Source: Pseudonocardia sp. T1-2H (GTDB lineage Bacteria; Actinomycetota; Actinomycetes; Mycobacteriales; Pseudonocardiaceae). Taken from it: DNA of 64,000 nucleotides. Under the pieces are notes generated by a model, which saw only the letters and a list, made by a program, of their open reading frames with translations, did no database searches and was not told the DNA's origin. The DNA lies in NCBI RefSeq assembly GCF_038039215.1, contig NZ_JBBPCL010000001.1, positions 5,456,001-5,520,000 on the forward strand. Direction: 5' to 3'. Within the stretch, counting starts at the first letter, position 1; each line of letters begins with the position of its first letter. The position numbers and the translations under genes were made by a program. Below are positions 1 to 64,000 of the stretch, in pieces.

Positions 1-708
1 GACGGCGTCGAACGGGTCCCCGACCAGCTCCTTGGTGGCCGCGGCCAGCGGGAGGCCGACGAGGTCGCTCGCATGGCCCATCCGGTGGTAGGCCGAGAGC
101 GCGTTGGGGCTGGCGTAGGCGACGAGGCCGTGCGCGTCGAGGCGGATCATCCCGTCGCCGGCGCGGGGGCTGGTGTCCGCGCCGGCGACGGCGGACGACG
201 ACGGGAACGTGCCGTCCGCGATCATCTGGCACAGGTCCGAGGCGCAGCCGAGGTAGGCGATCTCCATCGGGCTCGGCACCCGCGGCATCGCGAGGTTCGT
301 GTCCCGGGAGAGCACCGCCAGCACCCGGCCGTTGAAGCGCACGGGGATGGTCTCGCGGCGCACCGGGACCTCGAGGTTCCAGCGCGGCTCCTCCTCGCGG
401 CAGATCCGGCCCTCGACCACCGCGCGGCGCAGCTGCGGGTTGTCCTGCGGGGACACCCGCTGGGTCACCGCGTCCTCGGGGTGCGCGGTCGGCCCGGTGG
501 TCGGGCGGGCCTGCGCGACGCAGAGGAACTCGACGGGCGCGCTGGTCATCGACTGGTCCGCGTCCTGGGGCAGCGGGATCCAGAGCAGGAAGTCCGCGAA
601 CGACATGTCGGCGAGCAGTTGCCACTCCGCGACGACACGCTGGAGATGGTCCACCGCATCCCCGGGGAGGTGTGTGTGCTCGGCCAGCAGGTCGCTCAGT
701 GTGGACAC
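1..708 (-). CDS. pdtaS: PdtaS-type cytosolic sensor histidine kinase, N-terminal part (runs off the left edge)
   Basis: The 236 visible codons match the N-terminus of PdtaS (Rv3220c), the soluble kinase that phosphorylates the antitermination regulator PdtaR. From the GTG at 708 the protein begins VSTLSDLLAEHTHLPGDAVD, almost identical to the mycobacterial start. Residues ~10-150 form a GAF-like domain and ~170-236 a PAS domain with the family string RLDAHGLVAYASPNALSAYH. The HisKA_2 and ATPase domains lie beyond the window. There is no signal peptide or membrane segment. It is divergent from the bL37 gene. The GTG start was chosen because residues align from position 1. Confidence 0.93.
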   Translation of the reverse strand, partial: MSTLSDLLAEHTHLPGDAVDHLQRVVAEWQLLADMSFADFLLWIPLPQDADQSMTSAPVEFLCVAQARPTTGPTAHPEDAVTQRVSPQDNPQLRRAVVEGRICREEEPRWNLEVPVRRETIPVRFNGRVLAVLSRDTNLAMPRVPSPMEIAYLGCASDLCQMIADGTFPSSSAVAGADTSPRAGDGMIRLDAHGLVAYASPNALSAYHRMGHASDLVGLPLAAATKELVGDPFDAV

Positions 709-839
709 CCGTTCGGACCCGCCGTTCCTCGTCGCTGCGCGCACCCCACCGCCCGGGGCCCGTCCCATGCCGTTCCGGGCCCCATCCAATCACGTGGGAC
801 ACTCATGGCAGAGCAGCCGCAGACGAAGGAGGTACGACC

Positions 840-914
840 ATGTCGAAGCGTGGACGCAAGAAGCGCGACCGCAAGAAGAACGGCGCCAACCACGGCAAGC
901 GCCCCAACAGCTGA
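840..914 (+). CDS. 50S ribosomal protein bL37 (24 aa)
   Basis: A 24-residue, Arg/Lys-rich protein, MSKRGRKKRDRKKNGANHGK then RPNS, which I recognise as bL37, the small actinobacterial large-subunit protein first seen in mycobacterial ribosome structures. A near-perfect Shine-Dalgarno AAGGAGGT at 826-833 precedes the ATG by 6 nt, and a strong hairpin follows the stop. It sits between pdtaS and rshA-sigH, its usual actinobacterial neighbourhood. Gene finders often miss it because of its length. Confidence 0.92.
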   Translation: MSKRGRKKRDRKKNGANHGKRPNS

Positions 915-932
915 GGCGCAGCGTGACGACGC

Positions 933-970
933 CGAAGGGGCGGCACCGGTTACCCGGTACCGCCCCTTCG
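933..970. terminator. Bidirectional intrinsic terminator hairpin between bL37 and rshA
   Basis: 17-bp arms (933-949 and 954-970) pair with one mismatch around a 4-nt loop. The hairpin lies between the convergent bL37 and rshA genes. There is no clear U-tract, as is common in GC-rich actinobacteria. Confidence 0.75.
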
Positions 971-1004
971 CTGTGTCGTGGCTGCGCCTGTGTGTCGAGC
1001 CGTC

Positions 1005-1340
1005 TCAGCTGCGGCGCTCGAGACGCGTCGTCCTGACCTCGACGGTCGTCCCGCCCGGCCCGGACTCGACGGTCACCTCGGCCTGCTCCAGCACCAGGGT
1101 GCGGATCTGGTGGCGCAGCCGGTTCTTGAGGCTGTCGGGGGCCTGCTCGCCGCCGCACTTGCGGGCCAGCAGGGCCTTCAGCTTCTCGTCGATGCCGTAC
1201 TCCGCGAGGCACGGCCCGCACTCGTCGAGGTGCTGGACCAGAAGCTTCTTGCGGCTCTGGTCGCACTCGCCGTCGAGGAAGAGCCACACCTCGGCGAGCA
1301 CCTCGGAACAGTCAGTCTCGTGGTGGTTCCCGCAGCTCAT
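1005..1340 (-). CDS. rshA: Redox-sensing zinc anti-sigma factor of SigH/SigR (RshA/RsrA)
   Basis: A 111-aa ZAS-family anti-sigma factor. The zinc/redox motif HxxxCxxC is at H37-C41-C44, with an additional Cys at C11 and C3, the same layout as Streptomyces RsrA where C11/C44 form the regulatory disulfide. In this family the reduced, Zn-bound protein holds the sigma factor and disulfide stress releases it. The ATG overlaps the sigH stop by 4 nt (ATGA), so synthesis is coupled to its partner. Confidence 0.95.
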
Positions 1341-2038
1341 CGGGTGGTCACCTCCTCGGCCTGGCCCCGGATGAATCCCCGCTCCCGCGCGGTATCGGTG
1401 AGCATGTCGCGCAGCTGGCGACGCCCGCGGTGGAGCCGGGACATCACCGTACCGATCGGCGTTCCCATGATGTCCGCGATCTCCTTGTAGGCGAAGCCCT
1501 CGACGTCGGCCAGGTACACGGCCATCCGGAAGTCCTCCGGCAGCCGCTGCAGGGCCTCCTTGACGTCGGAGTCCGGGAGGTTGTCCATCGCCTCGACCTC
1601 GGCGGAGCGCAGCCCGGTCGACGAGTGCTCGCTGGCCTGGGCGAGCTGCCAGTCCGTGATCTCGTCCGTCGGGGACTGCAACGGCTGGCGCTGCTTCTTA
1701 CGGTAACCGTTGATGTAGGTGTTGGTGAGGATCCGGTACAGCCAGGCCTTGAGGTTCGTGCCCTCGCGGAAAGTGCGGAACGCCGAGTACGCCTTGAGGA
1801 ACGTCTCCTGGACGAGGTCCTCGGCGTCCGCGGGGTTGCGCGTCATCCGCAGCGCGGCGCCGTAGAGCTGGTCCAGCATCGGCATGGCGTCGCGCTCGAA
1901 CCGCGCGGTGCGCTCGTCTGCCGTCTCGCCGGGGGACGCGCGGTCCTCCGGGCGCTCCCCGATCTCGGGTGTCGCCACGTCCGCCGTCGCCGCAGCTGTG
2001 TGCGCCGCACCGATGTTCTCGGGGCTGTGCTCAGGCAC
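1337..2038 (-). CDS. sigH: ECF sigma factor SigH/SigR for thiol-oxidative stress
   Basis: A 233-aa group IV sigma factor. Region 2 (about residues 46-110) contains [14 protein letters not shown] and region 4 (about 160-215) contains [16 protein letters not shown]. Both are very close to mycobacterial SigH. The GTG at 2038 is chosen because GGAGAGGAG precedes it. The same frame stays open upstream to 2329, and an ATG at 2182 lies ~20 nt below a sigma-R-type promoter. That would give a 281-aa isoform with a 48-residue N-terminal extension, like Streptomyces sigma-R'. Overlaps rshA by 4 nt. Confidence 0.95.
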
Positions 2039-2207
2039 CGCGCTCCTCTCCTGCAGATCCGGCCCACCGGGGGAAGGCCGGACATCCGCGGCCCGGGCGA
2101 CCACGGACCGCGCCGAGAGTACGCGCCCACCCCTTCGGCGGCGCGGCCGGACGTGGGCCTCGGCCACCGCCGGCGCTTCCATCAGAGCGTGTGTCACGTA
2201 CTGTCCG

Positions 2208-2235
2208 AACGCCGTCCGCGCCCCCGGCAATTCCC
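2208..2235 (-). promoter_or_regulatory. SigH/SigR autoregulatory promoter
   Basis: On the minus strand, GGGAAT (2235-2230), an 18-nt spacer and CGTT (2211-2208) match the established sigma-R consensus GGGAAT-N18-CGTT exactly. It points towards sigH. The predicted transcript would start near 2203 and include the upstream ATG at 2182. Confidence 0.85.
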
Positions 2236-2276
2236 GTGGCAGGCGGCAGTCCGTCGGGCAGCCGAGGAGGAGATTC

Positions 2277-2756
2277 ATGGCAGGGCAGGGGACGCCGGCG
2301 ACCGCACTGCTGGCGAAGCGGAAGATCACCCATCGGGTGCATTCCTACAGCCACTCCGACGGCCAGGCGTACGGTCCGGAGGCCGCCGTCGCGCTCGGGC
2401 TCGAGCCCGGCCGGGTGTTCAAGACTCTGGTCGCCGAGGTGGACGGCGCGCTGACCGTCGGGATCGTGCCGGTGGATTCGACGCTGGACCTGAAGGCACT
2501 CGCCGCGGCCGTCGGCGCGAAGAAGGCGCGGATGGCCGACGTCGCCGCCGCCGAGCGGGCCACCGGCTACGTCGCGGGCGGGATCTCGCCGCTGGGGCAG
2601 AAGAAGCGGCTGGCGACGGTGCTCGACACGTCCGCGCTGGAGTGGGACACCGTGTTCTGCAGCGCCGGACGCCGCGGCCTCGAGGTCGAGCTGGCCCCCG
2701 CGGACCTCGTCGCGCTCGCGGGCGCGCGCACCGCGGCTATCGCGGTCCGGGGCTGA
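2277..2756 (+). CDS. ybaK: Cys-tRNA(Pro)/Cys-tRNA(Cys) deacylase, YbaK/EbsC family
   Basis: A 159-aa single-domain YbaK-type editing enzyme, which in the family hydrolyses cysteine mischarged onto tRNA(Pro). Supporting strings are [11 protein letters not shown], the conserved lysine in the KTL segment, and [12 protein letters not shown] in the substrate loop. The ATG follows GAGGAGGAGATTC. It diverges from sigH and its last ~20 nt overlap the convergent hydrolase gene. Confidence 0.9.
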
Positions 2757-3360
2757 CCTCCTCCAGCCACTCGCCCACCGCCGCACCGACCCCCGGCACG
2801 TCCGACTTCAGGCTGTGGTCCCCCCTCAGCACCACGACCTCGCGGCCGGGCGCAGGTTCCGGGCGGCCGAACGGGTCCCGCTCGCCCTGCACGACCAGGA
2901 CCGGCACCTCGACACCGTCGAGCTCCGCCAGCCGGTGCTTCTCCGGCTTTCCCGGCGGATGGACGGGAAAGGCCAGGCAGAGGACGGCGACCGCCTTGCC
3001 GTCGGCGGCGTTGCGGCAGGCCACCCGGGCTCCCGAGCTGCGGCCGCCGAAGAGGAACGGCAGCCCCTCGAACTCCTCGCCCGCCCACGCCGCGACGGCG
3101 AGCCACGCCGCGTCCAGCTGCGTCGCGGGGGCGGGCGCACGACGGCCGGCGACCCGGTAGGGCTGTTCGACGAGCGTGACGTGCAGCCCGGCGGCGAGCG
3201 CGGCCGTCGTCGCGGCCTTCAGGTCCGGGGCCTCGACCCCGCCGCCGGCCCCGTGGCCGAGCAGCAGGACCGCACGGGGATCGCCGTCCGTGCGGTGCAC
3301 GTGGACCCGGGCGGGGCCGTGCGGGGTGTCGACCTCCGTCGTCGTCGGCCCGGCGGTCAT
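2737..3360 (-). CDS. Small alpha/beta hydrolase (KANL3/TEX30, dienelactone-hydrolase-like)
   Basis: A 207-aa alpha/beta hydrolase. GHGAGGG is the oxyanion-loop region, GGRSSGARV carries the nucleophile Ser in a GxSxG context, GERDPFG gives the acid and RGDHSLK the His. No signal peptide is visible. Its ATG overlaps the SRAP stop (TCAT at 3357-3360 on plus), so the two form a coupled pair. Substrate unknown. Confidence 0.85.
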   Translation of the reverse strand: MTAGPTTTEVDTPHGPARVHVHRTDGDPRAVLLLGHGAGGGVEAPDLKAATTAALAAGLHVTLVEQPYRVAGRRAPAPATQLDAAWLAVAAWAGEEFEGLPFLFGGRSSGARVACRNAADGKAVAVLCLAFPVHPPGKPEKHRLAELDGVEVPVLVVQGERDPFGRPEPAPGREVVVLRGDHSLKSDVPGVGAAVGEWLEEVSPGPR

Positions 3361-4170
3361 CCGAGCAGGTCGAGCTGGATCGGCTCCTCCACCTGCGCCG
3401 GGTCCAGTGGCGTCAGCAGGTCCGCGGAGTTGTTCTTGACGCTGTTGACCCGGTCCGACACCGGGACGATCTCCAGGGACGCGACGAGCTGCTCCGACGG
3501 CGGCCGCAGCCAGGCCTGCACCGAGTCCGCCTTCGCGTCCGTGTCCGGGTCCAGCCAGGTGTCCCACGCGTCCCGGGGGAGGACGAGCGGCATCCGATCG
3601 TGCACCTGGGCGAGCGGCCCGACCGCCCCGGTGGTGAGCACGGTGGCCGTGACCAGGCCGTCCGGGTACTTGTCCAGAAGCTCGCCCTCCTTCGGCCGCC
3701 AGAACTCCCACAGCCCGGCCATGGCCAGCGAGCTCCCCGTCCGCGTAGTGGGTGAAGTACGGCTGCTTCGACGCCTTGTGGTCCTTGGTGGCGGCCCGGC
3801 GCTGCCACTCGTACCAGCCGTCGGCCGGGAGCAGGCAGCGGCGCGACGCGAGTGCCTTGCGGAACGCGGGCTTCTCCGCGGCCGTCTCGGAGCGGGCGTT
3901 GATCATGCGCGCGCCGGCCGAGGGGTCCTTGGCCCAGAACGGCACCAGGCCCCAGCGGACCAGCCGGAGGCTGCGCTCGGTGGTGTCCGGGTCCGCGTTG
4001 CCCTCGGCATCCCGCGGGTGCCGCTGCACCACCGCGATCACGTCCCGGGTGGGCGCGACGTTGTAGTCCGGCCGGCGTTCCTCCCCGGCCTTCTCCGTCA
4101 CGGCGTCGACGGCGGTGAACTCCTCCGCCAGGTCCGTGGGTGCCTTCGTCGAGGCGTACCTCCCGCACAT
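3357..4170 (-). CDS. SRAP (YedK/HMCES) abasic-site-sensing DNA-protein crosslinker, apparent frameshift
   Basis: SRAP-family protein, the counterpart of Rv3226c, which in this family crosslinks to abasic sites in single-stranded DNA through Cys2. It begins MCGRYAS (Cys2), followed by YNVAPT (Asn), DGWYEW (Glu) and HDRMPLVLP (His), all active-site elements. The first ~145 residues and the last ~120 are in different frames. One extra base near 3729-3739, in GAGCTCCCCG on the plus strand, explains this; removing a C gives DGSSLAMAGLWEFW, the family consensus. The span is 814 nt (one base over a codon multiple). Probably intact in vivo. Confidence 0.88.
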
Positions 4171-4339
4171 GTGCCCATCGTGGCACGCGGCACCGACGGT
4201 CCTCCCCCGCCGCGACCGTCCGTGATCGGTTCCGGGGCGACCGGAGCGTCGTCGGCACAGCATCGATGTGGCTGCCGGAACGATCACCCCGGCCGGGCTC
4301 GCCACCTGCACGGGCCCCGCGGCGGAGGGATGCGGAATC

Positions 4340-5626
4340 ATGGGGCCCGTGGCCGACACAAAGTTCTATGCGGCGCCGGTGGCGGGCGGGCCCGTGCGCG
4401 GCATCGTCGCCGTCCCCGGGTCCAAGTCCGTGACCAACCGCGCGCTGCTGCTCTCCGGCCTCGCCGCGGGCCCGTCCGTCGTGCACGGGGCGCCCGCCAC
4501 CCGGGACACGGCGTTGATGTGCGGCGCGCTGCGGTCCCTCGGCGTCCCGGTCGAGGTCGACGGCGAGCGGGTCGCCCTCGGCGGGGACGGCACGCTGACC
4601 GGCGGCGGGACCGTGGACTGCGGGCTCGCCGGCACGGTCATGCGGTTCGTCCCGCCCGCGGCCACGCTGGCCGACGGCGCCGTCCTGTTCGACGGGGACC
4701 CGCACGCCCGCACCCGCCCGATGGGCGCCGTGCTGGAGGCGCTGCGCGCGCTCGGCGCGGTCGTCGACGGGGACCGGCTGCCGTTCGTCCTGCACGGGGC
4801 CGGCGGCCTGGCCGGCGGGGACGTGACGATCGACGCGTCCGCGTCGTCCCAGTTCGTGTCGGGCCTGCTGCTCTCCGGGGCCCGGTTCGACAAGGGCGTC
4901 ACGGTGCTGCACGACGGCGCGCCGGTGCCGTCGCTGCCCCACATCGACATGACCGTGGCGATGCTGCGCGAGGCGGGCGTCGCGGTCGACGACTCGCAGC
5001 CCGACGTGTGGCGGGTGGAGCCCGGACCGATCGCCGCCCGGGAGTGGACCGTCGAGCCGGACCTGTCCAACGCGTCGGTCTTCCTGGCCGCGGCGGCGGT
5101 CACGGCGGGCGAGGTTACGGTCGCGGGCTGGCCCGCCCGATCCACCCAGCCCGGGGCCGAGGTCCTGCCGGTCCTCGAACGGTTCGGCGCGACGGTCACG
5201 CCGTCGGGCGCGGGCATGACCGTGCGCGGGCCGGACCGGCTCACCGGGGTGGACGTGGACCTGCACGAGGCCAGCGAGCTCACCCCCACGGTCGCGGCGA
5301 TCGCGGCCCTGGCCGCGACCCCGTCGCGGATCCGCGGGGTCGCGCACATCCGCGGGCACGAGACGGACCGGCTCGCCGCCCTCGTCGCCGAGCTGACGGC
5401 GCTGGGCGCGGACGTCAACGAGACCGAGGACGGCCTGGAGATCCGCCCACGCGCCCTCACCGCGCCGGCGGACCGGCCCTGGGGCGCCTACGCGGACCAC
5501 CGGATGGCCACGGCCGGGGCCGTCCTCGGGCTCGTCGTCCCCGGCGTCACGATCGACGACGTGGCCTGCACGACGAAGACGTTCCCGGACTTCCCGGGCC
5601 GGTGGGCCGCACTGCTGTCCGGATGA
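4340..5626 (+). CDS. aroA: 5-enolpyruvylshikimate-3-phosphate synthase
   Basis: A 428-aa EPSPS, which joins shikimate-3-phosphate and PEP in chorismate synthesis. Family strings seen are [47 protein letters not shown] and [14 protein letters not shown] 4340 is preferred because GGAGGG lies 10 nt upstream; a GTG at 4349 is the alternative. rsgA starts 10 nt after the stop, as in the aroA-rsgA pair of mycobacteria. Confidence 0.95.
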
Positions 5627-5636
5627 GCCGGCCGAG

Positions 5637-6659
5637 ATGAGCCCGCGCGAGTACGACGAGACGGACGTCCGCATCCGCCCCGGGCGACGGGGTTCCCGGC
5701 CGCGCACCAAGCGCCGCCCGGACCACGCGGACGCCGAGGAGGCCATGGTCATCGCCGTGGACCGCGGCCGCTGGACCTGCGCTCCGGGTGGGGACGCGAA
5801 GGCGCCCCCGGTCACGGCCATGCGGGCCCGCGAGCTCGGCCGCACACCGATCGTCGTCGGCGACCGGGTCGGGCTGGTCGGGGACCTGTCCGGGGCCCCG
5901 GACACCCTCGCCCGCATCGTGCGCGTCGAGGAGCGGCAGACGGTCCTGCGCCGCACCGCGGACGACACCGACCCCTTCGAGCGGATCGTCGTCGCCAACG
6001 CGGGCCAGCTCGTGATCGTGACCTCCCTGGCGGACCCCGTCCCGCGCACCGGGTTCGTGGACCGCTGCCTGGTCGCCGCGTTCGCGGGTGGTCTCACGCC
6101 CGTGCTGTGCCTGACGAAGGCGGACCTGGCCGACCCCGCGCCGTTCGCGGCGCACTACGCGGAGCTGGAGTTCCCCGTCGTCGTGACCCGGCGGGACGAG
6201 CCGCCGGACGCGCTCGCCGAGCTGCTCGACGGCGGCGTCTCGGCCCTGGTCGGGCACTCCGGCGTCGGCAAGTCCACGCTGGTCAACGCGCTGCTGCCGG
6301 AGGCCCGCCGGCTCACCGGCGTCGTGTCGGGGGTCGGCAAGGGGCGGCACACCACGGTGGCCGCGGTGGCGCTCCCGCTGCCGGACGGCGGCTGGGTGGT
6401 CGACACCCCCGGCGTGCGGTCCTTCGGGCTGGCGCACGTCACGCCGGACGACGTCATCAAGGCCTTCGACGATCTCGCGAGCGCCGTCGAGGAGTGCCCG
6501 CGCGGCTGCGGGCACCTCGGACCGCCCGCGGACCCGGAGTGCGCGCTCGACGCGCTCGTCGCGGCGGGGACGTTGCGGCCCGGACGGCTCGACGCACTGC
6601 GCCGCGTGCTCGTCGCACTGCGCCCGGGCCACGCGGGGGCGCCGACCGCGGACCGATAG
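5637..6659 (+). CDS. rsgA: Ribosome small-subunit biogenesis GTPase RsgA (YjeQ)
   Basis: A 340-aa circularly permuted GTPase that acts late in 30S maturation. An OB-fold region is followed by LTKADLAD (G4), GHSGVGKST (G1/P-loop), VDTPGVRSF (G3), and a Zn-binding tail with CPRGCGHLG and a final Cys at PEC. The basic N-terminus (residues 1-35) is typical. Short spacing suggests co-transcription with aroA. Confidence 0.95.
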   Translation: MSPREYDETDVRIRPGRRGSRPRTKRRPDHADAEEAMVIAVDRGRWTCAPGGDAKAPPVTAMRARELGRTPIVVGDRVGLVGDLSGAPDTLARIVRVEERQTVLRRTADDTDPFERIVVANAGQLVIVTSLADPVPRTGFVDRCLVAAFAGGLTPVLCLTKADLADPAPFAAHYAELEFPVVVTRRDEPPDALAELLDGGVSALVGHSGVGKSTLVNALLPEARRLTGVVSGVGKGRHTTVAAVALPLPDGGWVVDTPGVRSFGLAHVTPDDVIKAFDDLASAVEECPRGCGHLGPPADPECALDALVAAGTLRPGRLDALRRVLVALRPGHAGAPTADR

Positions 6660-6696
6660 CCTCACCTGGGGAGATCGGACCGGAGGCGGAGCCCAG

Positions 6697-7539
6697 GTGG
6701 ACGGAGCTGGACCGAGGTCGATGCCGACCTGGATCTTGTTGCTGGCCGTGCTCGGCGCGTCACTCACCGGATGCGCGGGCGCCCCGCCGCAGCAGACCGC
6801 CGCCCGCGGGCTTCCCAAGGTCTACGACGTCCGCGAGCTGCTGGACGCCGTCACCGCCCGCCAGCGCACGGACCGCACCGCGATCCTGCAGGTCGCCGGG
6901 CACGTCGAGGACGGCACGCACGGCCCCGGCGAACCGGCGATGACGGTCGGCGGCACCGGGGCGCTGCGGATCGAGGACTCCGGGGTGTCCGTGGACTTCA
7001 CCCAGACCCTCACCCACTCCGGCGAGGCGCCGAAGAGCACCGGGTTCGTCGTGCTGCCGGGCCAGGTGTTCCTGCGGCTGCCGTCCGCGCAGCCCGGGGA
7101 CCCGCGGCCGTGGACGAAGGTCGACGCGGCGAGCGGGGACGCGGCGGAGCGCACCCTCGCGACGCTCGCCACGAACATCGTCGACAGCGCGGACCCGACG
7201 GCGGACATCAGCCGCTTCGCGGACGCGAGCCTGGTCGCGGACGCCTCGGACGACCCCGTCGACGGGACGCCCGCGGTCCGCTACACGATCGTCGTGGACC
7301 TGAACCGGGCCGCGGAGCTGGAGCGCGAGCCCGACGTCCGCGCGCAGCTGCAGCAGCAGGTCGCGGGCGGGATGACCCGGATCAGCAGCACGCTGTGGGT
7401 CGACGCGGAGAACCGTCCGGTGCGCAGCGAGGCGCGGCAGGACATGCCCGGGATCGGGACCCTGGCGATGACCGCGGACTACCGGAGCTGGGGCACCCCG
7501 GTGCTGATCACACCGCCCCCGGCGAGCCAGGTGCGCTGA
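6697..7539 (+). CDS. LppX/LprAFG-family lipoprotein
   Basis: A ~280-aa exported lipoprotein. Its signal ends in the lipobox LTGC (about residue 26 from the GTG start), followed by a low-complexity linker. The remainder has the beta-rich pattern of the LppX_LprAFG fold, which in mycobacteria carries lipids across the cell envelope (GGTGALRIEDSG, WTKVDA, LWVDAENRPVR). The GTG at 6697 with GGAGGCGGAG upstream adds an Arg to the n-region; ATG 6721 is also possible. It follows rsgA closely. Confidence 0.82.
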   Translation: MDGAGPRSMPTWILLLAVLGASLTGCAGAPPQQTAARGLPKVYDVRELLDAVTARQRTDRTAILQVAGHVEDGTHGPGEPAMTVGGTGALRIEDSGVSVDFTQTLTHSGEAPKSTGFVVLPGQVFLRLPSAQPGDPRPWTKVDAASGDAAERTLATLATNIVDSADPTADISRFADASLVADASDDPVDGTPAVRYTIVVDLNRAAELEREPDVRAQLQQQVAGGMTRISSTLWVDAENRPVRSEARQDMPGIGTLAMTADYRSWGTPVLITPPPASQVR

Positions 7540-7560
7540 GGTCCCGGCCTTGGGGCCCAC

Positions 7561-7615
7561 GTCATGGAGCCAGGACGGATTTCGGGCCCCCGGGACAGCG
7601 TCATGGCTCCATGAC
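7561..7615. repeat. Intergenic inverted repeat built on GTCATGG
   Basis: Arms 7561-7576 (GTCATGGAGCCAGGAC) and 7600-7615 are inverted copies with 15 of 16 positions matching, separated by 23 nt. The right arm is itself GTCATGG-CT-CCATGAC. It lies just downstream of the lipoprotein gene at the left border of the catabolic island. It could be a terminator or a small repeat element. Confidence 0.6.
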
Positions 7616-7627
7616 GCGGCTCCCCGA

Positions 7628-7771
7628 GTGGCGCGCGCCCGCACAATCCTGTTCTTCGTCTTCGTCGGCGTGGTCCCGCAAGCCTGGATGTTCTTCCTGC
7701 TCATCCCGCTGATGGGCGCCCTGGGCTTCTCGAAGGGCCACCACGACCGGGAGGACCGCAAGGACGACTGA
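7628..7771 (+). CDS. Possible small membrane protein (47 aa)
   Basis: A short frame from GTG 7628: basic start VARARTI, a hydrophobic span of ~22 residues (LFFVFVGVVPQAWMFFLLIP), and a charged tail rich in Asp, Lys and Arg. That topology is plausible for a single-pass protein. There is no good Shine-Dalgarno sequence. No family recognised. Confidence 0.4.
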   Translation: MARARTILFFVFVGVVPQAWMFFLLIPLMGALGFSKGHHDREDRKDD

Positions 7772-7791
7772 GCCGACATGGCAGGTCGGGG

Positions 7792-8559
7792 TCAGAACAG
7801 GGAGTACCCACCGTCGACCAGGAACGTGTCCCCGGTGTGGAACGTCGTCCCCGGACTCGCCAGGTAGACCGCGATCGTCTCGAAGTCCGACGGCTCGCCC
7901 CATCGCCGGACCGGCATTCGCGGCATCACCCTCGCCGTGAAATGCGGGTCGTTCAACGCGACGTCCGTCATCGTCGAGTGTGTCCAACCCGGCTGCAGGG
8001 TGTGCGCCCGGATCTTGTACCGCGCCAGTTCGACGGCGAGCCCGCGCATCATCGACAGCAGCGCGCCCTTGCTCGCCGCGTACGGGTGCCCGCGCGGTTG
8101 GCCCTGCTCGGCAGCCAGGCTGGACGTGCCGACGAGCACGCCGCCCTCGCCTCGTTCGATCATGTGCGCGGCGGCCGCCCGCATCGTGAGGAACGCGCCC
8201 TCGACGTTGACGCGAAACACCCGGCGCAGCTCGTCGAGCTCGAGGTCCTGGAACTTCGCGCCCCGCCCGCCCACGCCGGCGTTGGCGAAGCAGGAGTCGA
8301 CTCTGCCGAACTCCTCGAGGGTCTCGGCGAAGCTCTCCGCAACGGCCTGCTCGTCCCCGACGTCGCACCGCAGGGCGCGCACCTTGGTGCCGTGCTCGGC
8401 CAGCGAGGCCGCCGCCTTCTCGTTGTTCTCCGCGTTCGTGCCCCAGATGCAGACGTCCGAGCCGGCCTTCGCCAGCCCGTGCGCCATGCCCAGCCCGATC
8501 CCGGAGTTGCCCCCGGTGACGAGCGCGACCTGCCCCGTGAGATCGAAGTACGGATTCAC
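7792..8559 (-). CDS. Short-chain dehydrogenase/reductase, likely hydroxyacyl-CoA step
   Basis: A 255-aa classical SDR with cofactor motif TGGNSGIG, NAG at the end of beta-4, catalytic Ser in VGTSSLAA and YxxxK in YAASK. A C-terminal FLVDGGYSLF completes the fold. The GTG start overlaps the upstream hydratase stop (GTGA). It is the last gene of a five-gene minus-strand operon ACAD-ACAD-ECH-ECH-SDR, so oxidation of a hydroxyacyl-CoA intermediate is the natural reading. Substrate is inferred. Confidence 0.88.
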   Translation of the reverse strand: MNPYFDLTGQVALVTGGNSGIGLGMAHGLAKAGSDVCIWGTNAENNEKAAASLAEHGTKVRALRCDVGDEQAVAESFAETLEEFGRVDSCFANAGVGGRGAKFQDLELDELRRVFRVNVEGAFLTMRAAAAHMIERGEGGVLVGTSSLAAEQGQPRGHPYAASKGALLSMMRGLAVELARYKIRAHTLQPGWTHSTMTDVALNDPHFTARVMPRMPVRRWGEPSDFETIAVYLASPGTTFHTGDTFLVDGGYSLF

Positions 8560-9458
8560 TCCATCGTCTCCGGGCGGACGGGCCACGGCGGGACGGCGGC
8601 CGGGTAGTCCCTGCTGACGAGGTCCGGGAACGACGGCGGCCGCTTCTCCAGGAAGGACGTGACGCCCTCCTTGACGTCCTCGCCCTGGCCGAGCGCGTAG
8701 ATCGCCGCCGAGTCCAGCCGGTGCGCCTCCCATGGCGTCGACGCGCCGAGCATCGACCAGAGCAGCTGCCGGGACGCCGCCACGGAGATCGACGACGTGT
8801 TGTCCACGATCTCCTTCGCGATCGCGTACGCGGCGGGCAGCAGCTCGTCGTCCGGCAGGACCTTGGAGACGAGCCTGCCGGCGAGCGCCTCCTCGGCCGT
8901 GAAGACGCGGCCCGTGGCGACCCACTCCATGGCCTGCGAGATCCCGACGACGCGGGGCAGGAACCAGCTCGACGCCGCCTCCGGCACCAGCCCGCGCCGG
9001 GCGAAGACGAACCCGAACTTCGCGGACTCCGCGGCGAGCCGGATGTCCATCGGGAGCGTCATCGTGGCGCCGATGCCGACCGACGGGCCGTTGACAGCGG
9101 CGATGACCGGTTTGCGGCAGGCCGCGACGCGCAGGGAGACGATGCCGCCGCCGTCCCGCGGGACGCCGCCGATGGTCTCGAAGTCCTTGCGCTCGGCCGC
9201 GCGCTCCGGGTCGTTCGCGTTGAAGGTCGCCCCGCCGCGGCCCAGGTCGGCGCCCGCGCAGAACCCGCGGCCCCGGCCGGTGACGACGACGACCCGGACC
9301 GAGTCGTCCGCGTCGATCTCGTCGAAGGCAGCGACCAGCTCCCTCGCCATGGTCGTGGTGAAGGCGTTGAGCCGGTCCGGCCGGTCGAGGGTGATCGTCG
9401 CGACGTGGTCCGCGACGTCGTAGGCGATCTCCGTGTAGGTGCTCTGGGTCGTCGTCAC
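8556..9458 (-). CDS. Enoyl-CoA hydratase/isomerase (crotonase) family protein
   Basis: A 300-aa crotonase-fold protein. The CoA/oxyanion-hole segment is GFCAGADLG and the second is AAVNGPSVGIGATMTLPMD, with FARRGLVPEAASSWFLPRVVG in the active-site region. The GLVPE pattern resembles isomerase-like crotonases rather than the classical two-Glu hydratase. GTGA overlaps at both ends (with the ECH above and SDR below) show tight translational coupling. Confidence 0.88.
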   Translation of the reverse strand: MTTTQSTYTEIAYDVADHVATITLDRPDRLNAFTTTMARELVAAFDEIDADDSVRVVVVTGRGRGFCAGADLGRGGATFNANDPERAAERKDFETIGGVPRDGGGIVSLRVAACRKPVIAAVNGPSVGIGATMTLPMDIRLAAESAKFGFVFARRGLVPEAASSWFLPRVVGISQAMEWVATGRVFTAEEALAGRLVSKVLPDDELLPAAYAIAKEIVDNTSSISVAASRQLLWSMLGASTPWEAHRLDSAAIYALGQGEDVKEGVTSFLEKRPPSFPDLVSRDYPAAVPPWPVRPETME

Positions 9459-10264
9459 TTGACCGCCCACTTCCCCGTGAACTCGGGATCGCGCTTCTCG
9501 ATGAAGGCGTCGAACGCGGCGGGCGCATCCTCGGTGGCGAAGTTGATCGACTGTGTGCGCGCCTCGCTGGACAGGGCGTCCCGCATCGTGCGGTCGGCGT
9601 TCTCGTTCAGCAGCTGCTTGGACTGGCGAACGGCGACGGGAGCCGCGTCGGCGAGCCGCTCGGCCAGGTCCGCGGTGAAGCCGTCGAGCTCGCCGGGCTC
9701 GACGAGGTAGGTGACCAGGCCGAGCCTCTCCGCCTCCTCCGCGCCGATGATCTCGGCGAGCAGGGCGAGCCGCTTGGCCTTCTGCAGCCCGACGATCTTG
9801 GGCAGCAGCCAGGAGCCGCCGAAGTCCAGCGAGAGGCCGCGTTTGGCGAAGATCTGGGAGAACCGGGCTGTGCGCGAGGAGACGACCAGGTCGCAGCCCA
9901 GCGCAAGGTTCCACCCCGCCCCGACGGCGACGCCCTCGACCTTCGCGATCGTCGGGATCGGCAGCTCGTGCAGCAGCAGCGCGACCTCGTTGACACCGCG
10001 CATGCGCTGCAACGGGTGCGTGTCGCCGCGGTCGCCGCTCAGGTCCGCACCCGCGCAGAAGTCCCCGCCCGCCCCGGTGAGCACCAGGACGCGGACCTCC
10101 GGGTCGTCGCCCGCCCGCGTGAAGACGGCACGCAGGCCGTCCCACGTCGCCGCGTCCAGGGCGTTCTTCCGCCGCGGCCGGTTCAGCGTGACCGTGAGGA
10201 TGCCATCGTCCAGGCTGGTGAGAACCGCCTGCTCCGATCCCGAATCTGGCGCAGTGTCCGGCAC
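9455..10264 (-). CDS. Enoyl-CoA hydratase/isomerase family protein
   Basis: A 269-aa crotonase-fold enzyme. DFCAGADLSG and VEGVAVGAGWNLALGCDLVV form the oxyanion hole, and KRGLSLDFGGSWLLPKIVG the active-site loop. A GTG at 10264 with GAGAAGGG upstream is used; the frame has an out-of-frame extension further upstream that is ignored. Second crotonase of the operon; the two may act on successive intermediates or as hydratase plus isomerase. Confidence 0.88.
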   Translation of the reverse strand: MPDTAPDSGSEQAVLTSLDDGILTVTLNRPRRKNALDAATWDGLRAVFTRAGDDPEVRVLVLTGAGGDFCAGADLSGDRGDTHPLQRMRGVNEVALLLHELPIPTIAKVEGVAVGAGWNLALGCDLVVSSRTARFSQIFAKRGLSLDFGGSWLLPKIVGLQKAKRLALLAEIIGAEEAERLGLVTYLVEPGELDGFTADLAERLADAAPVAVRQSKQLLNENADRTMRDALSSEARTQSINFATEDAPAAFDAFIEKRDPEFTGKWAVK

Positions 10265-10278
10265 TTCGAACCCTTCTC

Positions 10279-11391
10279 TCAGACGCCGAGGCGGTCGGCG
10301 AGCCGGGCGCGGTTCCGCGCCGGCGAACCGAACAGCAGCTCGGTGCTCTTCGCGCGCTTGTAGTACAGGTGCGCGTCGTGCTCCCACGTGTAGCCGATCC
10401 CGCCGTGATACTGGACGCAGAGGGTGCCTGCGCGGAAGTACGCCGGGCCCACGTAGGCCGCGACGAGCGCGGCCGCGAGCGGCAGCTCGTCCCGGGCGTG
10501 GTCCGCGGCCCAGCTCGCGTGGCGCAGGGCGGAGAGCCCCTGCTCCCAGTCGCTGTAGACGTCCGCGAGGCCGTGTTTGACGGCCTGGTACGAGCCGACC
10601 GGCCGGCCGAACTGGACGCGCACCTTGGCGTAGTCGACGGCCATCTCGAGCGCGCGCTGCAACCCGCCCAGTTGCTCGGCGGCCAGCGCCACGGCGCCCA
10701 GGTCCGCGACGAGGTCGAGCACGGCGGCCGCGTCGGCGCTGGCCAGCGCGGTGGCCGGGGCTTTCGCGAAGGCGACCTTCGCGAGCCGACGGGTGGGGTC
10801 GAGCGTCGTCAGCGTGGTCCGGGTGACCCCACTCGCGGAGGGGTCGACCCGGAACCAGCCCGGGCCGTCGGACGTCGAGGCGAGCACGAGCAGGACATCG
10901 GCGACGTCCCCGGCGACGACCGCGGTCTTGGTGCCGTCGAGGGTCCAGGCATCGCCCGACCTCGACGCCGTGGTGGCGCCGCCGGTGCGGTCCCACGCGC
11001 CGCCGCCCTCGGCGACCGCGACCGCGGCGATCAGCTCGCCCGCGACCATCCGGGGCAGCAGCTCGGCGCGGGCGGCCTCGTCGTCGAGGGCTAGCAGGGT
11101 GTCGGTGGCGAGGACGGCCGAGCCGAGGAACGGCGACGGCGCGAGGGAGCGCCCGAGCTCCTCCTGCACGATCGCCCGTTCGACGTGCCCGGCGCCCGCG
11201 CCGTCGTACCGCTCGGGGACGGCGAGCCCCAGCAGGCCGAGCTCGGTCGCCATCCGGCGCCAGAGCTCGCGGTCGTAGCCGTCGTCGGACTCCATCGCGC
11301 TGCGCACGCGCGCGGACGGGGACTGGTCGGTGAGGAACTTGCGGACCGCGGAGCGGAGCTCCTGCTGCTCGGGGTCGAGTACCAGCTGCAT
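10279..11391 (-). CDS. Acyl-CoA dehydrogenase, probable beta subunit of an alpha2beta2 FadE pair
   Basis: A 370-aa ACAD-fold protein. It has the weak N-terminal helical domain of accessory subunits and ends with QYHGGIGYTWEHDAHLYYKRA, the pattern of the second subunit in steroid-type FadE pairs (FadE27/FadE29 kind). It lies directly below a ~400-aa partner (28-nt gap). In such heterotetramers FAD and catalytic residues come from the interface. Start ATG 11391 with AAAGGTGAC upstream. Confidence 0.85.
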   Translation of the reverse strand: MQLVLDPEQQELRSAVRKFLTDQSPSARVRSAMESDDGYDRELWRRMATELGLLGLAVPERYDGAGAGHVERAIVQEELGRSLAPSPFLGSAVLATDTLLALDDEAARAELLPRMVAGELIAAVAVAEGGGAWDRTGGATTASRSGDAWTLDGTKTAVVAGDVADVLLVLASTSDGPGWFRVDPSASGVTRTTLTTLDPTRRLAKVAFAKAPATALASADAAAVLDLVADLGAVALAAEQLGGLQRALEMAVDYAKVRVQFGRPVGSYQAVKHGLADVYSDWEQGLSALRHASWAADHARDELPLAAALVAAYVGPAYFRAGTLCVQYHGGIGYTWEHDAHLYYKRAKSTELLFGSPARNRARLADRLGV

Positions 11392-11419
11392 TTCAGTCAC
11401 CTTTCGTCGCAAGAGGGGC

Positions 11420-12643
11420 TCAACCCCGCTGGGTACCGACCTTGAGCTCGCGGAACGGGATGTCCCGGTCCACCTGGGGCTCCTTGGGGAGGCCGAGGAT
11501 CCGCTCGCCGATGATGTTGTGCTGCACCTCGTTGGTGCCGCCGGCGATGCTCGACGCGGGTGCGGAGTTGATCCCCAGCGCCAGCTCGGCACCGCGGGCG
11601 TCGCCCGGCTCCCAGGCGATCGTGTCCGAGCCCGCGATCTGCCCGGCCGTGTCGATCGCTCTGCGCAGCAACAGCGCCCCGGCGAGCTTCGCGACGGAGC
11701 CGCGGGCGCCGGGCGGGTTCCCCGCCATCGTCTCCTGCCGCATCCGGACGTTGAACAGCTCGAGCACGCGCTCGTGCGCGTAGAGCTCGGCGAGCCGCTC
11801 GCGCTGCGCCGGGTCGCCGGTGACGCCGTGCCGGCGGGCGAGCTCGACGAGCGAGGCGAACTCCATCGGGTTCGTCTTCGGCTTGCGGGTCGCGCCGATC
11901 GAGACGCGCTCGTGGCCCAGCATCGTGACGGCGGCGTTCCAGCCCGCGTTGACCTGCCCGATCACCGCGTCGACGGGGATCCGGACGTCGTCGAAGTACA
12001 CCTCGTTGAACGGGGCGCGGCCGGACATGTCCTTCAGCGGCCGGACGGTGACGCCGGGCGCGTGCATGTCCAGGATGAACATCGTCAGGCCGGAGTGCTT
12101 GGGGCGGTCCGGGTCCGTGCGCGCGAGCAGGGCGCCGAAGTCCGCCCACTGCGCGTTGGTCGTCCAGACCTTCTGGCCGTTGACGACCCAGGCGTCCCCG
12201 TCGAGCACCGCCCTGGTCTGCAGGCTCGCGACGTCGGATCCGGCGCCGGGCTCGGAGAACAGCTGGCACCAGATGTCCTCACCCCGGAGCAGCCGCGGGA
12301 GGTAGCTGGTGCGCTGCTCGCCCGTGCCGAGGTCGTTGACCGTCGGGCCACACATGCCCATGCCGATGATGAACGGATAGGTCGGCAGCTCGTACGCGGC
12401 CGCCTCGTCGCTGTAGACCTGTTGGTACGCGGCGCTCAGCCCCTGCCCGCCGACGTCCTTCGGCCAGGTGATGCCGGCGTACCCGGCGTCGAACAGGGCG
12501 GCCTGGAACGCCTTCGCCGCGGGGATCAGCTCCGCCGCCGACGGCATCGACGCCGGGGCGTTGGCCTTCAACCAGGACCGGACACCGTCCCGGTACTCCT
12601 GGAGCTCGGTCGGCGAGCCGTTGGGCACGGACATCCGCGACAT
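11420..12643 (-). CDS. Acyl-CoA dehydrogenase, probable alpha subunit of an alpha2beta2 FadE pair
   Basis: A 407-aa ACAD. QLFSEPGAGSDVASL and VWTTNAQWADFGALLART contact FAD, and IAGGTNEVQHNIIGERILGLP closes the fold, as in FadE26/FadE28-type subunits. It is the first gene of the island's five-gene operon and starts ~50 nt from a palindromic operator at 12695-12708. It oxidises an acyl-CoA at C2-C3, most likely bulky or branched. An in-frame ATG three codons in is an alternative start. Confidence 0.88.
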   Translation of the reverse strand: MSRMSVPNGSPTELQEYRDGVRSWLKANAPASMPSAAELIPAAKAFQAALFDAGYAGITWPKDVGGQGLSAAYQQVYSDEAAAYELPTYPFIIGMGMCGPTVNDLGTGEQRTSYLPRLLRGEDIWCQLFSEPGAGSDVASLQTRAVLDGDAWVVNGQKVWTTNAQWADFGALLARTDPDRPKHSGLTMFILDMHAPGVTVRPLKDMSGRAPFNEVYFDDVRIPVDAVIGQVNAGWNAAVTMLGHERVSIGATRKPKTNPMEFASLVELARRHGVTGDPAQRERLAELYAHERVLELFNVRMRQETMAGNPPGARGSVAKLAGALLLRRAIDTAGQIAGSDTIAWEPGDARGAELALGINSAPASSIAGGTNEVQHNIIGERILGLPKEPQVDRDIPFRELKVGTQRG

Positions 12644-12694
12644 CCTCTCGACATCCTCGGCGCGGGCATCCTCGAGGGACGCCCCAACTCCTAT

Positions 12695-12708
12695 CGAACA
12701 ATCGTTAA
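12695..12708. promoter_or_regulatory. Operator copy 1 (CGAACAATCGTTAA)
   Basis: A degenerate copy of the five-fold palindrome TNAACGATCGTTNA. It lies in the divergent gap between the acyl-CoA dehydrogenase operon and the TetR gene at 12762, the expected place for an autoregulating repressor. Confidence 0.65.
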
Positions 12709-12749
12709 GTTAACACCGGTGGGCGACTGGTCCAAGGGCCTTCCGGCCC

Positions 12750-12755
12750 TACACT
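12750..12755 (+). promoter_or_regulatory. -10 element of a leaderless tetR transcript
   Basis: TACACT ends 6 nt before the GTG start at 12762 and no Shine-Dalgarno sequence is present, so the mRNA probably begins at or next to the start codon. Confidence 0.5.
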
Positions 12756-12761
12756 GAACGG

Positions 12762-13391
12762 GTGACGACGGCCCAGGAGACGTCCCCCGGCGGGGAACCC
12801 ACGCCTGCCGTACCGCGTGGCGGCGGTCGGGAGGCCATCACGTCGGCGGCCCGTGAGGTGTTCAACGAGCGCGGCTACCACGGCGCCTCGATCCGGGACA
12901 TCGCCAAGCGCGCCGGCCTCTCCCTCTCCGCGCTCTACTACTGGCACCCCAGCAAGCAGGACCTGCTGGCGGCTCTGGTGGAGGAGAGCACGATGGACTA
13001 CTTCCGCCGCTGTGACGAGGCACTGGCCGTCGTCGGGGACGATCCGGCGGACCGGTTGCGCGCCATGGCGCGCGCCGCCGTCGAGTACCGGGTGGAGCGG
13101 CAGACCGAGAGCAACATCGCGGCGCGCGAGTGGCGCAACCTCGATCCTGACAACCGGGCACGCCTCGAGGGCCTGCGCGTCAACGCCACCAGGCTCTGGT
13201 CGGACATCGTGGACGAGGGCGTCCGGCAGGGCGCCTTCCACTGCGAGCACCCCACGGACGCCCGCCGCGCGGCCCAGGCCGCCTGCAACGCGATCGCCCA
13301 GTGGTACGACCCCTCCGGCCCCCTCACCCCCGCCGAGCTGGTCGACCATTACACCGCGATCGTCATGCGCATCGTCGACCACCGGCCGTAA
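12762..13391 (+). CDS. TetR/AcrR regulator, candidate repressor of the island
   Basis: A 209-aa TetR-family protein. The helix-turn-helix is at about residues 38-72 (YHGASIRDIAKRAGLSLSAL, then YYWHPSKQDLL). The C-terminal ligand domain is unassigned. It is divergent from the ACAD operon with an AAC-GTT palindrome between them, and four further copies front other island operons. Being adjacent to copy 1 makes it the best candidate for their binding protein; an acyl-CoA effector would fit but is inference. Confidence 0.88.
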   Translation: MTTAQETSPGGEPTPAVPRGGGREAITSAAREVFNERGYHGASIRDIAKRAGLSLSALYYWHPSKQDLLAALVEESTMDYFRRCDEALAVVGDDPADRLRAMARAAVEYRVERQTESNIAAREWRNLDPDNRARLEGLRVNATRLWSDIVDEGVRQGAFHCEHPTDARRAAQAACNAIAQWYDPSGPLTPAELVDHYTAIVMRIVDHRP

Positions 13392-13402
13392 TCCCCCACC
13401 TT

Positions 13403-13445
13403 CCCGCGAGTCGGGGTCCACGGGCCACCGAGTCGGGGTTTCCCG
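13403..13445. repeat. CGAGTCGGGGT repeat unit (single arm, left of the DUF559 gene)
   Basis: Unit of the form CCCGCGAGTCGGGGT-N9-ACCGAGTCGGGGTTTCC. Its N9 (CCACGGGCC) is identical to that in the right arm of the palindrome at 35522-35610. An inverted unit lies at 14495-14528. Confidence 0.7.
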
Positions 13446-13533
13446 TCGCGAGTTGTCCACATGGGGCCTGCGCCATCCACAGGCGTGGAGATCATCGGTC
13501 CCGGCCACCGCCGCTCCCGGATCGTTCCGGGAC

Positions 13534-14505
13534 ATGGATCTCGCCGCGTTCGGACGCCATGGCGCCCTACCCCGCACCCGCGCCGCCGAGCTGTTCGGCG
13601 AGCATCACGTGCGTGCCGCGCTCCAGTCGGGACTGGTCGTCTCACTCTGGCGGGGCGTCCTCGTCGACGCGACGAGGCTCGCGGACCCGGTGACCCGCGC
13701 GTCCGCGGCCGCCCACCTCGCCGGGATCGACGCGACGATCAGCGGCCCGACCGCCGCCCGCCTACAGGGGTGCACCGCGGCCGAGGCGCTGCCCACGCAC
13801 GTCCTCGTCCCCTACGGCCACTGGCTGCGGTCGCGGCCCGGGCTCGTCGTGCACAATGGCCCTGACCGCGACGCCGACCGGATCGACCTCGACGGACTCC
13901 CCGTCCTCGCGCTCGAACGCGTCGTCACGGACCTGCTCTGCACCGCGTCCCCGCCCGACGCGTTCGCCGTGCTCGACCAGTGCCTTGCCCTGGCCCTGGA
14001 CCCCGAGGCCACCCGGAAACGGATCGACGAGCGGATGGCCTGCCGTACGGATCCGCGCGGCACGCGCCGGGCGGCGGCCATGCTCGCCGTCGCGACCGGG
14101 GCTGCGTTGTCTCCTCCGGAGAGTTGGGCGACCTGGCACGTCGTCGATCTCGGGTTCCCTCCCCCGCAGGTCAACTGGCCGCTCCGAAGTCCGGACGGGA
14201 CCACACTGTTCCTGCTCGACCTGGCCTGGCCGGAGCACCGCATCGTGGTCGAGTACGACGGCTGGGCCACGCACTTCGGCCGGGAGATCCCGGACGCGGA
14301 GCGCCAGGTGCATCTGGAGCGCCGCGGCTGGATCGTGATCCGGGCGGACGTGGCGGATCTGCGGGACCGGACCCGGCTCGCCGCGGACCTCGACGACGCC
14401 TTCCGACGACGCGGCGTCCCGTTGCGTCGCGCGCCGGGAGCCCTGCGGGGACGGCGTCACCGCGAGCCGGGGTTCGACAGCCGCCGGTACACCGCGACTC
14501 GGTAG
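13534..14505 (+). CDS. DUF559 endonuclease-fold protein with AbiEi-like N-terminus
   Basis: A 323-aa protein of a large actinobacterial family. The N-terminal ~60 residues resemble the winged-helix domain of AbiEi-type antitoxins, and the C-terminal ~110 a DUF559/VSR-like PD-(D/E)XK fold. In FLLDLAWPEHRIVVEYDGW the Asp and the ExD are candidate metal ligands. Function in cells is not established. It is flanked by inverted copies of a palindromic repeat, and its stop codon lies inside the right copy, which suggests cassette-like insertion. Confidence 0.75.
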   Translation: MDLAAFGRHGALPRTRAAELFGEHHVRAALQSGLVVSLWRGVLVDATRLADPVTRASAAAHLAGIDATISGPTAARLQGCTAAEALPTHVLVPYGHWLRSRPGLVVHNGPDRDADRIDLDGLPVLALERVVTDLLCTASPPDAFAVLDQCLALALDPEATRKRIDERMACRTDPRGTRRAAAMLAVATGAALSPPESWATWHVVDLGFPPPQVNWPLRSPDGTTLFLLDLAWPEHRIVVEYDGWATHFGREIPDAERQVHLERRGWIVIRADVADLRDRTRLAADLDDAFRRRGVPLRRAPGALRGRRHREPGFDSRRYTATR

Positions 14506-14528
14506 CCGCCAGACCCCGACTCGCGGGG
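14495..14528. repeat. CGAGTCGGGGT repeat unit, inverted copy right of the DUF559 gene
   Basis: The reverse complement of this stretch matches the 13403-13445 unit: CCCGCGAGTCGGGGT, nine different bases, then ACCGAGTCG. The repeat supplies the last codons and the TAG stop of the DUF559 gene. Confidence 0.7.
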
Positions 14529-14571
14529 TCGGGAGGGTTCATCGCACTCTCCCGATCACCGTGTCACTGAA

Positions 14572-14585
14572 TGTACGATCGTTCA
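14572..14585. promoter_or_regulatory. Operator copy 2 (TGTACGATCGTTCA)
   Basis: Palindrome of the TNAACGATCGTTNA family, 37 nt upstream of the thiolase GTG, where it could block the promoter. Confidence 0.75.
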
Positions 14586-14621
14586 GTTGGCGTTGTTCCG
14601 AGACGCAGGGGAGACCTTCCG

Positions 14622-15764
14622 GTGGCTGATGCATTCATCGTGGGCGCAGTTCGCACGCCTGTCGGGACCCGCAAGGGTGCCCTGGCCGGGGTGCACCCGG
14701 CCGATCTCGGTGCGCACGTGCTCAAGGAGCTGATGACCCGCACGGGTGTGGACCCGGCCGCGGTCGAAGACGTGATCATGGGTTGCGTCAGCCAGCTCGG
14801 ACCCCAGGCGGGCGACATCGCGCGCACCGCGTGGCTCTCCGCCGGGCTCCCGCAGACCGTCCCGGGCGTCACGATCGACCGGCAGTGCGGCTCGTCGCAG
14901 CAGGCGCTGCACTTTGCGGCGCAGGGCGTCATGTCCGGAACGCAGGACCTGGTCGTCGCGGCCGGGGTCGAGCAGATGGCGATGGTCCCGATGACCTCGA
15001 ACGCCATGGTCGTCAAGGAGCTCGGCGCGAGCACCAAGGGCGACGGCTGGAACGCCCGGTACGGGGACCAGGAGATCTCCCAGTTCCGCGGTGCCCAGCT
15101 GATCGTCGAGAAGTGGGGCTTCTCCCGCGAGGACCTGGAGAGGTTCTCCCTGGAGAGCCACCGGCGTGCGGTCACGGCGATCGACGAGGGCAGGTTCACC
15201 GACCAGATCGCGCCGATCGCCCACCTCGACACGGACGAGGGCGCCCGCCGCGACACGACCCTGGAGAAGCTCGCCGGCCTCAAGGCCCTCCGCGAGGGCT
15301 GGGCGATCACCGCCGGCGTCGCGAGCCAGATCTCCGTCGGTGCCGCGGCCCTGCTCGTCGCGTCCGAGGACGCGATCCGTCGCTACGACCTGACCCCGCT
15401 GGCGCGGGTGCACACCCTCGCCGTCGTGGGCGACGACCCGGTCTACATGCTGACCGGCCCGATCCCCGCCACGCAGGCGGCACTCAAGCGCTCGGGGCTC
15501 GGCATCGACGACATCGACACCTTCGAGATCAACGAGGCCTTCGCCCCGGTGGTCCTGGCGTGGGCGCAGGACACCGGCGCAGACCTGGCGAAGACCAACC
15601 CCAACGGGGGCGCGATCGCCCTCGGTCACCCGCTGGGCGCCACCGGTGCGATCCTGGCGACCAAGATGATCCACGAGCTGCACCGCACGGGAGGCCGCTT
15701 CGGCTTGCAGTCCATGTGCGAGGGCGGCGGTCAGGCGAACGCCACGATCCTCGAGCGCGTCTGA
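14622..15764 (+). CDS. Acetyl-CoA acyltransferase (thiolase)
   Basis: A 380-aa thiolase II-family enzyme that cleaves 3-ketoacyl-CoA, the last beta-oxidation step. The acylated Cys is in DRQCGSSQQAL (about residue 90), the general base His in GGAIALGHPLGATGA and the second Cys in SMCEGGGQANA. GTG 14622 is preferred because GGGGAGA precedes it. It carries an operator in its leader and is the only thiolase of the island, so it probably serves all its branches. Confidence 0.93.
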   Translation: MADAFIVGAVRTPVGTRKGALAGVHPADLGAHVLKELMTRTGVDPAAVEDVIMGCVSQLGPQAGDIARTAWLSAGLPQTVPGVTIDRQCGSSQQALHFAAQGVMSGTQDLVVAAGVEQMAMVPMTSNAMVVKELGASTKGDGWNARYGDQEISQFRGAQLIVEKWGFSREDLERFSLESHRRAVTAIDEGRFTDQIAPIAHLDTDEGARRDTTLEKLAGLKALREGWAITAGVASQISVGAAALLVASEDAIRRYDLTPLARVHTLAVVGDDPVYMLTGPIPATQAALKRSGLGIDDIDTFEINEAFAPVVLAWAQDTGADLAKTNPNGGAIALGHPLGATGAILATKMIHELHRTGGRFGLQSMCEGGGQANATILERV

Positions 15765-15777
15765 CCCTCTTGATCTT

Positions 15778-15830
15778 CACGAACGGCACTTTCGCTCATC
15801 AGGGAGGGATGAGCGAAGGTGCCGTTCGTG
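15778..15830. terminator. Bidirectional hairpin of the CACGAACGGCAC repeat family
   Basis: Two 23-nt arms (15778-15800, 15808-15830) pair with one mismatch around a 7-nt loop, between the convergent thiolase and dppF genes. The same arm sequence recurs at 38372-38424 and, as a single arm, at 23446-23460. Confidence 0.75.
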
Positions 15831-15834
15831 CACT

Positions 15835-16866
15835 TCAGGGCTGCGCAGACCCGTGGAGGTGGCAGCGGACCGTGCCTCCACCCGGGGCGTCGACGGGGGG
15901 CGGCGCCACCGTCCGGCAGATCTCCATGACGTGCGGGCACCTCGTGTGGAAGGCGCAGCCCGACGGCGGGTTCGCGGCGTCCGGCATCTCCCCGGTCAGG
16001 ATGATCCGCTCCCGCTCCCGCTGCCGGCGCGGGTTCGGCACCGGGACCGCCGAGAGCAGGGCCTCGGTGTACGGGTGCGCCGGCCGGTCGAAGAGCCGGT
16101 CCGTCAGTCCCGTCTCGACGATCTCTCCCAGGTACATAACGGCCACCCGATGCGCGATGTGCCGGACGACGGCGAGGTCGTGCGCGATGAACAGGTACGA
16201 GAGCCGGAACTCGGACTGCAGGTCCTCCAGCAGGTTGAGGATCTGGTTCTGCGTCGACACGTCCAGCGCGCTGACGGCCTCGTCGCACACCAGCAGCCGC
16301 GGGTTCAGCGCGATCGCCCGGGCGATCGCGAGCCGCTGGCGCTGCCCGCCGGAGAACTCGTACGGATACCGCTGTGCGTACCGCTTCGAGAGCCCGACGT
16401 GGTCCAGCAGGTCCGCCACCCGTTTCGAGCGCTCGGCCCGCGAGAGCGTGTCGTGCGTGTCCAGGGGCTCGGCGATGCTCTCCCCCACGACCATCGAGGG
16501 GTCGAGCGAGCTGTACGGGTCCTGGAAGACCATCTGCATGCGCCGCCGTGCGGCCCGCAGCTCCTGGCCCTTCAGCGCCGTGATGTCCTCGCCGTCGAGC
16601 CGGACGACCCCCCGCGTCGGTTCGACGAGCCGGAGCATCGCACGCCCGGTCGTCGACTTGCCGGAACCGGACTCGCCGACGAGCCCGAGCGTCTCCCGCT
16701 CCCCGATCTCGAAGCCGACGTCGCGCACGGCCCGCAGCGATCCGCTCCGGCCCAGCAGCCCGCCCCGGATCGGGAACTCGACGTCGAGTCCCTCGACCTT
16801 CGAGACCGGGGTACCGCCGGCCGGAGCCGGGTCCACGAGCTCCTCGGTTCCCATGGCCCTGCTCAT
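15835..16866 (-). CDS. Dpp/Opp-type ABC transporter ATPase (DppF/OppF-like)
   Basis: A 343-aa ABC ATPase: Walker A GESGSGKST, Q-loop VFQDPYSSLDP, signature FSGGQRQRLAIARA, Walker B LLVCDEAVSALD, H-switch FIAHDLAVV. The C-terminal oligopeptide-transporter extension has CAFHTRCPHVMEIC. The ATG overlaps the dppD stop (ATGA). Last gene of the minus-strand dppBCDF-like operon. Substrate unknown; regulon membership points to a carbon source of this island. Confidence 0.92.
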   Translation of the reverse strand: MSRAMGTEELVDPAPAGGTPVSKVEGLDVEFPIRGGLLGRSGSLRAVRDVGFEIGERETLGLVGESGSGKSTTGRAMLRLVEPTRGVVRLDGEDITALKGQELRAARRRMQMVFQDPYSSLDPSMVVGESIAEPLDTHDTLSRAERSKRVADLLDHVGLSKRYAQRYPYEFSGGQRQRLAIARAIALNPRLLVCDEAVSALDVSTQNQILNLLEDLQSEFRLSYLFIAHDLAVVRHIAHRVAVMYLGEIVETGLTDRLFDRPAHPYTEALLSAVPVPNPRRQRERERIILTGEMPDAANPPSGCAFHTRCPHVMEICRTVAPPPVDAPGGGTVRCHLHGSAQP

Positions 16867-17867
16867 GCGCTCCCCTTCAGTACCAGGTCGCCCACACGCA
16901 GGCAGCGGCTGGTCCCGCCGCCGCTCAGCGTCCGTTCGGCCACCCGCCCGTCCCGGTCGCCGCTGCTGCACACGTCGACGACGTGGGCGCAGCGCGGATG
17001 GAACCGGCAGCCGGTGGGCATCGATCCGGCGGGCGGCGTCGCGCCCGGGATGGTCGCGAGCCGCCCGGATCGGGCCGTGAGCTGTGGCATCGCGCTCAGC
17101 AGGGCCTCGGTGTACGGGTGCCGCGGCCGGTCGTAGAGGTCGTCGATCCCGGCCTGCTCGACAACCTGGCCCGCGTACATCACGACGGCCCGGTCGCAGA
17201 TGTCCGCGACGACGCCGAGGTCGTGCGTCACGAACACGACCGCCGTGCCGAACTCGTCCCGCATGGCCCGGAGCAGGTCGAGCACCTGGGCCTGGATCGT
17301 CACGTCGAGGGCCGTGGTCGGCTCGTCCGCGATGATCACCTTCGGCTCGCAGGACAGGGCCATGGCGATCATGACCCGCTGCCGCATGCCGCCGGAGAAC
17401 TCGTGGGGGTAGCTGCGGGCGCGCGTCTCCGCGTGCGGGATGCCGACGGTCGTCAGGACCTCCACCGCGCGGGCCCACGCCGCCTTCTTCGAGCACCCGC
17501 GGTGCCGCCGGACGACCTCGGCGATCTGGTCCCCGACGCGGAAGGCCGGGTCCAGGCTGGTCATCGGCTCCTGGAAGATCATCGAGATCTCGTCGCCGCG
17601 CAGCAGCTCCAGCTTGTGCGCCGGCATCCCGACGAGCTCGACGCCGTCGAGCCGGATGCTCCCGCCCACGACCCGGGAGGACTCGCGGGGCAGGAGGCCG
17701 AGCACCGACAGGCTGGTCACGGTCTTGCCGGAGCCCGACTCGCCGACGAGGCCGACGGTCTCGCCCCGCTCCACCGAGAAGGAGACCTCGTCCAGCACGG
17801 TGACCCAGCCGTCCTCGGTGGCGAACTGGACCTCGAGCCCGTCGACGACGAGCAGCGGATCTGTCAT
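16863..17867 (-). CDS. Dpp/Opp-type ABC transporter ATPase (DppD/OppD-like)
   Basis: A 334-aa ABC ATPase with Walker A GESGSGKTV, Q-loop IFQEPMTSLDP, signature FSGGMRQRVMIAMA, Walker B VIIADEPTTALD and FVTHDLGVV. The C-terminal CRFHPRCAHVVDVC region is typical of peptide/opine/nickel importers. It overlaps dppC by 4 nt upstream and dppF by 4 nt downstream. Confidence 0.92.
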   Translation of the reverse strand: MTDPLLVVDGLEVQFATEDGWVTVLDEVSFSVERGETVGLVGESGSGKTVTSLSVLGLLPRESSRVVGGSIRLDGVELVGMPAHKLELLRGDEISMIFQEPMTSLDPAFRVGDQIAEVVRRHRGCSKKAAWARAVEVLTTVGIPHAETRARSYPHEFSGGMRQRVMIAMALSCEPKVIIADEPTTALDVTIQAQVLDLLRAMRDEFGTAVVFVTHDLGVVADICDRAVVMYAGQVVEQAGIDDLYDRPRHPYTEALLSAMPQLTARSGRLATIPGATPPAGSMPTGCRFHPRCAHVVDVCSSGDRDGRVAERTLSGGGTSRCLRVGDLVLKGSA

Positions 17868-18760
17868 GACCCCCTCCGGGTCTCACGGCCGAGCGAGTCC
17901 CGCAGCCCGTCGCCGAGGAGGTTGAAGGCGAGCACGGTCAGCGCGATGAGCAGACCGGGGAAGATCGTCAGCCACGGCGCCGCCGCGGTGTAGCGGAAGC
18001 CGCGCTCGATCATGGAGCCCCAGCTCGCGTCCGGCGGCTGCACGCCGAGCCCGAGGAAGCTCAGGCTGGCCTCGGCGAGCATCGCCATGGCGGCGGTCAG
18101 CGAGATCTGCACGATCAACGGGGACAGCGCGTTAGGCAGGACGTGGCGCCGGATCACCCGCGCGGTCGGCGTGCCGATCGAGCGGGACGCCTCGATGAAC
18201 GTCTCCTCGCGGATGCTCAGCACGGTCCCCCGTACCAGCCGGACGAACCGCGGCGCGAAGATCACCCCGATCACGAACATGGCGTTGGTGAGGCTCGGCC
18301 CGAGGACGCCGACGAACGCGATCGCCAGGATCAGCGGCGGAAAGCTCATCAGCGCGTCCGTCACGCGCATGATCACCGCGTCGACGCGACGGCCGGCGTA
18401 CCCGGCGATCAGGCCCGGGACGACGCCCAGCACGACGGCGACGGCGACGGCCTGCGCGGCCGCGAGGAGCGAGATCCGCCCGGCGTACAGGGCCCGGCTG
18501 AACACGTCCCGTCCGAGGTCGTCGGTACCCAGGACGTGTCCGCCCCCGGGCGGCTGCAGCACCCCGGAGAGGTTCTGCTGCAACGGGTCGTGGGTCGCGA
18601 GCAGCGGCGCGCAGAGCGCCGACAGCACGACGAGGACCAGGTAGCCCAGGGCGATCAGCCCGGGGACCTGCCGCCGGAAGCGGCGCAGGAAGCGGGCGCG
18701 CGCGGACTGCTCCGGGGCGGAGATCGCCTCGCGCGCGTCGAGGGACGCGGTGGCGGTCAC
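17864..18760 (-). CDS. Dpp/Opp-type ABC transporter permease (DppC-like)
   Basis: A 298-aa inner-membrane permease with about six hydrophobic segments, the family N-terminal helix, and the EAA motif EASRSIGTPTARVIRRHVLPN that docks on the ATPases. The GTG start overlaps the dppB stop (GTGA). Confidence 0.92.
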   Translation of the reverse strand: MTATASLDAREAISAPEQSARARFLRRFRRQVPGLIALGYLVLVVLSALCAPLLATHDPLQQNLSGVLQPPGGGHVLGTDDLGRDVFSRALYAGRISLLAAAQAVAVAVVLGVVPGLIAGYAGRRVDAVIMRVTDALMSFPPLILAIAFVGVLGPSLTNAMFVIGVIFAPRFVRLVRGTVLSIREETFIEASRSIGTPTARVIRRHVLPNALSPLIVQISLTAAMAMLAEASLSFLGLGVQPPDASWGSMIERGFRYTAAAPWLTIFPGLLIALTVLAFNLLGDGLRDSLGRETRRGS

Positions 18761-19701
18761 GCCTGCCTCACCTTCGGGTTCAGCCAGCCGTAGCTCAGGT
18801 CCACGACCAGGTTGACGAGCATGACGACCAGCGCGGTCACGACGACGATGCCCTGGATCATCGGGATGTCCCGCTGCAGCACGGAGCGGATGGCGAGGTC
18901 GCCCAGGCCGGGCAGGCCGAACACCCGCTCGACGATCACGGACCCGCCGAGCAGGAAGCCGATCTGGAAGCCGATGACGGTCACGACCGGCACGGCGGCG
19001 TTCTTCAGCCCGTGCTTGGCGACGACGGCGCGGCCGCGCAGCCCGTTCGCGCGGGCGGTCCGGATGAAGTCCTGCTGCAGGACGTCGGAGAGCGAGCCGC
19101 GCAGCTGCCGGGTGATCTCGGCGGCCACGGCCATGCCGAGGGTCAGCCCCGGCAGCACGAGGCCCCGGGCCCACTCCCCCACGCCCTCCGAGAGCGGCGT
19201 GTAACCCACCGCCGGGAAGATCGGGAAGGCGAGCGCGAACGCCATGATCAGCAGGATCCCGACCCAGAAGTTCGGCAGCGAGATGCCGACCGAGGCGAAC
19301 AGCGTCGCCCCGCGGTCCTGCCACCGGCCGCGGCGCAGGGCCGCGACGATCCCGGCGGGCACGGCGATCAGCAGTGCGACCACCATCGCCGCGAGGGTGA
19401 CGGCGACAGTGACCGGGAAGCGGGACATGATCGCGCCGGACACGGACTCGTTGCTGAACAGCGAGCTGCCCAGGTCACCGGTCAGGGCATGGGCGGCCCA
19501 TCCGGCGTACTGCACCAGGACGGGGTCGTCGAGCCCCAGGCGTTCCCGGGTGGCGTCGATCTGGGCCTCGGTGGCGTTCTCGCCCGAGATCGTGATCGCC
19601 GGATCACCGGGGATCAGCAGGACCAGGGCGAAGACGCCCAGGGACACCAGGAACAGGAGCGGGACGATCATCAGGACACGTCTGAGCGTGTAGCGGAGCA
19701 C
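18757..19701 (-). CDS. Dpp/Opp-type ABC transporter permease (DppB-like)
   Basis: A 314-aa permease with LIPGDPA near the N-terminus, six predicted membrane segments and the EAA loop RTARANGLRGRAVVAKHGLKN. GTG 19701 is used because GGGAGGG lies ~8 nt upstream; the frame stays open to 19752. First gene of the operon, with operator copy 3 about 175 nt upstream. Confidence 0.9.
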   Translation of the reverse strand: MLRYTLRRVLMIVPLLFLVSLGVFALVLLIPGDPAITISGENATEAQIDATRERLGLDDPVLVQYAGWAAHALTGDLGSSLFSNESVSGAIMSRFPVTVAVTLAAMVVALLIAVPAGIVAALRRGRWQDRGATLFASVGISLPNFWVGILLIMAFALAFPIFPAVGYTPLSEGVGEWARGLVLPGLTLGMAVAAEITRQLRGSLSDVLQQDFIRTARANGLRGRAVVAKHGLKNAAVPVVTVIGFQIGFLLGGSVIVERVFGLPGLGDLAIRSVLQRDIPMIQGIVVVTALVVMLVNLVVDLSYGWLNPKVRQA

Positions 19702-19873
19702 TACTGAGCCCTCCCTACGGACGTCGGTGTCGCGAGGGTGGAGAAATGCCACCTCGCTGTGGCGGAAGGTGTGGGTCCGGTCGGATACTTCGCCGGCAAT
19801 ACGTGGTCAATACGCATGCCGAATAGGCCCGCGGCGGAAATCGTACGACTCCGCAGGCAATGGAGAGATCAAC

Positions 19874-19887
19874 TTAACGATCGTTCA
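19874..19887. promoter_or_regulatory. Operator copy 3 (TTAACGATCGTTCA)
   Basis: Consensus copy of the TNAACGATCGTTNA palindrome in the divergent gap between the transporter operon and its binding proteins. Confidence 0.8.
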
Positions 19888-19991
19888 TAAAGTAGCGTTC
19901 GATGCGCTTCCGGTCAACGACCGTTTCACGTCGAGACGCTCGGGAGGCCCGGAGCTGCGCCTTCTGAGATGATCAAGGCGACCCGGGAGCT

Positions 19992-20008
19992 TGCTCCAGA
20001 TTGGAGCA
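19992..20008. promoter_or_regulatory. Inverted repeat TGCTCCA-GAT-TGGAGCA
   Basis: A perfect 7-bp inverted repeat with a 3-nt spacer, unlike the island operator, ~150 nt upstream of the first binding-protein gene. It could be a second operator or a small hairpin. Confidence 0.4.
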
Positions 20009-20154
20009 TGATCCAGCTGGTGTAAAGAATTCACACTTGTAAGCCTGTTCGAAGCATGCACAGAATGACGCCCACGTCGCATCACGATGCATCCGCGTCA
20101 CGCTCGCGATCCGCCACCCGCAATGTCGCGGAACCGGAAGGTGGACCCAGGAAA

Positions 20155-21737
20155 ATGTCCGTCCGTCACATCCGATCAGTCTCCACGGCCGTCCTGTCCG
20201 GACTCCTGGCCGCCACGCTCGTCGTGGCCTGCTCCCCCTCGCACCCACGGGCGGAGGTGGCACCGGGGGCTCCGCGGAGGTCGTCGCGAACTCCGATCTC
20301 GACCCCGAGGCCACCATCCGCTACGCGGACGCCGTCGGGCCCAGCCGGTTCGACCCGCACCGGTCGACGAACGGACAGGACATCCGCTTCCTGGCGCCGG
20401 TCTACGACCGGCTGATCCACCTCGACACCGCCGGCGATCCCGTTCCCGGCCTCGCGACCGCGTGGGAATGGCAGGACGACGGGCTCGCCCTGAAGCTCGC
20501 CATCCGCGAAGGCGTCCGCTTCCACGACGGCACACCCTTCGACGCGTCGTCGGTCAAGGCCAACATCGAACGGGCCAAGACCGTCGAGGGCTCCTCGGTC
20601 AAGTCGGACCTCGCCTCCATCGAGACGGTCGAGGTGCCCGACGCCAGGACCGTCGTGCTGAAGCTGAACCAGCGCAACAGCGCCCTGCTCGGGCTGCTCT
20701 CCCACCGCGCCGGCTGCATGGTCAGCCCGGCCGCATTCGCCAATCCGGACCTGGACCTCAAGCCGGTCGGCACCGGCATGTACAAGGTGAGCAGCTACCG
20801 CCCCGGTGACGTCATCCAGTACGTGCGCAACGACGACTACTGGGACTCCGGCGTCGTCGGCGTCCGCAACCTCGAGCTGCGGATCCTGCCCGACGAGGTC
20901 ACCCGGATGAACGCCATGCGCACCGGCGAGGTCGACGTCGCGCTTCTGTCCGGCCGGCTCGTCCCCGAGGCCTCCGGGCTCCCGGGCGTCACCGTGCACC
21001 GCAGCACGACCCTGACCTACCTGGTGCTGTACCTGAACCGGGCGCGCGCCGAGTTCGGCAACCCCAAGGTGCGCCAGGCGCTCAACTACGCCGTGGACCG
21101 CAAGGCGATCGCCGAGGGCATCTACTTCGGCGCGGCACAGCCGACCGTCCAGCCCTTCCCGCCGAACTACTACGCCTACAACCCGGCCTTCCCCGGCGAC
21201 TACTACCCGCACGACCCGGCCAAGGCGAAGCAGCTACTCGCCGAGGCGGGGCTGCCGAACGGGTTCGAGTTCGAGATGCTCGTGACCGCGCTGTCGACCT
21301 ACACCCAGGCGGGCGAGGCGGTGCAGAACATGCTGGCCGAGGTCGGCGTCAAGGCCAACATCCGCAACGTCGAGGCCGCCCAGACCGCGGACGTCTACTA
21401 CGGCCAGCAGCAGGGAGACGCCCTGGTCTCGCAGTGGGGAGGGCGTCCGGACCCGTCGATGACGATCGGTCTGCAGTTCACCTCGACCGGCTTCTCCAAC
21501 CCGGGCCGGCAGACCACGCCACGCCTGGAGGAGCTGCAGAACGAGGCGCTGGGCAGCCTCGACCCGGCGGTGCGCTCCGAGCGCATCCACGACGCCGTCG
21601 GCGAGCTCGTCGAGCAGGCGTTCCAGGTGCCGATCGTGATGGACGAGTCCGTGATCGCCACCGGCCAGAAGATCGCCGGCTTCGAGACCCTGGTGACGGG
21701 GCAGATCAACTTCCAGAAGCTGGGCGTCAGGAAGTGA
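20155..21737 (+). CDS. ABC transporter substrate-binding lipoprotein 1 (SBP_bac_5), apparent frameshift
   Basis: A family-5 solute-binding protein of ~525 residues. The signal peptide from ATG 20155 ends in the lipobox LVVAC, and the mature domain carries GVRFHDGTPFDASSVKANIERA, QALNYAVDRKAIAEGIYF and the PYDP-like HDPAKAKQLLAEAGLPNG. Signal and domain are in different frames. One missing C in the C-run 20234-20238 right after the lipobox Cys would restore ACSPLAPTGGGTGGSAEVV. It pairs with the divergent dppBCDF-like operon. Confidence 0.85.
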
Positions 21738-21763
21738 GGCGACGGCTCCTGCCGCTCGCCCTC

Positions 21764-21826
21764 ACGTTCGAGCCGGGGCTTGCGGACCGGCCGGAGTTCC
21801 GTGGCGTCGCCAAGGCCGCTGCCTCC
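21764..21826 (+). pseudogene. Vestigial C-terminal fragment of a third binding-protein copy
   Basis: The frame at 21764 reads TFEPGLADRPEFRGVAKAA, matching the C-terminus of binding protein 2 (TYSPALYDRPEFRGVEKAA, ~23366-23425). It lies between the two binding-protein genes with no upstream coding sequence in frame. This looks like a scar of tandem duplication and deletion. Confidence 0.6.
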
Positions 21827-21885
21827 CTGACCTCCCTGCCCGGGCAGCTCGGCGTTCCCGGCATCTCCACCACGAGAGGAGCGCG

Positions 21886-23435
21886 ATGAGGCGGGTCATG
21901 ACCGGAGCCGCGGTGCTACTGCTGGGGCTCGTCGCCGCGTGTTCCCCATCTCCGGCGGAGGCTCGCAGGTCGCGGCGGCGAGCGGGCCGGCTGATCCGCA
22001 GGCGATCTTCCGATGGGCGCACGTCGTCGGGCTGAGCCGGTTCGACCCGCACAAGGCGACGTCGAGCTACGACAACACCTACCTGTTCCTCACCTACGAC
22101 CGGCTGGTCCACACCGACAACGACCTCAGGCCCGTCGCCGGCCTCGCCACGAGGTGGGAGTTCTCGCCGGACGGCAAGGCGCTGGACCTGCAGCTGCGCG
22201 AGGGCGTCACCTTCCACGACGGCACGCCGTTCGATCCCGCGGCCGTGAAGGCCAACATCGAGCGGGCCAAGACCGTCGAGGGATCGTCCGTGCGCAACGA
22301 GCTCGCGACGGTGCAGTCCGTGGAGGTGACCGGCCCGAACAGCGTGCGGCTGGTGCTGAGCGCGCCCACGGCGTCGCTGCCGCTGGTCCTCTCGGACCGG
22401 GCGGGCTCCATGATCAGCCCGGCCGCGTTCGACAACCCGGACCTGGACCAGAAGCCGGTCGGTGCGGGGATGTTCACGGTGGCGGGCTACCAGCCGCAGG
22501 CGAAGATCGAGTACCGCGCCGCGCCGAACTACTGGGACCCCGACTCCGTCAAGGTCGCCGGGATCGACATGTTCATCTACACCGACCCGGCGACCAGGTT
22601 GAACGCGCTGCGGACCGGGGCGGTCGACGGCACGCCCATCTCGCCGGACCAGCTGCCGGAAGCCGAGGCCGCGGGCCTGCGGATAGAGCGCGGCCGCACC
22701 AACAACTTCTACTTCTTCCACCCCAACCGGGCCCGTTCGGAGTTCGGTGACGTGCGGGTGCGCCGCGCGCTGTCCCACGCGATCAACCGCAAGGCGCTCG
22801 TCGACTCGCTGATGCGCGGGTACGGCGAGGTGACCACCCAGCCGGTGCCGTCCTGGAGCTTCGCCTACAACAAGGACCTGCCGGCGGAGACCTACCCGTA
22901 CGACCCGGCGAAGGCCGAGGCGCTGCTGGCGGAGGCCGGGCTGCCGAACGGCTTCACCTTCGAGGCGCTGGTGCCGGTCAACCCGGACTCCCAGCGGCAC
23001 GCCGAGGCGATCCAGGCGGACCTCAAGGCCGTCGGCGTCACCATGACGATCCGGTCGATGGAGGGCCAGCAGCTCACCGACGTGTTCTTCGCGCGCAAGG
23101 AGGGTGACCTGCTGATCGGCACCGGCGGCGGCCGCGCGGACCCGGCGCAGACCACCGGGCTGCGCTACCTGCCGCAGGGCTTCAACAACCCGTCCGGCAT
23201 CAGCACGCCGACCGTCGAGAGGTTCCAGCAGGAGGCGCAGAGCACGACGGACCCGGCGAAGCGCGCCGAGGCCTTCCACAGCCTGATGAAAGAGGTCATG
23301 GACCAGGAGCTCGACGGCGTCCTGTACTTCCTGGCGTCGCCGATCGCCCTGTCCGACAAAGTGATCACCTACAGCCCGGCGCTCTACGACCGCCCGGAGT
23401 TCCGCGGCGTGGAGAAGGCCGCCGAGGGCGCCTGA
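21886..23435 (+). CDS. ABC transporter substrate-binding lipoprotein 2 (SBP_bac_5), apparent frameshift
   Basis: A paralogue of the preceding protein, sharing GVTFHDGTPFDPAAVKANIE, RALSHAINRKALVDSLM and YDPAKAEALLAEAGLPNG. Start ATG 21886 follows GAGAGGAG. The lipobox is LVAAC. The signal frame breaks directly after it, and one extra C in the run 21944-21947 would give ACSPISGGGSQVAAAS and continuous reading to 23435. The break is at the same place as in its paralogue. Likely a second specificity for the same transporter. Confidence 0.85.
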
Positions 23436-23445
23436 GCTGACCGGC

Positions 23446-23460
23446 GAACGGCACTCTCGT
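23446..23460. repeat. Single arm of the CGAACGGCAC repeat family
   Basis: CGAACGGCACTCTCG downstream of binding protein 2 matches one arm of the hairpins at 15778 and 38372; I see no complementary arm nearby. The rest of the 23436-23681 gap shows no gene. Confidence 0.5.
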
Positions 23461-23681
23461 CACTGTGCTGGCCGGCTGCCCCCGGCCAGCCCCTTCCTCG
23501 TTCAACGAGCCGGTGTTCTCCGACGGGCAGCTCTGAGGACGCAACGCGGCGCCGCCCGGTGCTGCCCGACTCGGCAGCGGCACCCTGGCGGTGTCCGGCT
23601 CCGCCGGGTCTCGCCTAGGGTGGCTGACGAGTCCTCCGTTCGGAGGGCGCGCCGCGCCAGGACGTGTGCGAGCGTCTTCAC

Positions 23682-23954
23682 ATGCCGAGGTACGTCATCG
23701 AGCGAGACTTTCCCGGTGCGGGCTCCCTGCCCGCCGAGGAGATCGGCGCGATCAGCGCGAAGAGCAACGACGTGCTGTCCCGGATGCCGGAGCTGCAGTG
23801 GGACCACAGCTACGTGACCGACGACAAGATCTTCTGTGTCTATGTGGCCCCGGACGCTGACAGCATCCGTCGCCACGCCGAGGAGGGCGGGTTCCCCGCG
23901 AACGCGATTCGCGAGGTCGCGCACACGATCGACCCGACGACCGGCGGCCGCTAG
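23682..23954 (+). CDS. DUF4242 domain protein
   Basis: A 90-aa protein consisting of one DUF4242 (ferredoxin-like) domain: MPRYVIERDFPGAGSLPAEE, SYVTDDKIFCVYVAP and the conserved end GFPANAIREVAHTIDPTT. Homologues occur next to diverse catabolic and regulatory genes; biochemical function is not established. ATG 23682 is chosen because family members start MPRYV or close to it. Confidence 0.85.
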   Translation: MPRYVIERDFPGAGSLPAEEIGAISAKSNDVLSRMPELQWDHSYVTDDKIFCVYVAPDADSIRRHAEEGGFPANAIREVAHTIDPTTGGR

Positions 23955-24064
23955 TCGTGAGCCTCCGCGGGCGTTGAGGCGGCGCGGGCCTGCTCGGCAC
24001 GCTCCCACAGCGCCGCGCAGGACGCGGACACCCGCTCGGTCGGCTCTGGCCCACGCCGGGATGA

Positions 24065-25110
24065 CTACCCGAGGCCCGCGGCCTTCAATGCCTGGACTGC
24101 GGACTCGCCGAGGCGCGGACGGGACTGCTGCGCCTCGGCGAGGTAGCCGTCGTCCGCCATGACGCCCGCGAGGTACCGCGCCCGGACCCCCGCGAGGATG
24201 CAGGCGGAACGCCAGCGGTTGAACGCGATCCAGTACGGCAGGCCGGTGACGTCCCGTCCGGTCAGCCGCGTGTAATGGGCGACGAGCTCGTCGCGGCTCG
24301 GGAAGCCCGGCACCGAGGTGGGGCCGGGCTCGACGCCCTCGGCGACCTCGTCGCCGGGCTCGTGCCAGGCAGCGACCAGGTAGGACAGGTCCGCCATCGG
24401 GTCGCCCAGGGTGGAGCTTCCCAGTCGAAGACCGCCCGGACCGTGCCGTCCGGCCCGAAGGCCATGTTGCCCGGCCGGAAGTCCCCGTGGACGACGCCGC
24501 GGGTCTGTTCCGGGATGTGCGCGGCGAGGACGTCGTGGATCTCCTCGAGCTGTCCGAGGTCGGGGTCGTCCGCGGCCAGCGAGGCGTGCACCTGGCGGTT
24601 CCAGCGGCGCAGCTGCCGCTGCACGTACCCCTCCTGCGGCGCCGTCGCGCCGAGCCCCACGGCGTCCGGGTTGACCGCGTGCAACGCCGCCAGCACCTCG
24701 ACGACGTGCTCCCCGGCCCGCTTCCGGGCGGCCGGCTCCAACTCCTCCGCCGCGGCGCGGTCCGTCAGCACCCGGCCGTCGACGAAGCCCATGACGTAGA
24801 AGCCGGCGCCGGTCACGGACTCGTCGTCGCAGAAGGCCAGCGGCGGCGCGACCGGGACGGCCGTCGGGGCCATCGCCGAGAGGAACCGCCACTCCCGGCC
24901 CATGTCGTGCGCGGTGCTCAGCACCCCGCCGAGCGGCGGGCGGCGCAGCGCGTAGTGCGTCCCCTCGGCGTCCGTGACGCGGTAGGTCAGGTTGGAGCGG
25001 CCGCCCGCGACGAGCCCGAACCGCACGGGCGCGACCAGCCCGGGGACGTTGGCGGCCAGCCACTCCTCGACCGGTCCCGTGTGCAGGCCCGCGAGCTCAG
25101 CGACCGACAT
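24065..25110 (-). CDS. APH-fold kinase (LvaA/ACAD10-11 kinase-domain-like), apparent frameshift
   Basis: A ~348-aa aminoglycoside-phosphotransferase-fold kinase. GGRSNLTYRV resembles the nucleotide loop, GVVHGDFRPGNM carries the catalytic Asp, and VFDWE the metal-binding Asp. The last ~115 residues (STLGDPMADLSYLVAAW onward) are in another frame; the break is at GAGCTTCCC on the plus strand, 24414-24423. Relatives phosphorylate hydroxyacyl-CoAs rather than antibiotics (LvaA; kinase domain of ACAD10/11). It is last in the lactonase-ACS-ECH-kinase operon, which supports that reading. Confidence 0.85.
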
Positions 25111-25864
25111 AGTTCGGCTCGCGCTTCTCCAGGAACGACTTCACGCCCTCCCGGTGGTCCTCGGTCCGGAACAGCTCCCCGAGCCGCGTGCTCACCCAGC
25201 GCCCCAGCTCCGACCAATCCGGGTCGAGCGCCTCGCGCAGCCCGGACTTCAGCGCCGCGACGGCCAGCGGCGGGTTCGCCGCGATCTTCCGGGCCAGCTG
25301 CAGCGCGGCCGGCATGAGCTGCTCGTCGTCCACGACCCGGCCGACCAGCCCGATCCGCTCCGCCCGCTCGGCGTCGATCACCTCACCGGTGAACAGCAGC
25401 TCCGCCGCCCGCTCCCGCCCGACGAGCTGCGCGAGCCGAGCGATCCCCGCGACGTCGCTGCACAGCCCGCGCTTCACGAACAACTCGCCGAACTTCGCCC
25501 GGCGCGCGGCCACCCGGAGGTCCGCCATCAGCGCCATCTCCATCCCCCACCCGACAGCGGGGCCGTTGACGGCGGCGATCACCGGGATGTTCGTCTGCAG
25601 CAACGCGCCCGCGGCCGGGGTGAGCCGGGGCGCGGGCCGCGGCGCCGAGTTCTCCTCGCCGCCGTTCATCAGCTCGCGGACGTCGTCCCCGGAGCAGAAC
25701 GAGCGGCCCTCCCCGGTGATCACCAGGACCCGGGCGGTCGAGGTCTGCACGAGCTCGGCGAGCTCGTCGTAGGTCTTGCGGCGCAGGGCGTTGTGCACCT
25801 GCGGCCGCGCGATGGTCACGATCCCGACGTGCCCGTCGAGCTCGTACCGGACGTCCTCAGGCAC
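25097..25864 (-). CDS. Enoyl-CoA hydratase family protein
   Basis: A 255-aa crotonase-fold protein with SFCSGDDVREL and AAVNGPAVGWGMEMALMADLR as the CoA-binding and oxyanion segments, VKRGLCSDVAGIARLAQLVG, and a typical end SFLEKREPNYVGR. GTG 25864 overlaps the CoA-ligase stop by 8 nt, and its own 3' end overlaps the kinase start by 14 nt, so all three are translationally linked. Confidence 0.88.
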   Translation of the reverse strand: MPEDVRYELDGHVGIVTIARPQVHNALRRKTYDELAELVQTSTARVLVITGEGRSFCSGDDVRELMNGGEENSAPRPAPRLTPAAGALLQTNIPVIAAVNGPAVGWGMEMALMADLRVAARRAKFGELFVKRGLCSDVAGIARLAQLVGRERAAELLFTGEVIDAERAERIGLVGRVVDDEQLMPAALQLARKIAANPPLAVAALKSGLREALDPDWSELGRWVSTRLGELFRTEDHREGVKSFLEKREPNYVGR

Positions 25865-27580
25865 CCTCGGCCTCCCCTGCCACGGCGGCCCGCAGCTCTC
25901 GTTTGAGCACCTTCCCGCTCGGTGTGCGCGGCAGCGGCTGCTCCCTGAACACGACGTGCTCGGGCACCTTGAACTCCGCCAGCCGCTCGCGGACGTGCTG
26001 TTGCAGCTCCTCGGCGGTCACCGGGATCCCCGCCCGCACGTTCACGACGGCGACGGCCTGCTCGCCGAGCCGGGCGTGCGGCAGCCCGACGATCGCGACG
26101 TCCGCCACCGCCGGGTGCTCGAACAGTGCGCCCTCGACCTCGGCGCAGTAGATGTTCTCGCCGCCGCGGATGACCACGTCCTTCATCCGGTCGACGACGT
26201 ACACCCAGCCGTCGCGCGTCAGGCCCAGGTCGCCGGTGTGGAACCAGCCGTCGGTGAACGCCGCCGCGGTGCCCTCCGGGTTGTTCCAGTAGCCCCGCAC
26301 CACGTTCGGCCCGCGGAACCACAGCTCCCCGACGCCGCCCGGCTCCGCGTCCTCGCCGGTCGCGGGGTCGACCACGCGCACGTCCGCACCGGGCGCACAG
26401 CGGCCGACGCTGTCCGGGTGGGTCACGTAGTCCTGCCCGGAGTTCGAGACGACGGCGGACGTCGTCTCGGTGAGCCCGTAGCCGTTGGCCGGGGCGACGA
26501 GCGAGGTGAAGGTGTCGTCGATCGTCCCGATCAGGTCCGGCGGGATCGGCGAACCGCCCATGCTGATCGCGGCGAGTGTGCCGAAACCGTCCGGGTCCGC
26601 GATCGCGTCCTCGACGAGCTGCCGCATCACCGTCGGCACCCCGGAGACGCCCGTCAGCGCCTCGCGGCGGACCAGCTCCCGGGCCTCGGCGCGGTCCCAC
26701 CTGTACTGCGTGACGAGCTTCCCCCGGTCAGCGGCGTGTACGTCAGGCTCGTGATCCCCGCGATGTGGAACAGGGGGAACGTGCACAGCGCGCCGGCCTG
26801 GGGAGCATCGGGATCCGGCTCGGGTGGCTCGCCACCGTTGGCGATCGCCAGGCCGACCGTGGCGCCGAGGAGGGTGTTGAGGATGTTCGTGCAGTGGTTG
26901 CGGTGGGTGCCGATCGCCCCCTTGGGCCGGCCGGTGGTGCCGGAGGTGTAGAGGATCGTGGCGTCGTCGTCCGGCGCGATCTCGACGTCCGGCAGGGGCG
27001 CGTCGAGGTCGAGCGAGGCCAGCACGTCGGACCAGGCGCGGACGCCGGAGACCGGGTCGCCGCCGCGGACCTCGATCAGGGGCGGGAGCTCCGCGAGGTA
27101 CGGGGCCAGCAGCGCGGTGCGCTCGGCGTCCGCGACCACGAGCTTCGCCTCGCAGTCACCCAGGGCGTAGCGCAGCTCCGCCGCCGTCCACCAGGCGTTG
27201 AGCGGGACGAACACGATCCCGGAGACCTGCGCGGCGTAGAACCACGGCATCCACTCGGGGAAGTTCCGCATCGTGACGGCGAGCCGGTCGCCCTGGCGGA
27301 GGCCGTACTCGTCGTGCAGAAGCGTGGCGAGGCCCGCGACGATCCGCGCGTGCTCGGCGTAGGTGACCCGCTCGTGCTCGAAGACGGTGAAGACCCGGTC
27401 GTCCCAGGTCGCGCTGAGCTCGAACAGCTCGCGCAGGGTGTGCGGGCCCCGTTCGTAGACCCGCCACGGGACGCCGCGCACGGTCGTGTCGGTGAGGGCG
27501 AAGGGCGCGCCGAGAGCGGTGAACCGGGCGGTGAGCTCGGAGCGGACGCTGCCACCGAAGTCCGTCGAGACCGTGGTCAT
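25857..27580 (-). CDS. Class I adenylate-forming acyl-CoA synthetase, apparent frameshift
   Basis: A ~574-aa ANL-family ligase that would activate a carboxylic acid as its CoA thioester. The AMP-binding P-loop is ILYTSGTTGRPKGAI, the A5 motif GYGLTETTS, the hinge region DRMKDVVIRGGENIY, and the catalytic Lys in PRTPSGKVLKREL. The two halves are in different frames; the break is at 26714-26725 (GAGCTTCCCCC, plus strand) and one extra G in the coding strand restores TPLTGGKLVTQ. Ten nt below the lactonase gene. Confidence 0.88.
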
Positions 27581-27590
27581 GCCGCCCTCC

Positions 27591-28535
27591 TCAGGCCGAG
27601 AACGCGAGGTCGAGCCCGGGGTACGGCCACTGGAGCGTGTAGAGCTTCCCCAGGCCGGACGAGGTGATGAACGCCGTGCGGGAGTCCCCGCCTGCGAAGC
27701 AGATGTTGGTGACGTACGGGTCCGGCTCGGGCACCGGGATCTGCCGGAGCAGGGTGCCGTCGTCCGCGATGATGCTGACCGCCCCGGTGACGAGCGTGGC
27801 GACGCAGACGTTGCCCGCGCCGTCGACGGCCAGGGAGTCCAGCAGCTGGTAGCCCGCGAAGCCGTGCAGCAGCATCGCGCCGCCCGGGCCGCGCGGGGGT
27901 TCGCCGGGCGGCGAGACGCGGCCGGGCCCGTCGACGTTCCAGGCCCAGACCCGGCCGGGACCGGTCTCGGCGACGTAGACACAGCTGCCGTCCGGGGACA
28001 GCCCGACGCCGTTGGGCGTCATCAGCGGGTGCACGACCTCGGTGATCGACGAGCCGTCGGGCAGCGCGTAGCAGAGCCTCCCGATGTCCATGTCCCGCCC
28101 ACGGTTCTTGCCGAGGTCGGTGAACCAGAAGCCGCCGCCTGCATCGAAGACGATGTCGTTGGGGCCGTTCAGCGGGAGCCCGTCGACCTCGGTGTAGAGG
28201 TCGGTGACCTGCCCATCCAGGGTGACCCGCTGGATCCGGCCGCCGATGTAGTCCGCGGGCTGGTGGCCCGGCGCGGTGATCCCGTCCCGGTCGTGCCACT
28301 CGAAGCCGCCGTTGTTGCAGACGTAGAACGCGCCGTCCGGGCCGATCGCGGCGCCGTTCGGGCCGCCGCCCAGCTCCGCGATCACCTCGGTCTTGCCGTC
28401 CGGGTGGACCCGGGTGAGCGTCTGCCGCTTGATCTCCACGAGGACGACCGAGCCGTCCCGCATCGCGATCGGGCCCTCCGGGAACTCCAGTCCCGAGGCG
28501 ACCTCGCGGAGCTCGAGCTGATCAACGCTGACCAT
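27591..28535 (-). CDS. SMP-30/gluconolactonase-type lactonase
   Basis: A 314-aa six-bladed beta-propeller of the SMP-30/gluconolactonase/LRE family, which hydrolyse lactones with one divalent metal. EFPEGPIAM gives the first metal-ligand Glu, GLPLNGPNDIVFD the Asn/Asp region, and LMTPNGVGLSPDG with ETGPGRVWAW later blades. No signal peptide, so cytoplasmic. First gene of the operon with the CoA ligase, hydratase and kinase. Operator copy 4 lies 18 nt before its ATG. Confidence 0.87.
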   Translation of the reverse strand: MVSVDQLELREVASGLEFPEGPIAMRDGSVVLVEIKRQTLTRVHPDGKTEVIAELGGGPNGAAIGPDGAFYVCNNGGFEWHDRDGITAPGHQPADYIGGRIQRVTLDGQVTDLYTEVDGLPLNGPNDIVFDAGGGFWFTDLGKNRGRDMDIGRLCYALPDGSSITEVVHPLMTPNGVGLSPDGSCVYVAETGPGRVWAWNVDGPGRVSPPGEPPRGPGGAMLLHGFAGYQLLDSLAVDGAGNVCVATLVTGAVSIIADDGTLLRQIPVPEPDPYVTNICFAGGDSRTAFITSSGLGKLYTLQWPYPGLDLAFSA

Positions 28536-28552
28536 CGACGTCCTTCCAGTGC

Positions 28553-28566
28553 TGAACGATCGTTAA
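28553..28566. promoter_or_regulatory. Operator copy 4 (TGAACGATCGTTAA)
   Basis: Consensus palindrome between the lactonase ATG (28535) and the stop of the next CoA-ligase gene (28577), placed to control the lactonase operon. Confidence 0.8.
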
Positions 28567-28576
28567 GTACCCGACG

Positions 28577-30130
28577 CTAGGAGCGGGCGGTGGCCTTGTC
28601 AACGCCCGTCACGAGCGCGCGGAGCTCGCGCTTGAGCACCTTGCCGACGGTGTTGCGCGGCAGCTCCGGCACCAGCAGGACCTTCCGCGGGCGCTTGTAG
28701 CCGGCGAGGCGGTCCCGGCAGAACTCGCGGATGTCTTCGGCCGTCGGCTCCCGGCCTTCGTGTGGCTCGATGACGGCGACGACGATCTCGCCCCACACCT
28801 CGTCCGGCTCGCCGACGACCGCCGCCGCGGCCACCGCCGGATGCTGGTGCAGGACCTCCTCGACCTCGCGGGAGTACACGTTCTCCCCGCCCGTGAGGAT
28901 CATGTCCTTCTTCCGGTCGACGATCGAGAAGTAGCCCTCGGCGTCCCGTTTGGCCAGGTCACCGCTGTGGAACCAGCCGCCGCGGAACGCCTCGGCGGTG
29001 GCCTCGGGGCGGTTCCAGTAGCCCGCGCAGACCTGGTCCCCGCGGATCACGAGCTCGCCGACCTCGTCCGGGCCGGTGTCCTCGTCGTGCTCGTCCACCA
29101 CGCGCACCGCGGAGAGGAACATCGGCTTCCCGACCGACGTCAGCAGCTCGGTCCGGCCCTCCGCCGCGGCGACGTGGTCCGCCGAGCCGTGCACCATGAC
29201 GTTGCCCGCGAGTTCGGTCATGCCGAACCCGGTCTGGAACCTCGCGTTCGGGAACGCGGCCATCGCCTCCCGCAGCACGGCCGCGGGCATCGGCGCCCAG
29301 CCGTAGCCGATCCGGGTGATCGACGACGTGTCGTACTCCGCGAACGAGGGGTGCCGCAGCAGCATCGCGAGCATCGTCGGCGCGACGGACGTGCTGGTCG
29401 CGCGGGTCTCCTGGACCGCGGCGAGGAAGCCCTCGGGGTCGTAGCGGCGCAGCACCACCACGGCGTCCCCGTGCACGTGGGCGACCAGCACGCCGTAGCC
29501 GGCGATGTGACAGAGCGGCCAGGGCTGCAGGGAGACGCCCGGCTCGTCGTCGTGCTCCCAGCTGACGGCCGAGTTCAGCACCGCCGCGGTGACGTTGCGG
29601 TGGGTCAGGACCGCGCCCTTGGCCCGCCCGGTGGTGCCGGAGGTGTAGATCAGCCAGGCCGGGGCCGTCTCCTCGGGGGGCTCCGGCTGCCCGGGCTCCG
29701 GCCCGTCGAGCAGGACCCGGAAGGGCAGGGCCCCTTCGGGTGCGCCGTCGATCACGATCAGCGTGGTGATCGAGGGGACGGTCGCCATCGCCGTCCGCGC
29801 CGTCTCCAGGTACTTCATCTCGGTGATCAGCACGGTCGGCGTGGAGTCGCTCAGGTTGAGCTCCACCTCGCGCGGGGTGAGCCGGTAGTTGACGAACACC
29901 AGCGCCATCCCGGCGAGCGGGACGCCGTAGTAGGCCAGCACGTACTCGGGGTTGTTCTCGGTCAGCATCGCCACCCGGTCCCCGGAGGCCGCGTGGTACG
30001 CCAGCCCGCGGGCAAGGCGCCGGACCTGGTCGTCGAGCTGCGCGTAGGTCCAGCTCTCCCCCTCGAACCGGAGCGCGATCGCGTCGGGGACACGGGCGGC
30101 GCCGAACTCCAGGACGTCACTGATCCGCAC
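28577..30130 (-). CDS. Class I acyl-CoA synthetase
   Basis: A 517-aa ANL-family ligase with AWLIYTSGTTGRAKGAVLTH (P-loop), GFGMTELAG, GDLAKRDAEGYFSIVDRKKD, MILTGGENVYSREVEE and the catalytic Lys in PRNTVGKVLKREL. GTG 30130 follows GGAGAGGAG. It is the last gene of the minus-strand group that starts with the ACAD at 33814. The second CoA ligase of the island, intact in one frame. Confidence 0.92.
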   Translation of the reverse strand: MRISDVLEFGAARVPDAIALRFEGESWTYAQLDDQVRRLARGLAYHAASGDRVAMLTENNPEYVLAYYGVPLAGMALVFVNYRLTPREVELNLSDSTPTVLITEMKYLETARTAMATVPSITTLIVIDGAPEGALPFRVLLDGPEPGQPEPPEETAPAWLIYTSGTTGRAKGAVLTHRNVTAAVLNSAVSWEHDDEPGVSLQPWPLCHIAGYGVLVAHVHGDAVVVLRRYDPEGFLAAVQETRATSTSVAPTMLAMLLRHPSFAEYDTSSITRIGYGWAPMPAAVLREAMAAFPNARFQTGFGMTELAGNVMVHGSADHVAAAEGRTELLTSVGKPMFLSAVRVVDEHDEDTGPDEVGELVIRGDQVCAGYWNRPEATAEAFRGGWFHSGDLAKRDAEGYFSIVDRKKDMILTGGENVYSREVEEVLHQHPAVAAAAVVGEPDEVWGEIVVAVIEPHEGREPTAEDIREFCRDRLAGYKRPRKVLLVPELPRNTVGKVLKRELRALVTGVDKATARS

Positions 30131-30166
30131 GGAAGCTCTCCTCTCCGCCGACTCCCTCGTCGGCGA

Positions 30167-30186
30167 CCCGGGTCTTCGGATCCGGG
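30167..30186 (-). terminator. Hairpin CCCGGGTC-TTCG-GATCCGGG in the kinase/ligase gap
   Basis: 8-bp stem (one mismatch) with a TTCG tetraloop just after the kinase stop codon; a second small stem lies at ~30147-30164. Possible attenuator or RNA-stabilising hairpin inside the operon. Confidence 0.4.
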
Positions 30187-30189
30187 CGG

Positions 30190-31581
30190 TCAGCCCGGGT
30201 GGGTCAGGTACTTCGGGTTCGCCACGGCGAGCCGGTCGGTGATCGCGGTGCGGACGGCGGCGAGCAGGTCCGGGTCGTCCGGGGCGAGGACCCCGGAGCG
30301 GATCGCGTCCGCGAGCGCCCGCTGGTCCGCCTGCCCGAACCGGGCCAGCCGCTCGCGGTGCCGGCGCTCCTGGTCCGCGCCGAACGCCAGCTCCCGCTCG
30401 ACGCCGTCGACCACGTTGGCCGCGACCCGCGCGTTGAACCGGAGTCGTCCCTCCGTGCCGGGCATGACGTCCTCGCGGAGGAACATCGCGACCGCCGCGA
30501 GCAGGTCCCGGCCGGCCGGGAGGCCGTGCAGGTCCGAGCGCGGCGCCTCGGCGAGCACCGGCGCCTCCGCCGGGATGCCCAGGGCCAGGAAGAGGTCGTG
30601 CTCCTGCTCGCAGACCCGGCGGCCGATCGCCACGAACTCCACGGACGGCGTCTCCCCGGACAGGTGCCGCTCGGCCATGCTGCGGCAGCCGACGGCCCAG
30701 CGGGCGGTGCCGTAGACCTGCCACCAGCGGACGGCCTCGGGATCCGGCCGCCACCCGGCGACCTCGGCGTACCCGTCGAGCAGATCGTCGACGATGCCGA
30801 AGCCACCCACCGGAGGTGCCGCACCGAAGCGCCAGCACTTCACGCACAGCCAGCCGAGGTCCTCCCGCGGGTCCCCGCGGTGCACGAGCTCCCAGTCCAG
30901 CACGGCCGCGAGGCCCTCGGGCGAGATGATCAGGTTGCCGTTGCGGAAGTCCCCGTGCACGACCGTCTCCGCGACCGGCTCCGGGCGGCGGGGCTCCAGC
31001 CACGCCAGCGCGATCTCGATCGAGGGCAGGGGCTCGCCGAGCGCGTCGTAGGCCTGCCGCAGGTGCTCAACGGGGTCGTAGGTCTCGGCGCCGGGGACGG
31101 TGTCGACCGGCATCGAGTGGATCCGGGCGAGCGTGCGCCCCAGGTCCGCGGCCATGCCCTCGCGGGCGGGCGCGTACTGCGGCTCACGTAGCAGGCGGCG
31201 GGCGATCGTCTCGCCGTCGACGTGCTTCGTGATCAGGTACGGGGCCCCGACGACCGCCGGGTCCACCCCGTGGTCGACCAGGTGGGGTACCGGCACGCCG
31301 GCGCGCTCGGCCGCCGCGATGGCCGCGGCCTCCCGGGCCATGCCCTCCGGGCGGCCGGGGCCTGGCGGATCCCGCCGGAGCACCAGCCGCCGCGGCGCGC
31401 CGGTGGCCGGTACCGCCTCGAAGGCCCAGGTCTCCCGGCTCGCACCGCCGGTGAGCCGGCGCAGGTTCGCGACGGACACCTCGCCGTCGAGCACCGTGCG
31501 CAGACGCCGGGCCAGCAGCTCGGCCAGGACCGCCGGATCACCGCCGCCCGCGCGTTCGTGGACCGTCGCCGATGCGGTCAT
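30190..31581 (-). CDS. APH-fold kinase fused to a C-terminal DUF6285-type domain
   Basis: A 463-aa protein. Residues ~20-330 are an APH-fold kinase: LTGGASRETWAFEAV, VVHGDFRNGNLIISPEG with the catalytic Asp, VLDWELVHRGDPREDLGWL. The last ~110 residues (DLHGLPAGRDLLAAVAMFLR, then EDVMPGTEGRLRFNARVAAN) match the DUF6285 tail seen on many actinobacterial kinases of this group. In P. putida LvaA needs a small partner, LvaB; I infer the tail is its fused counterpart. Upstream is a lone ACAD, the same pairing as in ACAD11. Confidence 0.85.
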   Translation of the reverse strand: MTASATVHERAGGGDPAVLAELLARRLRTVLDGEVSVANLRRLTGGASRETWAFEAVPATGAPRRLVLRRDPPGPGRPEGMAREAAAIAAAERAGVPVPHLVDHGVDPAVVGAPYLITKHVDGETIARRLLREPQYAPAREGMAADLGRTLARIHSMPVDTVPGAETYDPVEHLRQAYDALGEPLPSIEIALAWLEPRRPEPVAETVVHGDFRNGNLIISPEGLAAVLDWELVHRGDPREDLGWLCVKCWRFGAAPPVGGFGIVDDLLDGYAEVAGWRPDPEAVRWWQVYGTARWAVGCRSMAERHLSGETPSVEFVAIGRRVCEQEHDLFLALGIPAEAPVLAEAPRSDLHGLPAGRDLLAAVAMFLREDVMPGTEGRLRFNARVAANVVDGVERELAFGADQERRHRERLARFGQADQRALADAIRSGVLAPDDPDLLAAVRTAITDRLAVANPKYLTHPG

Positions 31582-31612
31582 GACACCCTCCCGCCGCCCG
31601 CAGGCGCGACGG

Positions 31613-32269
31613 TCAGGAGTCGCGCGCGCCCACCATGTCCAGCGCCAGCCGCTGGTACCGCTCGACCATCTCCGGTCGCCCGACCGGGCCCTTGTCCGAG
31701 AACCAGGCGGCCACGCCGGTGCACATCACGACGATCGCCCGGGCGGCCTCGTCCGGCAGCGGCGTGCGGAAGACGCCCCGCTCGACGCCCTCGCGGACCA
31801 CGGTGTCGAAGAACCGTTGCTGCGCATGCCGCTTGGCCAGGTGCGGGGTGCGGACCGGCTCCTCCAGCGCACGGAGCTCGCTCGTCCCGAGCAGGGTTCC
31901 GCGCTGGTCCTCCAGGTGGAACAGCACCTGCACCTCGACCAGGGCGCGCAGACGGTCCGCCGGGTCGTCGCCCGCCGCACCCAGCGCCGCCGAGGTGCGG
32001 GCCAGCAGCGCCTCGATCCCGCGCTCCATGATCGTCGCCAGGACGGCCTGCTTCGACGGGAAGTGGTGGTACAGCGCGGCCGGGCTCAGGCCCGCGCGCA
32101 GCGCGATGTCCCGCACCGAGGTGCCGTGGTAGCCGTGCGCGGCCATCACCTCGATCGACGCCTCGATGATCGCCGCATCGCCGGGAGGGGCGTTCGCCGC
32201 CCGGCCGACGTGCCTGCGGCCGCGCGGAGCCACCGGGCCGGCCGGCTCCGATCTTGCGGGACCCGCCAC
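31613..32269 (-). CDS. TetR/AcrR regulator
   Basis: A 218-aa TetR-family protein with the helix-turn-helix at YHGTSVRDIALRAGLSPAAL and a FPSKQAVLATIM helix after it. GTG 32269 is chosen because GAGGGAGGT lies 6-7 nt upstream; longer starts run into the cyclase remnant. It sits between that remnant and the kinase gene, in the operon under operator copy 5. It could co-regulate the palindromes together with the regulator at 12762. Confidence 0.85.
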   Translation of the reverse strand: MAGPARSEPAGPVAPRGRRHVGRAANAPPGDAAIIEASIEVMAAHGYHGTSVRDIALRAGLSPAALYHHFPSKQAVLATIMERGIEALLARTSAALGAAGDDPADRLRALVEVQVLFHLEDQRGTLLGTSELRALEEPVRTPHLAKRHAQQRFFDTVVREGVERGVFRTPLPDEAARAIVVMCTGVAAWFSDKGPVGRPEMVERYQRLALDMVGARDS

Positions 32270-32356
32270 GCGGCCACCTCCCTCTGCTTGCATCCTCCGT
32301 GGCCACGGAGAACGGCAAGGGTACCCAGGCCGCCCCGCGCCTCCCCGCACGGCGCA

Positions 32357-32561
32357 CCTGATGGCCGGCGGATTGATCGGCGAGCCCAGGACGGCGGAAC
32401 TGGATGGGCGGCGCGGTGAGGAAGAAGTCGTACCGGCCGCCGCCCGCCGCGCCGCGGTCCGGGGTGAGCAGGTTCGTGGTGCCTCGCTCGTCCTTCACCC
32501 CGTCGACGTCCCAGCGGCCCCGGTTGGACAGCCGCGTCCCGATCTCCCTGAAGTCCCGCAT
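32357..32561 (-). pseudogene. Internally deleted cyclase-family (kynurenine-formamidase-like) hydrolase
   Basis: The frame from ATG 32561 reads MRDFREIGTRLSNRGRWD and DERGTTNLLTPDR, the N-terminus of actinobacterial cyclase-family proteins (~300 aa). It jumps directly to YDFFLTAPPIQFR and, after a one-base shift, GSPINPPAIR, the family C-terminus. The middle ~220 residues, including the metal-binding HxGTHxD region, are gone. The ATG touches the ACAD stop (TGATG), so an intact copy once sat in the operon. Confidence 0.72.
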
Positions 32562-33814
32562 CAGCGCTTGCGCGGGCCGGCGAAGCCGAAAAGGTAGCCG
32601 GCCACCTTCCGCATCTGGATCTCCTCGGAGCCCTCGGTGATCCGGTAGCGGCGGTGGTGGCGGTAGATGTGCTCGAACGGCGTATGCCGGGAGTAGCCCA
32701 GCCCGCCGTGCACCTGCATCGCCCGGTCCGCGGCCTCGCAGACGAAGCGGTTGGCCCGGTAGTTGCACATCGAGACCTTGTCGCTGATCTCCATGTGCGG
32801 CACCCGGTCGAGCTCCCAGGCGGTCTTACGAACCAGCCCGCGCAGCATCTCCGCCTCGGTGTGCAGCTCCACCAGCGGGAACTGGATCGCCTGCCGCGTC
32901 GCCAGCGGAGCCCCGAACGTCACCCGGTTCCGGGCGTACTCCACGGCCCGGTCGATGCAGTACTGCCCGGCGCCGACCCCGGAGGCGGCCTGCCGGATGC
33001 GGTTCTCGTGCACGAAGGTCTGGGCGACGGCGAGCCCCATGCCCTCCTCGCCGAAGATCGCCGAGTTCGGCACCCGCACGTCGGAGATCGTGACCTCGGC
33101 ATGGTCGGTGGGCATGTTCAGCGTCCACCAGTGGAAGTCCACCGAGAAGCCGGGGCTGTCGGTCGGGACGAAGAACGCGGTGATGCCCCGCGCCGCCCCG
33201 TCGTCACCGCTGGTGCGGGCGAACACAACGTCGTGCGTCGCCGAGTGCATCCCGGAGTTCCAGCGCTTGGCGCCGTTGAGGATCCAGTCGTCGCCGTCGC
33301 GGACCGCCCGGGTCTCCATCCACGTCGCGTCCGACCCGTGGTCCGGCTCGCTCAGCCCGAAGCCGATCCGTGCCTTCCCGGTCAGCATCGGCTCCAGGTA
33401 CTCCTCCTTCTGCTCCTGCGTAGCGAAGGCCAGCAGCATGTGCGCAAAGGGGAAGTTCCCGACGACCGACGACTCGTTCTGCAGGTCGTTGAACAACCCC
33501 AGGCCCTTGTGCGCCAGATGCTCGCGGATCACCGCCATGTCGAAGTTCGTGCCGTCCTGCCCGCCGACCTCCTTGGGCAGCGCGTACCGGAGCCAGCCTG
33601 CGGCGTCGGCGCGGCGGCGCATCTCCCGCAGCAGCTCCTCCCACTCCGGCCGGGGCGTGCCGCCGGCCTCGAAGTCGGTCCGCGCCCACTCCCGGCGGTG
33701 GTCGAAGAAGCGCTCGTTGTCGTCCTGCGCCTGCAGCGGCAGGATCTCGCGCTCGATGAACGCGTCGAGGTCCGCGAGCTTCTGCGACAGCTCCACGGGG
33801 AGTTCGAAATCCAC
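32561..33814 (-). CDS. Acyl-CoA dehydrogenase family protein (stand-alone, ACAD11-like context)
   Basis: A 417-aa ACAD. GFGLSEPDHGSDATWMETRA and LNGAKRWNSGMHSATHDVVF are the FAD/substrate segments, and GGLGYSRHTPFEHIYRHHRR leads into YRITEGSEEIQ. It begins an operon ending in a kinase-DUF6285 protein and a CoA ligase. In ACAD10/11 and Lva pathways such a dehydrogenase acts on 4-phosphoacyl-CoA; assignment here is from context. Operator copy 5 lies 10 nt before its ATG. Confidence 0.88.
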   Translation of the reverse strand: MDFELPVELSQKLADLDAFIEREILPLQAQDDNERFFDHRREWARTDFEAGGTPRPEWEELLREMRRRADAAGWLRYALPKEVGGQDGTNFDMAVIREHLAHKGLGLFNDLQNESSVVGNFPFAHMLLAFATQEQKEEYLEPMLTGKARIGFGLSEPDHGSDATWMETRAVRDGDDWILNGAKRWNSGMHSATHDVVFARTSGDDGAARGITAFFVPTDSPGFSVDFHWWTLNMPTDHAEVTISDVRVPNSAIFGEEGMGLAVAQTFVHENRIRQAASGVGAGQYCIDRAVEYARNRVTFGAPLATRQAIQFPLVELHTEAEMLRGLVRKTAWELDRVPHMEISDKVSMCNYRANRFVCEAADRAMQVHGGLGYSRHTPFEHIYRHHRRYRITEGSEEIQMRKVAGYLFGFAGPRKR

Positions 33815-33823
33815 CAGGCCTCC

Positions 33824-33837
33824 TAAACGATCGTTCA
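33824..33837. promoter_or_regulatory. Operator copy 5 (TAAACGATCGTTCA)
   Basis: Consensus palindrome in the narrow divergent gap between the ACAD operon (minus, start 33814) and the two crotonase genes (plus), so one site can govern both. Confidence 0.8.
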
Positions 33838-33885
33838 GCTAGGATGGCATCGTCACCGGCCGCGGGGGAAGGGTTGAGGTCGAAG

Positions 33886-34654
33886 ATGCGCGAGATCCGC
33901 TACGAGGTACGCGACCACGTCGCGACGCTGACGATCGACCGGCCCGAGAAACGCGGCGCCATGACCTACGCGATGCTCGACGAGTTCGCCGCCTCCGTGG
34001 CCCGGGCCGGCGACGATCCGGACGTGGTCGTCCTGCTAGTCACCGGGGTACCGGGCAGCTTCTGCGCCGGGATCGACCTCGCGGACCTGGCCGGCCGGGA
34101 TCCGTCGAACCGGGGCCGTGGCGACGGCGACGGCGTCCCCCTCCTCATGGGCTGCCCGAAGCCGGTGGTCTGCGCCGTCGACGGGATGGCCGTCGGGATG
34201 GGCGCGGAGTTCGCGACCCAGGCGGACGTGCGGTTGGTCTCGTCCCGGGCGCGGTTCCGGTGGAACTTCGTGCATCGTGGGCTGGTGTCGGACACGGGTG
34301 CCGGAACGTGGCTGCTGCCCCGCCAGATCGGCGTCGCGGCGGCTTCGAGGCTGCTCTACACCGGCGACGACCTCGATGCGGACGAGGCGCTCTCGCTCGG
34401 CTTCGCGGCGAGTGTCCACGAGCCGGACGAGCTTCCCGGCCGCGGCGGCCGCGTTCGCCGCAAGGATCGCCACCGCATCGCCGTTCGCGCTGGTCAGGAC
34501 CAAACGGCTACTGCTCGACGGCGCCGGCCTGGACCTCGACCGGCACGTCCGGGCGACCCGGATCACCATGGCCGAATGCTTCGCCTCGGCGGATCATGCC
34601 GAGGGGATCGCGTCGTTCCTGGAGAAGCGGCCGGCCCGGTTCACTGGCCGTTGA
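33886..34654 (+). CDS. Enoyl-CoA hydratase family protein, apparent frameshift
   Basis: A ~255-aa crotonase-fold protein. SFCAGIDLADLAG and CAVDGMAVGMGAEFATQADV form the oxyanion hole, followed by VHRGLVSDTGAGTWLLPRQIG. After residue ~184 the reading shifts by one base at GAGCTTCCCGG (34430-34440). Reading GAGCTCCCGG gives DELPAAAAAF and continues to EKRPARFTGR. ATG 33886 fits the family N-terminus and has GAGG upstream; ATG 33844 is in frame but abuts the operator. Confidence 0.82.
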
Positions 34655-34677
34655 TCATTCGAATCGGAGAGGACACC

Positions 34678-35484
34678 ATGACCGAGCAGCGCGTGCTGAT
34701 CGAGATCACCGACGGCGTCGCGGACGTCCGGCTCAACCGGGCGGAGAAGCGCAACGCGCTGGACCCGGCCATGTTCGCCGGGATCGTCGAGGCCGGGGAG
34801 ACGCTGAAGAAGGATCCGTCGGTGCGGGTCGTCGTGCTGTCCGGCGAGGGCCCGGACTTCTGCGCCGGACTGGACTTCGGCTCCTTCCGGGCGATGCGGG
34901 ACGGCGAGCGGCTCTCCGCGAGCGCGGCCGTCCCGCCCGGTAACGGGCCGGCGAAGGCGACCGGGCAGCGCGCCGCGTACGTCTGGGCCGAGCTCGAGGT
35001 CCCGGTGATCGCGGCCGTCACGGGCAACGCGCTCGGCGGCGGGCTGCAGATCGCGCTCGGCGCGGACATCCGGATCGTGTCGCCGGACGCGACGCTCTCG
35101 GTGTTCGAGGTGGCGTGGGGGCTGATCCCGGACATGACGGGCTCGCAGCTGCTCCCCGAGCTGGTGGGCCGGGACGTCGCGAAGGAGCTGACGCTCACCG
35201 CGCGGAAGGTGGGCGGGGAGGAGGCCGTCGCGATCGGGCTGGCCACGAAGCTGGACCCGGAGCCCCGCAAGGCCGCCCTCGCGCTCGCCCGCTCCATCGC
35301 CGAACGGAACCCGCACGCCGTCCGGGCCGCGAAGCGCCTGCTGGACATGGCGGGCCGGGTGGACCTGGACACCGGCTTCGCCGCGGAGCAGACGGAGATC
35401 GGCGCGCTGATCGGGAGCCCGAACCAGGTGGAGGCCGTGACGGCGGCGTTCGAGAAGCGGGCGCCGGTCTTCAAGGACGTCTGA
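34678..35484 (+). CDS. Enoyl-CoA hydratase family protein
   Basis: A 268-aa crotonase-fold enzyme: DFCAGLDFGSFRA, AAVTGNALGGGLQIALGADIR, FEVAWGLIPDMTGSQLLPELVG. The Asp in GLIPDMTG matches Delta3,5-Delta2,4-dienoyl-CoA isomerase-like members better than classical hydratases, so it may shift double bonds. GGAGAGGA precedes ATG 34678. It follows the previous crotonase by 23 nt. Confidence 0.9.
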   Translation: MTEQRVLIEITDGVADVRLNRAEKRNALDPAMFAGIVEAGETLKKDPSVRVVVLSGEGPDFCAGLDFGSFRAMRDGERLSASAAVPPGNGPAKATGQRAAYVWAELEVPVIAAVTGNALGGGLQIALGADIRIVSPDATLSVFEVAWGLIPDMTGSQLLPELVGRDVAKELTLTARKVGGEEAVAIGLATKLDPEPRKAALALARSIAERNPHAVRAAKRLLDMAGRVDLDTGFAAEQTEIGALIGSPNQVEAVTAAFEKRAPVFKDV

Positions 35485-35521
35485 GTACCGCGGCGCTCCC
35501 TGTGCACCGCCCCGCCCCCAC

Positions 35522-35610
35522 CCCGCGAGTCGGGGTCTCCCGACTACCGAGTCGGGGTTTCCCGTGTCCGGAAACCCCGACTCGGTGGCCCGTGGAGCGC
35601 GACTCGCGGG
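35522..35610. repeat. 89-bp head-to-head pair of CGAGTCGGGGT units
   Basis: Two ~42-bp arms of CCCGCGAGTCGGGGT-N9-ACCGAGTCGGGGTTTCC face each other across a few bases, forming one large palindrome. It lies between convergent genes at the right edge of the catabolic island, so it can act as a bidirectional terminator. Related single arms flank the DUF559 gene. Confidence 0.8.
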
Positions 35611-35624
35611 ATGATCTCGGGCGG

Positions 35625-36137
35625 TCAGAGGTCGCCGAGGTCCACCAGGAACGAGATCTCTGCGGGGGCGTACCAGGCGAGCTCCTGGTCCTCCGCCTCG
35701 CCGACCAGGAACTCCGCGTCCAGGTCGCCCAGGTCCGCCTTGTCCACCACCGAAGCCGCCTCCCGGACGGCGTGCTCCGCCTCCTCGGAGTCGACGTGGA
35801 TCGAGGCGATCCGGTCCATGGGGACGGGCCCGGAGATCCGGACCGCCGCGTCGTCGAGGTCGGGGCGCAGGGTGACGTCGTCCATGTCCGCCGCCACCAC
35901 TACGCGTCTGGCCGGGGTGGAGTCCTCCCCCAACCCGAACTCGACGGCGAGCAGCCGGAGCGAAGCACGGGCCGCCTCGTTCATCGCGGCGTACTCGAGC
36001 TCCTCCTCGTCCCCGGCCGTGTAGGCCTCCCGCAGCCGCGGGGTCAGGGCGAAACCCGTGCCGCCCATGGGTTCGAACCTTCCGGACTTGACCAGCTTGC
36101 GCAGCATCGGCCATGTCCCGGGAAGATAGATCCGCAT
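35625..36137 (-). CDS. DUF6912 family protein
   Basis: A 170-aa actinobacterial protein of unknown role, starting MRIYLPGTWPMLRKLVKSG and carrying ALTPRLREAYTAGDEEELEY and ARRVVVAADMDDV. It is cytoplasmic and acidic. Family members accompany the WS/DGAT-secA region (probably corresponding to Rv3231c). It marks where the mycobacterium-like gene order resumes after the island. Confidence 0.78.
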   Translation of the reverse strand: MRIYLPGTWPMLRKLVKSGRFEPMGGTGFALTPRLREAYTAGDEEELEYAAMNEAARASLRLLAVEFGLGEDSTPARRVVVAADMDDVTLRPDLDDAAVRISGPVPMDRIASIHVDSEEAEHAVREAASVVDKADLGDLDAEFLVGEAEDQELAWYAPAEISFLVDLGDL

Positions 36138-36154
36138 GCGTCAGCTCACCTTCT

Positions 36155-37564
36155 TCACCGGCTCGAGGCCAGCAGTTCGTCCAGCGACTCGTCGACGAGC
36201 CCCGCGAGGACGTCGACGTCGGGCATGGCGTCGCGATCGCCGTTGAACCCGTAATACACCCCGCCGTCGTAGCTCGTCAGCCCGATCGCGAGAGCCTGAC
36301 CCTTGGCGAGCGGAACGACGGGGAACATCTCCAGCATGCGCGCTCCGGCGGCGTAGAGGGGGAACTGGGGACCCGGAACATTCGTCACGACGAGGTTGAA
36401 GAACAGTTTGGACATCCCGCTGGCCGCCCGCGCCCCCAGCGCATGCAGGGTCGGCGGGGCGAAACCGCCGATCCGCACCAGGGTGTCCGCGCCGACGTTC
36501 CGGCCGTTGGACGTGTGTTCGCGCATCGCGTGCGTGACGTGGTGCAGCCGCACGACCGGGCTCGGTTCGCCGACGGGGAGGTCCACGAGGTACGACGACA
36601 CGCGGTTGCCGAGCGAGCCCGACGCCGCCGAGCTGGGCACGTCCGCCTCGCCGCGCACGGACAGCGGCACCATCGCGCGCACCGAGGCCGACGACGTCAC
36701 CGGCTCGCCGCGGGAGAGCAGCCAGTTCCGCAGGGCGCCGGACACCACGCTGAGCACGACGTCGTTGACGCTGCAGCCGTGCGCGGCCCGGATCCGCCGG
36801 TAGGACTCGAGCTCGGTGCGGGCCATCGCGAACCGGCGCTGGGTGGAGATGTCCACGTTGAGCGGGGTGCGTGGCGTCGGCCGGGTGGCCGTGCGGGCCA
36901 TCGTCAGGAACTTCCCCGCCATCCCGACGACCTTGTCCACCGTGGCGAGGGCGTCCCCGGTGGCGGCCCGGACGTTGTCCGCGATCTCGCTCGGCCGCGC
37001 CACCGCGTCCCCGATGGCCTCGGCGATCAGCTGCCCGTCGCTGGGTTCGGGCCGCGGCATCCACACCTCCTCGGTGGCCGGCCGCGGATCGGGCGACACG
37101 TCGAGGATGACCTGGCTGATGTCGATCGCGGAGATCCCGTCGACCATCGCCTGGTGGGTCTTCGTGACGACGGCGATGCGCCCCTTCGCCAGCCCCTCGA
37201 CCAGGTACATCTCCCACAGCGGACGGGTGTGGTCCAGTGGGCGGGACATCAGCCGTGCGACGAGCTCGGTGAGCTGCGCGTCGCTGCCCGGACGCGGCAG
37301 GGCCGAGCGGCGGACGTGGTAGGCCACGTCGAACTCGGTGTCGTCGATCCAGACCGGGCGCGCGAGGTTGCCGGGGACGTGGCGGACCTTCTGCCGGTAT
37401 CGCGGGACCAGCGAGATGCGCTGCTCGACGAGCTCCACCAGCCGGTCGTAGTCCAGGCCGTTCTTCGGCCGGCGGAAGATCGCCACCCCGCCGACGTGCA
37501 TGGGCGTGGTCGCCTGTTCCAGGTACAGGAAGGAGGCATCGAGCGCGGAGAGCCGGGGCGGCAT
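36155..37564 (-). CDS. WS/DGAT family O-acyltransferase with altered HHxxxDG motif
   Basis: A 469-aa member of the wax ester synthase/diacylglycerol acyltransferase family, which makes storage lipids from acyl-CoA. It has the N-terminal LSALDASFLYLE, NVDISTQRRF, NDVVLSVVSGALR and the C-terminal VVTNVPGPQFPLY. The catalytic motif reads THQAMVDG: the second His of HHxxxDG, the presumed base, is Gln. Activity is therefore uncertain. ATG 37564 fits the family start MPPRLSALDA. Confidence 0.85.
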   Translation of the reverse strand: MPPRLSALDASFLYLEQATTPMHVGGVAIFRRPKNGLDYDRLVELVEQRISLVPRYRQKVRHVPGNLARPVWIDDTEFDVAYHVRRSALPRPGSDAQLTELVARLMSRPLDHTRPLWEMYLVEGLAKGRIAVVTKTHQAMVDGISAIDISQVILDVSPDPRPATEEVWMPRPEPSDGQLIAEAIGDAVARPSEIADNVRAATGDALATVDKVVGMAGKFLTMARTATRPTPRTPLNVDISTQRRFAMARTELESYRRIRAAHGCSVNDVVLSVVSGALRNWLLSRGEPVTSSASVRAMVPLSVRGEADVPSSAASGSLGNRVSSYLVDLPVGEPSPVVRLHHVTHAMREHTSNGRNVGADTLVRIGGFAPPTLHALGARAASGMSKLFFNLVVTNVPGPQFPLYAAGARMLEMFPVVPLAKGQALAIGLTSYDGGVYYGFNGDRDAMPDVDVLAGLVDESLDELLASSR

Positions 37565-37601
37565 GACGATGATCCTATCGCCGCGTGCGACCCTTGCCCG
37601 C

Positions 37602-38357
37602 GTGACCGAAGCTTCCTCACCGAAGGACCGGTTCATCACCGTCTACGGCCGCAAGCCGGTCCTCGAGGCGCTGGCGGACGACACCCTGACCGTGGACAAG
37701 GTGATCCTCGCGGACACCGCGCGCGGCGAGCCGGTCAAGGAGATCACCGCGGCGGCCCGGCGACGGGGCGTGGAGGTGCAGCGGGCGAGCGCGCACCGGG
37801 TGAAGGTGCTGGCGGGCAACGGCCGGCACGACCAGGGCGTGCTCGCGGACGTCGTCGCGCCCCGGATGACCACGGTCGCGTCGTTCCTGCGGGACCTCGG
37901 TTCGCGCCGCGGCGCGTCCGTGCTGGTCCTGGACCGGGTCACCAACCCGTCGAACGTCGGGATGGTGCTGCGCTCGGCCACCGCCGCCGGGCTCGACGGC
38001 GTACTGCTCCCCCGGCGCGGCGTCCCCGCGATCGACCCGCTGGTCATCAAGGCGTCCGCGGGCGTCGCGTTCTCCGCACCCGTGCTGCGCTCGGGCACGG
38101 CCGAGGAGGGCTGTGTCGCGCTGCGGGAGGCAGGTTTCGCCGTCTTCGGCCTCGACGCCGGCGGGGCGTCTCTGCTGGACGCCGAACTCCCCCACCGGGT
38201 GGCGCTGGTGCTGGGCAACGAGACCGACGGGCTGTCCGAGCCGGTGCGCAAGGAGCTCGACGGGGTGTTGTCGATCCCGATGTTCGGGGGCGTCGAGTCG
38301 CTGAACGTGGCCAGCGCCGCCGCCGTCGCGGCGTACGAGCTGCTCCGCCGCCGCTGA
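37602..38357 (+). CDS. TrmH/SpoU-family RNA 2'-O-methyltransferase
   Basis: A 251-aa SPOUT methyltransferase. The N-terminal substrate-binding domain contains VYGRKPVLEALAD. The knotted domain has motifs VTNPSNVGMVLRSA, ALVLGNETDGLS and IPMFGGVESLNVASAAAVAAYE. It would methylate a ribose in rRNA or tRNA using SAM. The GTG at 37602 lacks a clear Shine-Dalgarno sequence; it starts 37 nt from the divergent acyltransferase. Confidence 0.9.
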   Translation: MTEASSPKDRFITVYGRKPVLEALADDTLTVDKVILADTARGEPVKEITAAARRRGVEVQRASAHRVKVLAGNGRHDQGVLADVVAPRMTTVASFLRDLGSRRGASVLVLDRVTNPSNVGMVLRSATAAGLDGVLLPRRGVPAIDPLVIKASAGVAFSAPVLRSGTAEEGCVALREAGFAVFGLDAGGASLLDAELPHRVALVLGNETDGLSEPVRKELDGVLSIPMFGGVESLNVASAAAVAAYELLRRR

Positions 38358-38371
38358 CCGGTCCTGCTCGC

Positions 38372-38424
38372 TGCACGAACGGCACCTTCGTGCGGGAGGT
38401 CTGCACGAGAGTGCCGTTCGTGCA
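38372..38424. terminator. Hairpin of the CACGAACGGCAC repeat family
   Basis: Two 22-nt arms (38372-38393, 38403-38424; two mismatches) separated by 9 nt, 14 nt after the methyltransferase stop. Same arm sequence as at 15778-15830. Confidence 0.72.
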
Positions 38425-38471
38425 TGAAACTGGCGGGTGGACGACGCGGCGGTGACGACTACGGTCGAGCC

Positions 38472-39692
38472 ATGGTGCAGCGTCGGATTCCCCGGTTCAG
38501 CGAGCTGAAGCCCCTGCTGCGGCCCGCACCCTTCGTCCGCGACGCCACGGAGCGCCGGTTGGCCCGCGCCGCCTCCATCGCGGACCTGCGGGACATCGCG
38601 CGGCGGCGGACGCCCCGGGCCGTCTTCGACTACACCGACGGCGCCGCGGACGGCGAGCTGAGCCTGAGCCGGGCCCGGGACGCCTGGTCGCGCGTCGAGT
38701 TCAGCCCGAGCGTGCTGCGCGACGTCTCCGGCGTCGACACGTCGCGGGAGATCCTCGGGCAGCGCTCCGCCCTGCCGTTCGCGTTCGCCCCCACCGGGTT
38801 CACCCGGATGATGGGCAGCGAGGGCGAGCCCGCGGTCGCGGCCGTCGCCGAGCAGGTCGGCATCCCGTACACGCTCTCCACGATGGGCACGACGACGATC
38901 GAGGACGTCGCCGCCGCCGCGCCGGGCGCCCGCAAGTGGTTCCAGCTCTACCTCTGGCGGGACCGCAGCTTCGCCAAGGACCTCGTCCAGCGGGCGGAGG
39001 CCGCCGGCTACGACACGTTGATGCTGACGGTGGACACCCCCGTCGGCGGCAACCGGCGGCGCGACGTGCACAACGGGCTCACCGTCCCGCCGGCGCTCAC
39101 GCTCCGCACCTTCGTCGACGGGGCGCTGCACCCGCGCTGGTGGTTCGACCTGCTCACCACCTCCCCGCTGACGTTCGCCAGCCTGGAGTCCACGGAGGGC
39201 ACCGTCGCGGACCTCATCAACCGCGTGTTCGACCCCGCGCTGACCATGGACGACGTGACCTGGCTGCGGAACGCCTGGCCGGGGAAGCTCGTGATCAAGG
39301 GCATCCAGAACGTCGACGACGCGCGCCGCGTGGTCGACGAGGGCGCGGACGCGGTGCTGCTCTCCAACCACGGCGGCCGCCAGCTGGACCGGGCACCCGT
39401 GCCCCTGGAGCTGCTCCCGCCCACCGTGCAGGCCGTAGGCGGACGCGCGGAGGTCTTCGTGGACACCGGGATCATGCACGGGGCGGACGTGGTCGCGGCG
39501 ATCGCGATGGGCGCGAACGCCGCCCTGGTGGGGCGCGCGTACCTCTACGGGCTGATGGCGGGCGGACAGCAGGGGGTGCGCAAGGCGGTCGACATCCTCA
39601 CCGGGGAGATCGTCCGGACCCTGCAGCTCCTCGGAATCACCCATGTCGATGATCTTCGGGCAGAACACGCGCGGCTACGCCCGATCGGGTGA
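38472..39692 (+). CDS. lldD: FMN-dependent alpha-hydroxy-acid dehydrogenase (L-lactate dehydrogenase type)
   Basis: A 406-aa TIM-barrel flavoenzyme oxidising L-lactate or a related 2-hydroxy acid. FDYTDGAADGE starts the fold, PFAFAPTGFTRMM and STMGTTTIEDVA line FMN, and VLLSNHGGRQLDRAP has the catalytic His. DTGIMHGADVVAAIAMGAN and GRAYLYGLMAGG finish the phosphate site. ATG 38472 is internal to a longer open frame that begins in the terminator, so the shorter start is used. Confidence 0.92.
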   Translation: MVQRRIPRFSELKPLLRPAPFVRDATERRLARAASIADLRDIARRRTPRAVFDYTDGAADGELSLSRARDAWSRVEFSPSVLRDVSGVDTSREILGQRSALPFAFAPTGFTRMMGSEGEPAVAAVAEQVGIPYTLSTMGTTTIEDVAAAAPGARKWFQLYLWRDRSFAKDLVQRAEAAGYDTLMLTVDTPVGGNRRRDVHNGLTVPPALTLRTFVDGALHPRWWFDLLTTSPLTFASLESTEGTVADLINRVFDPALTMDDVTWLRNAWPGKLVIKGIQNVDDARRVVDEGADAVLLSNHGGRQLDRAPVPLELLPPTVQAVGGRAEVFVDTGIMHGADVVAAIAMGANAALVGRAYLYGLMAGGQQGVRKAVDILTGEIVRTLQLLGITHVDDLRAEHARLRPIG

Positions 39693-39736
39693 GGCCCGAC
39701 GTGCGCGCGGTCCGGCGCAGGGCCATGGTGGGCCCC

Positions 39737-39964
39737 ATGGGATTCATGGACAAGGCCAAGGAAATGCTGGGTCAGCACGACGACAAGGTCGACCAGGGTC
39801 TCGACAAGGTCGGGGACATGGCGACGGAGAAGTACGGCCACGGCGAGCAGGTGGACAAGGGCGTCGACTTCCTGCAGCAGCGCACCGGTGAGGGCGACAC
39901 CACCGGTGCTCGCGGCGAGGCCCCGGCGCCGGAGGGTGAGCAGCCCCCGCCGCCCCCGGCGTGA
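39737..39964 (+). CDS. MT0933-like (Rv0909-type) antitoxin-family small protein
   Basis: A 75-aa protein, MGFMDKAKEMLGQHDDKVDQ and GLDKVGDMATEKYG, followed by a Pro/Ala-rich tail. The N-terminal 50 residues match the small MT0933-like family named for the Rv0909 antitoxin. No SRPBCC-type toxin partner (Rv0910 kind) is adjacent, so a toxin-antitoxin role is doubtful. An in-frame ATG at 39725 is the alternative start. Confidence 0.75.
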   Translation: MGFMDKAKEMLGQHDDKVDQGLDKVGDMATEKYGHGEQVDKGVDFLQQRTGEGDTTGARGEAPAPEGEQPPPPPA

Positions 39965-39983
39965 CCCCTCCCGCCTGACGTTC

Positions 39984-40016
39984 GACGGCGCCACCCCGAC
40001 TCGGGGCGGCGCCGTC
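39984..40016. terminator. Bidirectional hairpin between the antitoxin-like and HAD genes
   Basis: 15-nt arms (39984-39998 and 40002-40016) pair with one mismatch around ACT. Convergent gene ends on both sides. Confidence 0.78.
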
Positions 40017-40017
40017 G

Positions 40018-40401
40018 TCATGCCGGGGGCAGGTCCAGCAGGATCCCGAGTTCGCCCAGGGTGGCGTCCGGTGCGGAGTGCAGGACGCCCACAGCGCCGG
40101 CCGCCGCGGCACCGCGCACGTTGACCGGCACGTCGTCGACCACCACGCACTCGCCCGGCTCCAGGCCGAGGAGTTCCGCGGTGCGCCGGAACACCTCGGG
40201 ATCCGGCTTGCGGGCGCCGACCACCGCGCCGAGGACGACGACGTCGAACGCCTCCCGCAGCTCGTCCGGGACCGCGTGGGCGTCCGAGACCAGCGCCAGG
40301 CGCAGCCCCGCGGCGCGGGCCCGGCGCGGCACGTCCGCCATGTCCTCGCCGTCGGTGAGCACGCCGCCGTAGTCCAGGATCAGCCCCCGCAGGTCCGCCA
40401 T
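40018..40401 (-). CDS. Small HAD-family hydrolase without cap domain
   Basis: A 127-aa HAD-fold protein, short for the family (~200 aa). Motif I is LDYGGVLT with the nucleophile Asp; the +2 residue is Gly instead of Asp, as in several HAD-IA members. Motif II is LALVSDA, motif III lies in GARKPDPEVFRRT, motif IV is VVVDDVPVN. The cap between motifs I and II is essentially missing. ATG 40401, 28 nt below the MarR stop. Confidence 0.82.
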   Translation of the reverse strand: MADLRGLILDYGGVLTDGEDMADVPRRARAAGLRLALVSDAHAVPDELREAFDVVVLGAVVGARKPDPEVFRRTAELLGLEPGECVVVDDVPVNVRGAAAAGAVGVLHSAPDATLGELGILLDLPPA

Positions 40402-40429
40402 CCCGGCGACGCTACCCAGCTCGCCGGAC

Positions 40430-40886
40430 TCATGCACCGTCCTCGCCGACCGCGTCGAGCACCGCGAGGAGGTAGCGCCGGACGACGACATCCTCGGCGG
40501 CCGACGGGCGCGGCAGCCGTTCCCGGTACACCGCCTCGACCTGCTCGTGCGCGGTGCCGAGCCGCCGCCGCCCGGCGGCGGTGATCCGCAGCCGGACGAC
40601 CCGTCGGTCCGCCGGGTCCCGCTCGCGCCGAAGCGAGCCCTCCTGCTCGAGCGTGTCGACGACCGGGGTCAGCGTGGCGGGCGTGACGCCCAGCTCCGCG
40701 GCGAGCTTCCCGGTGGGAGAGGCCGTCGGTGTGCGCGAGCACGCCGAGGCCGGCGAGCGAGGTCGTCGTGAGGCCGTGCCCGGCGGTGATGCCGTGCCGG
40801 AAGCGGCCGAGCGCGGCGCCGGTGCGGGCCAGGAGCGCGGGCAAGGGCATGTGCTCCGGCCGGGACTCGAAGTGCGGGGAGGTCAC
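40430..40886 (-). CDS. MarR-family regulator, apparent frameshift
   Basis: A ~152-aa winged-helix MarR-type protein. The observed frame breaks at GAGCTTCCCGG on plus (40703-40713). If one T is removed, the coding strand reads THTDGLSHRELAAELGVTPA and TLTPVVDTLEQEGSLRRERD, a standard MarR recognition helix and wing, ending in VLDAVGEDGA. GTG 40886 is the start. A perfect-looking palindrome lies 8 nt upstream, suggesting autoregulation. Confidence 0.82.
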
Positions 40887-40893
40887 GCGGAGA

Positions 40894-40936
40894 CCGTACA
40901 GATCCGTACGGCGACGAATCATCCGGCGCCGTACGG
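40894..40936. promoter_or_regulatory. Probable MarR operator, CCGTAC palindromes
   Basis: CCGTACAGATCCGTACGG (40894-40911) is an 18-bp near-palindrome, and an 8-bp perfect copy CCGTACGG follows at 40929-40936. Both lie in the gap between the divergent MarR and Rv3235-like genes. Confidence 0.6.
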
Positions 40937-40982
40937 ACCCGAAACTGCCGCTGGTCCCGGGGCGGGCCCGGATCCTCGGCGC

Positions 40983-41564
40983 ATGACGACGGTCCTCACC
41001 GCCCCCGCAGACACCGCCCCCACGGACACGACCACCGGACGCGCCGCGCCGACGACCGCACCGGCGGTACCCGAACAGCGCTGCGCGACCCGGCCACGCC
41101 TGCGGCGCGTGCGCTACGAACCCGAACCCGAGGACGTCGTCCCGCCCCGGACCGGCCGCGGGACCGCCTGGCCCGGGGCCGCGCCCGCTCCCCCGCCCCC
41201 GTCCACCTTCGCGGCGGCCGCGGAGCGGAGGGCGACCGAGCGGGAGCTCGCCGCCCGGCGGCGGGCCGGGACGACGATGCGGCTGGTGGTCGAGGTCGTC
41301 GACGGGCGACGGCCCGTGCGTCAGCTGCACGGGCTCGTCGGGCCGCGGGTGCTCCGCTACGTGACCGCGGCGATCCTGGCGCCGCACGCCCGGCGCGCGA
41401 CGGCCCGGCTGACCAGCGTGCACGTCTCGCTGCCCGCCCGGGACTGCGCGGAGGTGACGGCGGTGTGCAGCATGGGCGGGCGGGTGCGGGCGATCGCGGC
41501 CCGCTTCGAGCTGGGCGGGCCGCTGCCGGGTGAGTGGACGTGCACCGCCCTGCGGGTCCTGTGA
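40983..41564 (+). CDS. Rv3235-family protein
   Basis: A 193-aa protein. The first ~75 residues are Pro/Ala/Thr-rich and disordered. The C-terminal ~100 form the Rv3235-type domain: VVEVVDGRRPVRQLHGLVGP, VHVSLPARDCAEVTAV and RAIAARFELGG. It is convergent with secA1, as in mycobacteria, where a link to the secretory ATPase has been suggested only by position. Function unknown. Confidence 0.82.
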   Translation: MTTVLTAPADTAPTDTTTGRAAPTTAPAVPEQRCATRPRLRRVRYEPEPEDVVPPRTGRGTAWPGAAPAPPPPSTFAAAAERRATERELAARRRAGTTMRLVVEVVDGRRPVRQLHGLVGPRVLRYVTAAILAPHARRATARLTSVHVSLPARDCAEVTAVCSMGGRVRAIAARFELGGPLPGEWTCTALRVL

Positions 41565-41621
41565 CCGGCCCGAACCGCAGTCGATCGGCGGGGCCCGGAG
41601 AGCGGCGACCGCCTGCGCGGG

Positions 41622-44612
<2,991 letters not shown>

Positions 44613-44820
44613 TGGTCGACCTCATTCACCATCGCGGTCAGGTGCCGATCGTGGCGGACCCGCGAGGGCCCGGCCGATCGGCCGCGGCGCCGTGGGACGA
44701 CGCCCGCTCCTCACCATGGTAGAGCCCCCCGGGTAGTGCTCCCCACACACTCGGCGACCCGCACCCGGGTGAGGTGCGAGCCGCCGGTGAGGGTGGTGTC
44801 TCCTGCGGTGAGCGGTGCGA

Positions 44821-45516
44821 TCAGCCGCCCAGCCGGATCACCCCGTAGTCGTAGCCCTTGCGTCGGTACACCACCGACGGGGCGCCGCACTCGGCGTCGG
44901 AGAAGAGGTAGAAGTCGTGCCCCACGAGCTCCATGCGCGAGAGCGCCTCGTCGATGCTGATCGGGTCGGACGGGTGCGTCTTGCGCCGGACGATCTGCCC
45001 GGGCCTGGCGGGGTCGCGGTCCTCGGCGAGATGGTCGCCGTGGTCGCGCGGTGAGGGGATGTCGTAGTCGTAGCTCGTGCGGTCGTCCTCCAGCAGGTCC
45101 TCGCGGCGGTCGGTCCCGGGCATCTGCTCGAGCAGCGCGACGGCGGCGGGTACGTCCCGGCCGATGGTGATTCGCGTCCGGCGGCCGGTCACCCGGCGGC
45201 GGTCGTGCGAGCGTCGGAGCCTGCTCTCGAGCTTCGAGACGGCGCAGTCGAGCGCTCCGTAGAAGTCCTGCGCACAGGCTTCCGCGCGGGCGACCGGGCC
45301 GCATCCTCTGCCCGTGATCTCCACCCGCTGGCAGTTCTTGCTCTGCCGGCGGTTCGGCTCGTGGAAGAGTTCGACCTCCATGCCGACGATCTTGTGGTCG
45401 TAACGCTCCAGGCGCCCGATCTTCTCCTGGACGTGGATCCGGAAATGCTCCGGGACCTCCACGTTCCGGCCGGTGACAACGATCTCCACTCGACTTCCCT
45501 CGCTCTCCGTGCTCAT
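44821..45516 (-). CDS. hpf: Long-form ribosome hibernation-promoting factor
   Basis: A 231-aa protein with an N-terminal S30AE domain (residues ~8-115: EIVVTGRNVEVPEHFRIHVQ, KIGRLERYDHKIVG) and a C-terminal dimerisation domain ending SRMELVGHDFYLFSDAE and YRRKGYDYGVIRLGG. The long form dimerises 70S ribosomes into inactive 100S. It corresponds to Rv3241c between secA1 and comF. The 230-nt gap upstream (45517-45746) holds its promoter; no further gene seen. Confidence 0.93.
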   Translation of the reverse strand: MSTESEGSRVEIVVTGRNVEVPEHFRIHVQEKIGRLERYDHKIVGMEVELFHEPNRRQSKNCQRVEITGRGCGPVARAEACAQDFYGALDCAVSKLESRLRRSHDRRRVTGRRTRITIGRDVPAAVALLEQMPGTDRREDLLEDDRTSYDYDIPSPRDHGDHLAEDRDPARPGQIVRRKTHPSDPISIDEALSRMELVGHDFYLFSDAECGAPSVVYRRKGYDYGVIRLGG

Positions 45517-45746
45517 CGGCGTCGGGTCGTAGTCCCGGGCGTCGCGGGGGCTGTCGGATCGGTTCCCGCGACTCCGGAACGGTCGATCGGTGTTTCCCAT
45601 TCGTTGTGTTGTGGGTAACTGATTGGAGGGACGGTAGTGCGCATCACGGTCCGGCAACAGACCCGGGCGGTGAGTGACATCAGGTTGGAGGATTTCGCCG
45701 AACGAGGTTTCCCACGTGCCCTGGACCAGGTACTTTGGATGGGTTG

Positions 45747-46415
45747 TCACGAAACGGCAACGATCCCGGCCGCGCCGCCCGTGGCGTCGCAGAGCACCAG
45801 CGCCGCCGTGACCCGTAGGGCCGAACGGGTGAGTACCGCGGTGCACGCGCGGAGCGTCGCCCCGGTCGTCACGACGTCGTCGACGAGGACTACGGGCGTT
45901 CCCGGCGGGGGCCTGCGGGCCACCGTCCGCAGGCTCCCCGCGAGGTTCGCGGCCCGCCCCGCCGCGTCCAGCCCGACCGAGTCCCGGGTTCCCCGCGCGG
46001 CTCGCAGCACCGGCGCCACGGTGACGGCCCCGGTGCGCAACGGTGCGCGGGCGAGCGCCCGGCACAGCCGTAGGACGTGGTCCCCGCCGCGGGCTCGCGC
46101 CGCGGCCGGACGGGACGGCGCGGGGACGAGCACGAGCGGCCCCGGCAGCTCTGCGGCGGCCTCGGCGAGCAGCGCCGCGAGCGCCGGCGCGAGGTCCCGC
46201 CGGCCGCGTTCCTTGTAGCCGAGCAGTGCCGTCCGCAACGGCCCGCGGTACCGGCCCACGGCCCGGACCTGCGGTGCCCCGGGAACGCGGACCGGGTAGG
46301 GCGCCGGTAGCTGGGCGGCGCAGCGGGCGCACCACGGTGTCCCGGGTTCCCCGCAGCCCCCGCACGAGGTGGGCAGGACGAGATCGAGCAGGCCGGCGGC
46401 GAGGGAACGCGTCAT
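45747..46415 (-). CDS. ComF-family phosphoribosyltransferase-like protein
   Basis: A 222-aa ComF homologue. An N-terminal zinc ribbon (CGGCGEPGTPWCARC) is followed by a phosphoribosyltransferase-type fold with the PRPP loop VVLVDDVVTTGATL. In competent bacteria ComF aids DNA uptake; in actinobacteria its role is unresolved. Corresponds to Rv3242c. Confidence 0.9.
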   Translation of the reverse strand: MTRSLAAGLLDLVLPTSCGGCGEPGTPWCARCAAQLPAPYPVRVPGAPQVRAVGRYRGPLRTALLGYKERGRRDLAPALAALLAEAAAELPGPLVLVPAPSRPAAARARGGDHVLRLCRALARAPLRTGAVTVAPVLRAARGTRDSVGLDAAGRAANLAGSLRTVARRPPPGTPVVLVDDVVTTGATLRACTAVLTRSALRVTAALVLCDATGGAAGIVAVS

Positions 46416-46511
46416 ACGAGGACTCTCTCGCGCCGCCCCGACGACGGCACGGTTCCGTGTTCCGGGCGGCCGCGGTTGTCCACAGGCCCGGTTCTCGACC
46501 GGCGGCCGGGG

Positions 46512-48251
46512 TCAGCCCGGGTAGAGCGGCACGGCGTCCGGCACCCCGCCGACGACCTGGCGCCAGGTGTTCAGCTCACCGCCGTCGTAGCTCCAGACCC
46601 CGCCCTGGTCCGCCACCAGGAACGCCCGGCTCGACGCCGCGGCCACCGCGTGCAGCGGCGGTGTGAGGTTGCTCGACGGCACGAACTGCAGCGTCAGACC
46701 GTCCGAGGACACCAGGGAGACGGGCCTGCCCGCCCGCGTGCCGACCACGATGAGTGACTCCGCCGCCCGCCAGTCGACGGACACGACGTCACCCAGGTCG
46801 CTGGCGCGCAGCCGGCGGACGTTGCGGATCGCGACCTCGCCGTCCGAGGACCGCTCGACCGCCGCCGTGACCAGCTGCCCGCCGACCACCGCCGCGACCC
46901 GCAGCCCGTCCCGGGAGAGCCGAAGGTCCTGGATCGGCCCGGACGTCGCGAGGTCCGCGGTGTTCACCTGGCCGGTCCGCACGCTGCCGTTCTCGTCGAC
47001 GACGACCCGGGCGACCACTGTCTTCCCCAGCACCGTCCACACCTCGCCGCCGGTGGGCGTCCAGGTGGGACGGGTCAGCGTGGGTGCGGAGAGCTGCACG
47101 GACTGCAGTTCCCCGTCGGTGGGGCCGAGCAGCAGCCGCTGCCGGTCCCCGTCCCGGACGACGGCGGCGATGCGCAGGCCGTCCGGGGTCACGGCGGCCT
47201 GCGCGACGTCGTAGGCGCCGTTGCCCGCCTGCCCCGCGAGGGGGACGCCCGCCTGCGGCCCGGTCAGGTTCCGGACCCGGCCGCCCGAGACCACGAAGCC
47301 CGCCACGTCCGCGCTCGGCTGTACCTCACCGACCATCGCGACGACGTTCTCCCGGGTCAGGTCCGCGCGCCCGTCGAGCAGCGGGGCTCCGTCGACGAGC
47401 AGCCGCACCCGGGGCACGTTGATCTCGGCGAGGGTGAGCAGCACCTGCGCGGCGAGCAGCCGCCGGCTCTGTTCGTCCAGGTCGCCGAGCTGCGTGAAGT
47501 CCACGACGACGGCGCCGTCGGGCGTCTCGCCGACGTTGCTGCGCAGCCGGGCCCCGCGCGGGATCGCGCTCTCGGCCGCGCCCTGCAGGGCCGCCGACGG
47601 CCCGGCGAGCAGCATGTCCACCGCGCGCGACGGCAGCGCCTGCGCCGGGACGGCCGGCAGGTAGCGCAGGTCCGCGACCGTCACCCGGCGCACCGGGTCC
47701 ACGAAGTAGGCCTTCAGCGAGCGGGTGTTCGCCCGGAAGTCCGAGAGCCGGACGACGACGCCGTCCGGGAGTCGGTCGATCCGCCACTGGCCGTCCCGCC
47801 GGACCACCGTCACGTCCGTCTCGACGGGGGACTCGGCCGGTTCGAACGCGCCGGCGGCGGTCACCGTGCCGACCCGGCTGCCGCGGATCCGCACGGTGGC
47901 GACGTCCGGGTCCTTGGAGGCCGGGGTGGGCGGGTAGACCGTGTCGAACTGCTCGTCGAGGATCGTCAGCGAGACACCGTCGTTCCAGGCGCCGGCCGCG
48001 GCCGGGGTGAGGAAGCGCCGCGCCGCGCCGTGCCGCTCCACGGTGCTCCCGGAGGCGTAGACGTAGCCGCGGACGAGGTCGAGGGGGTTGCTGCCGGCGG
48101 CGGGGCCCGCGGGCAGCTCGGGGGCGTCGCCGCCGGTGACCTTGCGCAGGACCTGCACGGTGGACTCGTCCGGCACGCTGGCACAGCCCGCGGTGACGAG
48201 CAGCGCCAGCACCAGGCACACCACGGCGGCGAGTCGGGAACGGGGCCTCAC
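46512..48251 (-). CDS. lpqB: Lipoprotein LpqB, accessory to the MtrAB system
   Basis: A 579-aa lipoprotein. The signal peptide ends in LLVTAGC (lipobox). A GerMN-like region around residues ~200-310 (MLLAGPSAALQGAAESAIP) precedes a C-terminal beta-propeller-like half. LpqB binds the extracellular part of MtrB in mycobacteria and modulates it. The GTG start overlaps the mtrB stop (GTGA). Confidence 0.93.
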   Translation of the reverse strand: MRPRSRLAAVVCLVLALLVTAGCASVPDESTVQVLRKVTGGDAPELPAGPAAGSNPLDLVRGYVYASGSTVERHGAARRFLTPAAAGAWNDGVSLTILDEQFDTVYPPTPASKDPDVATVRIRGSRVGTVTAAGAFEPAESPVETDVTVVRRDGQWRIDRLPDGVVVRLSDFRANTRSLKAYFVDPVRRVTVADLRYLPAVPAQALPSRAVDMLLAGPSAALQGAAESAIPRGARLRSNVGETPDGAVVVDFTQLGDLDEQSRRLLAAQVLLTLAEINVPRVRLLVDGAPLLDGRADLTRENVVAMVGEVQPSADVAGFVVSGGRVRNLTGPQAGVPLAGQAGNGAYDVAQAAVTPDGLRIAAVVRDGDRQRLLLGPTDGELQSVQLSAPTLTRPTWTPTGGEVWTVLGKTVVARVVVDENGSVRTGQVNTADLATSGPIQDLRLSRDGLRVAAVVGGQLVTAAVERSSDGEVAIRNVRRLRASDLGDVVSVDWRAAESLIVVGTRAGRPVSLVSSDGLTLQFVPSSNLTPPLHAVAAASSRAFLVADQGGVWSYDGGELNTWRQVVGGVPDAVPLYPG

Positions 48252-50020
48252 CGCTCGCTCCCCTGGTCCAGCACGGCGGGTTCGGCCGGGACGGTGCGCA
48301 CCTCGTCGGCGTCGTCCTCCTCGTCGAGCCCCGGGGGCGGGGGCCAGTCGATCCGCGGCGTGCCCAGCGGCGGCGTCGGCACGGACGCGGGATGCACGGG
48401 GACCTCCGTGTCCCCGTCCGGCTGCAGGGCCAGCGGGCTGCTCTCCAGCAGGTCGCCGACGGTGCGCGGCAGGGTGAGCCGGAACGCCGAGCCCTCGCCC
48501 GTCTCGCCCCAGGCCTGCAGCCACCCGCCGTGCAGCCGGGCGTCCTCCAGGCTGATCGAGAGCCCCAGGCCGCTGCCCCCGCTGCGCCGGGCCCGGGACA
48601 GCTCCGCCCGCCAGAACCGGTTGAACACCAGGTTGGCCTCGCCGGGCCGCAACCCGACGCCGTGGTCCCGCACCACGACGGCGACCGCGCGCTCGTCGCC
48701 CCGCAGGGTGACCTCGACCGGGCGGCCCTCGCCGTGGTCGATCGCGTTCGCGACGAGGTTGCGGACGATCCGCTCGACCCGCCGCGGATCGACCTCCGCG
48801 TAGGTCTCCGCCGGGAGGTCCAGCACCAGCGGGGTCCCGCTCTCCTCCGCGAGCCCGCGCACGGCCTCGACCGCCCGCGACACCACGTGCTGCATGTCCA
48901 TCCGCTCGGCGCCCAGCTCGGCGACCCCCGCGTCCAGGCGGCTGATCTCCAGCAGGTCCCCGAGCAGCGCCTCGAACCGGTCCAGCTCCGTGACGAGCAG
49001 CTCCGAGCTGCGGCGCAGCGCCGGGAGGAGGTCGTCCCGGGAGGCGTAGAGGACGTCCGCCGCCATCCGGACCGTGGTGAGCGGGGTGCGGAGCTCGTGG
49101 CTGACGTCCGAGGTGAACCGGCGCTGCAGGGCACCGAACTCCTCGAGCTGGCTGATCTGCGTCTGGATGCTGGTGGCCAACTCGTTGAAGGACTCGGCGA
49201 GCCGGGCCACCTCGTCGTCCCCGTGCACCGGCATGCGTTCGTCGAGATGGCCGTCCGCGAAGCGCTCGGCGACCTCCGCGGCCTGCCGGACCGGGCGGAC
49301 GACCTGCCGGGTGACCAGGCTGGCGATGCCGACGAGCAGCAGGATCAGCACGAGCCCGCCGACGATCAGCGTGCTCTGCACCAGCCCGAGCGTGCGTTGC
49401 TCGGCGTCGAGCGGGAAGAGCAGGTAGAGCTGCAGCTCGCGGCCCGCGGTGCGGACCGGCTGCCCGACGATCTGGTTCGGGATGCCGTCGACCGTCGTGT
49501 ACTTCGACGTCAGGGCCCCGGTGGCGACGAGCTGGCGCTGCTCGGACGAGACGTCGGCGAGTGATCCCGTGGAGATCTCCGGGCCCGAGCCCGTGCCCGT
49601 GGTGAGGACGGCGCGGAACTCCCCCGCCGTCGGGGTGCCGCCGCTGTCCGAGGCCGCGAAGTTGCTGAGCCGGTCCAGCGCGTTGTTCAGCGTGCCCTGG
49701 GCGCCCTCGCGGTCCGGGTCCACCCCGGACAGGTCCCGCTCCAGGACGACGCGGGCCGACTCGGCCTGGGCCACCGCGGCGTCGAACTTGGCCTGCAGCA
49801 GCCGGTCCGCGATCTGGGTCTGCAGGACGAGGCCGAGGACCAGCACCACCGCCGTCGACAGGGCGAGCGTGCTGACCACGATGCGCAGCTGCAGCGACCG
49901 GCGCCACGCCGCCATGAACACCGCGCGGACGTCGCTGAACAGCAGCGCGGCCCGCCCCAGCGCCCGCCGCACGGCGGGGGCGAACGGGAGGCGGGCCAGC
50001 ACGGCGGGCAGTCTCGTCAT
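48248..50020 (-). CDS. mtrB: Sensor histidine kinase MtrB
   Basis: A 590-aa membrane kinase. Hydrophobic segments at about 47-68 and 212-235 flank an extracytoplasmic sensor region. A HAMP domain, a HisKA domain with phospho-acceptor His in SDVSHELRTPLTT, and an ATPase domain with VANAIDHGEG, RDHGVGLRPGEAN and GGSGLGLSISLED follow. It controls cell-wall and division genes through MtrA. Separated from mtrA by 22 nt. Confidence 0.95.
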   Translation of the reverse strand: MTRLPAVLARLPFAPAVRRALGRAALLFSDVRAVFMAAWRRSLQLRIVVSTLALSTAVVLVLGLVLQTQIADRLLQAKFDAAVAQAESARVVLERDLSGVDPDREGAQGTLNNALDRLSNFAASDSGGTPTAGEFRAVLTTGTGSGPEISTGSLADVSSEQRQLVATGALTSKYTTVDGIPNQIVGQPVRTAGRELQLYLLFPLDAEQRTLGLVQSTLIVGGLVLILLLVGIASLVTRQVVRPVRQAAEVAERFADGHLDERMPVHGDDEVARLAESFNELATSIQTQISQLEEFGALQRRFTSDVSHELRTPLTTVRMAADVLYASRDDLLPALRRSSELLVTELDRFEALLGDLLEISRLDAGVAELGAERMDMQHVVSRAVEAVRGLAEESGTPLVLDLPAETYAEVDPRRVERIVRNLVANAIDHGEGRPVEVTLRGDERAVAVVVRDHGVGLRPGEANLVFNRFWRAELSRARRSGGSGLGLSISLEDARLHGGWLQAWGETGEGSAFRLTLPRTVGDLLESSPLALQPDGDTEVPVHPASVPTPPLGTPRIDWPPPPGLDEEDDADEVRTVPAEPAVLDQGSER

Positions 50021-50042
50021 CGCCGCGGTCTCGCGTGCCGGA

Positions 50043-50720
50043 TCACGGGGGCCCGGCCTTGTACCCCACGCCGCGCACGGTCAGCACCACCTCGGGGTGC
50101 TCGGGGTCCTTCTCGACCTTCGACCGCAGCCGCTGCACGTGCACGTTCACCAGCCGGGTGTCCGCCGCGTGCCGGTACCCCCACACCTGCTCCAGCAGGA
50201 CCTCGCGGGTGAACACCTGGCGCGGCTTGCGGGCCAGCGCGACCAGCAGGTCGAACTCCAGCGGGGTGAGCGCGATGTGCCGGCCGTCCCGGGTGACCTG
50301 GTGGGCCGGCACGTCGATGGTGACGTCGCCGATCGAGAGCTGCTCGGCCGGCTCGGTCTCGGTGCGCCGGACCCGGGCCCGGATGCGTGCGACGAGCTCC
50401 TTGGGCTTGAACGGCTTGACCACGTAGTCGTCCGCGCCGGACTCCAGGCCCAGCACGATGTCCACGGTGTCGCTCTTCGCCGTGAGCATGACGATCGGGA
50501 CGCCCGACTCGGCGCGGATCGCCCGGCAGACGTCGATCCCGTTCATGCCGGGGAGCATCAGGTCGAGCAGCACGACGTCCGGGCGCATCTCCCGCACGGC
50601 CGGCAGCGCACGGGTGCCGTCCCCGACCACCGCGGTGTCGAAGCCCTCGCCCCGCAGGACGATGGTCAGCATCTCGGCCAGGGCCGGGTCGTCGTCGACC
50701 ACCAGAACGCGCGACTTCAT
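50043..50720 (-). CDS. mtrA: OmpR/PhoB-type response regulator MtrA
   Basis: A 225-aa two-domain regulator. The receiver has VDDDPALAE, phospho-acceptor Asp in VVLLDLMLPGMNG, and the Lys in DYVVKPFKPKEL. The C-terminal winged helix contains LTPLEFDLLVALARKPRQVF and RLRSKVEKDPEHP, close to mycobacterial MtrA, an essential cell-cycle regulator. First gene of mtrA-mtrB-lpqB. Confidence 0.96.
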   Translation of the reverse strand: MKSRVLVVDDDPALAEMLTIVLRGEGFDTAVVGDGTRALPAVREMRPDVVLLDLMLPGMNGIDVCRAIRAESGVPIVMLTAKSDTVDIVLGLESGADDYVVKPFKPKELVARIRARVRRTETEPAEQLSIGDVTIDVPAHQVTRDGRHIALTPLEFDLLVALARKPRQVFTREVLLEQVWGYRHAADTRLVNVHVQRLRSKVEKDPEHPEVVLTVRGVGYKAGPP

Positions 50721-50942
50721 GTGCGCAGCATCCCATCCTGCACCGACAGCCCTGCCGCGACCCGCAGGTTCGGCGCAGGCCGCACCCGTCGGCGGCCCCC
50801 GCCGTGATCGTTCCGCAGCGACCCGGCGTCGGTTCGGCGACGCCCGGAGGAACAGGTCGACCATGATCTCCGCGAGAGCCATGTCCGGTGCGCCGGTGGA
50901 CGTCGCGGTCGGATCGACCACAGCCGGCGCGGCGGGCGTCGG

Positions 50943-50948
50943 TACTGT
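50943..50948 (+). promoter_or_regulatory. -10 element of a leaderless tmk transcript
   Basis: TACTGT ends 7 nt before the tmk GTG (50956). No Shine-Dalgarno sequence lies between them. Confidence 0.5.
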
Positions 50949-50955
50949 CCGGCGG

Positions 50956-51591
50956 GTGGGACGGTTGATCGTCGTCGAGGGTCTCGACGGTTCGGGCAAG
51001 GCGACGCTGACGGCGGCGCTGGTGTCGGCGCTGGCCGCGCGCGGCGCGCAGATCGCGACCCTGGCCTTCCCCCGCTACGACGACGACGTGCACGCCGAGC
51101 TGGCCCGCGACGCCCTCTACGGACGGCTGGGCGACCTCCGGGACTCGGTGCACGGGATGGCGACGCTGTTCGCGCTGGACCGGCGGGCAGCGGCACCGTC
51201 CTTGCGGGGCCTGCTCGACGACCACGACGTCGTCCTCGTCGACCGGTACGTCGCCTCGAACGCCGCCTACAGCGCCGCGCGGCTGGGCCAGGACGCCGCC
51301 GGGGAGGTCGTCTGCTGGGTGCGGGAGCTGGAGATCCGGCGGTTCGGCATCCCGGTCCCGGACCACCAGCTGCTGCTCGCGACACCCCGCTCGGTCGCGG
51401 CGGACCGGGCTCGGGCGCGGGCGGCGGCGGACCCGGGCCGCGAGCGCGACGCCTACGAGTCCGACGACTCCCTGCAGGAGCGCACCGACGCCGTCTACCG
51501 CGCGCTGGCGGCCTCGTCCTGGCTCAGCCCGTGGACGGTGCTCGAGGGCGACGCGGACGCCGCCGTCCTCGCCGCCGCGCTCCTCCCCTGA
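50956..51591 (+). CDS. tmk: Thymidylate kinase
   Basis: A 211-aa dTMP kinase (dTMP to dTDP) with P-loop VEGLDGSGKATL, TLAFPRYDDDVHAEL, the DRY motif VLVDRYVASNAAYSAAR and the lid region around DPGRERDAYE. Sequence follows the mycobacterial enzyme over its whole length. GTG 50956 puts the P-loop at residue ~7, as in the family. Confidence 0.94.
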   Translation: MGRLIVVEGLDGSGKATLTAALVSALAARGAQIATLAFPRYDDDVHAELARDALYGRLGDLRDSVHGMATLFALDRRAAAPSLRGLLDDHDVVLVDRYVASNAAYSAARLGQDAAGEVVCWVRELEIRRFGIPVPDHQLLLATPRSVAADRARARAAADPGRERDAYESDDSLQERTDAVYRALAASSWLSPWTVLEGDADAAVLAAALLP

Positions 51592-51605
51592 GCACGGCCC
51601 GCGAC

Positions 51606-52094
51606 TCAGCCGATGTCGCGGACCCGCGGCCAGGTGTCCGCGAAACCGGGGTGCAGCAGCGGGCCCTCGTCGGTGCCGAGCACCTCCGCCGGGAACCACG
51701 CGAACTCGACGCTCTCGCCGCCCCGGATGGCCACCGGCAGCGCCTCGTCCACCCGCACGACGACGGTGGTGTAGCTCCAGCCGCCGTGGTCGTCGACGAA
51801 ACGACCGGTCACGTGCATCGGCGCGGTGTCCAGGTACGACTCCTCGGCGACCTCGCGGCGGGCGGCGACCTCCGCCGTCTCCTCCGAATGCCGGGCGCCG
51901 CCCGGGATCCCCCAGGTGCCGCCGTGATGGTTCCACAACGCGCGGTGCTGGAGCAGGACGAGCTCGCGGCCGTCCGGGGCGTGGTGGCGGACCAACAGTC
52001 CCGCGGCCCCGTAGACGCCCCAGTGCTTGTGCCCGAGCGCGCAGAAGGCCCACCCGTCGCCGCTGGATCCGAGGGGCTGCGGCGCTGCGGTCAC
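51606..52094 (-). CDS. NUDIX hydrolase
   Basis: A 162-aa NUDIX enzyme. The NUDIX box GGARHSEETAEVAARREVAEE fits Gx5Ex7REUxEE with all metal ligands present. The N-terminal GSSGDGWAFCALGHKHWG and YGAAGLLVRH strings recur in an actinobacterial subgroup of unknown substrate. It is between tmk and ahcY. GTG 52094. Confidence 0.88.
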   Translation of the reverse strand: MTAAPQPLGSSGDGWAFCALGHKHWGVYGAAGLLVRHHAPDGRELVLLQHRALWNHHGGTWGIPGGARHSEETAEVAARREVAEESYLDTAPMHVTGRFVDDHGGWSYTTVVVRVDEALPVAIRGGESVEFAWFPAEVLGTDEGPLLHPGFADTWPRVRDIG

Positions 52095-52116
52095 GCGGCC
52101 GAGCCTAATACGGAAA

Positions 52117-52154
52117 GGGCGGGTGGTGGCCGCTCTCGCGACCGCCACCCGCCC
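52117..52154 (-). terminator. ahcY terminator
   Basis: GC-rich arms 52117-52131 and 52140-52154 pair with few mismatches. On the minus strand the hairpin is followed by CCCTTTCCGTATT, giving a modest U-rich tail 15-50 nt after the ahcY stop. Confidence 0.68.
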
Positions 52155-52168
52155 GGGGATCCGGTGGG

Positions 52169-53676
<1,508 letters not shown>

Positions 53677-53680
<4 letters not shown>

Positions 53681-53769
53681 GGGGTGGAGAAGCCTCCTCG
53701 GCTGAAGTACCGGATCCGACGTGCACACGGCACGCCGGGTCCGTCGGAGGTGGAAGTGGAAGGTGACAC
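53677..53769 (-). CDS. Leader ORF (30 codons) between the SAH riboswitch and ahcY
   Basis: The GTG at 53769 follows GAGAGGAGG by 5 nt. The frame runs 30 codons and its TGA overlaps the ahcY ATG (ATGA). An upstream ATG at 53808 is in the same frame. The Shine-Dalgarno lies in one arm of the hairpin below the riboswitch. I propose it couples riboswitch-controlled initiation to ahcY; the peptide itself shows no recognisable family. Confidence 0.5.
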
Positions 53770-53773
53770 GGGT

Positions 53774-53799
53774 GCCTCCTCTCGTCGTTCGAGGGAGGC
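53774..53799 (-). promoter_or_regulatory. Hairpin that could mask the leader ribosome binding site
   Basis: GCCTCCCTCG (minus strand, from 53799) can pair with CGAGAGGAGGC (to 53774), burying GAGAGGAGG. Part of the same 5' arm, GCGCCT, is also needed for the riboswitch pseudoknot, so the two structures exclude each other. Confidence 0.6.
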
Positions 53800-53865
53800 G
53801 CCCTTCATGTCAGACGGCCTGGAAACCGAGCGTGGCGGACGAAGATCCGCTGCAGCGCCTCTCGG
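53796..53865 (-). ncRNA. SAH riboswitch upstream of ahcY
   Basis: On the minus strand, P1 is CCGAG (53865-53861) with CTCGG (53830-53826), and the conserved AGGCGCTGC follows the first strand. A P2 stem GCGGA/TCCGC is capped by a short loop. The pseudoknot P4 is AGGCGC (53860-53855) with GCGCCT (53801-53796). This is the order and spacing logic of the Ralstonia ahcY SAH riboswitch (GAGCGCUGC ... GCUCG ... GCGCUC) with compensatory base changes. The class turns ahcY on when SAH accumulates. Confidence 0.82.
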
Positions 53866-54113
53866 ACCCGGCGATGTGCGCCATCCAGGATCGTGGGGCC
53901 GGCGCGGCCTGTCAACGTGACACGGCACCGGCGGCCGGAGCGTCGTGTCCGTCGTCACAGATCACCCTGCAACGTGGGGCGCGTCCCGTCGCGTCACACC
54001 GGCGACATCGGTGGCGACGGAACGGGGAACGCCGGGGCGGGCGCGGTCGCGCTGGACCCGACCGCCGAACCGCGGCTCAGCACGCGCGCACGGGAGGCGG
54101 CGGTGCCGAGCGC
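53866..54113. other. Gap upstream of the riboswitch
   Basis: About 250 nt between the GlmL-like gene end and the riboswitch. It must contain the ahcY promoter. Frames here are open only as GC-rich shadows; I see no gene or clear -10/-35 pair. Confidence 0.5.
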
Positions 54114-55436
54114 TCAGCCCAACAGGTGATCCCGGAGCAACGCCTCCGCCGCCTCCGCCCGGCCGTTCGCCACCAGCAGCCCGGCGGGGGCGACGGCGAA
54201 GTCCGCGTCCACGAGGATCGGCGCGTCCGCGACGAGCGGGCCCAGCACCTCGTCGCAGCGCAGGGTCCCGGCGACCGCGGCCAGCCCGCCCGGGTCCCGG
54301 CGCCGGAACACCCCGCCGGCGAGCACGACCAACCCGATCGGCGGGTGCGCGTCCGCGGGGTCCGCGAGCACGGCGCGCAGGTGCCGCCGGGCCGCGACGA
54401 CGGCGGCGAGCGCGGCGATCCGCCGGTCCTCCGCCGCGCCGCCCGCGTCCTTCGGGACGTAGCCGGGCTCGGTACTCATCCGGCGGACGGTCGGGGCGAG
54501 GAGGTCGGCCTCCACCGGGTCCACCAGCTCCTCGGTCTGCGCCTCGACGAGCACCCCCTCGGCAGCGGCCCGGACCCCGAGGTCGCCCTCGACGGTGCGC
54601 AGCGCGTCGCCCCCGCCCGGCACGGCCGAGTGGACGTCCGTGGTGGCGCACCCGACGTCGACGAGCAGGACCGAGCGGCCGGAGAGCCGGGTGAGCTCCG
54701 CGGTGCCGCGACGCACGGCGTCCGGCGTCATGGTGCGGACCATCCGCCGGAAGCGGGGCGCGGCGGTGGGCCCGCGGCCGCCGAGCACGTGCCGGGCGAA
54801 GACCTCCGCGAGGGCCGCGCGGGCCGACTCGGGGACCAGCTCCCCGGGCCGCGGGGCGACGTTGTCGCAGGCCACGACCGTGCGGCCGGTGGCGCGGAGC
54901 AGGGCCAGCGCGTCGTCGCGCGCGGCGACGTTGCCGGCGAGCACGATCGGGTAGCGGATCCGGGCGCGCGCGAGCTTGCCCGCGTTGTGCAGCAGCAGCG
55001 AGGGATCGTCCCCGTCCGCGCCGCCGGTGAGCAGCACCGCGCCGGGACGGCTGCTGCGCAGCAAGCGGACGTCCTGCGGTTCGAGCGGGCCGGAGTGGAC
55101 GTGCACGACCCGGGACCCCGCGGACCGGGCGGCCCGGTAGCCGGCCTCGGTGGCGGTGAGCCGCTCCGCGCCGACGACGGCGAGCCGCAACCCCCCGCCG
55201 ACGGACGAGCAGGCCAGCAGCTCCGGGTCCGCCCGCTGGTCCGGCGAGCGCGCCGCGCCGACCGCGCGGACGGCGGCGTCGACACCGGTCAGGACGTCCG
55301 CGGACGTGGTGGGGTGCTCGGCGAACCCGGCGAGGCCGCCGTCCGGTCTCACCAGGACGGCCTTCGTCCAGGTCGATCCCACGTCGAGGCAGATGGACCC
55401 GGTCCCCGCGCCGACCCGTGGTCCGGCACCCGTCAT
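54114..55436 (-). CDS. GlmL/MutL-family actin-like ATPase, orphan
   Basis: A 440-aa ASKHA-fold protein of the glutamate mutase L (GlmL/MutL) family. The phosphate-1 loop is LDVGSTWTKAVLV, the phosphate-2 loop LLVDVGCATTDVHS, and LTGGADGDDPSLLLHNAGKL plus LAGNVAARDD are family strings. These proteins are usually encoded with B12-dependent aminomutases (ornithine 4,5-, methylaspartate mutase) as suspected reactivators. No mutase is within the window. Confidence 0.85.
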   Translation of the reverse strand: MTGAGPRVGAGTGSICLDVGSTWTKAVLVRPDGGLAGFAEHPTTSADVLTGVDAAVRAVGAARSPDQRADPELLACSSVGGGLRLAVVGAERLTATEAGYRAARSAGSRVVHVHSGPLEPQDVRLLRSSRPGAVLLTGGADGDDPSLLLHNAGKLARARIRYPIVLAGNVAARDDALALLRATGRTVVACDNVAPRPGELVPESARAALAEVFARHVLGGRGPTAAPRFRRMVRTMTPDAVRRGTAELTRLSGRSVLLVDVGCATTDVHSAVPGGGDALRTVEGDLGVRAAAEGVLVEAQTEELVDPVEADLLAPTVRRMSTEPGYVPKDAGGAAEDRRIAALAAVVAARRHLRAVLADPADAHPPIGLVVLAGGVFRRRDPGGLAAVAGTLRCDEVLGPLVADAPILVDADFAVAPAGLLVANGRAEAAEALLRDHLLG

Positions 55437-55603
55437 GAGACCCGAGCGTACCGGCGACGACGCCCGCGACGGCCGCGAAACGTGTCCCCCGGTCCGGTGG
55501 CCGGTCGCGGAGGGTGCTCGAGCGGCTGCGTTCCGCGTGCCTTCCAGCCCCTTCGTCCGACCGGTACCGTCTGGTGATCGACACCACAGAGCCGGGAGCA
55601 TCG

Positions 55604-57229
55604 ATGCACGGACTCATGCAGGACAGACCGCTGTCCCTCACCCACGTCTTCCACCGCGCCGAGCAGCTCTTCGGCCACAAGAAGATCGTGACGGCGAGCC
55701 CCGCGGGCGAGCGGGTCACCCCGGTGGCCGACTGGGCGGTCCGGGTCCGCCGGCTCGCGACGGTGCTGGACACCCTGGGCGTCTCCGCCGACGCGCGGGT
55801 CGGCACGTTCTGCTGGAACACCGACCGCCACCTCGAGCTCTACCTCGCCGCGCCGTGCACCGGCCGGGTCCTGCACACGTTGAACATCCGGCTCTTCCCC
55901 GAACAGCTCGTCTACATCGCGAACCACGCCGAGGACGAGATCGTCTTCGTCGACCGCTCGCTGCTCCCGCTGCTCTGGCCGCTGGTGGACAAGCTCGAGA
56001 CCGTGCGGCGCTACGTCGTGATCGACGACGGCGCGGACGTCGAGATCCCCGACGACCCGCGGATCGCGGACTACGAGGAGCTGCTCGCCGCGGCCGAGCC
56101 GTACCGGGGCCGGTTCGTCGTCGAGGACGAGAACGCGGCCGCCGCGATGTGCTACACGTCCGGCACCACGGGCAACCCGAAGGGCGTGGTCTACAGCCAC
56201 CGCTCGGCGACGCTGCACTCGCTGATCACGCTGGTCTCCGACGGGCCGGGGCTGCGTGAGCGCGACGTCGTGCTGCCCGTCGTCCCGATGTTCCACGCCA
56301 ACGCCTGGGGCCTGCCCTACGGCTGCCTGCTCGCCGGCACGGACATCGTCTTCCCCGGCCCGAACATGACGCCCTCCGCGATCCTGGACCTGCTCGCCCG
56401 GCACCGGGTCACCGTCACCGGCGGCGTGCCGACGATCTGGATGGGCGTGCTCCCGCTCGTCGACGGCCAGGACCTCGGTGCGTTGCGGACCGTCCTGTGC
56501 GGCGGCTCCGCGGTGCCGCGCTCGCTCTCCGAGGCCTGGAAGGAGAAGGTCGGCATGCCGATGCTGCAGGCCTGGGGCATGACCGAGACCTCCCCGATCG
56601 CGACGCTCGGCGTCCTGGCCGGCCGCACCGACGCGCTCACCGAGGACCAGCGCGCGGACCTGCGGGCCCGGCAGGGGGTGGCCGCGCCGCTCGTCGAGCT
56701 GCGGATCGCCGACCCCGGGACCGGCGAGGAGCTGCCCTGGGACGACGCCACCAGCGGCGAGCTGCAGGCCGCGGGCCCATGGATCGCGAAGGAGTACTAC
56801 CGGGGCGAGGGCGGCGGCGCCCAGTTCACCGAGGACGGCTGGCTGCGGACCGGGGACGTCGCCGTCGTCGACCCGTACGGCTCGGTGAAGCTGGTCGACC
56901 GGACGAAGGACCTGGTCAAGTCCGGTGGCGAGTGGATCAGCTCGGTGGAGCTGGAGAACGAGATCATGGCGCACCCGGCCGTCGCCGAGGCGGCGGTGAT
57001 CGCGATCCCGCACGAGAAGTGGGTGGAGCGGCCGATGGCCTGTGTCGTCGTGCGACCCGGGCAGAGCCTGACGCCGGACGAGCTGATCGAGTTCCTGACG
57101 CCGCGGGTCGCGAAGTGGTGGCTGCCGGACGCGGTGGAGTTCATCGACGAGGTGCCGAAGACGAGCGTCGGCAAGTTCTCGAAGAAGACCCTGCGGGACA
57201 AGTTCGCGGGCTACTCGCTGCCGTCGTAG
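55604..57229 (+). CDS. Medium/long-chain acyl-CoA synthetase (FadD/AlkK type)
   Basis: A 541-aa ANL-family ligase: MCYTSGTTGNPKGVVYSHRS (P-loop), PMFHANAWGLPYG, QAWGMTETSPIATLG, RTGDVAVVDPYG, DRTKDLVKSGGEWISSVELE and the catalytic Lys in PKTSVGKFSKKTL. The FHANAWGLP and GGEWISS strings are typical of AlkK-like enzymes. Outside the island and without its operator. It is convergent with the nitrilase-like cluster, 3 nt apart. Confidence 0.92.
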   Translation: MHGLMQDRPLSLTHVFHRAEQLFGHKKIVTASPAGERVTPVADWAVRVRRLATVLDTLGVSADARVGTFCWNTDRHLELYLAAPCTGRVLHTLNIRLFPEQLVYIANHAEDEIVFVDRSLLPLLWPLVDKLETVRRYVVIDDGADVEIPDDPRIADYEELLAAAEPYRGRFVVEDENAAAAMCYTSGTTGNPKGVVYSHRSATLHSLITLVSDGPGLRERDVVLPVVPMFHANAWGLPYGCLLAGTDIVFPGPNMTPSAILDLLARHRVTVTGGVPTIWMGVLPLVDGQDLGALRTVLCGGSAVPRSLSEAWKEKVGMPMLQAWGMTETSPIATLGVLAGRTDALTEDQRADLRARQGVAAPLVELRIADPGTGEELPWDDATSGELQAAGPWIAKEYYRGEGGGAQFTEDGWLRTGDVAVVDPYGSVKLVDRTKDLVKSGGEWISSVELENEIMAHPAVAEAAVIAIPHEKWVERPMACVVVRPGQSLTPDELIEFLTPRVAKWWLPDAVEFIDEVPKTSVGKFSKKTLRDKFAGYSLPS

Positions 57230-57232
57230 CGG

Positions 57233-58057
57233 TCAGCGGTAGGTCTCGGGTCGCCGTTCGGTGAGGTGCGAGAGCACCTTCCGGACGGCGCCGAGCGGCT
57301 TCTCGACGTCGACCTCGGCCACGGCGATGCCCGCTTTGGCCCAGGTCCGAGCCAGGATCTCGCCGTCCGGGCCGACGACCTTGGCCTGCCCGAGGAACCG
57401 CATCCTGCCGATCGTCCCGGTCTGGTTCGACGACACCAGGACGACCTGGTTCTCCGCGGCGCGCGAGCGGTCGTAGAGGTCGAAGAGGCGGGACTGGCGG
57501 TCCTGCGCCATCCGCGGGGCGCGGTTGGTGATGCTCGTCGGCCAGGCGGAGAGGCAGGCGACGACCTCGGCGCCGTCGAGGGCCAGGGTGCGGGCGGACT
57601 CGGGGAAGGTCTTGTCGTAGTCGACGAGCATGCCCAGCCGGCCGACGGGGGTGTCGAATGCGCCGAACACGCCGCCCGCCGCGTAGACGCGGTCCTCGCC
57701 GGCGGGCTGGTGGACCTTGCGGTGCAGGCCGAGCAGCCCGTCCCCGCAGACGCAGGCCGCGGTGTTGTACGGCCCGGTCTCCGCGGCCTCCCGGAACCCG
57801 ATGCAGACGACCATCTCCCCGGCCATCTCGGCGACCTTGCGCAGCTCGGGGCCGTCCCGGTCCAGCGCCGGCGGCAGCTCGGCGGGGTCCGGGTCCGCGA
57901 ACTCCGGGATGTAGCCGCCGAGCGCCGCGTCCGGCAGCACGAGGAGGTCCACGCCGGAGCGACGGGCGTGTTCGATCAGGGTCGCGACGCGTGCGAGCGC
58001 GGCCTCGACGTCGCGGCCGAACGCCGCCGCGACCGCCCCGATCCTGATCGACCCCAC
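57233..58057 (-). CDS. Nitrilase-superfamily protein with degraded catalytic triad
   Basis: A 274-aa carbon-nitrogen hydrolase fold, closely related to the next gene. The Lys is kept (LHRKVHQP), but the Glu of LPEA is Asp (LPDAALGGY) and the nucleophilic Cys of ICYD is Asp (LGMLVDYDKTFPE). It therefore cannot form the thioester of the family and is probably a pseudoenzyme, perhaps a partner subunit for the intact paralogue. GTG 58057 follows GGAGG. Last gene of a four-gene cluster. Confidence 0.87.
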   Translation of the reverse strand: MGSIRIGAVAAAFGRDVEAALARVATLIEHARRSGVDLLVLPDAALGGYIPEFADPDPAELPPALDRDGPELRKVAEMAGEMVVCIGFREAAETGPYNTAACVCGDGLLGLHRKVHQPAGEDRVYAAGGVFGAFDTPVGRLGMLVDYDKTFPESARTLALDGAEVVACLSAWPTSITNRAPRMAQDRQSRLFDLYDRSRAAENQVVLVSSNQTGTIGRMRFLGQAKVVGPDGEILARTWAKAGIAVAEVDVEKPLGAVRKVLSHLTERRPETYR

Positions 58058-58074
58058 CCGAGTCCTCCGGCCCG

Positions 58075-58923
58075 CTACGCCGCGACGTACGGCGTGCCGC
58101 CCGTAGCAGGGTACGTGTCCGGGCGGCGGTCGCGGAGGAAGTCCATCCCCCCGCGCGCGGCGTCCACGACGGCGTCGACGTCGAACTCCGCGACGGCCAG
58201 CCCCTCGCGCTGCTCCGTCCAGGCGACGATCTCGCCGCCCGGGTCCACCACCTTCGCGCTGGCGGCGAACCGCATGGCCCCGAAGGCGCCGAACTGGTTC
58301 GACGCCACCCAGACCAGCTGGTTGTCCAGGGCACGGGCCCGGTCGAACAGGTCCATCCGGCGGGTCCAGCGGTCCTGCGCCGGGTCCGGGTGCCGGTTGG
58401 TCGCGCTCGTCGGCCAGGCGGACAGCGAGCAGACGATCTTCGCCCCGTCGAGCGCCTGGGCCCGCGCCGCTTCGGGGAAGGCCTTGTCGAAGCAGATCTG
58501 CATGCCGATCCGGCCGACCGGGGTGTCGAACGCGGTGAACCGGTCCCCGGCGGCGTAGGAGGCGTCCTCGCGCAGCGGCTGGTGCACCTTGCGGTGGACG
58601 CCGAGCACGCCGTCCCCGGTCACGCAGACGGCGCTGTTGTAGGTCTTCGCGCCGGCGGTCTCGCAGAAGCCCGCACAGACGACCATGTCCCCCGCCAGCC
58701 CGGCCAGGCGAGCGATCTCCGGTCCGCCGACGCGGAACGCGGGCGGCAGCTCGGCCGCACCGTCGAGGTCCGTGAGGTACCCGCCGAGGCAGGCCTCGGG
58801 CAGCACGAGCAACCCGACGCCGTCGCCCCGGGCCTGCTCGATCAGGGCGCCGATCCGCGCGAAGTCCTCCTCGAGGTCCCGGCCGAAGGGCGCCGACACC
58901 GCCGCCATCCGCAGCGTGCTCAT
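58075..58923 (-). CDS. Carbon-nitrogen hydrolase (nitrilase superfamily), intact triad
   Basis: A 282-aa amidase/nitrilase-fold enzyme with a complete Glu-Lys-Cys set: LPEACLGGY, HRKVHQP and MQICFDKAFPE. SLSAWPTSATNRHPDPAQDR recurs in its paralogue 17 nt downstream, showing a tandem duplication. The substrate could be a nitrile or amide. It is shorter than, and distinct from, the ~350-aa NitC/Nit6803 nitrilase of canonical Nit1C clusters. Confidence 0.9.
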   Translation of the reverse strand: MSTLRMAAVSAPFGRDLEEDFARIGALIEQARGDGVGLLVLPEACLGGYLTDLDGAAELPPAFRVGGPEIARLAGLAGDMVVCAGFCETAGAKTYNSAVCVTGDGVLGVHRKVHQPLREDASYAAGDRFTAFDTPVGRIGMQICFDKAFPEAARAQALDGAKIVCSLSAWPTSATNRHPDPAQDRWTRRMDLFDRARALDNQLVWVASNQFGAFGAMRFAASAKVVDPGGEIVAWTEQREGLAVAEFDVDAVVDAARGGMDFLRDRRPDTYPATGGTPYVAA

Positions 58924-59006
58924 GTGTCCCCTTTCGCGCTCGGTGCTCGTGCGCGGTGATCGTCGCCGGAGCGAGGATCACCGCGAACGAGCGGCGGAGC
59001 TGCAGC

Positions 59007-59519
59007 TCAGAGCTGGTAGGTGGAGTTGATGATCGCGCCCTTGCGGGCGTAGTGGATCAGGGCGTCCTGGACGTCGAGGGGGTGCGTCGGGATGACGCCC
59101 TCGATCAGGTCCTCCTCCCGGGCACCGTGCAGCGAGAGCCCGAAGCGGCAGCAGTAGACCTTGCCGCCCTCCTGGATGTAGGTCTTCAGGGAGTTGTTGA
59201 TGTTGTGCTCGCCGGGGAACGCGGAGTTGCCCGTGGTCGGGAACCCCCGGGTGGCGAGGCAGTTCAGCGAGCCCGGCCCGTAGAAGTAGATCGCGGACTC
59301 GAAGCCCTTCCGCAGCGCGCGGGTGGCCTGCAGGATCGCGACGAAGCTGACGGACGACTCGTGCGCGATGCCGTGCACCAGCGTGAAGTAGGTCTCGCCG
59401 TTCTCGGCCTGGTAGTCCGGGAACACCTTGGTGCCGCCGTAGATCGACGACCCCTCGGGCATCGAAGGGTGCGCGATCTCCTCGAGGCTCTGCTTCTCGA
59501 GATCGGTCAGGTCGGCCAT
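59007..59519 (-). CDS. MSMEG_0572/Sll0783-family nitrogen-starvation-response protein
   Basis: A 170-aa protein of the Sll0783/MSMEG_0572 family (NitB of Nit1C clusters). Recognisable strings are GGTKVFPDYQAENGETYFTL, HGIAHESSVSFVAILQATRA and LNCLATRGFPTTG. Its fold is DsrE-like by general appearance; function is unknown. In cyanobacteria sll0783 is strongly induced by nitrogen starvation and lies in the Nit1C cluster. Here it lies between the flavoprotein and the two nitrilase-like genes. Confidence 0.88.
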   Translation of the reverse strand: MADLTDLEKQSLEEIAHPSMPEGSSIYGGTKVFPDYQAENGETYFTLVHGIAHESSVSFVAILQATRALRKGFESAIYFYGPGSLNCLATRGFPTTGNSAFPGEHNINNSLKTYIQEGGKVYCCRFGLSLHGAREEDLIEGVIPTHPLDVQDALIHYARKGAIINSTYQL

Positions 59520-59611
59520 GTCCGTCGTTCCTTTCGGTTGAAAACGGCAGGTGGAGCACCGGCCCCAGGGTGGGGAACCGGGTGGTTCGGGGTGGGCTGG
59601 GTAGACGGCAG

Positions 59612-61028
59612 CTACGCGACGGTGCGCGGCGCGATCCAGTCCTCGTCGGCGTGCTGCGCCTCCGGGAACGTGCTGGACGGCGTGCCGGCGAGCCAGTGCA
59701 GGCCGTCGGCCACCGTGGTGTCGCCCGCGCGGCGCACCCGCTCGATCTGTCCGACGAGGTGCTCCGCGTCGTCCGCGACGCCGGAGAACCGGCCGGAACC
59801 CCAGGTGTGCTGCCAGGGCAGGCCGAGGAAGTAGAGCCCCGGCTGGCTGGTGACGCCGCGGGCGTGCGTGGGGTACCCCCGGCCGTCGAAGATCGGGAAG
59901 CTCGATCCAGCGGTGGTCCCGGCCGAAGCCGGTGGCCCAGACGACGCCGGTGATCCCGGCGCCGGCCAGGTCGATCTCGGCGGGGTCCTCGGCCTCCGGG
60001 CCGGGCTCCCACACCGGCGGCCGGCGCTCCTCGGCCGGGGCGTCGATGCCGCGGTCGGCGATGTAGGCGTCGATGGCGTCCTTGATGCCCTCGGCGACGG
60101 CGTCCGCGCCGTCGAGGTTCGCCCGCAGGTCCGGGCCGAAGCGCGCCATGCCGTGCGCGATCCCGGTGAGCCGCCCGTGCAGGACCATGCCCTCGAGCGC
60201 GAACCTCCGCAGGTCGATGTCCCGCCCGCCGTCGCGGCCGGTGACGTAGTGGTTGGTCCTGAAGCGGACGGCGTCGGCGTCGGCGAACTCGTCGACGCCC
60301 TTGGTGTAGGTGCCCATCTCGTGCAGCCAGGCCACGCAGTCCCGGCCCCGGTAGAACCGGGCGACGCGCGGCGCCGTCCCGGTCGCGAGGTGGACGGTGC
60401 GGCCGGCGAGGTGCAGGTCCTCGGCGATCTGGCAGCCGGACTGCCCGGTGCCGACGACGAGGACGGCGCCCTCGGGCAGCTGGTCCGGGTTGCGGTACTC
60501 GGAGCTGTGCAGCTGCGCGATCCGCTCCGGGAGCCGCTCGGCCATCCGCGGTGTGCGCGGGATCTGGTAGGGCCCGGTGGCGACGACGACCTGGTCTGCG
60601 CGCAGCGTTGCCCCCGACCCGTCGGCCCCGTTCGTCCGGATCTCGAACGCACCGTCCGCGCTGCGCAGCCGGGTGGCCCGGACGCCCTCGACCAGCGGCG
60701 GCCGGAAGGACTCGACGAACGCGGCCAGATAGTCCTCGATCTCGTCGCGGACCATGAAACCGTCCGGGTCGTCACCCGGGTACGGGAAGCCGGGGAGCCG
60801 GCACTGCCAGTTCGGCGTCACCAGGCAGAAGCTGTCCCAGCGGCGGTCCCGCCACTCGTGCCCGGCCGTCTTCGACTCGAGCACGACGTGGTCGATCCCG
60901 CGCTCAGCGAGCCACCAGCTCATCGACAGGCCGGCCTGCCCGCCCCCGATGACGACCACCCCGTGGTGCGACCCGTCGAGCGTCGCCGCCGACGGCCGGT
61001 TCCCGATGCTGCGCACGTTGTTCGCCAC
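59612..61028 (-). CDS. MSMEG_0569-family flavin-dependent oxidoreductase, apparent frameshift
   Basis: A ~471-aa FMO-like protein: FAD site [37 protein letters not shown] then [18 protein letters not shown], which are hallmarks of the MSMEG_0569 (NitH) family, and the NAD(P) site [17 protein letters not shown]. The last ~95 residues ([20 protein letters not shown], then [17 protein letters not shown]) are in another frame. The break is at GAGCTTCCCGATC (minus strand, ~59899); removing one T restores ELPIFDG. First gene of the cluster. Confidence 0.88.
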
Positions 61029-61161
61029 GGCTCCCGCTCCCGATCCCGGTGTCCTGTACTGACCGGAACCAGTCAAGCGAGCGGCGATGTCCGAAGCGTT
61101 TCATCCGAAGATCGTGCGGGTCACCAGAACGGCGGCGTGTGACGCCGGTGTTGCGGAACCC

Positions 61162-62652
61162 TCACGCGGAGGCCTTCTCCGCCTCTTCCCGCCGTCCGAG
61201 CTTCGAGTGCGACCGACCGTACGTGAAGTAGACGACGAAGCCGACGGCCATCCAGACGAGAAACCGCAGCCACGTCTCGACGGTCAGGTTCAGCATCAGC
61301 CACGCGCACGCGAGCACGGACAGGATCGGCACGAGCGGCACCAGCGGCGTGCGGAACGAGCGCGGCAGATCGGGCCGGGTGCGGCGCAGGATCACCACGC
61401 CGACGGAGACCAGCACGAACGCGAACAGCGTGCCGATGTTGACCATCTCCTCCAGTGTCCCCGCCGGGAAGAACGTGGCGACGAGCGCGACGACCACGCC
61501 GACGAGCTGGGTCGCGCGCACCGGAGTGCCGCGCGTCCCGGTCCTGGCCAGCGCGCCGGGGAGCAGGCCGTCCCGGGACATCGCGAACAGCACCCGGATC
61601 TGGCCGAGCAGGAGCACCATGACGACCGTGGTCAGGCCCACCAGCGCGCCGACCGCGATCACCGCGGCTGCCCACGTCACGCCGAGCGAGGCGAACGCCG
61701 TCGCCAGCGTGGCGCGCGTTCCGTCCGGCTGCGTGGCCAGCGCGGTGTAGCTGACCATCCCGGTGAGCACGAGCGCGACGGCCACGTAGAGGACCGTGAC
61801 GATCGCCAGCGAGCCGAAGATGCCCCGGGGCAGGGACCGCTGCGGGTCCTTCGTCTCCTCCGCGGTCGTCGCGACGACGTCGAACCCGATGAACGCGAAG
61901 AACACCAGCGACGCCGCGGCGAGCAGCCCGTAGATGCCGAAGACGCTGCTGCTCCCACCGCCGAGGAGCGAGAGCAGGGACTGCTGCAGTCCCGTGTCAC
62001 CAGGCTGCGCCGGCGCCGCCGGCGGGATGAACGGCGAGTAGTTCTCCGCCTTCACGTATCCGATGCCGACGATGATCACGAGCAGCACGATGGCGACCTT
62101 GATCGCCGTGAAGACCATGCTGACCCGGCTGGAGAGCTTGGTGCCCAGCGCCAGCAGCGTCGCCAGCACCGCGACCAGCAGCAGGGCCCCCCAGTCGAAG
62201 GAGAAGAAGCCGCCGAGGGAGAACGACGTGGGGATGTCGATCCCGACCAGCGCGAGCACCGTGTGCAGGTACTCCGACCAGCCCTTGGACACCACCGCGG
62301 CGCCGACGGCGAACTCCAGCACGAGGTCCCAGCCGATGATCCAGGCGATGAACTCGCCGAACGTGGCGTAGGAGAAGGTGTAGGCGCTGCCGGCCACCGG
62401 GACCGTCGACGCGAACTCGGCGTAGCAGAGCGCGGCGAGCCCGCAGGCGATCGCGGCGAGCACGAACGCGAGCGAGATCGAGGGTCCCGCGCGGTCCCCC
62501 GCGGTGCTGGCGGCGAGGGTGAAGATCCCCGCGCCCACCACGACCGCGACCCCGAAGACGATCAGATCCCAGGTGCCGAGGTCCCGGCGCAGCTTGGTGT
62601 CCGGCTCATCCGTGTCCTGAATGGATTGCTCGACGGACTTGGTCCGCCACAT
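61162..62652 (-). CDS. Amino acid permease, APC superfamily (CAT type)
   Basis: A 496-aa integral membrane protein with about 12-13 hydrophobic segments. The family motif VVVGAGIFTLAAS lies in TM1, CYAEFASTVPVAGSAYTFSY in TM2-3 and FFAFIGFDVVATTAEETKDP in the conserved loop, as in cationic amino-acid transporters (YfnA/CAT). It imports amino acids by proton coupling in relatives. ATG 62652 or 62673 are both possible. It lies next to alanine dehydrogenase, which may indicate amino-acid use. Confidence 0.9.
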   Translation of the reverse strand: MWRTKSVEQSIQDTDEPDTKLRRDLGTWDLIVFGVAVVVGAGIFTLAASTAGDRAGPSISLAFVLAAIACGLAALCYAEFASTVPVAGSAYTFSYATFGEFIAWIIGWDLVLEFAVGAAVVSKGWSEYLHTVLALVGIDIPTSFSLGGFFSFDWGALLLVAVLATLLALGTKLSSRVSMVFTAIKVAIVLLVIIVGIGYVKAENYSPFIPPAAPAQPGDTGLQQSLLSLLGGGSSSVFGIYGLLAAASLVFFAFIGFDVVATTAEETKDPQRSLPRGIFGSLAIVTVLYVAVALVLTGMVSYTALATQPDGTRATLATAFASLGVTWAAAVIAVGALVGLTTVVMVLLLGQIRVLFAMSRDGLLPGALARTGTRGTPVRATQLVGVVVALVATFFPAGTLEEMVNIGTLFAFVLVSVGVVILRRTRPDLPRSFRTPLVPLVPILSVLACAWLMLNLTVETWLRFLVWMAVGFVVYFTYGRSHSKLGRREEAEKASA

Positions 62653-62736
62653 CCCGCCCGTCCTACCGACCATTCCGGAACCGTATTGCCCCGACCGGGA
62701 GCGCTGCCACCGCTGGCCCGCTCCCGGCGACCCGGC

Positions 62737-63852
62737 TCAGTCCAGCAGGTCCGCGGTGCTCACGTGGGACAGGCCGTGGGCCTCCGCGACCTCGCGGGAG
62801 GTCAGCGAGCCGGCGTGGGTGGACAGGCCGGCCGCGAGCGCCGGGTCCGCGGTGAGGGCGTCCTGCCAGCCGTGGTCGGCGAGCCTCAGCACGTACGGGA
62901 GCGTCGCGTTGGTGAGCGCGTGGGTGGAGGTGTTCGGGACCGCGCCGGGCATGTTCGCCACGCAGTAGAAGACCGTGTCGTGGACCCGGAAGGTCGGGTC
63001 GGCGTGGGTGGTCGGCTTCGTGTCGGCGAAGCAGCCGCCCTGGTCCACGGCGATGTCGACGAGCACCGCGCCCGGCTTCATCCGGGACACCAGGTCGTTC
63101 GAGACCAGGGTCGGGGCCTTGGCGCCGGGCACCAGCACCGCCCCGATCACCAGGTCCGCCCCGAGGACGGCCTTCTCCAGGGCGTACGCGGTGGAGTAGA
63201 CGGTCTCGACCCGGCCGGCGTAGCGGTCGTCGAGCTCGCGGAGCTTGTCGATGCTCAGGTCCAGCACGGTGACCCGCGCGCCCATCCCGACGGCGACGGC
63301 GACGGCGTTGGCCCCGGAGACCCCCGCCCCGATGACGACGACGTGCGCCCGCGTGGCGCCGGGCACGCCGCCCATCAGGACACCGCGGCCGCCCGCGGCG
63401 CTCATCAGGTGGTAGGCGCCGACCTGCGGCGCGAGCCGGCCCGCGACCTCGCTCATCGGCGCGAGCAGCGGGAGCCGGCCGTCGGCGGTGCGGACGGTCT
63501 CGTAGGCGATCGAGGTGGTGCCGGCGTTGCGCAGCGCGTCCGTGCAGGACCGCGAGGCCGCGAGGTGCAGGTAGGTGAACAGCGTCAGGTCGGCGCGCAG
63601 GTGGCCGTACTCGCTCGGCACCGGCTCCTTGACCTTGAGCAGCAGCTCGCCGCTCGCCCACACCGCGGCCGCCTCGGCCAGGACCTGCGCGCCGGCGTCC
63701 TTGTACTCCGCGTCGGTGATCGACGACCCGAGCCCGGCGCCCTGCTGGACGATCACCTCGTGTCCGCGGCGGACCAGCTCGTGCACGCCCGCGGGCGTGA
63801 CGGCCACCCGGAACTCGTTGTCCTTGACCTCGCGCGGAATGGCGACCCGCAT
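62737..63852 (-). CDS. ald: Alanine dehydrogenase
   Basis: A 371-aa NAD-dependent enzyme interconverting L-alanine and pyruvate plus ammonia. [20 protein letters not shown] with the Arg/Lys of the pyruvate site, [17 protein letters not shown], the Rossmann loop [13 protein letters not shown], and [11 protein letters not shown] with the active-site Asp are all present. GGAG precedes ATG 63852. A divergent gene starts at 63954, the position where mycobacteria carry the Lrp/AsnC regulator AldR. Confidence 0.95.
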
Positions 63853-63953
63853 GACTGCTCCTGCCCTTGGTCCGGTGTGCCTGACCCGGACAACGATGAA
63901 GAAGGCGCTGCTCGACCGCAACAAGCACGAAGAAGATTCTGTACCGTGGCGCG

Positions 63954-64000
63954 ATGGCCGAACGATCCACGAACGCAAGCGCTCCACCGGCCCCGCAGCC
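63954..64000 (+). CDS. Start of a divergent gene, possibly the AldR-type Lrp/AsnC regulator
   Basis: The ATG at 63954 opens a frame, [15 protein letters not shown], that runs off the window. GTACCG about 12 nt upstream could be a -10 region for a leaderless mRNA. Identity as the ald regulator is suggested only by position. Confidence 0.35.

What the first reader, a model, noticed from the sequence alone, without database searches (positions are those of the whole stretch)
24065..33814. Candidate lactone / 4-hydroxy-acid pathway through phosphorylated acyl-CoAs
One operon reads lactonase (SMP-30), CoA ligase, enoyl-CoA hydratase, APH-fold kinase; its neighbour reads ACAD, deleted cyclase, TetR, kinase-DUF6285, CoA ligase. 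Both carry the shared operator. In P. putida levulinate catabolism LvaAB phosphorylates 4-hydroxyvaleryl-CoA and the ACAD LvaC processes the product; human ACAD10/11 fuse kinase and ACAD. I infer: lactone opened to a hydroxy acid, activated with CoA, phosphorylated, converted by the ACAD to an enoyl-CoA, then hydratases, SDR and thiolase. A lactonase-led, two-kinase version in an actinobacterium would be new to my knowledge.
Basis: inference. Interest (0 to 1): 0.85.

Follow-up and report, generated by a model that had tools for sequence, protein, structure and literature searches.

The report
Lactone pathway with two acyl-CoA kinases
A soil actinobacterium carries a co-regulated gene cluster that looks built to open lactones and burn the resulting hydroxy acids by tagging them with phosphate, but the oxidising enzyme at its head is not the kind that is known to remove that phosphate.

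Summary
In a Pseudonocardia-like genome, 24065-33814 holds two head-to-tail operons. Each starts at a palindrome, CTNAACGATCGTTNAG, whose only two perfect copies in the 7.0-Mb genome are these. One kinase is an LvaA-LvaB fusion: 36% identical to LvaA, with a 'DUF6285' tail that is LvaB. The other is ACAD11-like. The SMP-30 protein is about 55% identical to solved beta-propeller lactonases. So the lactone / hydroxyacyl-CoA / kinase reading is well founded.

The ACAD step is not. This ACAD has none of four LvaC/ACAD11 residues. ACADs with all four follow the ACAD11-like kinase in three same-genus relatives and Amycolatopsis acidicola; here the two found are unlinked.

Yet among 60 genomes (own included) this ACAD and a KIN2-type kinase are both present in 18 and both absent in 41; the one kinase-only genome has a four-residue ACAD beside it. 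Either an ordinary dehydrogenase works beside the kinase, or this is a second class of phosphoacyl-CoA ACAD.

KIN1, LIG1 and a hydratase carry one-base frame slips here (probably sequencing errors); a cyclase gene is mostly deleted.

The parts
33823..33838 (.). operator CTNAACGATCGTTNAG at the head of operon B
   Evidence: one of only two perfect copies in the 7.0-Mb genome; conserved at the same place in relatives
32561..33814 (-). ACADc: acyl-CoA dehydrogenase of a distinct subfamily (Glu base; RIRQAAS helix; HHRRY(R/K)ITEG)
32351..32560 (-). remnant of a PF04199 'cyclase' gene, 714 bp missing relative to G026
31613..32350 (-). TetR2 regulator (TetR_C_24), probable ligand of the operator
   Evidence: operator present in 16 of 16 loci with TetR2 at least 55% identical, 6 of 24 others
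30190..31581 (-). KIN2: LvaA-type kinase fused to an LvaB (DUF6285) domain
28577..30130 (-). LIG2: acyl-CoA ligase, 34.5% identical to LvaE
28552..28567 (.). operator CTNAACGATCGTTNAG at the head of operon A
   Evidence: perfect copy; conserved
27591..28535 (-). SMP-30-type beta-propeller lactonase
   Evidence: PF08450; PDB 8djf/7ris E 6e-101, about 55% identity
25857..27580 (-). LIG1: acyl-CoA ligase, one frame slip near 26723
   Evidence: intact G026 orthologue closest to CasG, far below its cut-off
25097..25864 (-). ECHc: enoyl-CoA hydratase/isomerase family
24065..25110 (-). KIN1: ACAD11/3dxp-type kinase, one frame slip near 24417
33844..34680 (+). ECHe: enoyl-CoA hydratase family, one frame slip near 34434; divergent from operon B
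34678..35484 (+). ECHd: enoyl-CoA hydratase family
7792..12709 (-). linked operon: SDR, two enoyl-CoA hydratases, two ACADs; operator-like core (1 mismatch in 10 bases) at 12697-12706
14571..15764 (+). operator-like site (2 mismatches in the 16-base site) and acetyl-CoA C-acetyltransferase (thiolase)
15835..19888 (-). oligopeptide-type ABC transporter: two ATPases, two permeases; one-mismatch operator at 19873-19888
20634..23435 (+). two SBP_bac_5 solute-binding proteins

Best explanation
A TetR-controlled catabolic regulon for a lactone or hydroxy acid. The beta-propeller lactonase opens a lactone; LIG1/LIG2 make the hydroxyacyl-CoA; the LvaA-LvaB fusion kinase (KIN2) and/or the ACAD11-type kinase (KIN1) phosphorylate its hydroxyl; an LvaC-type ACAD removes phosphate to give an enoyl-CoA; hydratases, SDR, thiolase and further ACADs finish by beta-oxidation. 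In some relatives the LvaC-type ACAD is encoded in the cluster directly after KIN1. In this genome no such copy is in the cluster, and the step must be done by one of two unlinked LvaC-type ACADs or by ACADc. Shown by sequence: families, gene order, operator, LvaA-LvaB fusion, signature residues. Inferred: every reaction, the substrate, and the order of steps.
For: KIN2 to LvaA 36% over 327 aa, E 6.5e-49, and its tail to LvaB 32% over 116 columns; an LvaB profile built without LvaB or KIN2 scores both at 77 bits. In the kinase tree KIN2 and LvaA share a side of 37 of 64 tips without KIN1, local support 0.81. KIN1 to ACAD11 kinase E 1.9e-25 and 3dxp E 3e-40. SMP-30 to beta-propeller lactonase E 6e-101. 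Four-residue (RHRD) ACADs follow KIN1 in L072, L073, L074 and L107, and follow KIN2-SMP30 in L099, L101, L102. The LvaC/ACAD11 chemistry is published (PMC12440821, PMC11342911; passages read). Operator specific to the two operons and conserved.
Against: The only ACAD in the two operons is not LvaC-type. The two LvaC-type ACADs of this genome lie 0.4 and 1.6 Mb away with no operator at two mismatches or fewer. SMP-30 is only loosely coupled to KIN2. ACADc-kinase pairs occur with no lactonase seen in the held stretch in Sulfitobacter, Mycolicibacterium and, with a kinase of uncertain clade, haloarchaea. Two Pseudonocardia relatives with the full cluster (L070, L071) and the nearest relative (L069) also lack a clustered RHRD ACAD. 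KIN1 and LIG1 are interrupted in the window's own sequence. The support that separates KIN2+LvaA from KIN1 is moderate (0.81). No substrate is known.
Confidence: 0.55

Rival explanations
1. ACADc itself is the phosphoacyl-CoA enzyme: a second, independent class of ACAD that works with LvaAB-type kinases using different pocket residues (Asn and Gln where MCAD has Thr255 and Val259, recalled numbering; Arg/His-rich strand before the Glu base).
For: In 60 genomes (own included) ACADc and a KIN2-type kinase are both present in 18, both absent in 41, ACADc alone in 0; the one kinase-only genome has an LvaC-type ACAD beside the kinase instead (Fisher 2e-14, and 7e-5 counted by genus). On one contig and within 1.7 kb in 15 of 18. 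KIN2-type kinase within 120 bp of ACADc in 20 of 27 named loci with both. ACADc beside a kinase also in Sulfitobacter and haloarchaea. RIRQAAS and the Glu base invariant in 84 of 84.
Against: 0 of 4 LvaC/ACAD11 residues. The same motif is present in the 46 of 80 ACADc loci with no kinase in the held flank, so it is not tied to a kinase in cis. ACADc and an RHRD ACAD sit together in L072-L074, L099, L101, L102 and L107, which suggests different steps.
Confidence: 0.22
2. ACADc is an ordinary alpha,beta-dehydrogenase and the cluster degrades a branched, cyclic or terpenoid acid. Kinases and lactonase act on a late hydroxylated intermediate, not on a starting lactone.
For: ACADc is nearest to SCAD/MCAD in the PDB (186 bits; ACAD11 115 bits) with a Glu base. 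The regulon includes an adjacent pair of ACADs, one without the middle domain (I recall such pairs from steroid catabolism), and LIG1 is nearest CasG, though far below its cut-off (434 of 750 bits). SMP-30 is not always present.
Against: Does not by itself explain why ACADc and KIN2 are almost perfectly co-inherited. Overlaps with the best explanation: only the entry point differs.
Confidence: 0.3
3. The cluster is decaying in this strain: frame slips in KIN1, LIG1 and ECHe and loss of the cyclase make it non-functional here.
For: Three one-base slips in genes and a 714-bp deletion relative to a 94%-identical relative.
Against: All three slips share one short sequence context and the remaining genes and operators are intact, which fits sequencing error better. 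But counts of that context do not prove a systematic miscall.
Confidence: 0.12
4. The APH proteins are true antibiotic or other small-molecule kinases and their position is incidental.
For: Same Pfam family PF01636; weak KIN2 matches to NCBIfam APH(3'), LxmK and thiamine-kinase models, all far below cut-off.
Against: Best solved matches are ACAD11 and 3dxp, not aminoglycoside kinases; LvaB domain; neighbouring ACADs across phyla.
Confidence: 0.02

Closest known systems
lva operon (levulinate / 4-hydroxyvalerate catabolism, lvaABCDE of Pseudomonas)
   Same: LvaA-type kinase with LvaB, acyl-CoA ligase, an ACAD, and an SDR (31% to LvaD) in one operator-defined regulon
   Different: LvaA and LvaB fused; the clustered ACAD lacks the LvaC signature; lactonase and a second kinase added; TetR genes instead of the PrpR-like regulator annotated at L088; hydratases and thiolase included
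ACAD10/ACAD11 (animal kinase-ACAD fusions for 4-hydroxyacyl-CoA)
   Same: KIN1 is of the ACAD11 kinase type; in some relatives it is followed by an ACAD with the four ACAD11 residues
   Different: Separate polypeptides; in the window the ACADs with those residues are unlinked
Beta-propeller lactonase of PDB 7ris/8djf (recalled as RPA3624 of Rhodopseudomonas palustris, which hydrolyses gamma-valerolactone; Hall et al. 2023, title seen only in a reference list)
   Same: Nearly full-length, about 55% identity
   Different: Substrate here untested
Sulfitobacter pontiacus plasmid operon (L206)
   Same: ligase, kinase, DUF6285, ACADc, two hydratase-family genes, thiolase, with two adjacent ACADs and a TetR nearby
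   Different: No lactonase or second kinase in the 15-kb stretch seen; TRAP instead of ABC transporter; kinase and DUF6285 are separate genes

Membership tests
LvaA/LvaB 4-hydroxyacyl-CoA kinase | kinase sequence groups with LvaA rather than with aminoglycoside kinases | tested here: met
   KIN2: 36% to LvaA over 327 aa; same side of the tree as LvaA with support 0.81; PDB look-up favours ACAD11/3dxp over aminoglycoside kinases. No true aminoglycoside kinase was in the tree. KIN1 is outside the LvaA side
LvaA/LvaB 4-hydroxyacyl-CoA kinase | LvaB partner | tested here: met
   fused DUF6285 tail aligns to residues 4-117 of the 118-aa annotated LvaB
LvaA/LvaB 4-hydroxyacyl-CoA kinase | APH catalytic motifs HGDxxxxN and DWE | tested here: met
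   HGDFRNGN/LDWE in KIN2, HGDFRPGN/FDWE in KIN1
LvaA/LvaB 4-hydroxyacyl-CoA kinase | phosphorylates 4-hydroxyacyl-CoA | not testable with these tools
   needs enzyme assay
LvaC / ACAD10-11 type ACAD | residues R626, H634, R637, D753 (mouse ACAD11 numbering, PMC12440821; motif placed by me in LvaC) | tested here: not met
   window ACAD reads F, Q, S, E; two unlinked ACADs of the genome read R, H, R, D
SMP-30/gluconolactonase beta-propeller lactonase | near-full-length similarity to a solved lactonase | tested here: met
SMP-30/gluconolactonase beta-propeller lactonase | metal-ligand residues intact | not tested
   ligand positions were not mapped
lva operon as a whole | LvaC-type ACAD inside the cluster | tested here: not met
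   absent in the window; present in L072-L074 and L107
lva operon as a whole | LvaE-type ligase and LvaD-type SDR | tested here: inconclusive
   LIG2 34.5% and LIG1 (G026) 32.6% to LvaE, SDR 31% to LvaD, too general to tell

The most novel reading that the evidence does not exclude
ACADc is a second, unrecognised class of phosphoacyl-CoA-processing acyl-CoA dehydrogenase, partnered with LvaAB-type kinases in Actinomycetota and Alphaproteobacteria and with a related kinase in haloarchaea. It stands in for LvaC, with its own invariant signature (RIRQAAS helix, HHRRY(R/K)ITEG before the base). In Pseudonocardia it is combined with a lactonase and an ACAD11-type kinase.
Probability: 0.22. Interest if true: 0.75.

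Novelty: new variant of a known kind. Interest (0 to 1): 0.58.

Why it matters
Phosphorylated acyl-CoA chemistry was tied to enzymes only in 2017 (bacteria) and 2024-2025 (mammals). This cluster ties it to lactone opening and to actinobacteria, shows that DUF6285 is the LvaB family, and points to a widely conserved kinase-ACAD pair whose ACAD does not fit the known mechanism, a directly testable puzzle.

Tried and rejected
Aminoglycoside-kinase reading: rejected on PDB look-ups and gene neighbours, though weak NCBIfam matches exist. 'KIN1 is 24065-25063': rejected, that frame has no domain. My interim view that the genome has one LvaC-type ACAD was wrong: with Pseudomonas LvaC found a second (L212). 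Of 24 places found the 20 with loci were checked for the signature, the 4 weakest were not; of 48 ACAD places only 30 were given loci. Depletion of the slip context as proof of systematic miscalling: not seen. Haloarchaeal 'hypothetical' between ACADc and kinase as LvaB: not significant (E 0.003-0.02); the haloarchaeal kinases fall on the KIN1 side of the 0.81 split on a long branch, and own_L008 did not pass the profile and is not in the tree. Paper searches: (open-licence PMC only; one search listed 20 of 29 papers, 12 of 94); none listed was on such a cluster in actinobacteria, and 'DUF6285' is in 0 papers. Rand et al. 2017 and Hall et al. 2023 were not held, so their content is recalled or second-hand. 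Papers seen as passages only: PMC12440821, PMC11342911, PMC12362111; the others as search listings. The search for homologous proteins, structure prediction and fold search were not used.
Full report
What is there. The window lies in a 7.0-Mb genome that is probably a Pseudonocardia: the contig of same-genus relative G031 has the same length, 233,164 bases, as that of named P. terrae (inference). Between 24065 and 33814 two minus-strand operons lie head to tail. Operon B: ACADc, a cyclase remnant, TetR2, KIN2 (APH + DUF6285), LIG2. Operon A: SMP-30 lactonase, LIG1, hydratase ECHc, KIN1 (APH). A divergent pair of hydratase-family genes (ECHe, ECHd) starts at 33844.

Operator. CTNAACGATCGTTNAG occurs perfectly twice in the genome, at the heads of operons A and B. 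One mismatch: before the oligopeptide-type ABC-transporter operon at 19873 in the window (families), and at C1:1156590. Two mismatches: before the thiolase at 14571 and at five other places in the genome. The shorter core AACGATCGTTNAG is found perfectly at three sites in the genome, all in the window. In 40 loci of relatives (L071 and L093 are probably one record) a site with two mismatches or fewer is present in 16 of 16 loci whose TetR2 is at least 55% identical, and in 6 of the other 24 (TetR2 identities). TetR2 is therefore the likely regulator (inference).

Lesions. Against G026 (94% DNA identity over 14.1 kb) the window has one-base frame slips near 24417 (KIN1), 26723 (LIG1) and 34434 (ECHe), all in the same short context, three more one-base differences between genes, and a 714-bp deletion that removes the PF04199 domain of the cyclase. 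KIN1 is one intact frame in the six relatives L069-L074; LIG1 in those six and in L075. Sequencing error is the likelier cause of the slips, but one search does not prove it.

Kinases. A plasmid search found an lva operon with an annotated LvaB (L088). KIN2 matches LvaA at 36% over 327 aa (E 6.5e-49) and its tail matches LvaB at 32% over 116 columns. A profile made from Azoarcus, Thermus and Variovorax DUF6285-type proteins alone scores LvaB and KIN2 equally, 77.1 and 76.8 bits. So DUF6285 is the LvaB family and KIN2 an LvaA-LvaB fusion. In a tree of 64 kinase sequences KIN2 and LvaA share a side of 37 tips without KIN1, local support 0.81; the actinobacterial KIN2 group with Variovorax and Sulfitobacter is itself split from LvaA (33 tips, 0.97). 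KIN1 is 28% identical to LvaA over 191 aa but hits the ACAD11 kinase at 1.9e-25 and 3dxp at 3e-40 in the PDB. Against aminoglycoside kinases: KIN2 reaches one at E 0.39 in the PDB and the NCBIfam APH(3') model at 30 of 205 bits; KIN1 reaches none (the KIN1 frame with the domain was not scanned against NCBIfam).

Lactonase. The SMP-30 protein matches PDB 8djf ('Gluconolactonase') and 7ris ('Beta-propeller lactonase') over residues 9-312, E 6e-101, 166 identical of about 304 aligned. I recall these entries as the R. palustris enzyme that hydrolyses gamma-valerolactone. The paper's title was seen only in the reference list of PMC12362111, which also reports that two other beta-propeller lactonases did not act on gamma-valerolactone; the R. 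palustris paper itself was not held.

The ACAD problem. [quoted passage not shown] I placed them in LvaC by motif. In the alignment they read R, H, R, D in LvaC, Thermus and Azoarcus ACADs and in the own-genome ACAD at 3.88 Mb, but F, Q, S, E in the window ACAD and in 12 orthologues; a thirteenth, broken in G015, shows only Q and S. ACADc is closer to SCAD/MCAD (186 bits) than to ACAD11 (115 bits) in the PDB, whereas the 3.88-Mb ACAD has ACAD11 as its top hit (292 bits). A second R-H-R-D ACAD lies at 5.92 Mb. Neither is within 10 kb of any of the 14 APH places or near an operator at two mismatches or fewer. The 3.88-Mb ACAD has an orthologue at 83-100% in 10 of the 11 other same-genus genomes given; in G018 the best match is the cluster paralogue at 73%. 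The cluster paralogues of G004, G011 and G018 are 72-73% identical to it, so they are a separate gene.

What relatives add. In G004, G011 and G018 (L073, L074, L072) an R-H-R-D ACAD follows KIN1 directly; the same holds in Amycolatopsis acidicola (L107). In three Actinomycetospora loci (L099, L101, L102) the order is ACADc, KIN2, SMP-30, R-H-R-D ACAD. Against it, the full clusters of L069, L070 and L071 have no such ACAD in the fetched stretch. Many of the 80 are cut by contig ends.

ACADc and KIN2 belong together. In the same 60 genomes (own included) a KIN2-type kinase (E up to 1e-40; in several it is matched only over the kinase part, so not fused or incomplete) is in 19 and ACADc (E up to 1e-140) in 18: both 18, kinase only 1, ACADc only 0, neither 41. 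Fisher p is 2e-14, or 7e-5 when each of 23 genera counts once (6, 1, 0, 16), which lessens but does not remove the effect of kinship. In 15 of the 18 the two lie on one contig within 1.7 kb; in G010, G012 and G015 the scored copies are on different contigs (G015 also has a broken ACADc beside KIN2). The exception, G047, has an R-H-R-D ACAD next to KIN2 (L082). Lactonase is looser: in 15 of 60, shared with the kinase in 11. Outside the order, Sulfitobacter pontiacus has ligase, kinase, DUF6285, ACADc, two hydratase-family genes and thiolase in a row, and two haloarchaea have ACADc, a hypothetical gene and a kinase. Other LvaA-type kinases sit by R-H-R-D ACADs (Pseudomonas, Azoarcus, Thermus, Nonomuraea) or by a third type (Variovorax). 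RIRQAAS and the Glu base are in 84 of 84 ACADc sequences and HHRRYRITEG in 83 of 84, with or without a kinase nearby. Asn271 and Gln275 sit where MCAD has Thr255 and Val259 in the acyl pocket (MCAD numbering recalled; alignment to 1ukw), so the pocket may be unusually polar.

Conclusion. The lactone to hydroxyacyl-CoA to phosphoacyl-CoA route is the best reading for this cluster, with the elimination step moved from the clustered ACAD to an LvaC-type ACAD that is clustered in some relatives and unlinked here. What ACADc does beside an LvaAB kinase is the open question; a second phosphoacyl-CoA ACAD class is not excluded. All reactions are inferred.

Noticed in passing
window 24417, 26723, 34434: Three one-base frame slips relative to a 94%-identical relative, all in the same short context; possible sequencing error in this assembly.
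   Followed up: partly
window 15835-23435: Oligopeptide-type ABC transporter and two SBP_bac_5 proteins beside or inside the operator-defined regulon: an importer for an unknown, perhaps bulky, substrate.
   Followed up: partly
G000:C1:1156590 (L203:5591-5606): The other one-mismatch operator lies between a divergent alpha/beta hydrolase (Abhydrolase_3) and an HTH_67 protein: possible extra regulon member.
   Followed up: partly
L205, L207: Haloarchaeal plasmids pair ACADc and an APH-family kinase with acetoacetate decarboxylase and hydantoinase/oxoprolinase genes (and, in L205, an acetone carboxylase gamma subunit), hinting at a ketone-forming pathway.
   Followed up: no
L091:6947-9452: Variovorax LvaA- and LvaB-like genes sit with a third kind of ACAD (A, I, A, E at the four positions).
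   Followed up: no
window 54114-55352: PF13941 MutL-family protein next to an acyl-CoA ligase.
   Followed up: no
L010, L011, L012: Three further KIN1-like kinases of the genome at 4.51, 2.82 and 2.45 Mb have none of the 48 ACAD places within 10 kb; one lies two genes after an SDR (L012:6186-6956).
   Followed up: partly
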